Origin: Angiostrongylus vasorum | Taxonomy: Eukaryota; Nematoda; Chromadorea; Rhabditida; Metastrongylidae | DNA length: 64,000 bases | Direction: 5' to 3' | NCBI GenBank assembly: GCA_018806985.1 | Contig: JADANN010000256.1 | Location: forward strand, 905,501-969,500 | In this document: positions 1-64,000 of the stretch, one piece after another | Layout: every line of letters starts with the position of its first letter | Position numbering within the stretch: position 1 is the stretch's first letter | The notes under the pieces: model-generated | The model's input: only the letters and a program-made list of their open reading frames with translations | What the model was told of the DNA's origin: nothing | Databases searched by the model: none | Made by a program: the position numbers and the translations under genes

Positions 1-189
1 TGTTTCAAGGCTTTGCAGTGCAAAACATTGTAAGTCAATTCCCATTTCAGTTACTAAAAACTAGGTCCAGATGGCATTACAAAGGGTAGAAAATCTTTGT
101 AGACGCATTGAATATCAATAATAAGAAAAATCTGAGGATTTTTTTTCGTACCATCTAATGTTAGCAAAATGAACAAAATTACGAATAGT

Positions 190-285
190 GAATCACAACC
201 ACAACGATGAGGAGATATTCGCAAAACATGGACCCCGGGCCAGGTCGAACCACGATTTCCCTTTCCGACGACTGGCATTTAGAGA
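190..285 (-). repeat. R3b repeat fragment (tRNA-box subtype)
   Basis: On the minus strand this fragment contains a pol III B-box-like GGTTCGACCTGG and then the phrase found in every R3 copy, 'gcaaatatctc' (here gcgaatatctc). It matches the copy at 12846-12990. The A-box half is degraded. It is probably a dead SINE-like fragment. Confidence 0.5.
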
Positions 286-302
286 AAAAATCTATAAGTT
301 AT

Positions 303-627
303 AACGTTTTACTTTTTTGCTTTCTGCCTACTGTAGTCTTCACGGGCAGGGTACTAAGCGAAATACAACCACAATGTTGCTGAGATATTTGCAAACTCTG
401 AGCCACAGGTGTCTAAGGTGGGGACGAAAGCGCTATTGTCCTTTCCGGGGAGTAACGCGTTCACCGCCACACCATGCGGTTCACCAACGAAGGACCCGCA
501 TGGTGTGGTGGTGAACGTACTACCCCCCGGAAAGACAATAGCGCGTTCGTTCCCAAGCTAGACACTTGTGGTCCAGAGTTTTCCAAAATACAAGTTATAG
601 TTAGGCAGGAAATAAAAAGTTAGCATT
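303..627. repeat. R3 element, nearly palindromic foldback copy
   Basis: The left end (303-333) and the reverse complement of the right end (about 598-627) both read roughly AACGTTAACTTTTTATTTCCTGCC, so the element has terminal inverted repeats. The interior is itself folded. Sequence around 430-480 (gcgctattgtcctttcc, caccatgcgg) recurs inverted at 500-555. A 65-codon plus-strand ORF here is a by-product of the repeat. Confidence 0.65.
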
Positions 628-1147
628 TCGATTACTTTTTGATTCTAAATAAGTGTTGAATAAAACATATTAGAAACCATGAAGCCCTTCACTGCTGAGT
701 CGATGTGAGAAAATCTTAAGAAATCATTCAAATCCTGTTCAGTGCTAAACGCTTGCTACAATGATTCTTACCCGTTTGAGCACTTTTTTCACTAACTTGC
801 TACGTTTGGACTAACTATTTAGGGGTCCGTTCTTAGTATTCAGAATAACGGTGTCCTAAAACAGATTTCAGGTTAAAAATTAATCAATTTACGTCAAAAA
901 GTGTAACGAGAAAACAACTACCACGCGGCCGTTCAGGCTTGAGAAAAGAAATCTCCTTATTCGCGCGAAATACGGTGGATCTTGCAAAGCTTCTCATCGC
1001 TGATGTCATGCGCAGGACAAATTCTGCCTCAGAAATAACAAAAAGAATAGCAATAGAGTAAAGACATGTTATTATCAAAACTTTAAACCAGATGGTGGAA
1101 TACGAAATTAATCTACTAAATTTGCTCTAAGGAAAATTCATTTTGTG
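628..1147. other. No recognisable feature
   Basis: Unique-looking AT-rich sequence. A minus-strand ORF at 884-1078 is within chance length. Confidence 0.4.
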
Positions 1148-1425
1148 CCAACTTGATCCCTCTCCGGACGCACCAAGCGTCGCATCTCTGTGGGTCGGGA
1201 AATTGCTACGGACTTCTCTGGGAAATCTCAGGACCGCAGTGAGAGTCGACTCGACCAGCATTTTACGCCATTCAAGATGGAGTGGAAATCCTCAAGCAGA
1301 AGTTGAGACCACACGTAAAAGTTCGAAGACCTTAGCGATGATGCATGCGAGCAAACGAATCGAATGTGGAGTTCTGGGATCTGCGCAGTAAATGTGAAGA
1401 CGGGTCATATAAAAGAAAAAACAAA
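1148..1425 (+). repeat. R2 SINE, 5'-truncated
   Basis: It begins inside the central domain (gggtcgggaaattg) and then follows the R2 body: ctcgaccagcatt, a ggaaatcctcaagcag-like segment, cgaatcgaatgtgg and a gggatctgcgcagtaaatg end before an A-rich tail (ataaaagaaaaaac). The tRNA-like head is absent, as in typical 5'-truncated retroposed copies. Confidence 0.7.
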
Positions 1426-3589
1426 AAAGCCACTTTTTAGGAAAAAAAAGGGCATGAAAATTACGAAACGGAAAAAATGAGTAGAACAAACTTTTATAGG
1501 AAACCCAGAGAGAAAAAATATGTGGAAAATATAGAAACATGAAAATTCAGAAAGGAGCCATACCCAGGAATTTATCAAGGTTTTTAGTAAAAGAAAAATC
1601 TGCTTAAAAACTTCACACACTGATAGTCGCAATCCCTAAAGAAAGTCTTTATGAGTAGATCAATAATAGAATTTTTTTGAACGAAAGGCAATATAACTTT
1701 TTAAATTTGGCCTTTCGGCTTTTTTTTCTCTTTGGTTCAAGTTTTCAACCTTCTGTAATACAGGATTTTAAGGCACGCAATTCGTCGCACTGATTTGCGT
1801 TTTTCCTTCCTCACCAGTTTTTTTCTATCTATTTCAAGCCAGTTAAATTAAAGATTGAGGAAGCAGATTCGAATGATTCTACGATATGAGTTGTAAATGA
1901 AGTGTACTGCTCCAAAGGGTCTGTAATAGGATGCAATGCGAGCTGAGCGGGACAGGAAAGCACCGCCATCATAAACTCTATGTGAAACACAAACGGTCCA
2001 GAACTTGATGAATAAATGCAAATGTAGCGACTTCGGTGCTGAGTTAATAAATCGCACTCACGTTAAGAGTTGACTGCGCTTCTTGTCCTCACTTATCCAC
2101 GAAGCGACATGGTTCATCTGGAATGGAAAATCCTCTAAACTGAGCTCGCAGAAATACGAAATACGACAGCCCTGACGTAAAAGGATTAACCAAGGGTAAA
2201 AAGGACGGGAAGAGTATACTACAGCATAATCCCAATTTTTGAAATAAATTTCTTTCAAGACGTTTCGTTAGCTGTATTATACTGAGCACATTACTTTAAT
2301 AAATCTGGACTATTTGAGAAACGCAACCATTTAAGTAGTTGCATTTATCTATAGATTCATAGATTAAGACACAGATTTCATAGATTCAGTCCGTTACAAC
2401 GTCGTCGGTAGATCGGTACTGTAAGAACTGTTCTTGTCACAAGAACTGGTGTTATCGGCAAAGAATCCTGGCTAGAAAACCTCCCCCTCATTCATAAGAG
2501 CCTGTGAGTACTTCAGGTGAAGCTCTGGGAACGATTGTCCTATTATTCCAGCAACAGCAGATTGACAAGCATTTTTTTATGTCAACAAAAAAGATGGCAG
2601 TTCCAGACTGCAGCCGAACCAACCCTCCCATATAAGTGACGACAGGGAAACAACGAGTCGAATTGAGCTCGTATTGTATCGAGCACGACCATTGAGGTTA
2701 AAACCACCTAGGTACAATAACAAAGCAAAGATCGAGTTGCAAACCTTTAAGATTTTTACATTTATAACAAAATATTGTCTGACAGAGCAGGGAAATGTGT
2801 CTAAGAGATATTAAGCACCATATATTTTATAATCCAATGTTCGACATTTTCGTTATTCATCAGCAGAGATGTAGTCTATGAGTGCATTAGAAAGGAATCA
2901 AATAATACTTTTGACTGGTATTAATCTATAAGCAACGTTCCGTTAGGCTTTCTAGAGTTAGTTAAGAGGAAATTATAGTGGAACAGTGTGTAGAACATGC
3001 AGTAGAATAATTTGCTAGAATATTCTGGTCACACAAATAACCTAGTCAGCCATCTAGATAACGTTTCTCATCGAAACACGAATAACAGTCTATTCCTCTA
3101 CGTCAACTACGCTCATGAGAATTAGCTACTTTCATGAGAAGAATTGCCATTACACGATTCGAAACCGGGCCTCCGCTAGAAGAAGGCTCCTCGCAGCGTT
3201 GATGACATTTAAAAAAGAATGTTGTATTATGAATTCCTACTAACCGGTACCCACTACGACGGCCGGTGTGCACGCTAGTAAGCTTCGGAAATTGACAGGG
3301 CTTCGTTCAGAAAAAAAGAAAAAACAGCTTCGCAAACACAATAAAGTACTCCTTCCACATATCGTAAGTAGTTTATTCGTTACAAATTTTATACATGTTC
3401 CACTTCACTTTGGCTTCCTTACCGTGCACTTTATGAGGTCCATCTTTTCTTCAGCGCCAAAATGAAGAAGGCCTTTGACAACACGAATCAGCACATCTTA
3501 CGAATCACATCGACAATTCCGTGATTTTTCGGTACTTAAAGTTCCAGACAAACGGCATATGCTCGTTGGTCGTAGTTGATCACTACGGT
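1426..3589. other. Mostly featureless AT-rich stretch
   Basis: Apart from the weak exon-like stretch at 1848-2289, I see nothing supportable here. Homopolymer-rich sequence at 1430-1800 gives spurious Phe-rich ORFs. Confidence 0.4.
1848..2289 (-). CDS. Weak exon-like stretch with one in-frame TGA
   Basis: One minus-strand frame is open from 2258 down to 1848 except for a single TGA at 2058-2060. That TGA lies inside GTGAGTGCG, a good splice-donor match (donor GT at 2061-2060), so the stop may be the start of an intron rather than a disablement. A second frame across 2089-2289 is also open. The encoded sequence is hydrophobic and aromatic-rich with no recognised domain. Length is close to chance expectation. 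It could be a terminal exon pair, a decayed gene or noise. Confidence 0.15.
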
Positions 3590-4222
3590 GTTCAACATGG
3601 AAAACAATATGAACGAGTAATTAGACAGAAAAAAGGAGAGCAGCTTGGGCCTCCTTCGAGCCTGTCGAAGAAGCGACCGACCAACTGAAGGACCCGAAAA
3701 TCCGCGCTGGCCTTTTTGATTCAAAGAGGCCTCCCAGCGCACCGTTATGGTGAGAGACGTGGGCCGATACTTCAACAACGTCAAGAATACACTGCACTAC
3801 TCATAGAGCGCTTGAACAATGTAACCGGCACTCTCAATAACTATTGGGAATGCAAAACTCTGATTTTCGAGATTTCACACCTTCGGGATCCAGGAGAATA
3901 CACATCGATAGCGAAACACAAATGGCCCGGTTACATAATGAGAAGATCGGACGACAGATGGACAAGAAGAACTGTAGAGTGAACTTCACGAGATTGCAGA
4001 TGTCTTCTAGGACGGCCACCTACACGCTGTTCGGACGTGTTCGTAAACAAAGTTAACCAGCTGTCACACAGCGGCAGTTGTTTTACAGACCATGATCTGA
4101 GGATTGCATGCGGCACCATTCTCGAATGAAACCACCATCATGGACAACGACTGCGAGGGGAAAGAAACGAATGGCAAATGTGCTGTGGTCGGCACAGCTC
4201 ATGAAAACGGAATGACCAAGTA
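3590..4222 (+). pseudogene. RTE-type LINE reverse transcriptase, C-terminal remnant and 3' tail
   Basis: Pieces in shifting plus-strand frames match the C-terminal region of nematode RTE/endonuclease-RT LINE proteins in the expected order: NMENNMNE near 3597, then ATDQLKDPKIRAGLFDS near 3675-3720, ETWADTSTTSR near 3750-3785, and HRALEQ. After these come an ISHLRDPGEY segment near 3870-3900, the hallmark AKHKWPGYIMRRSDDRW at about 3910-3960, and an RGERNEWQ piece near 4155-4180. Frameshifts and stops separate the pieces, so the copy is dead. It ends near 4200-4222 with accaagtaagttcaactaagtaag, a short repeat tail like that of R4. The endonuclease and RT palm domains lie outside, so the copy is 5'-truncated. 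Family membership is recalled from established LINE sequences, not searched. Confidence 0.75.
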
Positions 4223-7200
4223 AGTTCAACTAAGTAAGATATTTACATTTTAGATTTTAGTCGTATTTCAATACAGTTGCAATTTTTCAGAAAACACTTG
4301 CAAGAGAATGTTGCAAAAATAGCTTTGTTACGTAACAATTAGTTCCCCTTTTACTATCATAGAGTCGCATGTGTTGTCGCATATCAGTCATCCCTTTTTA
4401 TAATGTCGAGAATTCAATTACTATAAATCAGACCGAGGTAATATAAATACTACAGCCACTTGGAGATATTACTAATCAAAGGACTTTGTTTTCGTCTACT
4501 TTAACGATTTCTTGTGGACGTTTCCTGCAATTCAGATGTTCTTTGCTTCAGATTACACCACAGCTGTTGGATTTAATTAGTTGCCACTCATTAACAAATA
4601 GTCTATTTTTAATGAAACTTCTGTCGTTTACGCTTGGGTGACGCCTTTCAGGTGTTTCGCGCCCGGCTCCACTACGTGTGTTGTTGTGTTTCATGGATTC
4701 TTCGTTGATTTGACCATCAGTCGTGCTTGGGATTCCCTGTGTTTATAAGCAAAACAACGGATAAATCTGTCCTAAACATAACTGTTGGTTTTTTTCACTA
4801 ACAACTTCTACATACCAGTTTCTATTTAGCAAAGCAATTATTGGCAAACCTAAAGAGTGGCGAATGAAAAATGCTTGAGTACAATACACTGCTCAGTAAA
4901 ACTGCACATTTTTGCTTAAATCTTTTTTAAATTAGGGTATAAACAGATTCCACCATTGGATTATCGCCAGTACTTCGTCTAATCAGTTTACTGTCTGATT
5001 GGAGAGATAACCAGCTTCATCAACGCAGTATGGCGTTTTAAGTTCATTTCGGCATAGTGCAAAAGGATTGAGTCCTACAAGCTACGGTAAGAGAACACGC
5101 ATCGAACAATATTCGCAATTTCGTTGGTTGAGTAGACACCAAGACGTCGCGTCCAACATGTGGGACTGCCGCAGCACTTCATTTATTGAACTCGTTCAAT
5201 CGTTTCTTTATCCTACATATGACATTAATCTAGGCAGGGTGTGGTCTCTGCTATGGCTTTAGGAATTGTCGCTTTCCTGTTACATTGGTGTGCTAGATAC
5301 CGATTGAGTTTCGATTTCTAAGAGAGCCATGTCATGGCTTTCTCAGATCTTCACCATAAGCTGTCGGCAAGCTTCGCAGTGAGAGTGTGGTTTACAGACT
5401 TATGACTGGGATCATTGCAGAACGTTAGCAATTCGTGGAAGGAACGATTTCTGCGGATGGTCGGTCAACCGATTGATGATTGAGGACGACTTAACAGGAT
5501 AAATTCTCGTTTGACTGATTCGTACAAATATTGGAGCCTTTAACCAATAGTGTCACAAACTCTTCCACTGTGAAACAGGTCAAAAACAAAGCATGTAAGT
5601 AACTACAGTAAAATTCGTCTGCCAAAAGATGAAAACATTCCTCCAAGCTGATTGTTGAGAAAAAAAATTGAGCATCAGGTTAGAAGAAACAAAGAAAGAA
5701 TACATTAATGTTGTTGAGCTACGGTAGCGAAAATTGGCAACGCTTTGAAATCGGCACTATTGTAGCCCATAAATCTATGGGAAAACTGGTGTTAAGTAAA
5801 TTAAAGCAACTGGATTACTAGAAAGCAGTAGTATTGATGAAAAATGAGAAAAAAGAAGAGAACGTAGCAGAAGCTTTAGCGATGACAACGAAGAATAGTA
5901 GAGAACGATCTAGTTACAAAAGTAGCTGTTAACCAACAATTTAGAAGATGGTTCGTATATTTTTGACCGATTCAGTAGCAGCGAAAAGTCGAAAAATCCT
6001 AGCGATCGATCGATCTAAGTCGATTTATCGAATTGGCCTAGACAAGATGGAGAACGGTAGGTTTTGAATGTTTGGTTGAGTGGTTGTTCTGTAACAACAA
6101 GAATTACTGATGCTTTTAAAGTTCTGATGCTTCTGGATTCTTCTACTCACATGTTTGAGCATGGGGTGAATGGAACGTGAAGAAACATCGTTCCGACTTC
6201 CTCATAGAACTTCACGACTTTTCTAACTTGTTGGAGTTTAATGCAGTTGCTTCGGGAAATCTGTCAATTTGTGAACTTTTTACGGACCTGGACTTTCAGC
6301 AACATGAGTCACATGAATAAGCACATAACTGCGGTGGTACGCGAGTCCAATGGAATGTTCTTTCGACCTGTTTAGTGAATCTTCTCATTGAGAAGCAGTC
6401 ACTATGACTGACACTGCGCAAAAACTTATCAGAATACAGCTACGTCTTCTAAAGTGGAGAAAATCTAGGAATACAATGGCGGTAAATTCACGAGAGTACT
6501 TCTCTCTGTAGACGTCGGTTCAATGTCCTTATATTAAAATTGCACTAACAAAAAAACGACCAACGTGAGATAATCTAAACGACGATCCTCGTCCGGTACC
6601 GTAGCGAGAACTGAGGAAGTTACGATGTGCCCCAACAGGGTGTAGTGTGCAAGGGTGTAATGTGTACAACACAGTGAGCTCGTTGAAGAAAGACGGTTAT
6701 TTATTGAGGGATGTTGATCCAATCGGATTAATTCGACTAAAAGCGCACGCCTTTTAGTAGTGTGAACCACTCAAATCAAACAATATTGCAAGCGCCTTCA
6801 CACGGCCAACGTTTACGATGAGAAAATTGTCGGAAGGAAATCGGCAGCCGTCGGCAAACGACCAAAAACCCTTCGAGAAAGCGCAGCGAGTGAGGGGTGT
6901 CCAATTCGGCAGTGACCCACGAAGATCCTCTTCTAAAAACTGGATCGATGAAGCTTCTCAGTATTTTAGATTTTATAATTACATGTTGGATAGTTTCACG
7001 TCATGTAAGAAGGCAAGACAGAATTTACTGCGTCAAATTTTTGGACGGAAAACTTAAGGGTTACGTGGCAACAGACTTGTGGATTACGAAGCAAAGGAAT
7101 TTCAGGGGCAATAACTGACTGAAACATTTCTGATTCATAAAAAATGAAGTCTAAAAATGGTTTGGGACCTACAAACCTTTTGGAAGATACTTCAAAGAGC

Positions 7201-7395
7201 TTATATTATGGATGAAAGAATATATTTTTGGAAAATGTTGCTCTTCTAACTCGGGAAATTTTGTTAATCTAAGCAGAATAACATCTTGAAAGCATCAAAA
7301 GAGTATAATATAGAGACTGAAGTTCAGAAGTACTGACAAGTCATTATTTTGTTCGACACATCCATAATTAGTGACTGATTCAGTAGAAAAGCATA
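4223..7395. other. No recognisable gene or repeat
   Basis: About 3.2 kb of AT-rich sequence. Open frames near 5068, 6534 and 6818 are short and have no splice or domain support. Confidence 0.4.
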
Positions 7396-7480
7396 GCTGA
7401 ACGCCGTGAGGGATCGAACCAGAAACTTCACGAAGATGACTGTGGTACCACTGCTTTGCGCGCCGTCCTTTTACTAAAAG
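7396..7480 (-). repeat. R5: tRNA-like SINE head
   Basis: The minus strand carries an A-box-like GCAAAGCAGTGGTACC followed about 30 nt later by a perfect B-box core GGTTCGATCCC (complement of 7411-7421). Acceptor-stem halves do not pair, so this is not an intact tRNA. It most likely heads a SINE running leftward into 7390-7300. Only one copy was seen. Confidence 0.45.
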
Positions 7481-7735
7481 GGTGACTGTGTTTCACTCAT
7501 TCAACGGTAATAAGAAAGAAAACAAAAAATATTGATGTGCTCATGTTATGAAGCTGATAATCTAGAGCTAGAAAAGGAAGTGAACACTTGACAGATTTTT
7601 GAGTCCTGATATGAAATATGCTATCCTATGCTTTGTTATGTCATGTTATATTATGTCATGTCATACTATATTTTTTGCAAAGCAAGGGATTACAATATAA
7701 TAAGAGTAGGGTTTTGAGCTGGATAGGGAAAAATC
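7481..7735. other. Low-complexity ATGTC/TATG-rich stretch
   Basis: 7618-7670 is a degenerate run of tatgtcatgttat-type words. A similar run of tgctatgctatgc words occurs at 17162-17190. No gene is seen. Confidence 0.4.
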
Positions 7736-7870
7736 ATGTGGTCAAAATTGGCAGAGCAAGCTGTACATTCAACAGATGGCGATTCATCAGTTTCGACAGA
7801 GAACACTCCAGAGAAAGTACGCCACGCAGCACGGAATCAGGGCCTTCGGAAGAGAAGAGTCGATCCGTGA
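7736..7870 (+). CDS. Short exon-like ORF, 44 codons
   Basis: An ATG at 7736 opens a 44-codon frame rich in Ser, Thr, Glu and Arg, with basic C-terminal residues (LRKRRVD). A second plus frame is also open across it and ends with a possible donor near 7893. There is no hydrophobic segment and no recognised motif. Length is well within chance, so only codon feel supports it. Confidence 0.12.
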   Translation: MWSKLAEQAVHSTDGDSSVSTENTPEKVRHAARNQGLRKRRVDP

Positions 7871-8325
7871 AAAGTGCTACGACATCAAATGTACGATATA
7901 AGCTCGTAATAAGGACACTTTGGCTCAAAAACTTTTGGTGTTCTGAATCTGCACACAAGATTCTCCAGCACTGACAATCCGTGCCTGACTTTCAGTGATA
8001 AATGAGTTTTTGTTGTGATTTGTACCAAGCTGAGAGATTACAATGCTCTGAACAAACTGCCGCCTTCCTTTAAAGGTCACTGGACCAAAACCTCTCACTA
8101 ACCCGAGTAACAGCAAAAAGAAAACTATCGAGCAGAAGAAAACAACGGAAACACAGAGATATTAGAGTGTGTTAGACTAAATCGCCACAACAATAAATTT
8201 ATGTTTCTAAGAACAATAAAACAGCAGTAGGCAAAGTAGATTTTTATGAGAAAACATTAGATACTTTTCGAGGAAAGAAAATGGCAACTGATTTTTTTCT
8301 AAAGAATTCCTCTAAATCGCTGTTT
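7871..8325. other. No recognisable feature
   Basis: AT-rich sequence with only short chance ORFs. Confidence 0.4.
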
Positions 8326-8495
8326 TTCTTCAACAAACAGACACGAGGTTGGTACTATAGAATTTATTGCCATAAAATAGCTGATGATCAATTTGACCTT
8401 TCCAGGGTCTGAAGAAGGCGAAACCGCCGAAACGTCAGCTATTGTATGCTAATAAATTCTATAATACCAACCTCGCGTCTGCTTGTTGAAGAATA
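8326..8495 (+). repeat. HHR-family element with inverted ends
   Basis: About 58 bp at the left (8328-8385, ttcaacaaacagacacgagg onward) is an imperfect inverted copy of the right end (8435-8493, ending cctcgcgtctgcttgttgaa). Between the arms lies the hammerhead-like core. The tail CCTCGTGT-type word is shared with copies at 17.8, 18.0, 23.8, 24.3, 53.4, 53.8 and 58.4-58.6 kb. Confidence 0.7.
8409..8436 (+). ncRNA. Hammerhead-ribozyme-like core
   Basis: CTGAAGA (8409-8415) fits the CUGANGA core. One extra A follows, then GGCG/CGCC forms a perfect 4-bp stem II with an AAAC loop, then GAAA (8429-8432), then CGTC with predicted cleavage after C8436. Helix III is only AC/GU with no loop, so a monomer could not form it; a dimer could, because ACGU is self-complementary. 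Stem I (GGGU/AGCU) has one mismatch. The extra A before stem II departs from the canonical consensus. Confidence 0.5.
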
Positions 8496-9941
8496 ACCGC
8501 GAATTATCAATCAATGGCGAGGTTAATAAAAAGTCGGTCCTGGGAATTGCTTCCAATCAATTCTTCGACAAAAAACTGACCGAGAAGTAAATAATTTGTA
8601 GGCTTTTTGAGTTGGTTTGATTTCAGATCAGTGAACGAGTTCGAACTTCCTGTAGTTCCATTCCGGAAATGCTCTTAGTTCTCCAACTTTCCCTGATTCC
8701 AGATTTGTTCTGTCACCTCACTAGGAATAAAAACACGAAATTAATGCCAAGTACGTGTGAAGAACTTTATATCGTTATGGAGAAACCCTAGACAAATCCC
8801 TCAGAAAATTGTCACAGTGAACTTATTTCCATTCGATTTTTTGAAGATATCAGCTGTTTGATTAGAAACGTTTCAATATATTATTAAAAGACGCCTTCAG
8901 AAAAATAGTTCTTGACCAACAACAGGTAGTTCCAAGAAAATCTTTTAGAGTTCCGTTGTGAGGCGTTGCAGTTGGAGATATCGTGCGCTAATATAGTTTA
9001 GGATAGTTGATAGAAAAGGCTAGAATAGAAATCCCTAATTATGACAGACTAAGCAGAAAAAATCAGAGCGAAAAATTTGCAGATGGTCATTAGAGGTGAA
9101 AAAATCCAATTTTTTTGACACAATTTTAGAAGCACATAGACTGGTGAAACTACTAGGGATTGGTGTACATACAGAAGAAGTATCGCCTCTCCCCAGCAGT
9201 TCTTTTTTCGAAAGAAGTTTATCGAAGCGTTTTCAAGCGATCACAGTTGATTTAAGCTCGCATTCAGCCGTAACGCATTCATTCAGGTAGTGGTGTCGAC
9301 GAAATGCAGAGTCGGACGAGTAGTCTAGTCGCTTGACTAGATGAAGCTAGCGCTTCCGAGCGCGGCAGCCAATAAAAAACGCCACCGAGTACGATAGGCC
9401 GCCCGGCTGGCGAAAAACAAGTCCAGTGAACGAGTTGAGTTCTATACACTGAATTTTCATGATAACCACGATGAACTTGGCCTAGATTCTTTCATGATAG
9501 CACGCTCGCTTCAGAATAGTGACGGAGCCTAAAAACTAGCGCTACCAGTAGGTTTGTTGAATCGCTGGGCGCTAATGTTTGGTAACAGGCTAAGTTAGTG
9601 ATCCGGAATGCCTTGAATCGCTGTAGTCTAATCGAATCGTCAAGAAAACATGAACGCATTTGAATTTGACTTTTTCTTCTTTGGTGTCACTGCGAAATTT
9701 TCAAACTTACCGTCTGGAATTCATGAAAAATATTATGGCTTCCCAAAGATCAATTTGAATATTTGGTGCTTCATAAGTTGTTCTTTTACACTTTTTTCAA
9801 CCAGAAGACCTTTTAAAAACAAGTTGATACTACCTTTATCGTAAATGCCTCTATGTGAGCAAAGTAAGGAATCAAAAGTGGACATTGACTAAATATCGTA
9901 AATGTGCTGTTATTGATGGCAAAGTCCATAGGTGAATGAAC
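8496..9941. other. No recognisable gene
   Basis: Contains a slightly GC-richer patch at 9290-9430 without an extended frame. Nothing else is seen. Confidence 0.4.
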
Positions 9942-10058
9942 TGAATGTAGGAATCTGTGACTGCACAGTAGAGTTATTTTAGCTATAAAATCAACTGGCG
10001 TGAATGTAGGAATCTGTGACTGCACAGTAGAGTTATTTTAGCTATAAAATCAACTGGC
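9942..10058 (+). repeat. Perfect 59-bp tandem duplication
   Basis: The unit tgaatgtaggaatctgtgac... at 9942-10000 is repeated at 10001-10058 without a difference, apart from the final base position. The perfect identity suggests a recent slippage or repair event, or an assembly artefact. Confidence 0.9.
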
Positions 10059-10140
10059 AGTTCATAAACCTCTTGCTACAACTAAAATTGTAAAGTGTTT
10101 AGATAATACCCTTCTGTAATCACCAGTTGCCTAAGTCTCT

Positions 10141-10525
10141 GTGTTACTTACTTGGATACTTGGATTGCCCGTTTTCACTGGTTGCGCCGGCCCCAGCATG
10201 ATTTCCATTCTCCGGAGATTTGCTGGTTCAACCATTGTGGTTTCCTCGTGCCTTGAGAGAGCCTAGCCAAAGCCTTCCTCAGGTGGTCACCACCACAGGT
10301 AGTCGCCGCTCTTGTGTTCGCCACCATGCAAATAGTTTGACTCGGGGGATGGTGGCATTGCTTTACTCTTTGCTAGGCTTCAGGATAGGCACGCCGGACT
10401 CAGCTTGCGGGTCGCTGCTACGGGCGGGTGAACCACCCCCCGCCCACCCCCTCGTTGTGCGTCGCAACCCAAAATCCAAGAACACTTCCCAGCTACGATG
10501 AGGCTGCATGCCATTGATAGGACAT
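10141..10525 (-). repeat. R4 repeat, near full length
   Basis: On the minus strand it starts with a head reading gcctcatcgtagctgggaag, passes through a GC-rich middle and ends with the tail ccaagtatccaagtaagtaa. The head matches 55545 and 45930; the body (gaggaaggctttggctagg) matches 21110, 22510 and 55790. The 93-, 79- and 121-codon ORFs overlapping it are incidental. Confidence 0.7.
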
Positions 10526-12845
10526 CTCCGTCTGCCATTTGCAAAATGCTTGTTGTTTAGCTTTGAATAGACTTCACTTAAGAACACTACATTATACAAC
10601 AATTACACCAATAATATTAGTGATGGATCATCCCTTTAGCTCAGTTTCATTTTTTTCATTAGATCAAAGCTGCATCTTTTATACACTGATCGAAGCAAGA
10701 GAGGAAATTCCAAAAATAGCAATGGTTGTGACTCTATACGATGTGCTGACTTTTGTTTACATAAAAACTGTTTTTTTTTGTTGGTCATCTAAGGGGGGGG
10801 AAGGGGCGATGTGGTTGACACAAAACAGTACTCGACTCGTTGTGTCGTTCTCTACGAGCACGGCGACCACAAGCCTCTTCATCTGTGTTGGGGCCATTTG
10901 TTAGAATGAGTGCTTGTAGTTTGAAATAAAGCTTGGCAACAAAAAATATTTAATCCATATATTAGCATTCTAGCGTGTGTTAGAAATATATTGCAAGTGT
11001 AAATAAAATGTCAAATGGAAAACGACGCTATTAAATTTATAGACAAGAAAAAGCTGAGCAAATGGGGAGACGCTCACAAAACGGTGCCTTGATTTATCGC
11101 GATGACATCAGCTTTTGCCCTAATGACGTTTTTTGAGTCGATTACTACGACATATTTAAGCCGATTTATCATGCAAGGTTGAGCGCTATGGTTGATGTTA
11201 CTTCAGAGCTCGAGAATAAAAATACCACCTGTTTATATTTATAGCCACAAGAAAAAACATGCAGGCATAGATGAACGAGTGGATAAATAAATAGTCAAAG
11301 TAAATATAAATGTCATTGCAACGCAGTGAAGAGCATACCGAAGGTAGAAATAAAGTGAAGCATGCGAAAACATGATTATTGATTGATCGCCGGAAAAATT
11401 TTCTCTTTAGTCTGAACCACCCGAAAGTATTTCTTCAGGTCTGTGCTGGATATTAGAGAACTAAGGAAAAATAATAGAAATGATATTATTGCGTGAGGTT
11501 GGAATGCGTTCTGGAGACCAAAATATAGCTGATTTCAGAGGAGTGCGGATAACCGGCAATCTTTAAGTAGCTTTAGTATTGGTGCGTAGGTGCAAGCGCT
11601 CGGTGTTCGGTTGAACGCGGTGGTTCCCCCGTAGATTTCGTGGAAGGCGCGAGTTCTTAATTAGGGTAGCAACGAGACGGCATGGCGCCACCAGTGACGA
11701 GGAGACATTGCTTTGCTTCGTCATGGACGAAGGTTTCGGATGAGTGGGATACGATGAATTGGATGAGGAAAGAGGAGTGGAAAAGACAAGGAAGTAACAG
11801 CAAGTGAAACAAGAACGCAAAAAAGGGTGAAGGCAAAAGAAAGTGCAATGATGATGGAGGAATGAATGAAAATAAGAGATGAAAAAAAAAGAACAAGGTG
11901 CTCAAGTAGACATCGTATCCTTAGATAACGAGAGGAATCTTATGCTTTGATGACCTTTCATACTGAGCTCTGTTTGACCACTCAAACATGTCAAACTGTG
12001 TTTCCGACTTGAAATTAAATCAGTGATCACATCGGTGAATTGACTGTGAATGCGACCAATTTCTTGCAGTTTTTTCTAAGTGTGTACTGAATAGTATGAG
12101 TGTACTGAGAGAGGTGAGAAGTAGGTGGTGCAATTAAAAGACAGCCCACCATTTCCAACATCTTCTCCCTCGGAATTATTCGCCTCTCAGCGATGAAAAA
12201 TTAATTGCGTCCTACGTGAGCATATATTATGATTATTCAAATACCATTAACGATCTGCTACGAAAGAAAAAACATCATAGAGCCAGCCAAGAGGAATACT
12301 AGATGAGACACCGCTTCGTTGGCGTTTTCTTCTCGTCAGAACATTCAAACACATCTTAGGCAGTGGGACAACTCAGCAAGAATAGCGGAGAACGCCGACA
12401 GGATGATGACAGTACTACCCTTTTTCCGCTAACTGATTCTACAAGGTGAATAGAATATGCAATTCTTTTCTAAATTTCTTCAGAACTTTACAATTTTTCA
12501 GTTTCCAGAGTTTTCCTTGTTCAATAGCGCAAAAGGCACAGACTATCACTGGATGGTACTCGATAGGCTATCATTGTTAGTAATCCATTCTTTATTATGC
12601 CTGCGTATGAAGTTTTCTCGCCATTCTGTTCACTTGGTCTAACAAAATGTTATGCACTAAGTTTAAAACTAGAGAGATTGATTCAGGCTTTTAATTTGAA
12701 ACTTGTTAGGAAATTATTTGTAGCTAAGCTCAGGAGAGGAAAAAAGAGAACGCAACAGCGAATTCAAAGTCAAAAAACTTCATGGATGCAAAAAAAAACT
12801 ACACAAGTGAAAAAACCAGTGTGTAACTAGAAAATTCTAGCAATT
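10526..12845. other. No supported gene
   Basis: A minus-strand patch at 11563-11720 has somewhat higher GC and an open frame, but no splice pattern or motif I trust. Poly-A/G runs occur at 10775-10805. Confidence 0.35.
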
Positions 12846-12990
12846 AACTACAGCAATGCTGAGATATTCACAAAACTCGGACTCAGGGCCAGATTGAACC
12901 ACGATTTCCCTTTCTGTGGGCTCGCTCATTGCACACTGCGCCACGGATGCCGTTGATCTACGTTTCTCTCAACTAGTTTTCACTCTACCA
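12846..12990 (-). repeat. R3b repeat with tRNA-like boxes
   Basis: The minus strand reads TGGCGCAGTGTGCAATG (A-box-like), then GTGGTTCAATCTGGCC (B-box-like), then the R3 phrase aatatctcagcattgctgtag. The same box pair occurs at 37326-37380 and in degraded form at 190-285. Confidence 0.6.
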
Positions 12991-15114
12991 GTGCCGTCAC
13001 CAATCATGTTTGCAATTATTTTTTCATCATTGTAAATAGAAAATGCAGATGCAGTGAAATGAAACAGAAAGTAGGACAGAAACTAAGGGATCGTGTCTTC
13101 TTGTTATTCCAGTAACCAAAAAATCCATCTCTCAAGAAATTCCAAAAACATTGGATGGGTTGAACATTAATAAAACATAACTTTGATCTCGCTATAAATC
13201 GCGATTAAAAGGTTTTTATTGAAATGTTTAATTCTCACCAAGCACAAAAAGGGCTAAATTAGCTGATAGTGGAGTAAGGAGTAAGGTTGTGATACGAATT
13301 TGTACACGTTTGATACTCATACTCAATGTTTGATTTTTGCACGTTGAGCTCATATATTTCGAATTTTGACTTGTTGCACCTTATAATTTTCGTACATTTT
13401 AAATCTTTAATTAAAAATCACCTATACTAACTAATGATTACCCGAAATACATGGAGCATGTGAAGGGTCTGTGTTCATGAAACGTTCGGCCCCCAGTACA
13501 GTCCCCATTTGACTGGTATTTTACTGGTTCGGCAGGGTTTTTTTTCCACTGGAGTAACGAGATACTTGTGTCAGGACGTACCAAAATCATCATGACGGAT
13601 AGCCGCAAAATGGAATTAGAGTCGCAATGGGGCGATAGGTTTGCTGCCGCACTCCAGAATGACAGAGATTGTTAGATTTCTTACAACTGGTCTTCTAAAT
13701 GGAAATATTGCTTCAGAACCCGAGTGACCTTTCAGGAAGATGAATCACGCGCCATGTAGCTCCACACCTAGAATATTCAAACGTCGGGTGAAGCAACTAA
13801 CCATGAAGAGCGTCCTTCAATCTGAAATGGTATGAGATGAGTGCTTCAAATATCTTCGAAGACATTTGTGTATTTTCGACGAAGAGCGCCATGTTAAAGC
13901 ACAACAGATTTTCGAAGCAAATCATCGAATAGCGAAAGTCTTTGAAAGAGTTCATATGACTCCACTAAATTTCTTATTCATACCCAGCAGAAGAGCATCA
14001 AGGATGACGTAGAATACAAACTAGTGCTTTGCAAACATTTTTTATGACTTCCCCAACATACTCGTGGAGATAGCTAGTTTTGTACTGCGGCCGCACGGGA
14101 GTATGCGTTGTTTCACGGCGCGCCATGTGCATTGAACCCTAGGCATCGATTTCTATCGCCCTCATCCTAGAAATGACCACATCCTCATTTCATCTGTTTC
14201 TTTTTTCATTTTTCGTCCCACAATTCGATTTCAACACATAGTTTTTCCGCTCTTCAGCGGGTTTATTTTTTTCGTTAGCATAGGAACTGGGACAATCGCT
14301 GGGAATTTTCGTTAGTAGCTTCATTTTCGACAATTTTTCTTGGAAGCAGTTCTCGATAGAAGAAAAAAGGTGATAGTTGGTTTTTCGAGCTGCGATGAAT
14401 GCGCCGAACATGGTAAAACTTCATGGAGCAATTTGTTTAACATCTATAGCTTACTTGTTCATCGAGTGGCTCAACTTTGTCGTGCAAAAAGATTGAACAT
14501 TCCTTGCTGACCATTGTGGGATAAATATGCTGGAATACTGTCTGGGTGTTTATGAGCACCATCTCTATTCAACTGTCGGTCGTCGCAGTGCAAACGAGAA
14601 ATGCATAGTTTTTGTTGCACTAAACAAGACAAGCGCAGAGCACAATTCATAATGATATCCTTTCCGTTCTTGTCAAAATCATCCATCCATTCATCCTCCC
14701 CCATCTTTCCAATGTCTTTTAAGTGTAACAATATTGTTTATTTCTCAACCTTGAGTTCTTTTCTACCCTCTAAAGCTACCTGTTACTGGTCAGCTTCGAC
14801 CATCGACTCTGATTGATTGTCACTAACTAGTGATGGGGAGCCGACGTTCTTCGTTTAGTACTCGGATGTTAGCTCAAAAAGCATTTTAGTGTCCCACACT
14901 TTGATGATGCGATGATGCTCTGTGGTGCTTTCACTATGGTGTGTCCAAGAAGAACAAAAAACTTTTTACTACTGAGAACATAGTTTGGACCACCCCATCG
15001 TAAATGACATGGTTAAAAGTGATGTACACAGGGCATAAACAGTTATAATACAAGTAAGCTCCAGAACGGTTTGCAAGAGTAGTGTAAGCAATAAAAAGTT
15101 TCAAAGTAGCAGGC
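12991..15114. other. Largely featureless
   Basis: The only stretch noted is the exon-like region at 14321-14704, listed separately. Confidence 0.35.
14321..14704 (-). CDS. Exon-like stretch with a 65-nt candidate intron
   Basis: Two exons can be joined in phase 0. The first, 14562-14455, starts with ATG and ends at a strong donor (CAA|GTAAGC). The second, 14389-14321, follows an acceptor CATCGCAG. The intron would be 65 nt, a common nematode size. The joined product is 58 residues (MVLINTQTVF... to ...KKNCRK). An overlapping frame from an ATG at 14704 to 14471 is also open and contains DDFDKNGKD. That resembles an EF-hand loop only superficially, because position 8 is not hydrophobic and position 12 is not Glu. 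The two frames compete, and no family is recognised. Confidence 0.2.
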
Positions 15115-15480
15115 AGCACAGTGGTAGTAACGCTAACCATTATGAACGCGGTGCAGATTCGACACTGTCCGGTCTCACCAAACCTCTCACATCTTCAGGG
15201 TCGGTAAATTGGTACCAGATTTGTCTGCAAAGTATTCACTCCGTGCAATCCAAATGGGAATGCTCTAGGCCCGGTCACCGTAACTCCAGGGAGAATTGAC
15301 TCGATTAGCATTCAACGACATTCATGACGGAAGGAAGTTCGTCAAGCAACAGCCGAACTCATGAGCAGAAAGTTAGAAGACCTTAGTGGGTGAAGGAGGC
15401 GAGCAAATGCTTCAAATGCAAGAATTACTGGGATCCACATGGAAGATGGGGGAGACGGATCCTGCAAAATAAAAGAAACA
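15115..15480 (+). repeat. R2 SINE, near full length
   Basis: The head at 15123-15180 (gcacagtggtagtaacgct and a degraded B box gcagattcgacac) is tRNA-like. The central domain aaattggtaccagatttgtctg lies at about 15209-15230. The body and the end actgggatcca precede an A-rich tail (gcaaaataaaagaaac). Confidence 0.7.
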
Positions 15481-17689
15481 TAAAAGGTAACAATGAAGAA
15501 TTTATAGGAGGTGCATTCGTAGCTTTCGCTAATATCAAATAAGTCATTGCTTCTGGATTGCCTAACAAAATTTTAAGTCAACTAGAAATGTAGAGAAGCA
15601 CTAAGCAACCTAGGTGATACCTTGATGTGATTTTATTGAAAGCCACTACAAGCTTTGTTGTCCTCATGGGGATTGTAAACTGAGATGAGAATACCACATT
15701 ATTGTCAAAATTCCAATTGATACGGTGAAGTATTTATTTTATTTGTGATCCTTAAAGTGGGAAAAATTGGAACAAGACTACTAAGAACATGTTTACGACC
15801 ATACTGGTAAAAGCGACAGTAGAATATCGCATTGAGCAGATTTTATAGAAGTAAATAGCTAAGCAGCTCAGAGCCAGGAAGAATCCTTGCAATCTTTCAA
15901 AGCGATTTAGTCGGCTGGTGTTGACCCGAGGAAGCTGCAGCACGGCTCTGTTCTACGATTCTTCGCGATACGTAACACCGGACTGCGCAAGTGTAGAAGT
16001 AAGTACTAGTTAAACTACAGCCAAAGAGTTTCCGTATCAAATGAATCAGCTAAAATCTCAAGAATAACACCGGTTTAGGTAATAGAATGAAATATGAAGA
16101 CGAACTTACTTTCTCAATCTGCGGAAAGGATTAATATTGGTGGAATACCTCAAGATGAACCTTGGACTGACTCCGAATCGAAAATCATTTTCATGAGCAC
16201 CTGTGTCCAATCTTAATTTTTGAGTTTGGTCACGGGATTATGCCAACCATGACATCATCATTAAATTTTAATAGGGCAAAACTCAGTGCGACATCCAGTT
16301 GAGCCACACAGGTTTACAAATAAGCTCGAAAGTCTCTTCTCTATCAAAAAACCGAATAACGCCTTTATAGCTGAAATAGAAATACCATGCCAGAACAGAG
16401 ACCACCCTTAATTAGAATCTCAATCAAATTGGATGGTAGGAAGCAGACACCAGTTGCCAGATATGAAACTTCTAGAATCTAGTGGAAGCAATCTTACGAA
16501 AGTCCCTGCTTATTAAGAAGGAATGACAGCATGAAATTAGTTGAGATGTTGTTTCCAAGGATAATTCGTAGGCACCGATTTCGATTATTTAGGGAGGAAT
16601 ATGAACTTTGGACAGAGATGGAGTGCTCCTTGGTACAAGTGCACCACTGCTGAAACCAATTAATTGTTTTCAAACAAAGGTTACGTGCTTATTAAAATCA
16701 TAAAGAGGAAGGAGGGTAGATTAAAGAAAATGGGTAGCAGTCGAGGGAACCTCGAAGGCCACATCGATACTCATCTTCATCTTAACAAAGGCAACAACAG
16801 ATTAGTGAAATTATTCATGCGATGTGAAGTAAGTAAGAGGATGTGTCCCTGGCAGAGAGCAAATCAGCCGATGCTTATGATTTCAAAACGTTTTTTCATC
16901 GAAAGGCTATTCTGTTATACACGAGATAATCGAAGGAACAAGAAACTCCTAAAGGTTTTCGATTGAAAAATATTTCGTTGGAGAAATTTCACAGCTTTAC
17001 GAGGCTCGTTAAGAACGATGAATACAAATAAGTGACCGAATTTCCGAAGGAAGGCGTCTCGTAAAAGATGACCGACGAAGCCATTATATCAGAGTCATCA
17101 TTTAAAATTCTTCCCAATTTGATTGAAAAATCGCTTAACACTGGTGGGACAGAGACCTTGCTGTGCTATGCTATGCTATATATGCTATGTGCTTATCTCA
17201 AAAAGGTAGAGATATCGGTGAGCAGAAATAAAGGAAAAATGAGGTGAGGCTTAGAAGTAGGAGGACTGACACTAAGAAACATAATTTCAAGTTTCAGTGC
17301 TTAAGTTTTTCATTATGAAAAGCGGAAGTCGGGAAGAATTTTCGTCACCATTGAAAGCATGCGATTAATTAAATAGCGAAAGGACGACGGTCAATAGCAA
17401 ATTTATAGCTACTCGTCGTTTTTCTGACACTTGACACTAACATCTAAACATCTACATTGATGAAAGTGAACGATAAAATATTGCTCGTTGATGAGCCTCA
17501 TCGAGTTGGCGAATATTCAATGACAAACTCATTACATCTAAGAACAAATAAAGAATCGGTAGAACTACTTGTAAGCGGTAGTGGGAGTCAAGACGTTGTT
17601 CTATGTTGTACAAATGAATTTGCTTTCCTTTTCCCGAATGTGAAGAACGGAATATAACTGAACTACTGGAGAATATTGCCGATAGATTC
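15481..17689. other. No supported gene
   Basis: Open frames at 16664-16966 and 17457-17657 are unremarkable in length and have no recognised domain. Confidence 0.35.
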
Positions 17690-17850
17690 AGAGAAGATCG
17701 GAAAGAGTGGACAGAAGAGTGGAAGGAGGAGCCGTAGGTAATCGACTCGGATCAATCCGGCTCTGAGGAAGGCGAAAACATCGAAACGTTAGCCGCATGA
17801 AGTCTTTTATCAACCAAGTGTTGGTTTACCAACGAAAGAATACGTATCGA
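17690..17850 (+). repeat. HHR-family repeat copy 1 of a direct pair
   Basis: Shares the leader (atcgactcggatca), the hammerhead-like core and the tail (tttatcaaccaagtgttggt) with copies at 53.3 and 58.4 kb. The next copy follows in the same orientation. Confidence 0.65.
17763..17790 (+). ncRNA. Hammerhead-ribozyme-like core
   Basis: CTGAGGA at 17763-17769, GAAA at 17783-17786, predicted cleavage after T17790 (GUU). Stem I is perfect over 5 bp: CGGCT (17758-17762) with AGCCG (17791-17795). Stem II (GGCG/CAUC) has a mismatch and a wobble, so this copy is probably decayed. Confidence 0.5.
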
Positions 17851-17864
17851 GTGGAGTGATGGAA

Positions 17865-18065
17865 GCGTTACGAATGTGCTTTATGCTTTTCAAAAAAGTT
17901 GTTTCAGAAAATCAACGAAATAAGTGGTTCCACGACCGACTTTCTAGTAACGTCAGCATTGATGAAGAAGGGCTCTGAGGAAGGCGATCCTACCGAAACG
18001 TCAGCTTTAACGGAATAAAGAATAAAGTAACACCTCGTGTTTGCCCAAACAAGAATATCGAGGAC
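17865..18065 (+). repeat. HHR-family repeat copy 2 of a direct pair
   Basis: The core and tail (ggaataaagaataaagtaac, then cctcgtgtttgcc) match the family. Predicted cleavage sites in the two copies are exactly 212 nt apart. Confidence 0.65.
17975..18002 (+). ncRNA. Hammerhead-ribozyme-like core
   Basis: CTGAGGA (17975-17981), GAAA (17995-17998), GTC ending at 18002. Stem I GGCT/AGCT pairs with one wobble. Stem II is reduced to GG/CC by mutations. Same extra A before stem II as the other copies. Confidence 0.45.
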
Positions 18066-20994
18066 ATAAGTGATTTTAAGTTTGTTGTTCGATCTTTTCT
18101 TCTATTCTCTACCTACATGTTGGAAAAAGCAAGACTTTTTTCAATATCTATTCACCGCGTGCTCTCTTATCGATGGATTTTGATAAGCCTGTGCTGTCCC
18201 TATTAGTGATATAATCTCAAGGCGTACAGACGAATAGCAGCAGTGGTAGATGGCGAGAAAAAAAAACACATTATACCGCATGCTAGTAGTGTTGTTGTAA
18301 CGGTAAGCAACGTAGAAAATACACTACAAAAACTGAAAGAGATATTGACTATTGGGCTTAATCAAGACAGCGACGAGAATGTGCGAAGTTGAATTGTGTA
18401 AGTAAGCACAACTTCTAAACAATTTATAATTGTGGAGTTCGGGCCACTTAGCTGTCCATTGGCGACCATTGTGCGTCGTGAAAACGCTTGCAAAAACGCT
18501 TGAATTTTCACGAACTGAGTGAAGTGGAACCGCAGTGAACAACAGCTTCCACAACGGCGGCTATGGAATGAGTCTGCGTTCGAAAAATTCTTCCCACAAA
18601 GGCCTGTCGATCACTTCCATGGTGCACAACGTAGCAGCGATGAAGACAGTGGACATTCTTGTGATTGGTACTAGTTAGTGAGAAATTTGGATGAATCCTG
18701 CACATCTTTTCGATATAGTGGAAACTTACTGAAGATCTCAAATTCACAATTGAGTCACTCTTCTGGTCGTCTCTGTCGCGTTCAAGAGATTTTTTCTATC
18801 ACTGACTCATAGTAGCATCATGTGGATACCGCACACCGTAAGAAGTGGACAGCGAAAGAATTGCTCTAGAGAAGCAATTTTGCCGAAAACTCAGCAATTG
18901 AATACGAAAACCTACTGGAAAGCTCGTCCTCCTCGTTAAGAGCAGCTCGCGAGAACACTTGTCCAATGCCGAGGTTAGCTGAAATTCGGTCTCGAAAAAT
19001 TATTCGAAAATTCCAGTAGCTCTTCAGGGTTGATTAGCCAATGCACAGTCTCACTCCACTGTAGAAGTTCTTGGTACGATGGCTGGCTTCCATTGTTAAA
19101 TGTAGGAACTCATTCCATGTAGCGTTACCATCACAGCGAAGGCCTATTTTAATCATGCGAATTGAGTGAAGTTTACTTTCTGTTTAAACAACCGCATAAG
19201 CAAAATTTTCACTTTACCCAGTTCTCCCACGCAATATGAGCTCGATTAGAGAGAAAGTGCTCGAAATTAACTGTGAAATTCTGCATTGGTCACAGTACAG
19301 CTCTCATCTGGCCCCCTCTGCATATCGTCTGGTTAGATCGCTACAACAAATGACTTCGAGGTTCGGGAACTTTAAGTCAAAGCTTTGCGTTATCGAAAGT
19401 ATGATGAATTCGTAGTGAGATCGATAGACCAAGCCAACCCGTACCGATAGTGGGGGTCCCAGTGAATTAATATTGTTGAATTTCGAATGAGTGATAGATT
19501 TCAAATAGACTAAGACTAGTTTAAAACGCTATCCGGGAAAAGTCCACGCAGAGCGAGTTAAGTGTTTGCGATAGCAGTGGGCGTAAGTATAACAGAAGTG
19601 GGCTTCAGAACAGTTCAGACCAAAAAGGAGAAGAAAGCTAAGCAACGGTAGCTCAGCTAAACGAAGTGCAAAGAGATTTTCCGTATAAACTTCTGTACTT
19701 CTGTTAATCAAAACAAGAAGAACAAGAACGTTCGACATAAAAAATGTTCACTTTTTTGGTCGTGCTCGCCACAATAAACTGAGTCCTTACGAATGAACTG
19801 AAAAAAGAAAACTACTACCATGAATTCGATCAGGTTGAATTCAGCTGTCACGATCAGCGCCGAGCTTGGTGCTACAAGGAAACTGAAGTTTTGCTCCACT
19901 TTAACCGTATCAACGAGGACATCACTATTTGCGAAGAGCTATTTCGACTTAGACGGTAGCTTACCTTTGACGAAGATGCTCTACCCAGTGAGCATGAATC
20001 GCGCTAAACTCGAAAACACAACTTGGAGAAGGCACCCAACTTCAGATGCATCAACATCGGTCAGCAGCTCTTTTCGATACGCTACCGAAAACCAATGTCG
20101 TTCGAACAGGTCAATATCTAAGAATCCCTGCTGCTTACTCTACAAAAGTGAGTCTTTCTGAAGTAGACTGTGCCTGGCGATGAGTTTTGCCTGGTAAGAG
20201 ATCAAGACGTCTTACGCCATCCAGCGCCGTAGCAACAAGCACCTGGCAACTCATTCGAGATCCGATCCACACAATCGTAAGCTAGCACTATATTCAGTGC
20301 CACTTGTTCTCAAATATGCCACTGTTGTGAAGAGAAGAAAGTGATCGAAATATTTCAGAGTTCAGCTTCTACATCGTCACGTCGGGATTCATGCTGCATA
20401 ACTAACTTGCAGATAAATGGAGAATTTGAGCCATATTCCAGCCACAGGGCAACTTGGATATGTCACTTTGAAATCGTAACTTGTCCTTGTTGCTGAAACC
20501 CATTTATGCTAGAAAAAGTTCAGGGGGCTATAACAATCCATTCTCTCGTCAACTTCTATTTGCAACTCTCGTCGTTCCAAGAGAAGAAGAATCCTGTTCT
20601 ACGAAAAAATGACATGATTTTCCTGGTAATAATCGTGACTTCAGGGTACGCAAACGTTACCATAACCAGATCTAAAATACTCATCAAGAGTAATACATGG
20701 TCCACCCCGACTTCCTCTTTCGCTGGAAGTGCAGAATAGGAATTCTTTAATTTAGTCTTTTACGCTTTTCTTGAGGCTACCTGCCACATTATGTTCTTTT
20801 TTGATTTCCTTAGAGGAGATAAAAATTAAAGAATGAATTTCCATAACTACCGCTTAACTTGCCTGTTAGTGTGTCTTGCATTAGAAGTCCTCCTCAGCCG
20901 AAAATATTTTAATGACCATTTCAAGAACTTTGGAGGAAGCTCTACATCTTCAGCAAGAGAAGTCCCGACATAGGCTTTCTGCATAGTTCATATT
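18066..20994. other. No recognised gene; possible decayed coding stretch near 19.85-20.16 kb
   Basis: One plus frame across about 19850-20160 reads as protein-like blocks (YKETEVLLHFNRINEDI, LTFDEDALPSEHE, IGQQLFSIRYRKPMSFEQ) separated by stops. It may be an old transposon or host pseudogene of unknown family. Nothing else stands out. Confidence 0.25.
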
Positions 20995-21245
20995 TAAGCC
21001 GTGGCTACGGTACCAATACCAGCATCCACCACCGTCTTGGTATTAAAGTCGCATGGTGGCAAATCTCCTTCTGATCCACAAATGCTGCGACTGCCTGTGC
21101 TGGTGAAGACCTGGGGCAGACTTTGGTAAGGCTGACCTCCGAACTCCAGGGAACCATAATGGCTTAACCAGCAATTCTCCGAAAAATAAAGATTATGACT
21201 GGACCTGCAAAACCAGTGAGGACGGGTCATTCAAGTATCAAGTAA
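20995..21245 (+). repeat. R4 repeat, 5'-truncated
   Basis: Body (tggcaaatctccttctgatcc, gcagactttggtaaggctgacc) and tail (aagtatcaagtaagtaagta) match R4 at 55.7-55.9 kb. Confidence 0.7.
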
Positions 21246-22319
21246 GTAAGTAGCTACGGTACTAGAAGTCTTTCCAGACTAACATATGCCCTTTTTTCCT
21301 AACCTTCGTCGACTACGAAATTGCATTCGTTAAATGGAATCAGTGCTATTGTCTCAGTGCTTGTCGATCCAGTAGTCCTATTAAAGACCTGTTGCTAGAA
21401 CACTGAAAAAGCTTTCCCATCCAAAACGTCATGCCCAACATGGTTTCCCGAAAACCACGTGGAGAATTTCACATATTCAGCCAATTTTGGTACCGTCCAT
21501 GTATTCTACATTGCAAAGAAAGTCCGTAATATTGAAGTTTACAAGTTCTCAAGTTCTCCTTGCGTTTTTCTAGTTCGGCAAATTTTCAGGACCCCGCAGT
21601 ATTACAAACAGTACATTAAAACATCGCTAAGAAGGAGATGGTGTTCATGTTACAAATATCGTGTTGAGCTGAAATCTACGCATCAAATGGAGCACAAGGT
21701 AATCTGCTTCTGCGCAAGAACGATGATCACCAATGAACGCAACAGTTATCTCAGATAGTTATAAGATGTACAACTGAATTACCGTAACATTAGGGCAAAG
21801 TTAGCTAGGGAAAAAAAATTTTCGAGAGAACTAAATACGAACGATCTTATTCATGACATCTCAAAAGTCACGAGACAACTGCATAAGCGTATCAGTTTAG
21901 AAAAAAGCGATATCTAAAGTCTTGAATTATTCCATAATTCAGATTTAGTTCGTGATGGATTATCGGTTAGATTTATCACCACAATATCATCGCTACTATA
22001 TCTTATCGTAATCACGGATCATGACAATTTTGTAGTGGAGTTAGGATGAAAAGTACGAATTTGTTAGGGAGGGAGCATCAACACCTCTTTGCTCTTAAGA
22101 TTACAATTTTAGTTACGCAATTCATTAAGCTAAGCAAAGAATCCAGAAAGTAATCTTCACTCTGTCAAATGTTGTTTTTGGTAGAGCAAGTAAACGAAGA
22201 AAACTCGGAGTTTCTACTTCAGAAGGCTGCTGAAAAGCACTGAGTTCTAGGCGTGTGTGACAACATGGAATATCACGTGAGAAAAGAGGCAGTTTTCCAC
22301 AATCAAATAAATTACTTGG
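21246..22319. other. No recognisable feature
   Basis: AT-rich; ORF 21459-21758 is within chance. Confidence 0.4.
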
Positions 22320-22650
22320 ATAAAGCGCTAGACCTTGCGGCGTTCCGACTAGTCCAGCCGGAAACCCAGCTAAGAGTAAACCAGTACTAGAAATCACCAC
22401 CGCCTTGATATCAAACCAGTCAACATCAAACATCAGTGTCAAACAAAACATGGCAGCAAATCTTCCTCTGATCCAAAGGGAGGCGACTGCCTGGGATTGC
22501 GACGACCTGAGGAAGGCTTCAGCTAGACTAACCTCGGGACATCAATGAACCACATTGGCTAAACCGGGAAATCTCGATAGAATGGAAATAATTCTAAAGC
22601 TCCCAGAACTAGTAAAGACGGGCCGTCCAAGTACCCAACTAAGTGTTTAG
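22320..22650 (+). repeat. R4 repeat, diverged
   Basis: Matches R4 in the order: agctaagagtaaaccag, a tggcagcaaatcttcctctg-like segment, gacctgaggaaggcttcagc, then a degenerate ccaagtacccaactaagtg tail. Confidence 0.65.
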
Positions 22651-23749
22651 ATATAGACTGTACTTCCATGCATAAGTGCAATTTCTAGTGGAGATTATTC
22701 CAGATTTCGTTTTAAAGTTTATTTATTAGCTTTGCGTAAATAGAGCGTAGCAATAATAATGAAATAATAGTGCTAAATATTATGTTATTTAAGGAGGAGC
22801 CACTGGACGAAGGTCATAGCAGGATGGATTGCCAGGGAAACTCTCAAGCAATCTTTCATCCGGATACGCTAGAAGTGTGACTCTTATAACGAACAAAAAG
22901 ACGTTGAGAATGAAGACCTCAAAGGTGCTTACTTGATTCACTTTATGATTGGCAATATAGTAGGTAACAAAAATGGGTTAAATTTGGTTAGTTAAGTTAC
23001 GTAAGTTAGTTACGAAACAACGGGGGAAAACGTAACGAACACTGGAAAACTGGCATTCTTTACAACAGGAAATGAAAACCAAAGCGCACTACAAGTGCTG
23101 GATGGCTTTCAACATCCAGAAAAAAATATATGGTGAGCCGACTTCATCAAGAAGAGTTTATCCATCTCAGACACCTCCACTATTCGTTTTTTGCAGTTAC
23201 TTGGTAGAAAACTGTCGTCATGAAACTCTTGTTTTATCGCCCGTTTTGCAAATTTTGAGGTGACGAATTCGCTCACTACATGTGATTGCTATGGTTATCT
23301 TAATTAAAGTCTATATATTATCAAGAGTTTTATGAGTTTTGCGGCTACCTGGAATAATCCTTAAGAAAACGCCAGAAAGTTGACGCAAAAGATTTTTTCA
23401 CTGCAAAACCATTGATGTTATCATGAAAACCTTCAGTGATAGTAAGGTATTCATTTGTACTGCAGCTGTTTTCTGCATCTCGGATATCAGTAGTTGCACT
23501 TTGATGGAAAAAATTGGTGCTTCCAGGCTCAAGCAGCTCTCTTGTCTACGCATTTGGCTCGAGTCGGCAGCACTTTAATCCAACGGAAACACGTTGGTGA
23601 ATGGTGATCGTCAAATCGCTGTGATGACACCTACAAGGGCGAAGCTCAAAGCCATTGTTATCAGAAGAATGAGAATATACTGCTTATTGCTGGATTGCTC
23701 TCAGAGATTAATACTTTATGAAATAGTCGAAAACATGCACTCTTTCATT
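22651..23749. other. No recognisable feature
   Basis: AT-rich, short chance ORFs only. Confidence 0.4.
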
Positions 23750-23789
23750 GATAAGCTAACACGAGGTTGACGAAAATGTTTACTCGGCT

Positions 23790-23817
23790 AACGCTTCGAC
23801 GCCTTCATCTTCATCCG
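23790..23817 (-). ncRNA. Hammerhead-like core, mutated
   Basis: The minus strand reads CGGATGA in place of CUGANGA (U4 changed), a stem II GAUG/CGUC with one wobble, GAAGC in place of GAAAC, and GUU followed by AGCC. Core substitutions predict loss of activity. Confidence 0.4.
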
Positions 23818-24205
23818 AAGTGATGATCCAAGTCGATGATACACATTCGTTCCCCTCTCGATGTGATGTCTTTGTCGTCGTATCTAATCGAATCTTCTTC
23901 GCTGGAGCACCGTTCGAACTAAACAACCTCACCCGGCGATGCTCTTTTATACAGGACGGTTGTTATTGATGCTGATTGCCCGCTGGTAATAAATTGTTTT
24001 TCAATGAGCAATTCATCCTGCAGCAGTCTATAGCATTATCAGCTACCACATAGCCAATCAATATTTTTAAAAAACATCGACAAAAAAGCATCGTCGGATG
24101 AGGTTGCGAGCGGTGCTGCATTGAAGAAGGTCCGACTGAATACGAAAACAAAGAGACCACATCGATAGAAGAACAAGTGTGTATGGTCGACTTGGATCAC
24201 CGCTT

Positions 24206-24238
24206 CTGAGGCAGACGAAAACGACATTGGCCGAATAA
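24206..24238 (+). ncRNA. Hammerhead-like core remnant
   Basis: CTGAGGC...GACGAAAACGAC...GGCC aligns to the family but has lost A9 and the GAAAC block. Family context is the only support. Confidence 0.25.
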
Positions 24239-24312
24239 ATCATTTTATCTGCTTCGTGTTAGAAGAGAATGCACACTGATTAGTCACGCCAAGGTCCAAG
24301 GAAAGTTGGTGT

Positions 24313-24329
24313 TTGAAGTAGCTGAACAT
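24313..24329 (+). repeat. 17-bp direct repeat, left (target-site duplication)
   Basis: ttgaagtagctgaacat is repeated without mismatch at 24761-24777, flanking the R3 copy. It is a convincing target-site duplication of the length expected for target-primed reverse transcription. Confidence 0.8.
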
Positions 24330-24760
24330 TCTTAAGCGTTTTTTATTTTACTGCCTATTCTTTTTAATGGCAGGGTATGTTGCGAAATACAACTTCAATG
24401 GTGCTGAGATATTTGCAAAACTCCGGACTTCAGGTGTCTGTGGTGGGGGAACGAACACGCTATTGTCCTTTCCAGGGAGTAACGCGTTCACCACCACACC
24501 ATGCGAGTCCTTCGTTTCGCCTGTCTCTCAGCTATTTCTATCGACCTCTACCATCAGCAATCACCCATCAGTGGGTTTGATCTGGAGAGCCCAAATCGGC
24601 AGTGAACCCAGTTAAGCTGAGGCTTTAATTGTAATCACAATCTTAACCGAAGGACCCGCATGGTGTGGGGTGAACGCGTTACTCCCGGAAAGGACAATGG
24701 CGCGTTCGTTCCGCACCGCAGACACCTGCGGTCCGGAGTTTTGCAAATGTCTCAGCACCA
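24330..24760 (-). repeat. R3 foldback copy flanked by a 17-bp duplication
   Basis: The left arm (about 24361-24520) and right arm (about 24650-24760) are inverted copies of the same R3 segment: ccgcatggtgtgg, gcgttactcccggaaagga, a cagacacctgcggtccgg-like segment. A unique R3 middle (atcagcaatcacccatcag, gttaagctgaggct) separates them. The leftmost part resembles the R3 terminal repeat (gcgttttttattttactgcc). ORFs at 24367-24615 are incidental. Confidence 0.7.
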
Positions 24761-24777
24761 TTGAAGTAGCTGAACAT
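24761..24777 (+). repeat. 17-bp direct repeat, right (target-site duplication)
   Basis: Identical to 24313-24329. Confidence 0.8.
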
Positions 24778-25627
24778 AGTTTGTCATCTTGATGAAATCC
24801 ATTTCAATTACCCATTAATGGTCTATGTGGATAGAACTTGGTTTCCAATAGCTCATAGAGAGATAACATCGCAATGAACTTATTGCCATAATTTCTGACT
24901 TGATAGTAAACACTCAAGTGTTGCCAGAATTTCTTAAGTTATCGTGGTACCTACGATATTAACCCGTGCTTCGCAATAGCAACACAGGATTGGCGAAACC
25001 GTTCACTAGAATAAGCCGACGGTCTCTAGGCCTTGAAGTACGCCGACAGCCTCAACTAGCAAACCACGAAATATCCGTCTCATTACTGGTCTTCTCTACA
25101 GCTCTGTTTTTAAGCTGTTCTTCACGGTCAATATAGGCACCATTGCACAATGGTAAAATACTATAATACTTTGCTCATCGTGAAAGCTATGATATTTTGC
25201 GGAAATTGTGAAAAGCGAAAGCGGCGCGATCTCCACAGAATTGTTAACTGCATTAAACCAACAAATCTTGTTAAGAATTCTTTGCAACAACAACGACATC
25301 CGTTTACATATAAAGTGGAATCACTTCCAAGCTTTGTTCTACTGGCGATATGGTCACATCTTTTCCAAGAAAATAGCCGTAGATTCCTCGATGATAAGCA
25401 CACTAGGCTATCAGTAGAGACTGTTGGATTTCGAAATTAACAAATCCAAGCTACATTCACAATAGAACTAAGGACTTCACCAAACTACCGCAGACAGAAA
25501 CTGAGTGGGTCAGCATTTATGGACCGTCTCCTATTAAGAAAAATATTTCTAAAAAAAATGTAAGAAATTATTAAGCTTTCCGAGAATTAAAAAAGGATTT
25601 TCCTCAATTCTATTCATTTGTAACCAC
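24778..25627. other. No supported gene
   Basis: Several frames are open across 25150-25440 on both strands, which argues for low stop density rather than one gene. Confidence 0.35.
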
Positions 25628-25830
25628 AGTGACGCTGAGATATTTGCAAAACTCTGGAGCGCAGGTGCCTGCGGCGGTATCGAACACGCTATTACGCTTT
25701 CCGCGTGTTGGCGCGTTCGCCACCCTACGCGGGTCCTTCTTTTCGCCCTTCTCCCAGCCGCGTTTTTTAACTTACAGGTGCCATCAGCAATCTGCCGTCA
25801 ACAGGATTGATATCTATTTATTTATTTCAA
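25628..25830 (-). repeat. R3 fragment, diverged
   Basis: Contains gctgagatatttgcaaaact, the cgctatta-type middle, a diverged equivalent of the caccatgcgg block (caccctacgcgggtcc), and the right portion gccatcagcaatctgccgtc. Single arm, no foldback. Confidence 0.65.
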
Positions 25831-26169
25831 CTTAATTATGTTTTGTAATAACTTGTTTTTTGTTTTCAATTGCCTAATATTTATATCTTAATTAAATTTA
25901 ACGTTCCGTTCTTTTTATTTCAAATGTCCACGCTTTAATTTTTATTGCATTTTTTCCCTGTACATGTTTTAGGAAGCTTGTCGAATGTTGTGCTATTATG
26001 TGGCATTGAAAAGGTTTCGTTGCATATAAGTGAATTCTAATACAAATTGAATTTTGGAAAATTTTCTAGGATGGGAGTGGGGACGATAAGACAGCAATTT
26101 CAACGAATTTATTTTTCCGGATTCAGACTCGGATGTCCGCAGCACAAACGGCTCGAAACGTGAGTGAGG

Positions 26170-26806
26170 AGAGCAAAGGAAGTGTTAACAAATGCTGAGT
26201 ACAATGTTTGTTTCAAAAAAGCTCCCCGTAGCGAATTCAATAATGAAGATGAAGGAGGTCGCGGACGTTCCTCTGCTACTGACGACGATCATTTGAAAGG
26301 TCCGTTGGAAACAAACACGCTCACAAATAACCGAAATCTTACAGAAGGACTAGGTGTGGTCATCTCAGGTGTTTCGAAATTTTCGAAGCACTTGAAGAAA
26401 ATTGTGAAGCAGAAGAAATTCGTGAAAAGGATGTCCTACGAGCTGGCAGAACGTTGCACTACAGGCGGTACAGAAGTTGAAGGAGCCGTGCTACGAAACT
26501 CTGCCTCATAACCATACCGGCTTTATCTCTTGCTCACCAACTACCACTTCAAACATCTCAGTGACCAGGGCGAAAAAGTGTTTCCAGACACGAAGTCGAG
26601 GCCGAAACTGCTGCCAAATTGCCAACGATTTTACAGCCTCTGGAAGTACGGAGTTTCGAGCAATCGGTATAAATAAACTTTTTTTTCTTTGGCAAAAATA
26701 TATGGACCTCACCAGTTTTTATTTCGCCTAGTAAAGTTTATTTTGATTTATGTTAATTTAAAAATACAGGTTGAAATCCGCCATTAATTTCCGAACCTTA
26801 CCCATT
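26170..26806 (+). pseudogene. Internally deleted mariner-family transposase remnant
   Basis: The first frame (about 26185-26511) matches the N-terminal DNA-binding half of mariner transposases. It has FKKAPRSEFNNEDEGGRGR, then SSATDDDHLK, a helix-turn-helix region (NRNLTEGLGVVIS..SKFSKHLKKI), a degraded linker RMSYEL, and VLRNSAS where the family has its LLLRNS-type segment. After a frame change, about 26544-26640 and 26629-26725 match the C-terminal end (YHFKHLSDQGEKVF; EFRAIGINKLFFLWQKYMD). The catalytic centre between them, which carries the DD34D residues, is missing, so the copy is non-autonomous. Sequence near 26768-26806 (gttgaaatccgccattaatt, then ccgaacctta) is a plausible 3' terminal inverted repeat. 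No 5' partner was found. Confidence 0.75.
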
Positions 26807-26864
26807 CGAGCAGACATGATGAAAAGAGAAGGTAGGTATGGCAGACATTGATGAAAAGAAAAGG

Positions 26865-26912
<48 letters not shown>
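26865..26912 (+). repeat. (TA)n microsatellite
   Basis: About 48 bp of alternating TA with one G interruption. It lies just after a short local duplication of gatgaaaagagaaggta-like sequence (26818-26865). Confidence 0.95.
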
Positions 26913-26913
<1 letters not shown>

Positions 26914-28385
26914 CCTAAATAAGAGAAGCTGATACATTTCAAAATTTCACACTCTATGCACTTCCATCAGCAGCAGTACTAGAAGCCACACGGTCTAAAA
27001 ACTTTGGAAAGCCGGAAACCTTTTAGTAGTTTTAGTGATAATAGAAATAATAATACATAGTGATAGTATTAAGTAAAACCACGAAACAAGTTGAATAATT
27101 GTGGCTATTAAGAAAAACTGAACTTCAACTTATTTTTAATACATTATGTAATCGATTACTGCCATGGTTCCACATATTTAGTTGACGTCAGTCATCAGGC
27201 AATTTATATTGATAATCCGTATTGATAACACCATTGATAATGAGAGATAATAGGAGATCATGCAATTTCACGCATATATGGAGAACGGCAATCCGACACG
27301 GATTAGCAGAATGTTAGGTAGGGATTTTCAAAATTCATCTGAAGACGCAATCCAACTAGACTGTTATCAACAACACTGAAACTAGTGGAAGTAGTTTTTT
27401 TCAACTAGAAAGAGAGAAAGAGATTTCATACGGAACGAACGAAAGAGTAATGAGAAAATCCCAGACATATAAGTAGTTCTGGAACTAAATATAAAGAGTC
27501 ACATTAACTATTACAACGGAAAATGAACTAGAAAAAAATTACAAATTAGGTGATTTTAGAGCTTAATAAATGCTTAATAAATTAAAGTTACTATTTACTT
27601 GAGAGATAGTTTAGATGACTTCGCAAGCAAAACTGAGAATCTACATATGAGATTAAGATAGCAGGGATAGAACTGGAAAGAAGTACAAGGAACGAAATCC
27701 TATCAATCGTTGGCCGCCTTATGATAGTAAGAGGAGTGTTCTTGAATGTAGAACTCTATTATTTGTGAAGAAGTTCATTTTACAGCATGATCACTAAGCT
27801 GTGAAAGAGTTCAACATTTCCGTCCGGAAACGCAGTTAAAACAAATAAGGGACCTCTACCGCCATGGAAGAAATCGAGTATCTGGATTATAAACCTAACT
27901 GCCAACCACAACGGACGCAGGCTACCTAGTTACCAGAACCTGGAAAACCACAAGAGGCCCCCGAAACTTCTAATAAACTGAAACGTACCTAAACACAGGT
28001 GAAAGTTATGCCGGGAATCGAAGGACTATCGTAGATTGGCCATCCTGCTATCCAACTATGTATTGTTCATCAGTAAATCTGCTCATTCGAGACTGTTTCT
28101 ATGTATAATTTGTTCATTTCCATTGATTAGGGAGTTGTGTTACTGAGGAACAAAAGTAGTAAGGTTAACATTGCGCTACAAAAAGCGTTTTATGACAAAG
28201 ATTATGTCTAACACAACAAGAGTGGGCTAACTCAATCTACCAAAGGACCATCTTGCTAAGAAACACGATAATTTTTTCGAATAGAACTAGTTGAAATATA
28301 TGACAATGAGATGAAATTCACTGGTGTTATTGTATTGCTTTCGATCCATCCAAGTAAATGATAGGAAAAAAAAAAGAAAAAGAAA
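26913..28385. other. No recognisable gene
   Basis: AT-rich. A stretch at 27825-28060 is richer in C and A and could be an old repeat, but I could not place it in a family. Confidence 0.35.
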
Positions 28386-28689
28386 TTAGTTGATGGCGAT
28401 CGCTGCGGAAGTGGAGCACCTTAAGACATTGACGGAAGTGGTCGAAGAGTCCAGGGCGATCTCCGGAGTCACCTGAGGACGATAAGAAATGCCATGAACT
28501 GAAACATTCATTGCATTTAGCGCACGCGCGGCCGACGCTACTTGAAATTTCATTGCGATCATATGAGAGCAGATGAGAAGGAGTAAGGCAAAAACCGAGA
28601 GAAGAGAAACGAAATGATGACGAAAGAGATGCGGAATGTAAACGAATAACAGAGTGACATAAATGAAAATGACATAACAAATTCGGCCC
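28386..28689 (-). CDS. Candidate terminal exon of a membrane protein
   Basis: A minus-strand frame open for 101 codons follows a possible acceptor (TTGTACAG at 28697-28690, leaving one base to complete a codon). It contains two closely spaced hydrophobic segments (CYVIFIYVTLLFVYI and FVSLLSVFALLLLIC), then an Ala/Ser-rich hydrophilic tail ending AAIAIN before TAA. The tail region (28386-28500) is GC-richer than its surroundings and has mostly C or G at third positions. It could be the last membrane helix and tail of a receptor-like protein. Another frame is open over the same bases, and the family is unknown. Confidence 0.25.
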
Positions 28690-28820
28690 CTGTACAATCA
28701 AATTCTTCTAGTGAAAGCTTTCAGTGAACGAATATAGTGAAATATCAAAGAATAACTGCCGAGCATGAAATCCGGAAAAGGTTGTCCTGCCCCGATTTTA
28801 AGTCTCATTGTGGTTGCTAC

Positions 28821-28898
28821 CTCACAGGAAAAGGGCGTGATCAATTCAGCGTAAAGAACGAGAAAGAAGATTGAGACTGAGCGAAAGAAAAGACTCAA
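28821..28898 (-). CDS. Candidate 78-nt internal exon
   Basis: On the minus strand, acceptor CGTTTTCAG precedes 26 codons (LSLFFRSVSIFFLVLYAELI, then TPFSCE) and donor TGTGAG|GTAGCAACC follows. Phase is 0 at both ends. The product is a single hydrophobic segment. It lies upstream of the exon at 28386-28689 on the same strand, but the phases do not join directly, so another exon or a different model would be needed. Confidence 0.2.
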
Positions 28899-29191
28899 CT
28901 GAAAACGTGAGCACTCGATACACAATAAAGGGAAGCGAAGGAACTCACTCAATAAAAAGTTAGGATACAGCTTGTCATCAGTACTATTAATAGTCATTGA
29001 TATTTGCCGTCTTTTTAAACACTTAGACTAAGGAGCTGGCTTAATGCAAAGTACTCGCAATTTTTCGATAACTAGAACGAAGGAGTTGATAAGGTGGTAG
29101 ATTTATAGTAAAGACTTTGTTCTATCTATTTAATGGTAAGAGTGACTCTTTAGCCTTCTATTACAATAATAATGGTCGTTGTTAGAGTGCC

Positions 29192-29211
29192 ATTATTATT
29201 ATTATTATTAC

Positions 29212-29258
<47 letters not shown>
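29192..29258 (+). repeat. (ATT)n microsatellite
   Basis: Trinucleotide run of about 22 units with one C interruption near 29211. Confidence 0.95.
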
Positions 29259-29260
<2 letters not shown>

Positions 29261-29680
29261 TCATTATTGTTGCTCTTTAAGGTTGACTTCTAAACTTGTT
29301 TACAACTAAAATTGCTATGAAAAAGAGAGCTAGAAATTTAGGTTTTCAAAATGCAACAGACATCCCGACAACCAGAAACATCAGCAACGCATATGAGGAC
29401 ATCACTGTGTTCTAATGGACGGAACATCGTTTGTTCAAATGCGTTCATTTACGAAATATGAGCCTTGACGAAAAAAAAGTGCAAAATATATGTTTAGTAT
29501 ACTGAGAAAATCAGGATTTCATTACGGTAAAACAAAAATCTCCTGCCCCGTAGTCAAGGCTTAATGCATTATTGTAACTAATGAATTTCATTGTGAGCTG
29601 AGACATATCGTTTAATGTTGAAAGTGGCTGTTATTTTCGAACCGTCTGTGGGGAAATCAACTTATATCGGACCCTAAGTG
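29259..29680. other. No recognisable feature
   Basis: AT-rich. Confidence 0.4.
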
Positions 29681-30046
29681 CTAATGGTACACAGCATAGA
29701 TGCTTATCGGTAACATCCACCTACGTATCAATTTACTGGTTTTTTTTGGGTTCATTGCTACAGTTATGAAGTGAATGGCGTTGTTCAGACGACGGTGGAT
29801 GACGGTGGAGTAGGCGGTTGAGTACACCATGAATACGGAGGTAGAAATCATCTGCGGACTGCCGAAGTTCGTGGCTGGACGAGGCAGCTCGACGCACTCA
29901 CGACGACGAAGCGATTTCAATTTCGCACATCGAATTAAAAAATTAGGAAGCGCCAGCAGCATTAGTGACTTCAACGAAGAGAGCACATCGATTTCGTGGT
30001 CGAGCTGTTGACGAGACGACCGCCGATGAGTGCTGCTCGATGGCAC
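29681..30046 (-). CDS. GC-rich exon-like island, strand uncertain
   Basis: The stretch of about 29760-30140 is clearly GC-richer than its neighbours. A minus frame is open for 121 codons (29681-30046), with strongly C-ending codons around 29760-29850 (VFMVYSTAYSTVIHRRLNN). The plus strand also has credible frames: 29829-30011 (60 codons, ending in a Ser-rich tail SASSISDFNEESTSI) and another reading to about 30140. No motif decides between strands. It is probably an exon or an eroded coding remnant, product unknown. Confidence 0.25.
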   Translation of the reverse strand: MPSSSTHRRSSRQQLDHEIDVLSSLKSLMLLALPNFLIRCAKLKSLRRRECVELPRPATNFGSPQMISTSVFMVYSTAYSTVIHRRLNNAIHFITVAMNPKKTSKLIRRWMLPISIYAVYH

Positions 30047-31052
30047 TCGGATGCTCGGTTACCTCCACCGCATCCTGCCAACTCCCTGATCACCGAGCTG
30101 GTATTGCCATGCGAAGGCGATTGTTCGCCGAGGTGACGTTTATGATGGCTCATGCCTTCGTATCATGACAAGTACTTCAAACATTTTATCCCAACCACTG
30201 TGTTTTCGCGTTGGAATAATCACTCCAAGACGCTTGTAAGAATCATGTCCGGCTTGTGTTGTGATTCATTCGAAGAAACAAGGTGAACATGTTCCCTAGT
30301 CATCTTGAACTCCATGTAAAACAATTCCAACTTGTATTCGACCTATGCTCGAGTTTCATATTATATCAACCTTCCGTTGGAAACTCATCACAGTAATTTA
30401 GATCTGTATTGATTCGCATTTCTATTACTATAACATTCACATTTTTTTCTAAACAAATCCTTCTAGCATATGTTTTAACGCATGTAATCTTGGGACAAAC
30501 AAAAGCAACGTTGGCTCATTACTTTGCTCGGTAGAAGGCATTGCTGTTAGTCGAAAATGAGATTTTAATTCCAAAAAAATGTGTATCTAATTCATTTAAG
30601 CTCTAAAAACTATCCCAGAATAATTTGCCGCAAGAAGCCCGCCTTTAATCGAAGTTTGACATTACAAGAGATTTCGGTGTTTTTTCCCGTTATCAGTGAA
30701 ACAATATGTGTTGAAAACTTAAGGCTTTTAATGCAAGCACAGTAATTGTCTTAGTTTATGAAACAGCTCGGGATGCCATCGTTCTCTGTTGGGTGAAATT
30801 CCTCCTGTGTACAGTCACTTCATTTCTTGAACTAGAAAACTCTAGGAGAAAAACAAGCTTAAAGTTTTTTGTTCTCCTGAGGGTTAAAATTAACTCTTGT
30901 TGCAGGCAAAAAATCTGTGGATATCAATAGTTTCCAGCCCAGTTAGCAAGATTCGAAGCGAAGCTATGTTTCACCATTGACCATATATGAGTCACATATG
31001 GCTCATATGGCTTCAAATTTATTAAGTAGCCATTGGATTGGTATCACAACGG
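30047..31052. other. No recognisable feature beyond the end of the GC-rich island
   Basis: GC-richer to about 30170, then AT-rich with nothing seen. Confidence 0.35.
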
Positions 31053-31266
31053 CTAAATTTGAAAAGTTTTTTCATGCATGAAACAGAGACCGAACAACAT
31101 TCCACAAATTGCTAGGAAGTCTGAGATGTCATCAATCCACCGCAGAAGAGCGTCTCCACAGAGCTGACACTGGAGACTCCAGGTGGAACATTTGAGGAAC
31201 GTCAATCGAGGTGGCCAAGTGTCACTGTGACCGTCGATGCAGATCTGTACCCACGTCAAAGAGTTT
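31053..31266 (-). CDS. Candidate terminal exon
   Basis: A consensus acceptor (CTTTTCAG, AG at 31268-31267) opens a frame of 71 codons ending at TAG 31053. The product is Cys/Trp-rich (TFLKCSTWSLQCQLCGDALL) with a moderately hydrophobic end. Unrecognised. It may belong with 31475-31726 on the same strand, but phases 0 and 2 do not join directly. Confidence 0.2.
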
Positions 31267-31474
31267 CTGAAAAGTACAGCAATAGAGGCTAAGAGCTAAT
31301 AGTTCTCCTATACTACTATATACTACGACTAGTAATCAAGAAGAGTACAACCGTCTGCTGAGCAAAGACCCATCCTATACGTTAGCAAGAGAGATGCAAC
31401 ACGCTGTTCGTAGAACTACTATCGGACAACGACCCGTGGACTCGATCGACTAAGAAAATCACCTTTGTTCTTAC

Positions 31475-31726
31475 CGGATTGTCATTATAAGAGCACTGAA
31501 TTAGAAACGAGCACAACCTTAACCTCTCCACTATAATGCTAGACTGCATATGGCTCAAAGGTCTAGAGACGCTCGGATACGGAGCTACATCTTTTGCGTA
31601 GCTTAGATCCAAGTCCATCTTTCTAGGCCAGGCGAGTTCATTTCGAGGTAAATACATTGCCAATTCTACGGCGATCACTTGAACAATTTGATGTGCAAAC
31701 CCTGCACTTCTGAGAGAAGAAGGCAT
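31475..31726 (-). CDS. Candidate exon with strong splice donor
   Basis: ATG at 31726-31724 opens an 84-codon frame to the donor AATCCG|GTAAGAAC (GT at 31474-31473); unspliced, the frame continues to 31382. The sequence is mixed polar/hydrophobic (IVQVIAVELAMYLPRNELAW) with no motif recognised. Length alone is near chance; the GTAAGA donor is the main support. Confidence 0.2.
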
Positions 31727-32213
31727 TCAATCTCTGGCGAGCGATGCGCTCGAGTGTTCGATGAATTTCAGAAAATCAGGCCGCCGCTTCGAAAAGGTTC
31801 TGTTGAAATCATTTTGATGCACTAAAGGAAATTTGAGAGTTTCAATGATTTCCCGTCAGCCATCCACAAAGTTCTGTTTGCTCACAAAGTCAAAAAGTGT
31901 GATTTCAAGAGAAAACGGCTGCTTATTAATGAGATAACTTCGGTAACTTTCATACTGGTGCAATCTCAATTGCGTTGATGTTCGAAGTTGTGGGAAGTGC
32001 AGTTGTTCTTACAATAACATGAAGATATCATTTCTTCAACAACATCACTTCGTCCTTTACCACGATCGCTTAGAAAAAAGTGCATAATGTAGAAAAAATG
32101 GTAATAAACCACTAAAGAGATAGAGCGCACAAAAATAACGAATTGCTAATTACGAATAAAACAAGTCAATATAATAACGAACTAATCGATATGCAAATAT
32201 ATATGTGCTCTCC
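31727..32213. other. No recognisable feature
   Basis: AT-rich. Confidence 0.4.
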
Positions 32214-32405
32214 AGGTCAATCCCGTTGACCGGTGATTACTGATAGCGCCTACAAGTCAACAACACGGCTGAGAGACAGTGGACACAAACGACTCGCATG
32301 GTGTGGTGGTGAACGCGTTAGCCCGCGGAAAGGATAATAGCGTGTTTGTTCCCAAGCACAGACTCCAGGCCCGGAGTTTTACAAATATCTCAACAACATT
32401 GTAGC
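32214..32405 (+). repeat. R3 copy abutting a TA microsatellite
   Basis: Runs in R3 forward order: a gtcaatcccgttgaccggtg segment, gctgagagacagt, a gactcgcatggtgtggtggt segment, cgttagcccgcggaaagga, and caaatatctcaacaacattg. It breaks into (TA)n exactly where the consensus continues with gtggttgta. Confidence 0.7.
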
Positions 32406-32510
<105 letters not shown>

Positions 32511-32673
32511 CGATAAATTTTTGGGTTTGAAACTGCGCTTCGTATCCAAACCTGCTGACATATTTATGTTTTTGTTCTGTTTTTTTTGGTGTTTTTTGGT
32601 GTTCCAACTTCACATCTTATCTGATCAATCGAAAATTCCCGAAAGTTCACAAAACTCAATACGTTTAGCGAAA

Positions 32674-33354
32674 ATGCTCGAGATGTCGTCGGCGTTGGCG
32701 TTGGTGGTGGAGGGTGACGCAATGACCCGAACGGATAGAACGCTTTCCCCTCAACCACTGAAAGAACCAGTCGATGACGATTCTCCGTTCAGAAGAGAAC
32801 TACCGCATGACTTCATCGCTTCTTGCGAATTGCCAGTGGAAATTACCAAGCCAGCAACAAATTCGAAGTACTAAATCATATCAGGCTGGTCCTAAAGCTC
32901 ATAAAAAAGGAATTGGTTGGGAAAATATTTAATATGGAAGTGATTTACAACGTCGTGATTAATGTCAGACGGAAGACATTAGTCGAAATTCGAAGTGGAA
33001 ACTCATTTTTCTTATGTCAGAGTTTTCCATGTTTTATTGGAAACACTTTGAGAGCTTTCATTACATTATACTGATAATGGCAGCGTTAAGACCTGAAGTA
33101 TTATGTTAATGATTTCATTTTCCCTTTAATTTTCATGTTTACTTTCGCATTACAGATTTTTCGTGAAGTGGGTTTAATTCTCATTTGTGCGCAGATTTAT
33201 CCCCTTTATCCTTCCACTGAACCAGCTGAACATCACCTCCGCTTTATTGGCACACCTTGATGCTAACGATGCCGATGCGCTGGCGAAGGTCCACCGATGG
33301 GCATGTCATTCACGTCACCATTCGAGAAACGTCGCTTCTTTCTACACGAATTGA
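32674..33354 (+). CDS. Two-exon candidate gene, 117 residues
   Basis: Exon 1 (32674-32867) starts with ATG and encodes 64 codons plus two bases. Exon 2 (33195-33354) supplies the completing base and 52 codons, then TGA. The donor is TCGAA|GTACTA (weak) and the acceptor TTTGTGCGCAG|A. The phases agree exactly and give ...ATNS-K-FIPFIL.... Exon 1 is acidic/polar (LSPQPLKEPVDDDSPFRREL). Exon 2 has NQLNITSALLAHLDANDADA followed by a His/Arg stretch and ends YTN. Both exons show third-position bias against the AT-rich background. An upstream acceptor-like gtttag at 32663-32668 means the first exon might continue further 5'. No family is recognised and no signal peptide is seen. Confidence 0.33.
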
Positions 33355-33511
33355 CTTTATAAACTGTGCGAACCCCAGCACTTGCATTCGATTCTCTTAC
33401 TTTCATCATCCACGAATCTTTTCGGGATCGGCGTCTGCGTTAGGCTTTTGTTTTGGGGATTAGTGGTTATCTTTATGGTTTCCGTGTAGCTCGTGGCTTA
33501 ATGCTTAAAGG

Positions 33512-33922
33512 ATGTCAGCTGGAATTGTCACCTCTCTGCTCATTGTCACAGTTCAATTCTCTTTACTGTGGATTTTAAGATTTGATCACTGTCCAAAGAA
33601 AAAGATCAGAGCAGGATTTTTATGCTCACCAATTCCATTTCATCACATCGTGCTGTTGGAAGTTCAATTCTCCTTCATCAGTGCTCAAAACAAGAAGTCG
33701 TGCCCACTAATTCTCGTGAGCATTTCTTTAGGTATCATCATCGTTGAGCTGTCATTTACAAGTTTTATCTCTTGTGCCTTCCTGCAAGAATTTACAGCGG
33801 GCACTTATTTCCAGCCGTGTTATTTACGATACAATAAGATCTCACAAGCTTTTCGAAAACGTTTTTTCACTTTGATCTTCAGTTCCAAATGCACATATCT
33901 CTGTTCATGTGAATTTTACTAA
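33512..33922 (+). CDS. Longest non-repeat ATG ORF, hydrophobic, 136 residues
   Basis: It opens with MSAGIVTSLLIVTVQFSLLW, a possible signal anchor. A second hydrophobic stretch (LILVSISLGIIIVELSFTSF) lies near residues 70-95. The end is basic and Cys-containing (QAFRKRFF, then SSKCTYLCSC). It could be a membrane-protein exon. One ORF of this size is not unusual by chance in 64 kb of AT-rich DNA, and no splice or promoter evidence was found. Confidence 0.2.
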   Translation: MSAGIVTSLLIVTVQFSLLWILRFDHCPKKKIRAGFLCSPIPFHHIVLLEVQFSFISAQNKKSCPLILVSISLGIIIVELSFTSFISCAFLQEFTAGTYFQPCYLRYNKISQAFRKRFFTLIFSSKCTYLCSCEFY

Positions 33923-34237
33923 TTAAGATATAAAATGCTAGCTGTTTGAATTAAAAACTGCTAAAAAATCTCGTATCAGTTCATCAGAGAAAAAGATAAC
34001 TTGTTAATCAATACCAAGGTTCATCCAAACAAAGTCGGTCTTTAAAATGGAGCCCACTAGAATGAACATGAGATGGACAACGACATTTGTAGTTATTTGC
34101 TTCCCAGTGGTAAATTTGCAAGAATCCTGGTAATTCTAAGAATGAGGTGCATGAATCTTATGAAGAATGTATTAATAGTAACTTGCATGTTGTAGGTATT
34201 CCTAGAAAAATAGTTGTCGACGTATACGAAAACGCAG

Positions 34238-34529
34238 GGGCGCGTGTGACGTAGTGGTCGGAGGCGCCCTGCGACACACAAACACACACACATGGGATAA
34301 ATCCCTGCGCCTGTGGCTCACCAAGCCTTCCATCCCCCCGGGGTCGGCAAATTGGTACCAGACTTGTCTGGGAGGAAAGCAGCACTGGCTCGATACATCG
34401 GTAGGCTACCGCGAGTCATTGTAAAGGCCAGTTAGGCATTCAGTCACCTCCAACGACACTTTATGAAGTCGAATGCATGGCGCATCTCTCAGAGATTGAT
34501 CAACGCCGAGAGCCTCGTCTTTATCTTTT
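34238..34529 (+). repeat. R1 SINE, full length with imperfect target-site duplication
   Basis: tRNA-like head with an A box (gtgacgtagtggtcggaggc) and a degraded B box; central domain aaattggtaccagacttgtc at about 34351; R1 body aatgcatggcgcatctctca and a T-rich end. tacgaaaacgcag (34225-34237) and tatgaaaaagcag (34530-34542) are likely diverged target-site duplications. Confidence 0.8.
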
Positions 34530-37109
34530 TATGAAAAAGCAGTATTCTGTTAAGAAGGTGTTCTATGAGCAAATTTGAGGCAAAGATCATGTGAATTTTC
34601 TCCGCCTAAATCTTCCAGGCTTTATAACGACGATTACGTAACATGAACTAGGACATTGCCCAGTGAGACCATTGTTCGCAACTAGTCGATAAATGCTGGT
34701 TGCAAATATTGTAGTTTTATTGCTAGCACATTTTGCTGATTTCATAGCAGTCCTTTTCCGCTGGAACGATTCGTCAGTGTCTAAGAAGTTACGATGGTCC
34801 TATCGCTTATGGGGCTTCGCGACCATCCCCAACCGACTATCTTTTCTTGAAAAGACACATATCGATTGCTGTCACCGAACCGTTTCGACAACTTCAAGTG
34901 CAATTCTATACTCGCACAAAAAATTGCTTGAATTTGCTCTTCTCACCCATTTTCTGACCACTTAGATTCAACAAAGAGTTGTAAGACCAGACTTCTGAAA
35001 TATTACAGTCTCGTGTGGTTCTATTTTAGAACCACTCTTTGTTGGTGGAATGGATAGGATCTGAACTTTTTGATTGAAAAGTGAATGGTCGTTGACAGTT
35101 TTTCTGCTTGTATTATAAGAACGAATTTTCTTCGGTATCTTGCTGGGAAAGGAAACCATCTGGAGTGTATTGGACAAACGCAAGTTGAATGATCTTCGTT
35201 GAGTTATAACATCATTTCCTCGCCTGTGACTGATTCCTAGTTTCGAATATAGGATGCAATGAGCGAATCTTGTAGAGAAAGTTGGAACTATGGTGGTGCT
35301 AAGAAGGTCACATTCTTCTCCCGTCTAAATATGTGATCAGAAGGTCGTTCGTGGAAAGGAGTCCAGTGAGACGACATCCATTCTTGTTTCGGTTTTCAAT
35401 TTCAAGTCTCTCTAGACAGGTTATCGAGAAGCAATGCCTGTTCTTTTGCGGCGTTCGCTAAAGATGAAGAGCAATCAAGCGAGGTGATAGGATCTCGTAC
35501 GTATTGCGCCACGGACGAATTTAAGACAAAGCCTATGCCATCGAAATTTAGTGACGGGATTTTCTTTTCATTTATAAGAACTTAATCATTCAGTTGGCGA
35601 ATTTCGTACTTGTTTGCGCTCCTCAGAGTGGTGGTGTGATGATGTGATCAGATTTGTGGCTTATGTCCTACCAGAACTTGCGAAAGTTATTACTGTGTTC
35701 GAGACCTAAGACAAGAAGAAGCCTGTATAGTGTACTATCTTAAGCATGCGAATTTGCAGCTATCACAATAGGACTTCTATTAAAAATGGGGCTTGATCGT
35801 ATTTCGGGCTTGATCGTATTTCAAAGCGAGTCCTACTGCTCTAACACCGTAGACGCAACTGTCTAATTGTTAATGATCTAAACGTATGCTCTAAAGAGAG
35901 TTGCAAGATAGCTGTACTAAGGGAGCGGTAGTAATGCGCTGCTTTGCCGTCTTCACCTTTGAGTACCGAAAGGGAGATTTGTCACGTTGCGAAGGTTTTC
36001 CGAAGACGAAAGCAATCGCTATCACGGCCGTACTTTAAGATGGCTTTCTAGATGCAAGAGTACTGGAACTACATCCCACCATGGTGGTGGGCTCGAACAC
36101 TCTAAAACATTTTTTCATAAAAATGAGACGGAGCTATTAAGAAAATTTTGAGCACTGATTTTCTACGCCCAACGTTAAATCACTGAGTAAAAAAGGGTAA
36201 AGCGCGTACTGAAACAAAGGGTACGAGGGTACAATTTGTTCACACGTCAGCATCCATTCTGGAAGTAATTTGGCCATTGACACAAGTTGTATGCGAGTTG
36301 ACGATGTTCTGCCATAAGCCCCGAAGTCCGTGAGTGCAGTCCTTTATCCTCCCTCAGAAAAAAAAACAACTAGGAAACGTCAAAGATACCGAGATCTTCT
36401 CCAGTCAATTGGTTTACGCAAGCCTATGTCGTCTACTCATTGTTCAATAGATTGTGTGTCTCATACCCATCTTTACTCCATGTAAAGTGTAAGACGACAG
36501 CTAAAAGGTAATGGACTTGTCGTTATAAAGGATTGAAGTAGCAATGAAATAAGAGTTTGCTAGGAATAAATGCCTAACATGTGAACGCAAGAAACTTTAG
36601 CAGAACTTACACTTTTCGTCACAGCGCTCGCTCTTAGTTTGCAGGGACATCTTCCAGATCAACATTTTTTACAACTTATACTACAGTTCGTCCTTTCAAA
36701 ATCATCAAACCAATGAAAAGAATGTAATCGCAACAGAAATAAAAAAATCAAATAAAAACCATAAGAAAATAAGGAGCTCTCAAGAAGGTTTAAAAAGTTG
36801 ATGACTGACTAGTCGATCAGTGTGCCTTCGGGACTGATAGCAGTGAGTTGAATAGTGGTTTGTAACCAGGCACTAGTTGCTTACTGCTCTGCTAATCAAG
36901 AGTTTTGTATTATGGAATTGAAACTAGATAATTCATTTACCGTTGGTGGTAATCTGATATAAAAAAAACAAAATATCTGAACACTGACTGATTGACTAGA
37001 TTGAATTTGAGCTTGAACTGAATGAGGCCTGCCTGATTCTCCTGAAAGGAATCGTTCGCAATGTAGTAATAAACGGCATGAATAATGGACCATTTCGAAA
37101 AAGATGTTG
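34530..37109. other. No supported gene
   Basis: A 90-codon plus ORF at 34693-34965 starts with a hydrophobic segment but lacks other support. A 19-bp direct duplication (gggcttgatcgtatttc) lies at about 35790-35825. Otherwise nothing is seen. Confidence 0.35.
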
Positions 37110-37490
37110 GAGAGCTGCCATCAGCAATCACCCATCAGCGGGATTGATCTGGAGAACAAATCTGGGGAAATCACAAATCGTCACTGAACAAAAATTTGTC
37201 ACTGAACAAAAACTATAACTGAACAAAAATTTGTGTTCCCCAAATCAGTCCCGCTGACGGATGATTGCTGATGGCAGCGTTAGGTAGAAAACTAGCTGAG
37301 AGAAACACAGAGCAAGGGCGTTCGTGGCGCAGTGTGTAATGCTCGAATCCCGGAAAGGGAAATCGTGGTTCGATCTGGCCGAGGGTCCAAGGTTTGCAAA
37401 TATCTCAGCATCGTTGTGGCTGTAATTCAAATCATACTCTGCCGGGAAAAATTATAATGCGCAGGAAATAAAAAGGTTAACGTTATGTCT
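37110..37490. repeat. R3/R3b foldback copy
   Basis: gccatcagcaatcacccatc at 37118 is repeated inverted at about 37254-37275 (gatgattgctgatggc). The spacer has three cactgaacaaaaa-like units. The right half continues as R3b in plus orientation with tRNA-like boxes (tggcgcagtgtgtaatgc; ggttcgatctggcc), then caaatatctcagcatcgttg and a terminal caggaaataaaaaggttaac matching the R3 terminal repeat. Confidence 0.7.
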
Positions 37491-37674
37491 AAGTATTTGT
37501 CACGACGCCTGCGACTTCAATGGCACGAAAAAATTGTAAAGTTTTCGAGAGACAATTCAACAAAAAATTATTTACCTGATAATTAAAGCGCCATAAAAAA
37601 TAAACATTGTCTTATACTTTAATAACCATTAAAGATTAAAATCTAGATATTTTTCAAATGATCCCATATCGTTT

Positions 37675-38020
37675 TCTGCGCAGATCCCAGTTCATGCGTT
37701 CGATTCGTTTTCCCTGCATCACATTTCACCAAGGTCTTCAAGATTTGCGTGTGGGTTCGGCTGCCGCTGAAGGATTCTGGTCTTCTTCATGAATGCCGTT
37801 GATTGCTGGTCGAGTTGATTTTCTCTAGAGTTCTGAGATAGTCATGCTAGGGCGCTTCCATGTGCACTGGAGGGAGTGAGTTGAAGTCAGGGAAGTCCGA
37901 TCTCACTTTCCCCCATTCCGGAGAGATAGGAGGTCTACTTCGTTTAGGACGGTGTCCAACCAGCGCCTTGCCAGTGATGAACGACATCATCACCACTGCA
38001 CTATTTGCCCCCCGATCTAG
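37675..38020 (-). repeat. R2 SINE, full length
   Basis: Read on the minus strand, the head at 38010-37950 has gtgcagtggtgatgatgtcg. The body includes the R2 blocks ctcgaccagcaatc and cgaatcgaacgc, and the end is actgggatctgcgcag at the left. The central domain is degraded. Confidence 0.65.
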
Positions 38021-38087
38021 ATAGTTATGAATAGTTAATGGAGATGGAAAAACGTGGAAAATTTGAGATGTCTAGGTAAAATTACAT

Positions 38088-38399
38088 TTAGTCAGAATTC
38101 AACGACATTTGAGAAGCAGGCAAAATCCTGAAGTTGAAGTCGAAGTCAGCCATAAAGCAGATCTCTTCCGTTGATGGTGTTTCGAGACCAACGAAACGAA
38201 TAAAAAGTAGTGTTGCGGTCTTTAAGCCATGCGACAAGAGGCAGTTTAAGTACAGAAGTAATAAAGATTTAAAAAACGCCAGCAGTGAATGAAGATGTAA
38301 AATGAGCATTTTAAAATCGATCTCGAAAAGAGTTGGAATAGTTTGGAAGAAGGACGGAAGCGTTAGTAAAATTCCAGCAATAATTCTAAGGAAAATCAC
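38088..38399 (-). CDS. Exon-like hydrophobic frame
   Basis: A 103-codon minus frame (GTG at its start, so the true start or acceptor is unclear) with Leu/Phe-rich segments and a polar end (MADFDFNFRILPASQMSLNS). No splice pattern recognised; chance is a good alternative. Confidence 0.13.
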   Translation of the reverse strand: MIFLRIIAGILLTLPSFFQTIPTLFEIDFKMLILHLHSLLAFFKSLLLLYLNCLLSHGLKTATLLFIRFVGLETPSTEEICFMADFDFNFRILPASQMSLNSD

Positions 38400-38745
38400 G
38401 ATAAGATTAAAGCGGAGAATTTCTTTACAAGAAAATTCTCCGATGTAAACCTAAAAGCATGAGGTTCTTTTTTAACAAGTTAACGTGCAATCTCCGTTTC
38501 TCAAGATTTTATTTTTGAACCATTCACCAAAAAGAAGACATATCTTTTACAAACCCACCACCAGCGCATTTTTCAAATGAGTTTATGAAATGAAGATTTT
38601 CGTTCACCCATATATCACTTCAATTAGTGGGAAAGCTTTTATCGCGAATATCTAACAAGGGAAAACGCAAAGGCATTTTCATTGTTGGCAAAAATAGGAC
38701 AGAAAAAAGAAAAAAGGGCAATTTGATACTTTGTAAATAGAATAG
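38400..38745. other. No recognisable feature
   Basis: AT-rich. Confidence 0.4.
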
Positions 38746-39115
38746 TGGGGGCGGATGGCACAGTGGTAGTGATGTTCGTCATCACGAGCATGGTGCTACT
38801 TCGATTCCGCTCCAGGCCAACCAAGCTCTCATCCCTCCGAGGTCGGGAAATTGGTACCCAGCTTATCTGGGGAAAAAATTATTCTCTGCATTCCAGTTGA
38901 GGAACGCTCCAGCCCGGCTATCTCAGGACTCCGGGCAGAACTGCTCGACCAAAAATTCTACAACATTCAACATGAAATGAAAATCCTCAAGCAGCACCGG
39001 AAGCCACACGTAAAAGTATGAAGATCTTCGTGGATAATGGATGCGAGGAAAGGAATCGAATGTGAGAACTGCTGGGATCCGCACAGTAGGCGGGTCATAT
39101 AAAATAATATAAAAT
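38746..39115 (+). repeat. R2 SINE, full length
   Basis: tRNA-like head: A box gatggcacagtggtagtgat, B-box region ctacttcgattccgc. Central domain aaattggtacccagcttatc at about 38849, body gaaaatcctcaagcagcacc, end gctgggatccgcacag, A-rich tail. Confidence 0.8.
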
Positions 39116-39494
39116 AAAACAAATTAAATAAAATACTCTATGACACACTTTCAATAAAGGAAAGATTTGGGTAGCTACGAATGGGTAAATACGACGAAAA
39201 TCATGTGGGTATTTCAACTTTTTCCTTCACAAAAGTGCTCGAGTACAACTTAAAAACTAAGAAAAGGACTTTTTGTAACAGAATTGCACCGTTTTTAAGA
39301 TCCACACGAAAATCAACGTTAGAAATCAAACGTCTACCTCATCTTCAGTTTGTATCCCAATTTTAATTCTTTTCAATTAGAAAAAGTTGTCACAGCGGTC
39401 AAAAATAAAGAGTTTGTGAAAGACGAAATAGCTGAAAACACAACAGGGTAGAAGGAATTGCTTTAAGACATGACATCTAGATATTTAGATACGA

Positions 39495-39810
39495 TATCTA
39501 CGATGATTTTGGGCTGGGGAAGCGCATCGGTTAAAGTAGAACACATGCAACCATTGTTCAATGCCGTCTTGAGGCCACGAAGGTCGCCTTATCCCTCCTA
39601 GGCCGGATGTTGGCAGAAGGTTATAGACAGAATAGATTTGGTCAGTACTGAACGACATTCGTCAGAAGAGAAAGTGCTCATGTGACAGCCAAATCCGGCT
39701 ATAAAATGAGAGAACATAGATGCATAGCATATGCGTGAAAACGAACTGAATAAAAGATGTGCTGGGATCTGCACAATAGCTAAAGACTTATCATAGAAAG
39801 GATGATATCA
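39495..39810 (+). repeat. R2-like copy, strongly diverged
   Basis: Retains gtgctgggatctgcacaata at the 3' end and a spaced gaacgacattc block. The central domain is barely visible. Confidence 0.45.
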
Positions 39811-40242
39811 CCATTACTATTATACGGTATTAAATTTGGAAGAATTTGCATGCTTCCCTAATAGTTTGCCATCTCACTGTGATAACGAGTTGATATTATT
39901 TAGTATAGAAGTGCAATGTACATCAAGAGGATAATCCGTAGGAAGGTCGGCCATGAGAGTTCGACGTCTACTGTCTGATAGTACTAAACCAATGATAGCA
40001 ATACCAATCATCCTGGAAAGAATCAACTGACATATCTCCTTCCTATTCTCATGAGCACTGCTTTGCTTCCCTCTAGTGACACTTAAAAACAGTACCACAA
40101 CTATCACCTCATGCTGTTTTTCCGTGCTGCCCAGTTATCTACTTGACATTAAAAGAATTGTGCTATGAGAAGACACACGAAATGGCTACTTGATTTCATT
40201 TAAATTCAGCTATGACGGATAATTACTAGTGCGATAAACCCA
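39811..40242. other. No recognisable feature
   Basis: AT-rich with chance ORFs. Confidence 0.4.
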
Positions 40243-40458
40243 TTACTTTGATATGCAGAAGCCAAGGCCAACCTCGACATCTTCAGTCCTACGCACTTTC
40301 GCTATTTCTCTCGTTTTCTTGCAATAACCAACCATAGAAGTTGTTGGTTTAGGGGACTCGGATGTGGTTTGACGATCAGGCATTCTTTTCTCCTCACTGA
40401 TATGGTGATTGCTGATGGAGTGTAGCTTTCCTTGGAATTTTGGGAGGTAAGCCGATTT
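40243..40458 (-). CDS. Exon-like frame
   Basis: A minus frame is open from 40458 to TAA at 40243, with an internal ATG at 40383. The last 46 residues are polar and charged (TTSESPKPTTSMVGYCKKTR). A second overlapping frame is also open. Product unrecognised. Confidence 0.17.
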   Translation of the reverse strand, partial: KSAYLPKFQGKLHSISNHHISEEKRMPDRQTTSESPKPTTSMVGYCKKTREIAKVRRTEDVEVGLGFCISK

Positions 40459-40875
40459 TTACCGTGGCTGTGGATAGACATGGTAGGAAGAGTGGGAGCA
40501 GACAAGTTAAAAAGATTCCTTTAGAGCCATTCCTCTGGGTGTGGTGATTTCCATGACTAGTCAGCTAAATGATCAAAGACGAAACAAGAAGCCAAATCGA
40601 ATGCAACATGGCAATTGAATCCACATTACGGCAAAGATCCATAAAATGATAAAAAATGATACTATCAAAAGCATCACTTGCTGATTGTTAAGCGGAGGAC
40701 TCAATTATGTACCCAAAATGTCTCCACTCTTCCATAGCGCGCATGAGACCTTTCCAGTGGCTTCTTCCCACCTAGTGCGAAATGAAGAGTTCAATTTCAA
40801 AAAATGTGTGATTTGCAGCATTTAGAAATGAGAGTGTAGAAGTGATGAAGTGATAGTGAGTAAGAGTAGAGTAAG

Positions 40876-41235
40876 AATAAGTGCTAGTGATATCCGTCGT
40901 CACGAGCATGGTGCTGGTTCGATTCCGCGCCGGGCCAACTAAGCCTCTCATGTCTCCGGGGTGGAGAAATTGGTACCGGACTTATCTGGGAAAGAATCAC
41001 TCTCTGCATTCCAATTAAGAACGCTCCAGCTCGGCTATCTGAGGACTCCATGAAGAATTGCTCGATCAGCATTCTACGACATTCAAGATAAAATGGAAAT
41101 CCTCAAACAGCAACCGAAGCCAACCGTAAAAGTTGGAAGATCTTCGGGGACAATGGTTACGACGAAACGAATCGAATGTCGGAAGTGCTGGGATCCGCAC
41201 AGTAAATGTGAAGACAGTTTATGTAAAATAAAAAA
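40876..41235 (+). repeat. R2 SINE
   Basis: B box ggttcgattccgcgc at about 40917, central domain aaattggtaccggacttatc at about 40968, body atggaaatcctcaaacagca, end gctgggatccgcacag and A-rich tail. Confidence 0.8.
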
Positions 41236-41607
41236 AAAGGAATAAATTTGTAGCATTCATAAATAAGAACGAGTGTAGAAATGTCACATTTAGTCCCCTC
41301 ATTCTATCACTGATGAGAAAAGAATGCTTGTCGCAACGAATAATATTGACGTCGCAATTGTAAAAGATTGAGTTTCAGAAAATATAAATGAAAGTTAAGG
41401 GAAAGTGTGAAGGGACTTCCCAGGTTTGAAAGGGAAAAACAATTCTGAATACGTATTGTTTGAGTGAGAGCTTATTAAATGAAAATGAAAATGTTTAACA
41501 ATCTTACATTGCCTTTTTATTAGTTAGCTCGCACAACTTGGGATAAAACTAGCCCCAGTCACTAACTTTGATTCGCAAGAAGTTAGTATACTAGATGTGT
41601 CTGCTAA
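41236..41607. other. No recognisable feature
   Basis: AT-rich. Confidence 0.4.
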
Positions 41608-42019
41608 TTAACTGCAAGCTATAAGTATAATATAAACATAATATTGGCTATAGGCTGTGTACGCTGTCAATGCACGGGATGCATCAACTATCTTTGAAAT
41701 AAAAGAATTCAATATACTGGACGAAGGAGAATAAATGAGTGAAAGAAGTGCGATGAGAATGTTTAAACAACACGACATTTTCAAGCGTACTGTGAGCAAA
41801 AAAATAAGGAACATATGTGATCCGGTGCTCGATGAGGAAAGACGATGACATCGGGAAGACAGTCTCTGTAAGCGTGTACGCTGAAATAGCCTCCCTGGAA
41901 GTGAATCGAATTCGGAGACGGACGCGTTGGAACTGAAATCGCTGTCGTCGAAACGACGAACATTCAAACGGCAAACTCATCACAAACGGAATAAAGAACG
42001 TAGAGAAGTCCAATGCCAC
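41608..42019 (-). CDS. Coding-like patch with three open minus-strand frames
   Basis: Around 41781-41963 all three minus-strand frames are open and base composition is GC-richer than nearby. One frame has FDDSDFSSNASVSEFDSLP; another has GGYFSVHAYRDCLPDVIVFP just after a CACTTCCAG acceptor. An exon is likely, but the correct frame cannot be chosen by eye. Confidence 0.2.
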
Positions 42020-42410
42020 TTACAAATGGCCGAAGAACCCAACGAAAGTAGTGTCTTGAACGGTGAACGGAACCCTCGTGTTGGAACTTTTGCTTGCTAG
42101 CGAAGTGTGGAGATGGGCGGCTTGGATGATAATACTTAAACTCTCTATAAACGATAAAGAAAGGAAAGAAACGAAAATTTGGCATGCTTTTTCCCAGTTG
42201 TCAAAGGCAACTATGAGAAGACTTCTATCGCAGATTAAGGTGTGCCGAAATGTCGAATGGCGAAAAAAACTCTTATTTTAGTTTCTCAGCCATTTTTTAT
42301 TTTGGTCAGAGAAAACCTAATGACTGTAGAACAATAAAGTACACGAAGTACAAACATTGAAAATGTAGGATGTCTTCAGCTTAAGAAATGTATGTCTACC
42401 ATGCCCACAA

Positions 42411-42512
42411 AAAAGGATAAAGCTCTCGGCGTTGATCAATCCCTGAGGGATGCGCCATGGGACCATTCCTGAGGGATGCCTGACAACTGCGCCACACGCG
42501 CCCTTCACACAT
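42411..42512 (-). repeat. R1 SINE, internally deleted
   Basis: The 3' end (aaaggataaagctctcggcg, gatcaatccctgagggatgc) is joined almost directly to the 5' head (gcgccacacgcgccc), skipping the central domain. Confidence 0.7.
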
Positions 42513-43861
42513 ATAAGTACCAGTAATCTTTGGGCGACAAATCAAGTTTTCGAAAACATTATGATTTCCTAATAACAGAGGAAGTTAAAACCTTAAATCG
42601 TCACAGACTTATAGAACAGACTTTGACCTGTTCCCTCCCCACTAGATATACATTTTTATAAAGTATCTTTTCAATTTCAGTTTTATAGAAGGCAGCAAAT
42701 ATGATCTACATGTGCCCTTGTTGATGTCGGTTTGGACGTCAAGTTAATAAGATAAATGATGCTGTGAACTGCCACATGAAACGAAGCATTGGTATTCGAC
42801 TAGGGATAGGTCAACAGAGCGCAGTATTTATCGGATATTAGACTACTCATACTCAAGGCTGAGAAATGTTGAGAATTCTGCTTCAGTCAAGATCCTTGTC
42901 TTCACATTCAATGTGTCAGAACCTATTATTGTGCTGGGTTAATTGAATTGCTAACCGTGTGCGTCAATGTTCAGCGAAGGAGGTGACTAGGAACGAGTTC
43001 TCACATACTCATCGCTGTTGTGAAAAATCGTATTTGCAGCATTTCAGGCACCTCTACACACCTAGAAATCTTATCGTTGGACTTATAAACGAAAACGGAC
43101 TGAGAAAGCACATAGTAGAAAAGCAGGAACAACATGAGAAGTACAGAAAACCGTTTCAAAACAAAATTCGTGAAACAATTTATGAAAGTGTGGTGAGTGT
43201 TGAAAGGAAATGTCAAAGGAAGTAACTATGAGGAAGAGAATTTTTCGATTAAAAACAAATGTCAATTTGGAAGCCCAACTGACTTTAAACCATGGGTATT
43301 CGCTTGCAGCTCTAACGTGTCTCGCACTACATCACTTACTGCCTTGTATAAGATTACCTTAAAAGGCCATTGGGGGTTTTTCATAGGAAAAAACTACGAC
43401 TGCTTATAAAGCACCAAACGTTAAAAATGTTCCATTCCAAAATAAGTCGCATAAGTTTGCTACCATCATAAACCTCCGAGTCAAAAATAAGATGTTGAAG
43501 AATAGTGACGTTCATCCCAATCTAAACTAACTTTTTACTTATTTGGATGGTCAGTTCGTCAGCTCTTATATGTAGTTCGGATTCCAGCACTTCTTTTGTT
43601 CCTTCCCTTGAGGGTGAACTCGAACGGAGACGGCCATCCTGTGTGGTTGCGGCAACGGCTTAACACTCCATTGCCTTACCTCCTCAGTAGGTGTAGTGGC
43701 AACTCATTGCGGTTGTTCCTGGAATCCCGAATAGCTGTGCTAGAGACATATGTGGATCGCCTAGGTCTCCCGCTCTTCGACTAGGATTATTCCACGAAAG
43801 CAGCGATCCCTTCTATTAGAGCTTGTCAACTAATGGATCACGATATAATAAGCAGATAAAA
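42513..43861. other. No supported gene
   Basis: An 88-codon ORF (42959-43225) is Lys/Glu-rich without other support. 43560-43800 is GC-richer and may be an unclassified old repeat. Confidence 0.35.
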
Positions 43862-44130
43862 AAGGTTAAAAGAGAAAGTTCTCGGCGTTGAACAATCTCT
43901 GAGGGATGCGCCATGCATTCGACTTCATTAAGCATCGTTTGGAGGTGATTAAATGCATATCTTGCCTCTACAATAACTCGCGGTAGCCTAGACAGTGCTG
44001 TTATCCCTCCAGACAAGTCTGGTAACAATTTGCTGACCCCGGAGGGATGAAGGACATGGTGAGCCTGAGGTGCGGGATCGATCTTGTGTGTATTGCAGGG
44101 CGCCTCCAACCACTGCGCTACACGCATTCG
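43862..44130 (-). repeat. R1 SINE, near full length
   Basis: Minus orientation: 3' end at 43868 (ctcggcgttgaacaatctct), central domain complement agacaagtctggtaacaatt at about 44017, and head with A-box complement aaccactgcgctacacgc at about 44108. Confidence 0.8.
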
Positions 44131-45524
44131 ATATCTTTATTGACAAGTTAGTAACAAGCAGAATGTCGAATAAATAACTAATGGTGTTCTAAGAACTCCT
44201 CTAAGATTCCAATAGATGGGAACGCTTGACTGTACCTGCCTTTAGTTGTCAATAGAGAAATCGAAAGTAGAGAATGACATAAAGCAAATGACCGACAACT
44301 AGTCAGAGAAGAACTAGTAAGTCTTTTTTATAAAATTTCAAGGAAGATGATAACAAGAACATGTAGATAAAGCGTTGAATCCTAGAACCACAGTGCTATA
44401 TTTTTTCCCCCACATCGTTTTATTTCCTTAGTGGTTAAAAAAAGACACTGAGTGATATTAACGCATTAGGTTTTCGACAAGTCTATCTACAGCTGACAGT
44501 TGCACAATTATCAGTGCTCGCTTGCGACTGGATGGCGTCTTGAACAGTTCAACACTTCTCATGATCCAATGTGAGGTGACAATCTTCCAGATCCGGTGGC
44601 CACTCACAGAGAGGACGGTCGCTGTTGTGCAGTGATTTGTCTGACATCCACTTTAATTAATTATGTTGCCTTAGAAATATACTTTTAAGGGAATTTTAAA
44701 ACGTAACCCAAGAAACTTCCGACGGGAAAAAAGCAGCGGATCTTTAAAGTATCTTTTTCTCACGGACTAAATTCAATTAACTAGAAGACCAACTTCTAGC
44801 TAACTTTATGGAAACTGTGATTCGTTGAAAACAACTAGCAACAACCAGTATCATGAGAACCAATCAGTAACTACACTGATGTGAAACGACTAAGAACTCC
44901 ACTGTTAACGCTTCTATGAAGACAACGATCATTACATTGCGGTAGAAATCATGCTGATTATTCTTCAACGTTTTCATGGAACTCTTTTCGAAGCACATTC
45001 GGCTGTGTGTTCGAATAGCACTGAAATAAATTATAATTGAAATCGGAGATGTTTGGAAAGTGCGAGATGTGTTTAGGAAAAAGCTGGAAAACTGATATGC
45101 CGCGCCCTTTTTTGGATGAAGCTGTTGCTTCTGCGAAAATTCTCATTCTGAACGTTTTTCACCCAGGGAGAAAAATTATCGCCATAACACTCAATAATCT
45201 GCATTAGAGTTGATAATGTCAGAAGTATCAAGACGAAAATATCACTAGATGCCTTAAAAGAAACTGATGAGTTTGCAGGAAGGCCGAGTCTTCGAAAAAA
45301 TTAAAAAAAACCATTGAAAAAGGGGAAGAAAATAAACTCAAACCAACTAAATCGGAACTCCAAGATAGGAGCCATATACAAATTTGAAGACAAATCAGTG
45401 CTGCGATCAAAATAACTAAGAGATACACCAGAGAGGATTTTTTGTTTCTTTTCGCTATCTATTTTTCCTTAACTGAGTCTGCAGTAGTACTGAACAAAAC
45501 TACTAACAAAGTAAAAAAGGATGA
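44131..45524. other. No recognisable gene
   Basis: AT-rich. Confidence 0.4.
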
Positions 45525-45800
45525 AGGATAAAGCACTCGGCGTTGATCAATCCCTGAGGGATGCGCCATGCATTCGACTTCACTATGCATCATTTGGAGG
45601 TGATTGAATGCATATCTGGCTTTTACAATGACTCGCGGTGACCTACTGATGTATCAAGTCAGTCTGTAGCATCCTCCCAGACAAGTATGGTACCAATTTG
45701 GCGACCCCGTAGGGATGGAGGGCTTGCTGGGCCACGGGCGCGAGGATCGATTCCACGTGTGTGTTGCAGGGCGCCTCCGATCACTGCGTCATATGCGACA
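45525..45800 (-). repeat. R1 SINE, near full length
   Basis: Minus orientation, tail aaaggatgaaggataaagca at left, central domain complement agacaagtatggtaccaatt at about 45689, head complement cctccgatcactgcgtcata at about 45774. Confidence 0.8.
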
Positions 45801-45831
45801 AAAAATATTATTGTTTAAATAAACGGTTACT

Positions 45832-45948
45832 TCACTTCAACTTCAACTTGTACATGTACTTGTGCTTGTACTTCAACGCTGTACATCGCAGCCCGGCTCC
45901 CAGGAACACCTCCGAGCCACGATGAGGCGGTAAACCGTTGGGAGGAAA
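45832..45948 (-). repeat. R4 copy with head joined to an expanded tail
   Basis: On the minus strand the R4 head (caacggtttaccgcctcatc, gtggctcggaggtgttcc) runs straight into degenerate acaagtac/gttgaag repeats, so the body is deleted and the tail expanded. Confidence 0.55.
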
Positions 45949-46239
45949 TAAACGGTTAATAAATAGTAAATAAATAAATATAATAGCATTATAGTAAATA
46001 CAGGTAGTAAATAGGAAGGAGCATTATTTCGCCAAAGCGTCGCTGACGAGGAACACTAAACTGATGCATTACACGGAATGAGCGCGCAAACTTGCTTTTC
46101 TGTGACCATCATTTTAGCTACAAATGCGGCGAAATGTAACAAATGTAAAGGCCAGCGATTTGAAATGCAGTTTTTCACTCAACATCACCGAATAAAAAAG
46201 ATGTAAAGGGGGTTCCAACATTGACTATTATACTTCTCT

Positions 46240-46393
46240 TTAGCAGTCAAGGTAGTTCGTCGTGGTGATGACGTTATCGGTGATAGTGGTGGTTCGCTCT
46301 GGGGTTGTATGTGACTCCAGCATTTTATAATTGGCCGTTTTCATGAGCCGACGTGTGGTTTCAAATTTCGTGCGTTCGAATGAAAACAACTTT
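46240..46393 (-). CDS. Candidate terminal exon, 50 residues
   Basis: Acceptor ATAGTTTTCAG (AG at 46395-46394) is an excellent nematode match. The frame that follows has 50 codons then TAA. It is Lys/Arg-rich at first (FERTKFETTRRLMKTANYK) and ends in a Thr-rich tail (TTPERTTTITDNVITTTN). Many codons end in C or G, unlike the flanks. Upstream exons were not identified, and the family is unknown. Confidence 0.28.
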
Positions 46394-46925
46394 CTGAAAA
46401 CTATATTTGATGGAATACCGGACATCACACACCGTTCGACGACAAACAAGAGTATTCAATTTCGTGCAGTAGAATTTTAACCGCTGGCTCGCAACTATTT
46501 TTGTGCGACGGCGTATGCTACAGCAGCGGAAGTGTTACTAAGGAGCGGAAACAAGTATAACAAAAGTTAGGAGTTGATCTTCAGCTGAATTACAAGGAAA
46601 GATTATAACCGATTTCTTGGGACTAGAAGTCGTAATCCATTGAGCGCTAAAAACAGCTTAGGGAAAAGATTCTACGGTTTCTTCTCCGTGCACAAAGGAT
46701 ACAAGTGGTCTTATATTGTTGGCATTTTATTATTGTTATACTCTCCATGAATGTGAGGCAATGAGTAATGAAAGTCATTGCATGCCTGGGAAAGGTGCTG
46801 CAGTACAGCCAACTTACTAGGCCCCGGAACCAGCTTAATAAACGAAGCCAACACCTTCGTTGTCGGATCGGTTAACAAAGAGATAGTTGCTCCAGACGGA
46901 GCCAATCACTTCTCCTGGTATTCAG

Positions 46926-47259
46926 TAGCACGGTGCGAACCTATGATAACCACCTAGTTGTCTTCAGCACGTATCTGAACCCTGATACCACCACGACGCT
47001 TGTTAACGTACTTGCTGACGAGGGCTTTTATGTCTGCCCGTTTAACGCCATGTCGTTGATGAACTTTCATCACAATGACGGGATTCTACTGCAACCAATT
47101 TCGAAGACTGCCGTGCACTTGTTTCGTATATGTGATGAAGTACTTATATGCCTTATATGCACACGTGACGAATTTAATATGCTACCTATGAAACGAATTG
47201 TGAGAGTGAAGAAACTACGTGCACGAGTTACGAAACGACATGCGCGGATGGCGAATTGA
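46926..47259 (+). CDS. Candidate terminal exon, 110 residues
   Basis: After an acceptor GTATTCAG (AG at 46924-46925) a frame stays open for 111 codons to TGA. The sequence is mixed: a Thr-rich start (YLNPDTTTTLVNVLADEG), a central hydrophobic/Cys part (VHLFRICDEVLICLICTRDE) and a basic end (RIVRVKKLRARVTKRHAR). A CxxxxxxCxxC arrangement is visible, but no zinc-finger family is recognised. It lies convergent to the minus-strand exon at 47295-47771, only 35 nt away. Confidence 0.3.
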
Positions 47260-47294
47260 GGTGGTCGATAGTATTAAGAGGTCTCATAAGACAT

Positions 47295-47771
47295 TCAGTT
47301 GACATGGATGTCAAAATTGAGAAGGAGTTCATTCTGCAAAATACGAAGGCAACATGAGCCAGTGCACACCACTCTTAAAAAGTCACAGACAAGCCGACGA
47401 AGCGAAATCTCCATACTTGCTAGACCGTACAGCTCATCGACGGTCCACTGAGTACGGACCACGTACAACGTGCTAAAACGATGGAAATATTCTGGAACAT
47501 AACCAACACACGCCAGGCTAGTTTTGTTTTTAACAAATAACAGTGTTCTTATATTTCTGATATGATGGATGGATTGCAGCATTTCAATATTGACATAGGC
47601 CTTAGAGTGAACTCCTGTACGTCTATAATGAAATAGAAACTGGCGCATGTCACCTTGTACGCAATACACGAGAGAAAAGAAAACGAGGACGTAAATTGTG
47701 GTTAAACTGGCATGATTAGTGATCGGAGAAGATGAAATATTTAAGTACGCTTTGCATTCGAATCCACCTTC
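47295..47771 (-). CDS. Candidate terminal exon, 158 residues
   Basis: The longest non-repeat stop-free stretch I found. Acceptor CGCTTTCAG (AG at 47773-47772) is followed in phase 0 by 158 codons and a TGA. An early hydrophobic segment (TTIYVLVFFSLVYC, residues about 23-36) suggests a membrane anchor. The rest is mixed with several aromatic and Cys residues (HYRRTGVHSKAYVNIEMLQS; RRLVCDFLRVVCTGSCCLR). No motif recognised. A stop-free run this long is uncommon but not impossible by chance, so the acceptor matters. Confidence 0.33.
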   Translation of the reverse strand, partial: EGGFECKAYLNISSSPITNHASLTTIYVLVFFSLVYCVQGDMRQFLFHYRRTGVHSKAYVNIEMLQSIHHIRNIRTLLFVKNKTSLACVGYVPEYFHRFSTLYVVRTQWTVDELYGLASMEISLRRLVCDFLRVVCTGSCCLRILQNELLLNFDIHVN

Positions 47772-48033
47772 CTGAAAGCGTTTTGGAGCTAATAAGCTCT
47801 ACAATGGCTCGAACGGTCGAAACGTAACTCATAAAACCAGAGACTAATTTTTTTCAACACTAAAAAGGCTTTCTCGAGCATTGGAGTATTTGCTCCATCG
47901 CGCTAATTGTTTATGAAGTTTTAATAGAGCATCCTTTAAAACTCGAATTTGTTTGGAAATAAAATTTTCCACAAGAAAACCGAAAGCAAAATTTTAGTTT
48001 TTAAAATTTCCGATGCAAGCGCGCCATTTGCAG

Positions 48034-48179
48034 TCTCGAACGATAAAGTGGGGACACCACCATGTCTTGCTGGTCTAAAACCTTGTTGTTCAACTAATTC
48101 AGACTTGAAATACAAGCTTCAACGTGAAAAAAAGACCAAAGAAAAGCTCAAGAAGTTAGACGCTCATCAATTAGAATAA
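48034..48179 (+). CDS. Candidate short terminal exon
   Basis: Acceptor CCATTTGCAG opens a frame of two bases plus 48 codons to TAA. The product starts SNDKVGTPPCLAGLKPCCST and ends in a charged, probably helical tail (KLQREKKTKEKLKKLDAHQL). Unrecognised; upstream exon not found. Confidence 0.2.
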
Positions 48180-48734
48180 GATAAGATAACTTGTATCGTG
48201 CAGTCGAAGATCTGTAAATTCTAACCACGTTCGTTCTAATTAATGAAACTTAAGGGAAGGTGGAAAATTTTGAGTCAAAGCTGAAAGTGGTCGTTATTTC
48301 TGCACCATATGCATTGAACCCAATACATTGCTAACCCGTTGTGTTAAATATCGAACAATAATGGAACGTTGTTAGCTAAACATGCGCTTTTAGGCAGAAA
48401 TGTGTGTTTCCATATTTTATCGATGTTCCCAGAACTTTATCCAACTGGCGCGGTGGCTCTCTTACAACTTCGAAGTTGTATGCCAGTGCCATAAAAACAC
48501 AAAGGTTTGGGATTTCTGTAAGGAAAGAGTACAGTCTGTTGTTCAGTAACACGTCAGCTGATAGCAAATAGCCTGATTCACTTTAAAAAAATCGTATAAA
48601 ATGGGACCGTTTCCTATCATAAAGGCGTATTTGTATTTGTCTTGTGGCTCTCCCACGGTCCTGAAATATTCAATTAAATTCACGCACTTGTTTCCAGTCA
48701 TTCCTACCGTTTAATCACATATACATGGATATAT
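48180..48734. other. No recognisable feature
   Basis: AT-rich. Confidence 0.4.
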
Positions 48735-48850
48735 AGATGACCCTTCTTAGCCTGCTTGTGCGGGTCCCAGCATAATCTCCATTTTCTCGGAATTTAGCTG
48801 GTTTAGCCATCGTGGTTCCCTGGAGTCGCGAGGTCAGCCTGGCCGATGTC
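48735..48850 (-). repeat. R4 3' fragment
   Basis: Complement of the R4 3' part: gtcccagcataatctccatt, ttagctggtttagccatcgt, and cgaggtcagcctggcc match 10200-10260 and 55800-55880. Confidence 0.65.
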
Positions 48851-50094
48851 CACCCTACACCGTTTAATCGCAAGCAGTAATATACGAAAACCAATGCAAA
48901 TGCACCAAATGCTGCACACGGTAACAAATATAAGGATGAAAGAAGGCTGGACAGTTTGTTCTTCACTACGGAGGTCACAATGATAAGTGGCAAGTTTCCA
49001 ACAACTTTACTTCAGCGACAAGCTAAACGCCGTTAGATTTTGCAATTCAGTGGAGGTAAAGATTCAAAAATTCATTTTCGAAACTCGAAAATGAGAACAT
49101 CGGGATTTTATGGCGTGTTGGAAAATTTTCTCAAAGTAATCAGAATATGAGCAATGACTAAAACATCAAACGCAATGAGGATTTCGAGAGCAAAAACTGG
49201 GCATTTTCTCTCATCTTCAATTTTCGAAAAAATAACGCAACAAATCGTTTGATGAAATCCTCTGAAGGCTTGTGGTGGAAAGGAGAGACCGAGATAATTG
49301 AAATTGGCAATGAAATTCGAATTTTGCCTAAGGCATAGAATTTCTTTGCCGGATAGTCGAGTTGAAGAGAATAACGTCGAATAACAGATGTGGAAGTGAA
49401 GAAGGGCTTCATTCAAACACCGGATATCGTCGAAAGCATTTTAGCAAATTAAATCCAGAAATCCATAAAAAAATTGTGATGTACTCACACGTAGGGAAGG
49501 ACAATAGTGTAAAGGGAAGAAGAATCCTGACACCACAACTTTTCGAAAACAACTTCAAGACAGAAAAACTGAAGAGTTTGCCCTAGCAATCACTTGCTGT
49601 TTTGGCAGGCGTTAGAAAAAGCTCATGAGATCTTGTTTACCCGTGCGAATTCCACACTTGTTCAAAAAGCATTGCAGACTGCAGTAATTTCGTCTAAGAC
49701 GAGCTACGTTAAGAAATACAGAACGATGTGGAAGAATGTTTCGATTATTTACTGAGTAATAAGCTTTATGTAAATCCTGGCCTTTTGGAAGCAAAAAAAC
49801 ATATGAGCCATTTACAAAGCCCGCTGGAGTTCATGAACTTAGCAGGTCCTAATTAAACAAAGTGCTGCTTAAAACGAATTATCACGGAAAAAATACGCTG
49901 GAAATAAAAATCTATAAAGCAAACACATTCAGTTTACGGATTTCGAAAATCAGTTCGTCGTGTTGATGGATAAGTGGGGAATCAGAACGAGAAAAAAAGA
50001 AGTCGTGCTTTTTAAAAAAACGAGAAGTGGGTAAATGACTAACTCTGAAAAGCTGTAAAAATAAATTTCTTCCATAAGATATAAAACTAAACAA
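48851..50094. other. No supported gene
   Basis: Minus ORFs at 49108-49416 overlap in two frames and look like chance. Confidence 0.35.
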
Positions 50095-50415
50095 TCACCA
50101 TGATGCTGAGATATTGCAAAAGTCCGGAGCTCAAGTGTCTGCGGTGAGCAACGAACGCGCTATTATCCTTTCTAAGGGCTGACACGTTCCACCACCACAC
50201 CATGCGAGTCCGTTTCGCCTGTCTCTCAGCCAGTTCTACCGATCAATGCCATCAGCAATCACCAATCAACGGGATTGATCTAGGCAGCCCAAATCGGCAA
50301 CGAACCCAGTTAAGCTGAGGCTGTAGTCGAAATCACAATGTTCACTTTTTTTTATTTACTGCCTATTGACACTTTTCACGACAGGGTATTATGTGCGGCA
50401 GGTAAAACTAAACAT
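50095..50415 (-). repeat. R3 copy followed by a mini-unit
   Basis: A full R3 arm (gatgctgagatattgcaaaa, cctttctaagggctgac, atcagcaatcaccaatcaac, gttaagctgaggctgtagtc) is followed by a terminal-repeat-like ttttatttactgcctattg and then gcggcaggtaaaactaaaca, as in the copy at 54.7-55.0 kb. Confidence 0.7.
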
Positions 50416-51693
50416 TTCGCTACTAGTGACTATTGCTGATCAAATGCTGTATGCCGTAGAAAAGCAAATTGAACAACAAGTGAACATAGGATAGTCGGAT
50501 AGGGGTTGAGTCAGAATAAGGAGAGCAGAAAAAAGGGTGCTGGATTAAGCACAGCTGGCACATAGCACTGAGACCGAGGTCGGGTCAAATTAACAAGCAA
50601 CTGGGATGCAGCCATGTCACAGACCCCACAGTCATGACAATATGATCACCTTCCCCTGTTGTTAATTCCACTAATCATTCTGTACGTCTAATTGTAACCA
50701 CTAAACTCCACTTACTCCCGTTGCACATGACAGCTTCTCAGCTACCCAACATTTGTTAGAAAAACACGAACAGCATCGCACTTTCGGTATATTGCACTTT
50801 TTTTTTAAAAACCGATTTTGGATAGAATATAGAAAGAAGGAGCTCGTTCTGCTCTGCTGTGGCCTAGGTTTGCCCTGAAGTAAGTTTACAAATGGAGAAG
50901 GGGAAAAATAGTGGATTCGGAGTTATGCAACATTTCCGTAGGATTGATTCCTAAGCTGTTCGAATTATGATGGCAGCAGTTTTCTAAGCGAATGTTTGCC
51001 TCCTGTAGGGCCGCACAATCACTCGAGCATCGGATTATATCGAAAATAAACCCAATAACCTGTAATTTCTTTTATGAATCGCAACCAATTGCCTATTTAC
51101 TCTTCGCAATTCATTAGCAATCTTTGCACACTTCTATATTTCTAGGGATTAGAAGGAAAGAACTCATATAGAGCAGAACCTCTCATATTTCTTTAGATCG
51201 TTCGTCTTACACGGGGGGTATTTATAAAAAGAAATGGTGTGTTTGATGAAAAGTGACAGGCATAAAAATTCTCAGTAGTTTTTCGAGAACATCGATTATT
51301 CTTGTGAAAGTTCTCGAAAGTACCCTTACGCTCACAAATGAACACTGACGACAAACGTGAAAATGAACAAGCAGAAGTGAAAGGGGTCGAAGTTTTTCAA
51401 TTTCAGGACGAGGAATTGGATATGCAGCAGAGTGCATGTGTTTGCGACTTCATGGATACTCGAGACATTAACGTATTAGTCGGCCGAGGCATAAAATTGA
51501 ACTACGGTTAATTAATTGCATGTTTTCTCGCTCACCTCAGTAGAATTGTTAGCAAGACCGTAAAAAATTGCACAAACATGTGAACTAGTTTGGCAGCAAT
51601 CGCTAGTGTCATAAAACCTTGACAAATTCGGCCATTTCAAGCTTCAAAAGAAAAAAACGGTGCTGAGATGATTTTCATAGATCACAGCTGAAA
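50416..51693. other. No recognisable gene
   Basis: AT-rich. Confidence 0.4.
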
Positions 51694-51984
51694 GTGGATA
51701 AGGGTGCGTGTGGCGCAGTGGTTGGAGGCGCCCTGTAACGCACGCGTGGAATCGATCCCTGCGCCCATGGCCCACCAAGCTCTCCATCGCTCCGGGGTAC
51801 TCCAAATTGGTACCAAACCTGTCTGGGTGGATAGAAGCGTTGGTTCGATGGATCGGTGGGCTACCGCGCGTCATTGTAAAGGCTAGATATGCATTCATTC
51901 ACCCCCAAACGATGCTTAATGATGTGTCGAATGCATGGCGCATTCCCCGGGATTGATCAGCACCGAGACCTTCATCCTTTCATC
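51694..51984 (+). repeat. R1 SINE, full length with target-site duplication
   Basis: Best-preserved head: A box gtgtggcgcagtggttggag, B-box region ggaatcgatccct. Central domain aaattggtaccaaacctgtc at about 51805, body aatgcatggcgcattccccg, T-rich end. cacagctgaaa (51683-51693) and cacaactgaaa (51985-51995) form a near-perfect duplication. Confidence 0.85.
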
Positions 51985-51995
51985 CACAACTGAAA

Positions 51996-52857
51996 TGCAT
52001 AATGGGTACTAATATACTACATTCTAAGTGATTTCTGACTCTTTACTTATAGTGAAAGCTTCTGGTTATCGAGAAAAATGAGAACTGTTGTGAGAATTCA
52101 ATTACTTTTGTGATTTATGAACATCTGAGACGAACTACACCACCATAACTACGAATAACTACGTGAGCATATTTATACCTCCACTTAAGGTCGACGTGAC
52201 AAATAGCATTTTCTTGAAGAGTCGCCTTTCCATTATCGGTCGCTTCTTTGCCATTAAAAGAACACTTGATTCATGATTAATTTAAATTAGAACAGTGACT
52301 TCAAAGCGAATGTAGGTCCAAAATATTTACGCGAATATTCGGTTGATATTAGGAATAGTAAAGTAGTAGGATTGGTTGTGGCAGGCAGTTGATATGAAAG
52401 AGATAAAAAAATTAGAACACTGAAGCAGTTTGGTGCAATGAGTGCGTTCACTGGGAGTGGGAGAGGGTGGTTAAACGTAAACGTAGTCAGGGACGTGTCC
52501 GCTCTTTGAGCCGGATTGACATATACCTTTCGTATTTAGACATATCCACTGACGGATTAATTCAGCAAAAAGCCTTCAATTAAGTGGCCGAGAAACACAC
52601 GGAAGGCATTTCGAGGTAATAAACTCTTCATCTACTCTGAAAAAGGTTGACACGATGACCATGCCTTCTACGAAATGATTAAAAATGATGTGCCTGAGAG
52701 AAAGTTCAAAAAATTTGATGTTATTCGTCTTCTTCAAACTATCGGACCTTATTCAATATCGTCTCATAGTTGAACTAGGGAAGATTTTACAAATAACCTA
52801 TTGAGTCACTTAATAATTGGTGGAGTTTTAGGTAATATTTAAAAAATCTCTAACATA
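51996..52857. other. No recognisable feature
   Basis: AT-rich. Confidence 0.4.
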
Positions 52858-53140
52858 GAAACGCGTGTAACGCATTGGTTAGAGATATCCTGAAATTGAC
52901 ACTTGGTCGTTGGTTCGACCTCGCACCCGAGATCGTCAAGCCTTCCATCCTTGCGGAGTCTTCAAATTAGTACAGGACTTGTTTGGGAGGATAGCTGCAC
53001 TGACTTAACAGGTCGACAAGCCACTTCATGTGGTTGGATAGGACAAGTATGCATACAGTCACCTCGAACAATGCTTGTTATAATCGACTACACAGTGCAT
53101 CCTTCAAGGATTGAGAAACGCTACGCTATGTCCTTTTCTT
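52858..53140 (+). repeat. R1 SINE, diverged
   Basis: Head cgtgtaacgcattggttaga with B box ggttcgacctc; central domain aaattagtacaggacttgtt at about 52965; body tgcatacagtcacctcgaac. The 136-codon ORF over it is a by-product. Confidence 0.65.
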
Positions 53141-53254
53141 TTAAGACAAACTTCCAATTAAAGATCTTTTCGCCAAAGAGAAATAGGACGACACGTGCGA
53201 GATTTTTAGTGTGGGACCGTGGTACAACTATACACCAGTATAATATATTCGATA

Positions 53255-53435
53255 TTCCACTGAAGAAGATCCGTCTCGGTACGACAAGGAAGACGCCACA
53301 TCGAGAAGACTAACATCTATGGACCACCGACACGGACCATCGTCTCTGATGAAGACAAAGACGTCGAAATGTTAGCCGAATAAAACTAATTTATTAACCC
53401 CGTGTAAGCTCAACAGTTTATACACATGTTGGCTA
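53255..53435 (+). repeat. HHR-family repeat, well-preserved core
   Basis: Leader (gaagaagatccgtctcggta, gacgccacatcgagaag, ctatggaccaccgacacgga), core and tail (ttattaaccccgtgtaagct) match the minus-strand copy at 58.4 kb. Confidence 0.7.
53346..53373 (+). ncRNA. Hammerhead-ribozyme-like core, canonical CUGAUGA
   Basis: CTGATGA (53346-53352), stem II GAC/GUC with the outer pair lost, GAAA (53366-53369), cleavage predicted after T53373 (GUU). Stem I CGTCT/AGCCG pairs at four of five positions. The extra A after CUGAUGA and the loopless helix III are as in other copies. Confidence 0.5.
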
Positions 53436-53699
53436 TTTTACTGCCGAGGTTAAATGACGGTCCGTTTGAAAACTTCTGTACTCAAAAGAGGTACCAAAAG
53501 GCAGACATCGTATTATGAAGGCATACACCGTGCCATGAAGATTACGAAAAACGAATAATGAACGAATGAGTAAGAAACACGAGACATAGACATACTGGAT
53601 ATCTTTTTAGAAGCAGAAGGTAGAAGAAGAAGAAGTATAAGAACATGGTTCCTGCTGAGGTCATGAAGGTGTGTGACAGCAGATTGCCTGTCCATTCGG

Positions 53700-53790
53700 C
53701 CTTTCTAGGTGGAGAAGAAGGCCAATCCGCCGAAAAGTCAGCTATTGTGAACAAATAGTGTAGTAAAAAGCTCGTGTCTGCTCATCAAGG
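53700..53790 (+). repeat. HHR-family repeat, degraded
   Basis: gagaagaaggccaatccgcc, gaaaagtcagctattgtg and a ctcgtgtctgctcatcaagg tail align to the copy at 8409-8493. The CUGANGA block is disrupted (GTGGAGAAG). Confidence 0.5.
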
Positions 53791-54654
53791 CAATAACAAG
53801 TTGTAGAAGAAGATTCTATGTGAAATGTCGGTGATAAGAAAACATCAGATATCTTGTTGATTATCGAGAGAGCACAGTAGAAAGCTCGATCCAACAACCT
53901 GTGAAATACAGCGTTCAGAGCGGAGTGAGTCAGTCCAGTTTATCAGACAACTCAAGGCGACCTCTTTGAAGAAATGTTGTAATGAACAGATATAACGCGA
54001 CTCTCGTAACGTTGCGTGAGTAACCTCTTCCAAGTACTATTTTTAGCGCCACATGGTTCTGAATACATTCTTGGACATGTTTTAATTTTTTGGTTATACT
54101 AGTCACTGGAAAGGAGTTTAGATTTTGGGTAATCTATACAGTATATTAGATAAGGGCGTGATATATGTCTATAACAGATTTATTTATGAGTGGAAGATAA
54201 ACACATTCACGCATGAAAGCGTGTTAAGAGAATGCAATTCTGAGTGGAACAGTTTTTTTATTGTTGCCCATAGCTACTACTGGAGGAATAAAAACCACTC
54301 CAAATAACCGGAGCAATGGACCACTTGAAGTTGATTTGTAATGAGTTTACTAGAACCACATATAGACACACACTGATCATAGCTGGGTCATTATTCTTGC
54401 TGGCATTACATTTATAACCTGTAATGTTGTTACATTCAAAAGCAGTGGACCAAACATCTTGCATTCCACTACTTCAAAGCGAAATCTTTCTGTAATTCGC
54501 ATTTCATTGCTGTTTGATGTTCAGTTACACTTATTGGTCTCGACTTGATGTTTCCAAAAATGGAAGCACTGGGAGTCGACACTGGGATTAAACTAGGTTG
54601 CAATGAAACATAACTCGCCAAAATTCTACTCACACTTCGGCGATAAAAGTCTAT
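53791..54654. other. No recognisable feature
   Basis: AT-rich. Confidence 0.4.
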
Positions 54655-54970
54655 TAACAGACGTATGCGGTGGGAAACGAATGCACTATTACCCTTTCCG
54701 GGGGCTAACGAGCTCACCACCACACCATGCGGGTCCTTCGTTTCGCCTGTCCCTCAGCTATTTCTATCGACCTCTGTCATCAGCAATCACCCATCAGTGG
54801 GCTTGATCTGGGGAGCCCAAATCACCAATGAACCTTGTTAAGCTGAGGATGTAGTCGAAATCACAATGTTAACTTTTTATTTACCGCCTCTTACAATTTT
54901 TTCAATGCAGGAATTACGTGTGACACAACCACAGTGATGCTAGGGCAGTAAATAAAGAGTTAACACTATT
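54655..54970 (-). repeat. R3 copy with an appended 97-bp TIR unit
   Basis: An R3 arm (54660-54867) is followed by a unit bounded by 21-bp inverted repeats: gttaactttttatttaccgc at 54868 and its complement ending at 54964. The small unit contains cacaaccacagtgatgct, the normal start of an R3 arm, so it looks like an internally deleted second R3 sharing a terminus. Confidence 0.7.
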
Positions 54971-55529
54971 AACAGATGGGCTGTGATGTTATGGCTCGTT
55001 CAGATTCCAACACAAACAAATTAACAACTCGGACATGGACGGAACATCTCTACAAGTGTAGCCAGTACATAAGCTTCATCAGTTTTTATTGTCACGAGAA
55101 TGGAATGTAATGTAGACATAGTGTTTCTTTAGAGAGAAATACCTTCGAGAGCTTTTCAATAACGAAAAGTAGTAACGTTGTTAGGGTATTGAAGTCTCAT
55201 AGCTAATTTGAATAAGAGGCTCTGATGCCAAGGGCGAGAAGCGAGAGGTGCGACTCATTCCCTGATTTCAATATAAGTGAATTTGTAATTCGCGTACTCT
55301 TTAACGGGAAACGCAGAGCAAGCACATTCTAGTAACATTAGGGTAATTACAGCTGAAAGACGGATGAAAACCAATCAAAACACGCTAATATTGGAAATAT
55401 TGGCACTGATTGTAGGACAATACAATAGTGGAATTTTCGCTGCGCTACTCATACCTTGCTCTACATTATTAGGTAAAATATACTACGTTGATTGGACACA
55501 TAATCCAAATATCGAAGAATATTTCTTGA
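54971..55529. other. No recognisable feature
   Basis: AT-rich. Confidence 0.4.
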
Positions 55530-55925
55530 TTCACTCCCAACGGTTTGTCGCCTCATCGTAGATGGGAGGTGTTTCTGGGTATCGGGGCGCGATGTACCGC
55601 GGTAGGATTCATCCGCCCGACGGGGTCTCCCATGCTGGGAAGAAGTCCAGCGTTTCCATTAGAAGGACCAGCTAAGAGTAAACCAATACCAGGATCCACC
55701 ATTGTCCTGGTATCAAACTACTCGCATGATGGCAAATCCTCCTCTGATCCACAGGGACGGCGGACTGATTGTGGTGGTGACGACCTGGGGGCAGACTTTG
55801 GCTAGGCTGACCTCGGGACTACCGAGAACCACAATCGCTAAACCAGCAAAATTCCGAAAAAATGGAGATTATGTTGAGGCTCGCACAACCAGTGACGACG
55901 TGCCATACAAGTATTCAAGTAAATA
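55530..55925 (+). repeat. R4 repeat, near full length
   Basis: Head caacggtttgtcgcctcatc, GC-rich middle, body agctaagagtaaaccaatac, aatcctcctctgatccacag, gcagactttggctaggctga, and tail caagtattcaagtaaat. ORFs 55545-55805 and 55702-56043 are incidental. Confidence 0.75.
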
Positions 55926-56507
55926 TTTGTTGATTTTAAGTTTGCTTTTTTTTTGCTTTTTTGTTACTTTGTTGCGGTTCAAAGAACACCCACAAGCTGG
56001 AGTTGTCGGTCGACTAATTGCTGGATTCAATGCTGTCACATGAAACGTCGTCACAACAAAAAAATTCGGAGTCACAACGCAACGCACCAAACTCCCATCC
56101 GATCCACAAAGGTTGCCAGCAGTGATGAGCTGAGATTGGCCAGTACATCTATTTCGGCACTCCACAGAAAACAACATGTGACAGCTATTTCGGCATGCCA
56201 ATGAATGGAGAACGCCACAGAAGATCACTATGTTGTGCCCTAATCCACGCACACCCGTACTCCACTACTTTTATGGGAGACGACTGTAAGACGAGACACA
56301 TATGAGAAGGCCTGGGATCCGTAGGGCATATGACAATGGATGGTCTAAGTATCAAGGTGTATTTCTTATACATTGCATATTTCATTCATATTTGTCTACT
56401 TTAGATACCTTTATTTATTATGTGCTTCAAAAAAATGACGCTGATTTTCTCTTTGTAAATATTGACGTATTGTTTTTTGGATGAAGCGTTAGAGGATAAA
56501 AAAAAGG
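55926..56507. other. Unclassified
   Basis: Overlapping frames at 55953-56252 on both strands; possibly old transposon sequence, but no domain recognised. Confidence 0.3.
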
Positions 56508-56655
56508 GTAAAGCTCTTGGCGTTGATCAATCCTTGAGGGATCGTCATGCATTCGACTTCATTAAGCATCGTTGGAAGCGATTGAATGCATTTGTGACCT
56601 TTAAAATGACTCGCGGTGGCCTACCGATATATCGAGCCAGCGCTGTAAGAGCAAT
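56508..56655 (-). repeat. R1 SINE, 5'-truncated
   Basis: 3' half only (aaaaagggtaaagctcttgg to ctaccgatatatcgagccag); the central domain and head are missing. Confidence 0.75.
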
Positions 56656-58375
56656 GAAATTTTTCGTTATTTTGCACAAAGTGATTTGTTTCTCAACCTC
56701 ATTGTGGTATGAGAGAAGAAACTGCTTGCAAAAAGCAGATTATAAGATCAGCAGCAAAATTGTTGGCGAGAATTGACGAAGTTAAGGCAACCAACACTTC
56801 CGGAGAAAAATCTGCACCATGAGAAGGTAATGGCAGTTTCTTACTGGTGCGGTCAGGGGAATAATAAATAGTAATTCTCTAAGGCTCAGTGAAATCATAG
56901 AGAATCTGGAAGGTATTTAAATAAAATCACACGTTGTATTTACAACAGCCATTTCGACAACATGTCATACAATCGACGCTGTAAAAGTTCGGGAATTTGA
57001 ATACGAAGTTCAGCTCCATCTGACACTCTTATCGGACTTCTTGACTTCTTAAGCTCACTTTTAGACTGCTGATGGGCGGGCTAAACGATAAAAAAACGAT
57101 CATGGAGGATCCTGCGCTGCGACCAGGAGAATTCAGTGGGACGGATTCTGTGTCCTTAATTAGTCGAATTGGTTCATACCATCCATGTTCGGATAGACAT
57201 ATTCAAATATGCTCGTTTAAATGTGAAATTTGTTTACTTCAGATGTTAATTCGAATAGTGCTTTGCATTGAAACAATAAATAATTAGATGACAGACAGTT
57301 CCTCTTCAACAAATGAGCCCTAGACCACCCCTGTTAAGCCCAAGAACATAGCTATAATAGATCCAGACTGAAGGAAACATCTGCACCCGTTGCTAGCCTT
57401 CCGCTGAAAACAGTGGAAATAAAGTACGTGGTAAGAAATGTGTCATGCTTTCCGTGTACTTCGATTTTAGAAGGACCACTATGCAGCGCTAACGAATCCA
57501 AGAAAGAGTTAGATACTCATCTGTTAAATTCAAGGTGGAAGTAAACCTAGGCTACGACAGAGCAGCCGAACTAGTCGTAGGTGTTTTCTCGCCGAAATAG
57601 GAAAAGCACATCATACAGGAACTGTGGTGCTCTTTATTCTTCTCGATCAAGCAAAGTTCGCTGTGAAATTCCGGCATTGGACAGAAACAAATGCAGACTT
57701 TAATGATGCCCGGTCGAGTTTTTTCTACCCTTATAGCATTACACTTGGTTTATAGAGAACAACTGATAATATGAGATTGAAAGAAACAGTAAATGATGTT
57801 TGGAAAGAGCTACGAAGCAACTGTAACCTGTCGTATCCCTGTTGAATAGCTTTGAGACCAATAGCTATTCAACTTGTGAAAGAAGTGGGAGAAAGGAGGA
57901 AATAATGAAATCTACCAAAAGTCGGCAATAAGCGAAAAAAGTTGAAGCGAAGCAAAGAACTCATCTCAAAATTTGAAAGGAAGTGGATGTTTTGAAGGAA
58001 AAGAAAGGAAAAAATTAAGGAAAGATTATGATTAGTATTGTAACAAAAAAAGAAAAAGCAAAGACGTTCAGAGTAAATCTATATGTGGAGGTTCATGGTT
58101 AATATCAATTCTATGAATTAATAATTCTTGAAAAGTGAGAAATTACTTGTAAAATTTTTTCTTCTTCCTTTTTTTCCGCTCACTTTTTCTTTTCCTTATA
58201 ATCTTCTCTTTACCCTTCGCTTTATGCACTTTCAATTCTTTAAAAGTTACTGGACAAACACGTCGTTTGCTACAAAAAATATTCTACGAAGAAGTGGACG
58301 GGTGGCTGTTGAACATCTATAAAAATTTTATCCTTAGCACTTTGCAAGGTATTAAATACTGACCTGTTAATATGT
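56656..58375. other. No supported gene
   Basis: AT-rich with short chance ORFs. Confidence 0.4.
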
Positions 58376-58592
58376 ATTCTTTCCTTGACAAACCTACACG
58401 AGGTTGATAAACAATTTTTATTCGGCTAACGTTGCGACGTCTTCGTCTTCATCAGAGCCGATGATCTGAGTCGATGGTCCACGGTTCTTCTTCGTTTCGA
58501 TGTGGCGGCTTCGCTTTCGTATCCATGTGGAGATAGTTGAAATTGCTTATCAACCTCGTGTGAGCTTATCAAAGAAGGAATACATGTTGATT
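58376..58592 (-). repeat. HHR-family element with inverted ends
   Basis: The left end (58376-58412, complement of gataaacc-type tail with acgaggttgataa) is inverted relative to the right end (58546-58585, cttatcaacctcgtgtgagc). The hammerhead-like core sits on the minus strand between them with its leader (complement gacgccacatcgaaacgaag-like). Same architecture as 8326-8495. Confidence 0.7.
58428..58455 (-). ncRNA. Hammerhead-ribozyme-like core with perfect stem II
   Basis: Minus strand: CTGATGA (58455-58449), extra A, GACG/CGTC perfect stem II with AAGA loop, then GCAAC instead of GAAAC, then GTT|AGCC. Stem I CGGCT/AGCCG is perfect. The A-to-C change in the GAAA block predicts inactivity. 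The second stem II pair is A-U here and G-C at 8409-8436, a compensatory difference. Confidence 0.5.
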
Positions 58593-60404
58593 AGTAATAC
58601 CGACGTCAAAGGAAAGTCCGTTTTGAAATACTGACCTGCTAAAGAAAAGTGGAGATAAACATCACAATCTCAACGATACTTCATAAAAACAGCATGTCTC
58701 TGACGGAGGGAAGTATGGAAGGACAGGGAACAATGATTGCACTAGCAATATTGATATTAATTTTTCACCCAGTAAGAAACTACAGAAAGGTTTCCTATGA
58801 AAGAAAAAAATAAACAATTTACTCATTTCTATAAAAAAAAATAAAAAAAAGACCTGGAACACTTGCAGACATTTTGCGAAATTTTTTGTGATTTGTTTGG
58901 AATTCCGTGAATCCAATTTACCGCACCAGTGTCTGAAGGGTGTTTAAAATTACCAGTTATTTTTGATAAACTCATCAAGAAGTTCCAGATTCGTTTCACG
59001 TAGAAACTTGCGAAAATCAGCTCTACATAAGATCATCATAGCTTATGTATGGAACTGATATGCCAAGAAGGTGTGCTATTATTGAACTCATAGAAACGCT
59101 CTAACGTCAAACGCCAGTACAAAAACTGTTCGCATGAGGATGAATTACACCACACAGGCTCTGGAAGTGATGTGGGCAAGTATTACGGTAGTGGGAACCG
59201 AAACGAGAAATGGCATGAGTCGTCGTGGTGGACGTCAACGACAAGCAGCTTGATCGGGTTGAAACGACACTATTCGAAGCAAAGAGGATGATTCGGCTAA
59301 AAAACAGAGTTCGCTCTGTTTAACACGAGAAAGGAAACCGTAGAAAGCTGCAAAATGTAGGAGAAGACTGGCTCTTAAAAGCGGAAGCGCTTTTGCAAAA
59401 AGAAAAGAACGAAAATCGCTTTTTTTTACTTCCAGAGCACTTGATCGTAATTGGAATTGTGCGAGTTGCTCTTTGAAACAAAGATGGATCACGAAGTAAA
59501 AAAGTTTGTTGACAAACACTAGAAAGCTCAAAAGCTTCTAAAAATTCTGATGACTTGCTAATTTTAATAATAGTAGAGTTGGCGAATGGAATTGTAAACA
59601 ACGAGTAGGACATCAGCTTGGGCTTTCTGATATCCCACAATAGACATTAACCATCATGTTGACCCATATGAGAGAAATAAGAGCAAACAAAAGAAAAGTT
59701 AAAAAAAAACACAACTTGGCATGAATGAATCCACCTGGGCACTTTTTTGCCTATAAATCCGTTCAGATTTGAAGTCCCATATGAAAAAGCGTTAAATTCT
59801 GAGGAAGAACACGGCGAATGTCCTAGTTTTCATTAGGAATTCGGCTGATTAATAGAAGCGATTTCAGAGATTCATTTGTGATTTTAAGTATTTCAAAGGA
59901 TTTTACGGGTTGAGGTAAGGTCCGTTGGTTCGTGTACGTAGAATCTACTCTTTTCCGAAATCAACTTGTTGTTAGAACTGAGCTATGAGTTCGAAGTAGA
60001 TCGGAACATCATATTATACAAAATTGATGATGACATGCATAAACTGAAAGGAAAGATACCCACTACCACTTAAGCACTGAAGGTGGACATAATTTGCGAA
60101 TTAAAAAATTCACCCGACGGTACGAACACTAGAAAGAATGGAAAGACCTAGCCACGGTAGAGCGAAGAGGATGAAAACGTTAAATTGGTAAGTCCAGTAA
60201 ACTATCCATTTTAAAAAAACGATGCTTTTATTAAAAGATCTGATGCTGTTCTATGCCTATAATCTTTCAAGTAATCGTACAAGCGCTGTTAACACTTCAC
60301 AAATGCTTATTTAACTTTTTAGTTACCACATAACGATATTTAACAGTTATCCACATTGAGAAGAAACATGAAGCACATTCATACACATGCATTCACACAC
60401 CCAC
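58593..60404. other. No supported gene
   Basis: AT-rich. Minus ORFs at 59235-59640 overlap in two frames without support. Confidence 0.35.
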
Positions 60405-61165
60405 ATACATACATACATACATACATACATACATACATACATACATACATACATACATACATACATACATACATACATACATACATACATACATACATAC
60501 ATACATACATACATACATACATACATACATACATACATACATACATACATACATACATACATACATACATACATACATACATACATACATACATACATAC
60601 ATACATACATACATACATACATACATACATACATACATACATACATACATACATACATACATACATACATACATACATACATACATACATACATACATAC
60701 ATACATACATACATACATACATACATACATACATACATACATACATACATACATACATACATACATACATACATACATACATACATACATACATACATAC
60801 ATACATACATACATACATACATACATACATACATACATACATACATACATACATACATACATACATACATACATACATACATACATACATACATACATAC
60901 ATACATACATACATACATACATACATACATACATACATACATACATACATACATACATACATACATACATACATACATACATACATACATACATACATAC
61001 ATACATACATACATACATACATACATACATACATACATACATACATACATACATACATACATACATACATACATACATACATACATACATACATACATAC
61101 ATACATACATACATACATACATACATACATACATACATACATACATACATACATACATACATACA
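60405..61165 (+). repeat. (CATA)n microsatellite, about 190 units
   Basis: Uninterrupted tetranucleotide array of about 761 bp, bordered on both sides by degenerate cacacaca/catacaca words. The long YIHT and MYVC ORFs on both strands are its translation, not genes. Confidence 0.98.
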
Positions 61166-61793
61166 CACATACACGTACAAACAATCAAATAGTGTTGAAT
61201 AGCTTAAAAACTCGATGCGTACGCCTCTCAGTTAACTACTCCAGGACTTCCTGAACAAGGGTCCGAACGCAAATAGGCGTTCGATGGCTAAGAATCGATT
61301 GGCGAATAAAGTCCCATTGTTAATATTTCAGAAGAAAACTGCCTGCTTTCTAAATTTTCGTTTCTAAACATTTCTTATTGGTGGATTGCAATTTACGGAA
61401 CTTCATACCGAAAAGCATTTCTCCCAAACCTTTAAGATACTGAGGACTATACTAACGTAGTTAATGTAGTCCTAAGTAGTAGCCAGTATCTGCTAATCAG
61501 GTGAACGAAGATAGAAAGAAGAAGAGGAAGAAGGTAGCTATCCGTTTGTGGAAGAATAGAAATATAATTGGTTAAATGTAGAATCTTAGAAAGTTATGGC
61601 ATCTGGTTGTGTCAAAGTTAATGCCGTTATTAAGTATGCTCATCATTTTGAATTAACCAAGCCACATTCGGCACACCTGCAGTCTTAATTTCAACAAAAA
61701 AAATGTTAGTCTATGCATTGAATAGTAATATCTTAGATACAACTCCGACTTATATAATGTGAATTGGACCCGTCGTCGTTTCGTGAATGTCGC
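61166..61793. other. No recognisable feature
   Basis: AT-rich. Confidence 0.4.
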
Positions 61794-62929
61794 CTAGAGT
61801 GAAGTGCGAACGAACAAGCCGACGGACGACCACCGTAGTCCTCCCGCGGGCACTCCGCTGCCGTCGAATTCAATGAAATCGCGTCTGCCGTCCTGCCACA
61901 GCGCAGTGAATGAGCTTAATTTAATGGTTCGACTACCATTAGCATCATTCCTACCGTATGACAAGTTCAGAATCGAAGCAGATGATAATTCCCACGCGAA
62001 ATTTTTTAATATCCTTGAATAAAATTCGGACTCTTGAGTAGTGGTCTCTCCACAATCTCGCACGTGGTAGGCTACGTGCAAACAAAACGAATTTCTAAGG
62101 AAAAATAGAAAAAATGTAATCGTTTGAAGTTGTAAGGCAATTTATGCAAAGAAATCGAATATGACACCAGTCACATTACATGTGATGGATATAGAATAAC
62201 TAAAATCAAAGGACTAGTTTTCAAGTGAGAATCTGCGCTCTCGAAGAACACCATCAGGGAACGATGACCTACCTCACTATTCTTGAGTAATTTCCAGCTA
62301 ATAGAAAGCGTTCTGGATGGTTTGCCTTTCTGACCAATGGGAAATCGGATAGCACAGGAACTGTTCCCAACAGCAATCTGCCCATCGGCGCCAAGAATTC
62401 CTTTCATTCTAAGTAGGTGGAGAATAATTTCTTACAAGATCCCGTACTTTCCAATACTTATTCTTCGTTGGTCCTCTTAGTTTCAAAAAGCACTTGGAGT
62501 TCAATCTTCCCTTACACCTGGAGAGTGTTAATTCGTTGAGAATTTTCCTTTAAAAGGGTGGGAATATTTCTCTAAGAGCTGCCACTGCTTCTCACCTTTA
62601 ACACTCCACATATTTTCAAGAAAAAAAATACTTTATATCCAGCATGGAAAACATCTTGCTTTTTGTTGTGATTGACTTTGAGTTCCTAGCGCGATATACG
62701 ATGAACTAGGAAGACACTGAATGTTAACGGAGAACTACTGATCAGCGCTTGTTGTCGAGCGGTGGCCGCTGCAGAAGTGTGACGACAGCCGTCGAAGGAG
62801 TGCTTCTCGTCGACTTCGGCCAGAAATGCATGTCATATGTGGCGAGTTCATATTTTGCTCATTGTCTGTCGAATCCCTTATCGAAATGCACGTCTCAAAC
62901 GAAGCTGTAGCATCTCGTACATATCCCAT
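61794..62929 (-). CDS. Three-exon candidate gene, 141 residues
   Basis: Minus-strand exons 62929-62739, 62408-62273 and 61892-61794 join with matching phases (2, then 0) into a 141-residue product ending at TAG. Exon 1 starts with ATG (MGYVRDATASFETC...), is Ser/Arg-rich and ends ...HRSTTSAD; its donor GATCA|GTAGTT is weak. Exon 2 (MKGILGADGQIAVGNSS..., SRTLSISWKLLKNSE) has acceptor CTACTTAG and a good donor GAG|GTAGGT. Exon 3 (DGRRDFIEFDGSGVPAGGLR..., ending VRTSL) follows acceptor GTGGCAG and has strongly C/G-ending codons. A frame upstream of exon 3 is open to about 62081, so a longer exon 3 is possible. No signal peptide, membrane segment or known domain was recognised. Evidence is codon pattern plus phase agreement. 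Confidence 0.33.
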
Positions 62930-63171
62930 GCATTTCTGAGATCTGCCGCCAATCGTCGAACAAAACTAACGCTGCTTCATTCATGGGAGAGCCGTGCTTG
63001 AATGCCGAACGCTTCACAACACTAACACACCTACTAACTAATGTGGTAACATTGAATATTAATGTCATAAAAAATTAATACATCAATATCTACGCAACGA
63101 CAAATAGCTGTGCCCAAATGTTCCGTTGGTTTTTCCTCGACTTTTTTCAGGCTTACTCTTATAATTAGGAA

Positions 63172-63440
63172 TAGGGCGCGTTGTGTAGTCGTCAGAGGTG
63201 CCTTGCAATACACAAGTGGTCATTGGATCGATCAAGCCTCTCGGACTTGCTAAGCCTTCTATCACTCCGGGGCGGACAAATCTGTACCAGGTTATCTAGG
63301 GAGGACAGCAACACTAGATCTATCGGTGGGCGACCTCATTCTATAGGTCAAGATATTCATTAATTCATCTCTAACGACGCCTAATGTATTAGAATGCGTG
63401 GCGCATCACTAGGAATTGATAAACGCCGAACGCGTTGTTT
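63172..63440 (+). repeat. R1 SINE, diverged
   Basis: Head gcgcgttgtgtagtcgtcag with B-box-like tcattggatcgatca, central domain caaatctgtaccaggttatc at about 63278, body gaatgcgtggcgcatcac, end gataaacgccgaacgcg. Confidence 0.7.
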
Positions 63441-64000
63441 TTTCTCTGCCCATTATTCTTAGTATACTTATGAAATAATGCCAAGAGTCACCCTAATGGA
63501 ATGCTGAATGGGTACGTAGCGGTTTATTCCTACTCGGCTGGACCGCCGCGCACTCAGACAACCTCTGGAAGTTCTCTATTCGACCGCTGTAATTCGTCAA
63601 GCATCAGTTTTTTCTATGAACGATGTAAAAGCTAACTTGACTATCGAATGGTTAGCACGCAGTATACCTGCACGTTCAGTGTCTATGTAATGCAAATGTC
63701 GTACGGGTATAAACTATTAAGATTATTCAATGCCACAAACTTCAAATTTATATAAGCAGTTTATTCTACAACAGTTGGTTTTATAAACCTTTTTTGTTAT
63801 GTCGTCCTACCAAATTAATGTTGGAAATCGCCGAACAACTGGTACGATTATTTGCTTCATGGCTAAACTGTCGAGTACAGGTATTTTTATAGCAGGCCAC
63901 TTCTAACAATCTTCTAACAATGGACCGTAATCTCCGAATGAAGTAGTACTCGACGCGCAAGCACAAATATATTTTCCAAATCATGAAATTCTTTCAAAAA
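63441..64000. other. No recognisable feature
   Basis: AT-rich; window edge. Confidence 0.4.

Follow-up and report, generated by a model that had tools for sequence, protein, structure and literature searches.

The 64,000-nucleotide stretch of Angiostrongylus vasorum DNA analysed here (the window) carries a dispersed repeat with a block resembling the core of a hammerhead ribozyme, and the question is what kind of element these repeats come from and whether the block is a ribozyme. Judged from the sequence, the repeats are very probably decayed pLTRs (pseudo-LTRs) of strongylid Penelope-like retrotransposons (PLEs), and the conserved block a minimal type I hammerhead ribozyme.

The dispersed family described in the first-pass annotation is real. 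Repeat and motif scans find eight copies of a ca 200-nt repeat in the window (Table 1), five of them of subfamily A, with C3 or its equivalent at +8409, +17763, +17975, −23817, +24206, +53346, +53712 and −58455 (copies 1 to 8). A profile search returned these eight copies and two inverted arms (copies 1 and 8) and nothing else at E < 0.001; the profile was built from the same eight copies, and their E-values are therefore circular. Copies 2 and 3 lie in tandem with a spacing of 212 nt, and a 34-nt inverted piece of B-type 3′ flank precedes the core of copy 3. A self-inverted BLAST match delimits the palindrome of copy 1 to 8313–8506 (MFE −90.3, z −14.4). In front of copy 8, part of its 3′ flank recurs in inverted form, with arms at 58540–58588 and 58369–58417. 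The direct repeat around copy 8 is a possible target-site duplication; a shared 13-mer at a spacing like that of these flanks was obtained in 8 of 3000 random draws, a total that includes skipped draws in simple-repeat arrays. At the four places tested for such duplications no repeat scoring 8 or more was found, and the 9–11-nt repeats at 17763 and 53712 were taken for internal or low-complexity sequence.

Table 1. Positions in the window of the repeat copies, their cores (C3 to H17) and associated features.
Feature	Positions	Strand	Remarks
Copy 1	8307..8506	+	Subfamily B; profile match (profile includes copy 1); long hairpin
Core, copy 1	8409..8436	+	11 catalytic nucleotides; stem II 4/4; stem I 3/4, pair 2 mismatched
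AG of putative intron 3′ end (TTTCCAG)	8404..8405	+	3 nt before C3 of copy 1; intron inferred here, seen in genomic relatives
Penelope ORF start relic MARLIKSRSWELLPI in pLTR end	8514..8558	+	+105 from C3
Copy 2	17653..17853	+	Subfamily A-like; profile match
Core, copy 2	17763..17790	+	11 catalytic nucleotides; stem I 4/4; stem II 3/4
Copy 3	17867..18069	+	Subfamily B; profile match
Core, copy 3	17975..18002	+	11 catalytic nucleotides; stem I 4/4; stem II 3/4
Copies at 23.8/24.2 kb, head-to-head inverted pair	23756..24262	.	534-position palindrome alignment, 67%
Core, copy 4	23790..23817	-	U4 and A15.1 lost
Core remnant, copy 5	24206..24228	+	5-nt deletion and A9>C
Copy 6	53223..53430	+	Subfamily A; profile match
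Core, copy 6	53346..53373	+	11 catalytic nucleotides; stems I and II 3/4 each; U at 15.2
Copy 7	53589..53805	+	Subfamily B; profile match
Core, copy 7	53712..53739	+	C3 and U4 lost
Copy 8	58362..58557	-	Subfamily A; profile match
Core, copy 8	58428..58455	-	Stem I 4/4, stem II 4/4; A13>C (GCAAC)
17-nt direct repeat AAATACTGACCTGYTAA	58354..58642	.	Units at 58354 and 58626, flanking copy 8

Hammerheads of type I share a list of 11 conserved core nucleotides. The core of the block matches this consensus, except that an A is added at position A10 and that helix III is a loopless ACGU of 4 nt. All 11 catalytic nucleotides are kept in four of the eight copies (8409, 17763, 17975 and 53346) and the core is damaged in the other four, so the shared core that had been claimed holds for half of the window copies. 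The best-preserved copies are those at 17.76/17.98 kb, and not those of the 53–58 kb stretch singled out originally. Stem I was said to pair in most copies; its first four pairs are all formed in three copies, with three formed in four copies and two in one, and between the tandem copies 2 and 3 it can also cross-pair 4/4 both ways. The compensatory change noted in stem II is confirmed, pair 2 being A-U in three, G-C in three and G.U in one of the seven aligned copies.

The motif CTGANGAN{5,30}GAAACGT has three matches in the window, where 0.05 are expected by chance, and a stricter descriptor also has three, with none in 300 simulated windows. Deviations occur in 6 of the 85 cells of the catalytic columns, compared with 38 of 166 cells in the remaining block, and 1,327 of 100,000 random column sets were as constant. 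Among seven window copies, the share of paired cells is 80%, compared with 73.6% in shuffles (4 of 500 as high), and the covariation score was equalled by 33 of 500 shuffles; the numbers of pairs changed on both sides (225/500), of cells so changed (96/500) and of further pair types (162/500) were not high. When the 46-nt cores are folded in isolation, seven of the eight do not surpass their shuffles (z −0.98 to +1.33), and only 58455 does (z −2.79). The suggested Rfam search gave no hammerhead in the window at the gathering score or at E ≤ 10; as a control, one of four loci with pattern matches reached the type I gathering score.

The block was then sought in the window's own 280-Mb genome, where it has 5,424 exact matches (reversed control, 0), or 6,640 with CTGANGA and GAAACGTHAGC fixed. 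The extra A, described earlier as constant, is nearly so: the pattern without it is matched exactly 18 times, and of 58 distinct matched strings 54 carry A as the extra letter, three carry G and one T. The loopless helix III likewise stands genome-wide, the pattern with four nucleotides inserted (the one insert length searched) having two exact matches; the monomer has ACGU alone and no closing loop. Within the window, ACGU is intact in four of the eight copies (8409, 17763, 17975 and 58455). G at H17 occurs in 40 matches, compared with 5,424 for C/U. Covariation is found at a single position, namely stem II pair 2, which is standard in 104 of 129 distinct genomic blocks (0 of 2000 shuffles as high), these blocks being related sequences and not independent events. 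Stem II pairs 3 and 4 are without covariation genome-wide (1900 and 1468 of 2000 shuffles as high). Stem I pairs 1–4 are formed in 43, 57, 53 and 55 of 61 genomic sites, a sample in which 30 of 64 loci had been picked for a changed pair 1, and pair 1 shows no compensation where its 3′ side is changed.

We now consider the surroundings of the block. The first-pass annotation had named Penelope-like elements as one possible home of the family, and the genomic copies support this, since they put the block between the end of one RT/GIY-YIG ORF, ca 200 nt upstream, and the start of the next, ca 128 nt downstream and within the repeat. Similarity to PLE proteins (reverse transcriptase, GIY-YIG endonuclease) is present in 36 of 64 fetched loci, which span only 1.5 kb, and in 27 of 64 the ORF lies upstream in the same sense; excluding L150, L151 and L152, from which the queries were taken, the numbers are 33 and 24 of 61. 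GIY-YIG in L150 exceeds the Pfam cut-off (24.2 vs 22.6 bits), L152 stays below (RVT_1 24.8 vs 29.6, GIY-YIG 17.7 vs 22.6), and no Pfam match was obtained for four ORF pieces of L151. The ORF has 214 protein relatives, many with PF00078, PF26215 or PF01541, and the names seen among the 120 listed are those of strongylid nematodes. Ten of 64 loci have the ORF start MPRLI[EK]SRSW between +125 and +129; MPRLIESRSWEL stands at +128 in L151, where the sequence runs on into the ORF, and MARLIKSRSWELL at +105 of window copy 8409. In the window itself, no similarity to PLE proteins was found at E ≤ 1e-4, and no Pfam RT or GIY-YIG in the 50 ORFs searched of its 117 stop-to-stop ORFs of at least 75 aa. 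The window copies are fossils, most of them probably dead.

The ends of the repeat point the same way. Shared sequence starts anywhere from about −30 to beyond −1500, while in the largest family the 3′ ends cluster near +115–125 and +158–173, and neighbouring exact cores are head-to-head in nine cases (three pairs being entered twice via overlapping loci), tandem in two and tail-to-tail in none. Head-to-head inverted pLTRs, partial tandems and 5′ truncation are Penelope traits, and the ragged 5′ ends together with the head-to-head pairs fit the pLTR anatomy published for Adineta vaga (PMC3846280), with its pLTRs of ca 200 bp, inverted head-to-head pairs, palindromes, partial tandems and solo pLTRs. 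The pLTR of the genomic relatives takes in the first ORF codons, and one A. vaga Penelope family has the first 12 ORF residues inside the pLTR. A difference is that the words ribozyme and hammerhead are absent from the text of PMC3846280.

Subfamily A may have a separate history, as a short non-autonomous derivative moved by PLE proteins in the manner of a metazoan retrozyme, an option that we regard as possible but doubtful. In none of the 11 loci classed as subfamily A was a PLE ORF found upstream in the same sense, by eye the 3′ end has remained similar to that of a PLE pLTR, and PLEs have been proposed as retrozyme helpers (PMC7761336). However, another subfamily supplied the query proteins, with which a diverged A ORF could be missed, the loci extend only 1.5 kb, and the A-like L181 (classed as "other") has an N-terminal PLE piece upstream; retrozymes, moreover, are described as carrying canonical hammerheads in tandem repeats (PMC7229834). 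Metazoan retrozymes are characterised by a canonical hammerhead with loop 1–loop 2 contact in short, ORF-less tandem repeats and by circular RNA. Subfamily A apart, the block was rejected as such an element, as it has no helix III loop and is linked to an ORF.

For the pLTR hammerhead, the following mechanism can be envisaged. Two cores in tandem or in read-through transcripts would pair via the palindromic ACGU, the stem I 5′ strand of one copy pairing with the 3′ strand of the other. The paired cores would be cut after H17, a site that precedes the ORF start by ca 100 nt in the relative L151, and such a cut would fix the 5′ end of the element RNA. Many genomic copies have a GT-AG intron whose 3′ end falls within stem I, 3 nt short of the core; copies lacking the intron also occur. 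With the 3′ splice site at this place, the fourth base of stem I is either intron-derived (the AG, if unspliced) or exon-derived (the last base of exon 1, if spliced), and is usually G either way. One can speculate that ribozyme and spliceosomal intron are interlocked, splice-site recognition competing with ribozyme folding for the same nucleotides, such that an RNA would become either a spliced translation template or a self-cleaved copy; we consider this rather unlikely.

An alternative is that the block is a hammerhead by descent that no longer cuts here and is kept for some other role, for instance as 3′ splice site, in starting translation or in the recognition of the template by the RT. 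The abutting splice site and the restriction of covariation to one stem II pair are consistent with this, as is the finding that insertion of the Anolis element PAc in vitro does not need its ribozyme (PMC11167929). The greater constancy of the catalytic positions and the rarity of G at H17 speak against it, and most ATAC-family sites examined retain the core, stem I pairs 1–4 and stem II. We judge this scenario improbable.

A foldback or MITE-like DNA transposon, with the repeats as its terminal inverted repeats, could also be considered in view of the long arms of 8409 and 58455, the inverted piece at 17975 and the palindrome at 23.8/24.2 kb. Yet only those first two copies have complementary arms of their own above shuffles, 5′ ends are ragged where 3′ ends are clustered, an RT/GIY-YIG ORF is attached, and head-to-head pLTRs and palindromes have been described for Penelope elements (PMC3846280), which makes this very improbable. 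Least credible of all is the reading named at the outset as a refutation, conserved transposon coding sequence with no more than a likeness to a hammerhead: the copies have one frame (TCT GAN GAA GRC ... GAA ACG TYA GCY) that stays open through the core, with the variable N7 in third position, and differences among four A copies are uneven by phase (core 0.17/0.27/0.13, upstream 0.40/0.30/0.24), but these excesses fall in different phases, the eight copies together are level (0.32/0.28/0.26 and 0.55/0.54/0.51), giving preference to no single frame, a long upstream stretch belongs to different frames in different copies, two translated copies gave no candidate relatives, and the PLE ORF has already ended upstream.

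The pLTR hammerhead belongs to a known kind, since minimal, helix-III-poor and probably dimeric hammerheads have been described in Penelope pLTRs (PMC7761336), going back to Cervera & De la Pena 2014 and Lunse et al. 2017 (via PMC7761336, PMC6155905, PMC7229834 and PMC11722881). As compared via these citing papers, shared features are a helix III that is lacking or minimal, dispersal over animal genomes in thousands of copies, a location of some copies in tandem within PLE pLTRs, and possible cleavage as dimers; the strongylid host, the nearly invariant A10 and the intron ending in stem I are different. To the minimal Penelope hammerheads this adds a large strongylid family, the pattern of which is matched exactly more than 5,000 times in a single genome. 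Newt satellite and metazoan retrozyme hammerheads are also of type I, the amphibian ones having a weak helix III and cleaving well as dimers, but they differ in having loop 1–loop 2 contacts and in being short, non-autonomous tandem repeats (PMC7229834). A similar arrangement is that of the Poseidon element PAc of Anolis carolinensis, a pLTR-ORF-pLTR element that likewise encodes RT and a GIY-YIG endonuclease and has its hammerhead close to the beginning of the ORF; there stem II marks the ORF start, with the cut 26 bp into the ORF, whereas the predicted nematode cut is ca 100 nt upstream of the start codon. According to PMC11167929, the PAc ribozyme cut only with protein present, and RNA-seq ends at its cut site were not found.

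The role of the ribozyme in Penelope replication is still a mystery according to PMC7761336, and the genomic copies with and without an intron beside the core constitute test pairs for it. As to the extra A, the plus-strand hammerhead of CChMVd also has A10 between A9 and G10.1 and is active; it differs in being a viroid ribozyme, where this A moderately lowers trans-cleavage (PMC3705267). The present family indicates that A10, a viroid feature, can also come close to fixation within a cellular lineage.

The window holds eight repeat units, each of about 200 nt, which are collected in the table below and named by the position of their C3. The repeat family with a hammerhead-like core, for which the first-pass annotation had claimed at least seven copies, is real. 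A profile built from the eight units finds the same eight again in the window, together with two of their own inverted arms. By our sorting, subfamily A units carry GAC..GTC and GTTAGCC and subfamily B units GGC..GCC and GTCAGCT, with unit 17763 being intermediate between the two. The conserved parts of the repeat are mainly the core block and a downstream CAACCTCGTGT stretch; upstream of the core, about half of the compared positions differ among the copies. Across the genomic copies, the 5' ends are ragged and the 3' ends clustered. In subfamily A, at 23.8 kb (− strand) of the window and in one genomic locus (L144), TATAAAAG was noticed by eye on the upstream side of the core and may be a promoter.

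Repeat units and other features of the window
Feature	Position	Strand	Remark
Repeat unit (8409)	8.4 kb	+	repeat/motif scans
Repeat unit (17763)	17.7 kb	+	repeat/motif scans
Repeat unit (17975)	17.9 kb	+	repeat/motif scans
Repeat unit (23817)	23.8 kb	−	repeat/motif scans
Repeat unit (24206)	24.1 kb	+	repeat/motif scans
Repeat unit (53346)	53.2 kb	+	repeat/motif scans
Repeat unit (53712)	53.6 kb	+	repeat/motif scans
Repeat unit (58455)	58.5 kb	−	repeat/motif scans
Head-to-head palindrome	23.76-24.26 kb		
Direct repeat flanking copy 8	58354-58370 and 58626-58642		17 nt, one mismatch
Further dispersed repeat families	24446-24647, 50144-50345, 54672-54873 and others		
Inverted repeat	24392-24448 and 24711-24767		57 nt, 91%; near the head-to-head pair
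Microsatellite	60375-61190		ACAT/ATGT-type, about 800 bp; sub-threshold mir-297 matches
Hairpin	446-529	both	sub-threshold mir-2011 score

With the hammerhead numbering and the list of its 11 catalytic nucleotides that we assume here, all 11 are kept in four of the eight window copies, and half of the copies are without the full set. A strict hammerhead descriptor has three matches in the window, compared to none in 300 simulated windows. In the block, 6 of 85 cells deviate in the catalytic columns versus 38 of 166 in the others, and 1,327 of 100,000 random column sets are as constant as the catalytic one. Over seven copies, 80% of the cells of the ten proposed pairs are paired, versus 73.6% in shuffles (matched by 4 of 500) and 16–43% in slid controls. 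The two-sided changes and pair types in these copies are not above the shuffles (96 to 225 of 500), and their covariation score stands out weakly (33 of 500). When the cores are folded singly, only that of 58455 clearly beats its shuffles (z −2.79), and the other seven do not. Two deviations from the hammerhead are seen repeatedly: the extra A after A9 (A10) is present in all eight copies, and helix III consists of ACGU only, intact in four of the eight. A type III layout for 8409, in which the hairpin before the core is stem I, was rejected: it would place G at the cleavage site, and it was not noticed in the other copies, the fold being weighed by eye. An Rfam search, proposed in the first-pass annotation as a check, detected no hammerhead anywhere in the window, while one of four control loci reaches the gathering score of the type I model. 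A covariance model of seven copies finds those seven in the window at 45–62 bits and no further convincing site there, the next best scoring 15.2 bits.

We now turn to the window's own genome (280 Mb, 468 contigs). The pattern with the extra A, G10.1 and C11.1 has 5,424 exact matches and its reversed control none; with these three positions free and A included at the cleavage site H17, the number is 6,640. Versions with G at H17, without the extra nucleotide and with four nucleotides inserted in helix III have 40, 18 and 2 matches, respectively. The compensatory change in stem II that had been proposed holds at one pair: of 129 different stem II blocks drawn from the listed matches, 104 have a standard pair at 10.2-11.2 (G-C 59, A-U 33, G.U 12), with a shuffle mean of 87 and none of 2000 shuffles as high. 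Pairs 10.3-11.3 (88/129) and 10.4-11.4 (97/129) show no excess over shuffles. Much of the covariation at 10.2-11.2 may be one difference between the subfamilies. For stem I, 61 distinct sites were compared from 64 genomic loci, 30 of which were chosen for a changed base 1.1: pair 1 forms in 43 of them, pair 2 in 57, pair 3 in 53 and pair 4 in 55; when 1.1 is changed, its partner 2.1 mostly remains U.

An ORF with reverse transcriptase (RT, YVDD) and GIY-YIG endonuclease lies upstream of the core and ends about 200 nt before it. Its presence next to the block in many of the genomic loci supports the Penelope-like home that had been guessed for the core. Among the loci that supplied the query proteins, the GIY-YIG of L150 exceeds the Pfam cut-off, L152 has RVT_1 (E 2e-5) and, weakly, GIY-YIG, each under its cut-off, and four ORF pieces of L151 have no Pfam match. 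In tblastn on the 64 fetched loci, proteins of the Penelope-like element (PLE) match 36, and in 27, including the three query sources, the match is upstream and in the same sense. Opposite-sense pieces of the PLE ORF are found upstream of the core in L140, L145, L153, L163 and L177, a pattern that inverted or head-to-head insertions would be expected to produce. None of the 11 loci classed as subfamily A has a same-sense ORF upstream, and this subfamily may therefore be a non-autonomous derivative. In L151, ATG and MPRLIESRSWELLQDVPAKY at +128 after the core are the start of the next ORF; such a start is retained at +125 to +129 in 10 of the 64 loci, and window copy 8409 retains MARLIKSRSWELL at +105. 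At E<=1e-5, 214 protein relatives of the ORF are found, and many of the 120 listed have RT, PF26215 or GIY-YIG domains; the names among them include Ancylostoma, Haemonchus, Necator, Angiostrongylus, Heligmosomoides and Nippostrongylus. Among the matches listed, the top local identities of named relatives (up to 89%) are to Angiostrongylus, which makes a strongylid near this genus the probable host. A coding reading of the block itself is argued against by frames, codon phase and protein relatives. The conserved block is very probably a minimal Penelope hammerhead.

Published Penelopes, according to the available part of PMC3846280, have pseudo-LTRs (pLTRs) roughly 200 bp long, and in one case the pLTR contains the ORF's first 12 aa; inverted head-to-head pLTRs, junction palindromes, partial tandems and solo pLTRs also occur. 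Some copies in the window and in the genomic loci are likewise arranged head-to-head inverted and in tandem. Neighbours on the same strand occur at 17.8 and 53.5 kb of the window, and exact-core neighbours in the 64 loci are head-to-head in 9 cases (three pairs counted twice), tandem in 2 and tail-to-tail in 0. Inverted pieces of the 3' flank precede copies 8409, 58455 and, in short form, 17975. Together with the head-to-head palindrome, these pieces explain the long hairpins of the window copies as Penelope anatomy, without a DNA transposon. A MITE or foldback reading was rejected, since only two of the eight copies have arms of their own and an ORF is attached. The direct repeat flanking copy 8 (58455) exceeds in length the duplications of 8-10 bp given for A. 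vaga Penelopes in the same source (PMC3846280, available part).

Concerning the mechanism, the loop-less ACGU would pair stably only between two copies, and in such a dimer the 5' strand of stem I of one copy would join the 3' strand of the other. Copies 17763 and 17975, 212 nt apart, have stem I cross pairings of 4/4 both ways; the minimum-energy co-fold of their pieces differs from the proposed dimer structure. In L151, a cut after H17 would place the new 5' end some 100 nt upstream of the start of the ORF. The hammerhead of the viroid CChMVd likewise has A10 at this position, with moderately lowered activity (PMC3705267, available part). For PAc, the Poseidon PLE of Anolis carolinensis, the accessible portion of PMC11167929 states that cleavage required the element's protein, that it was dispensable for in vitro insertion, and that no reads end at the cut site in the RNA-seq data that were analysed. 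Considering these points, we regard the predicted self-cleavage of the block as likely, and not more than that.

Most worth following is that, in genomic copies, the ribozyme and a putative splice site overlap. A GT..YAG stretch of 108–158 nt ends 3 nt before C3 in 20 of the 68 sites with sufficient flank. Eight of the other 48 are without the intron: a 14-nt exon-1 end, with up to 4 mismatches allowed, joins the core directly, and they occur in two different subfamilies (L139, L146, L188 and L143, L184, L185). Among the remaining 40, a sizeable share have YAG at the same place and no donor that the search recognised. The intron position is conserved across two subfamilies that differ in intron sequence (L150, L140 with; L139, L185 without). 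From these sequences we infer that the intron is spliced. At the fourth base of stem I, 55 of 61 sites carry G; of the eight intron-less ones, five have G there and the other three A. Introns in PLEs as such are already known (PMC11722881 and PMC3846280, parts of each), and the ribozyme position relative to the intron is unmentioned in the available parts of PMC11167929, PMC3846280 and PMC7761336; novelty is not claimed.

Two family patterns have no matches in viral contigs and none in GTDB contigs. Three viral-contig pattern matches were taken, from their ORF lists, as chance inside phage coding sequence, and one further pattern matched only one viral locus (L124), which has no Rfam match. 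Among the paper titles listed for nematodes with hammerheads or Penelopes, none is on native nematode hammerheads. In IMG/VR contigs the canonical hammerhead pattern CTGATGAGTCC..GGACGAAAC occurs frequently, in at least 120 stretches, and one of these loci (L059) attains the Rfam type I gathering score. Finally, the hairpin near the start of the window is probably a repeat palindrome.
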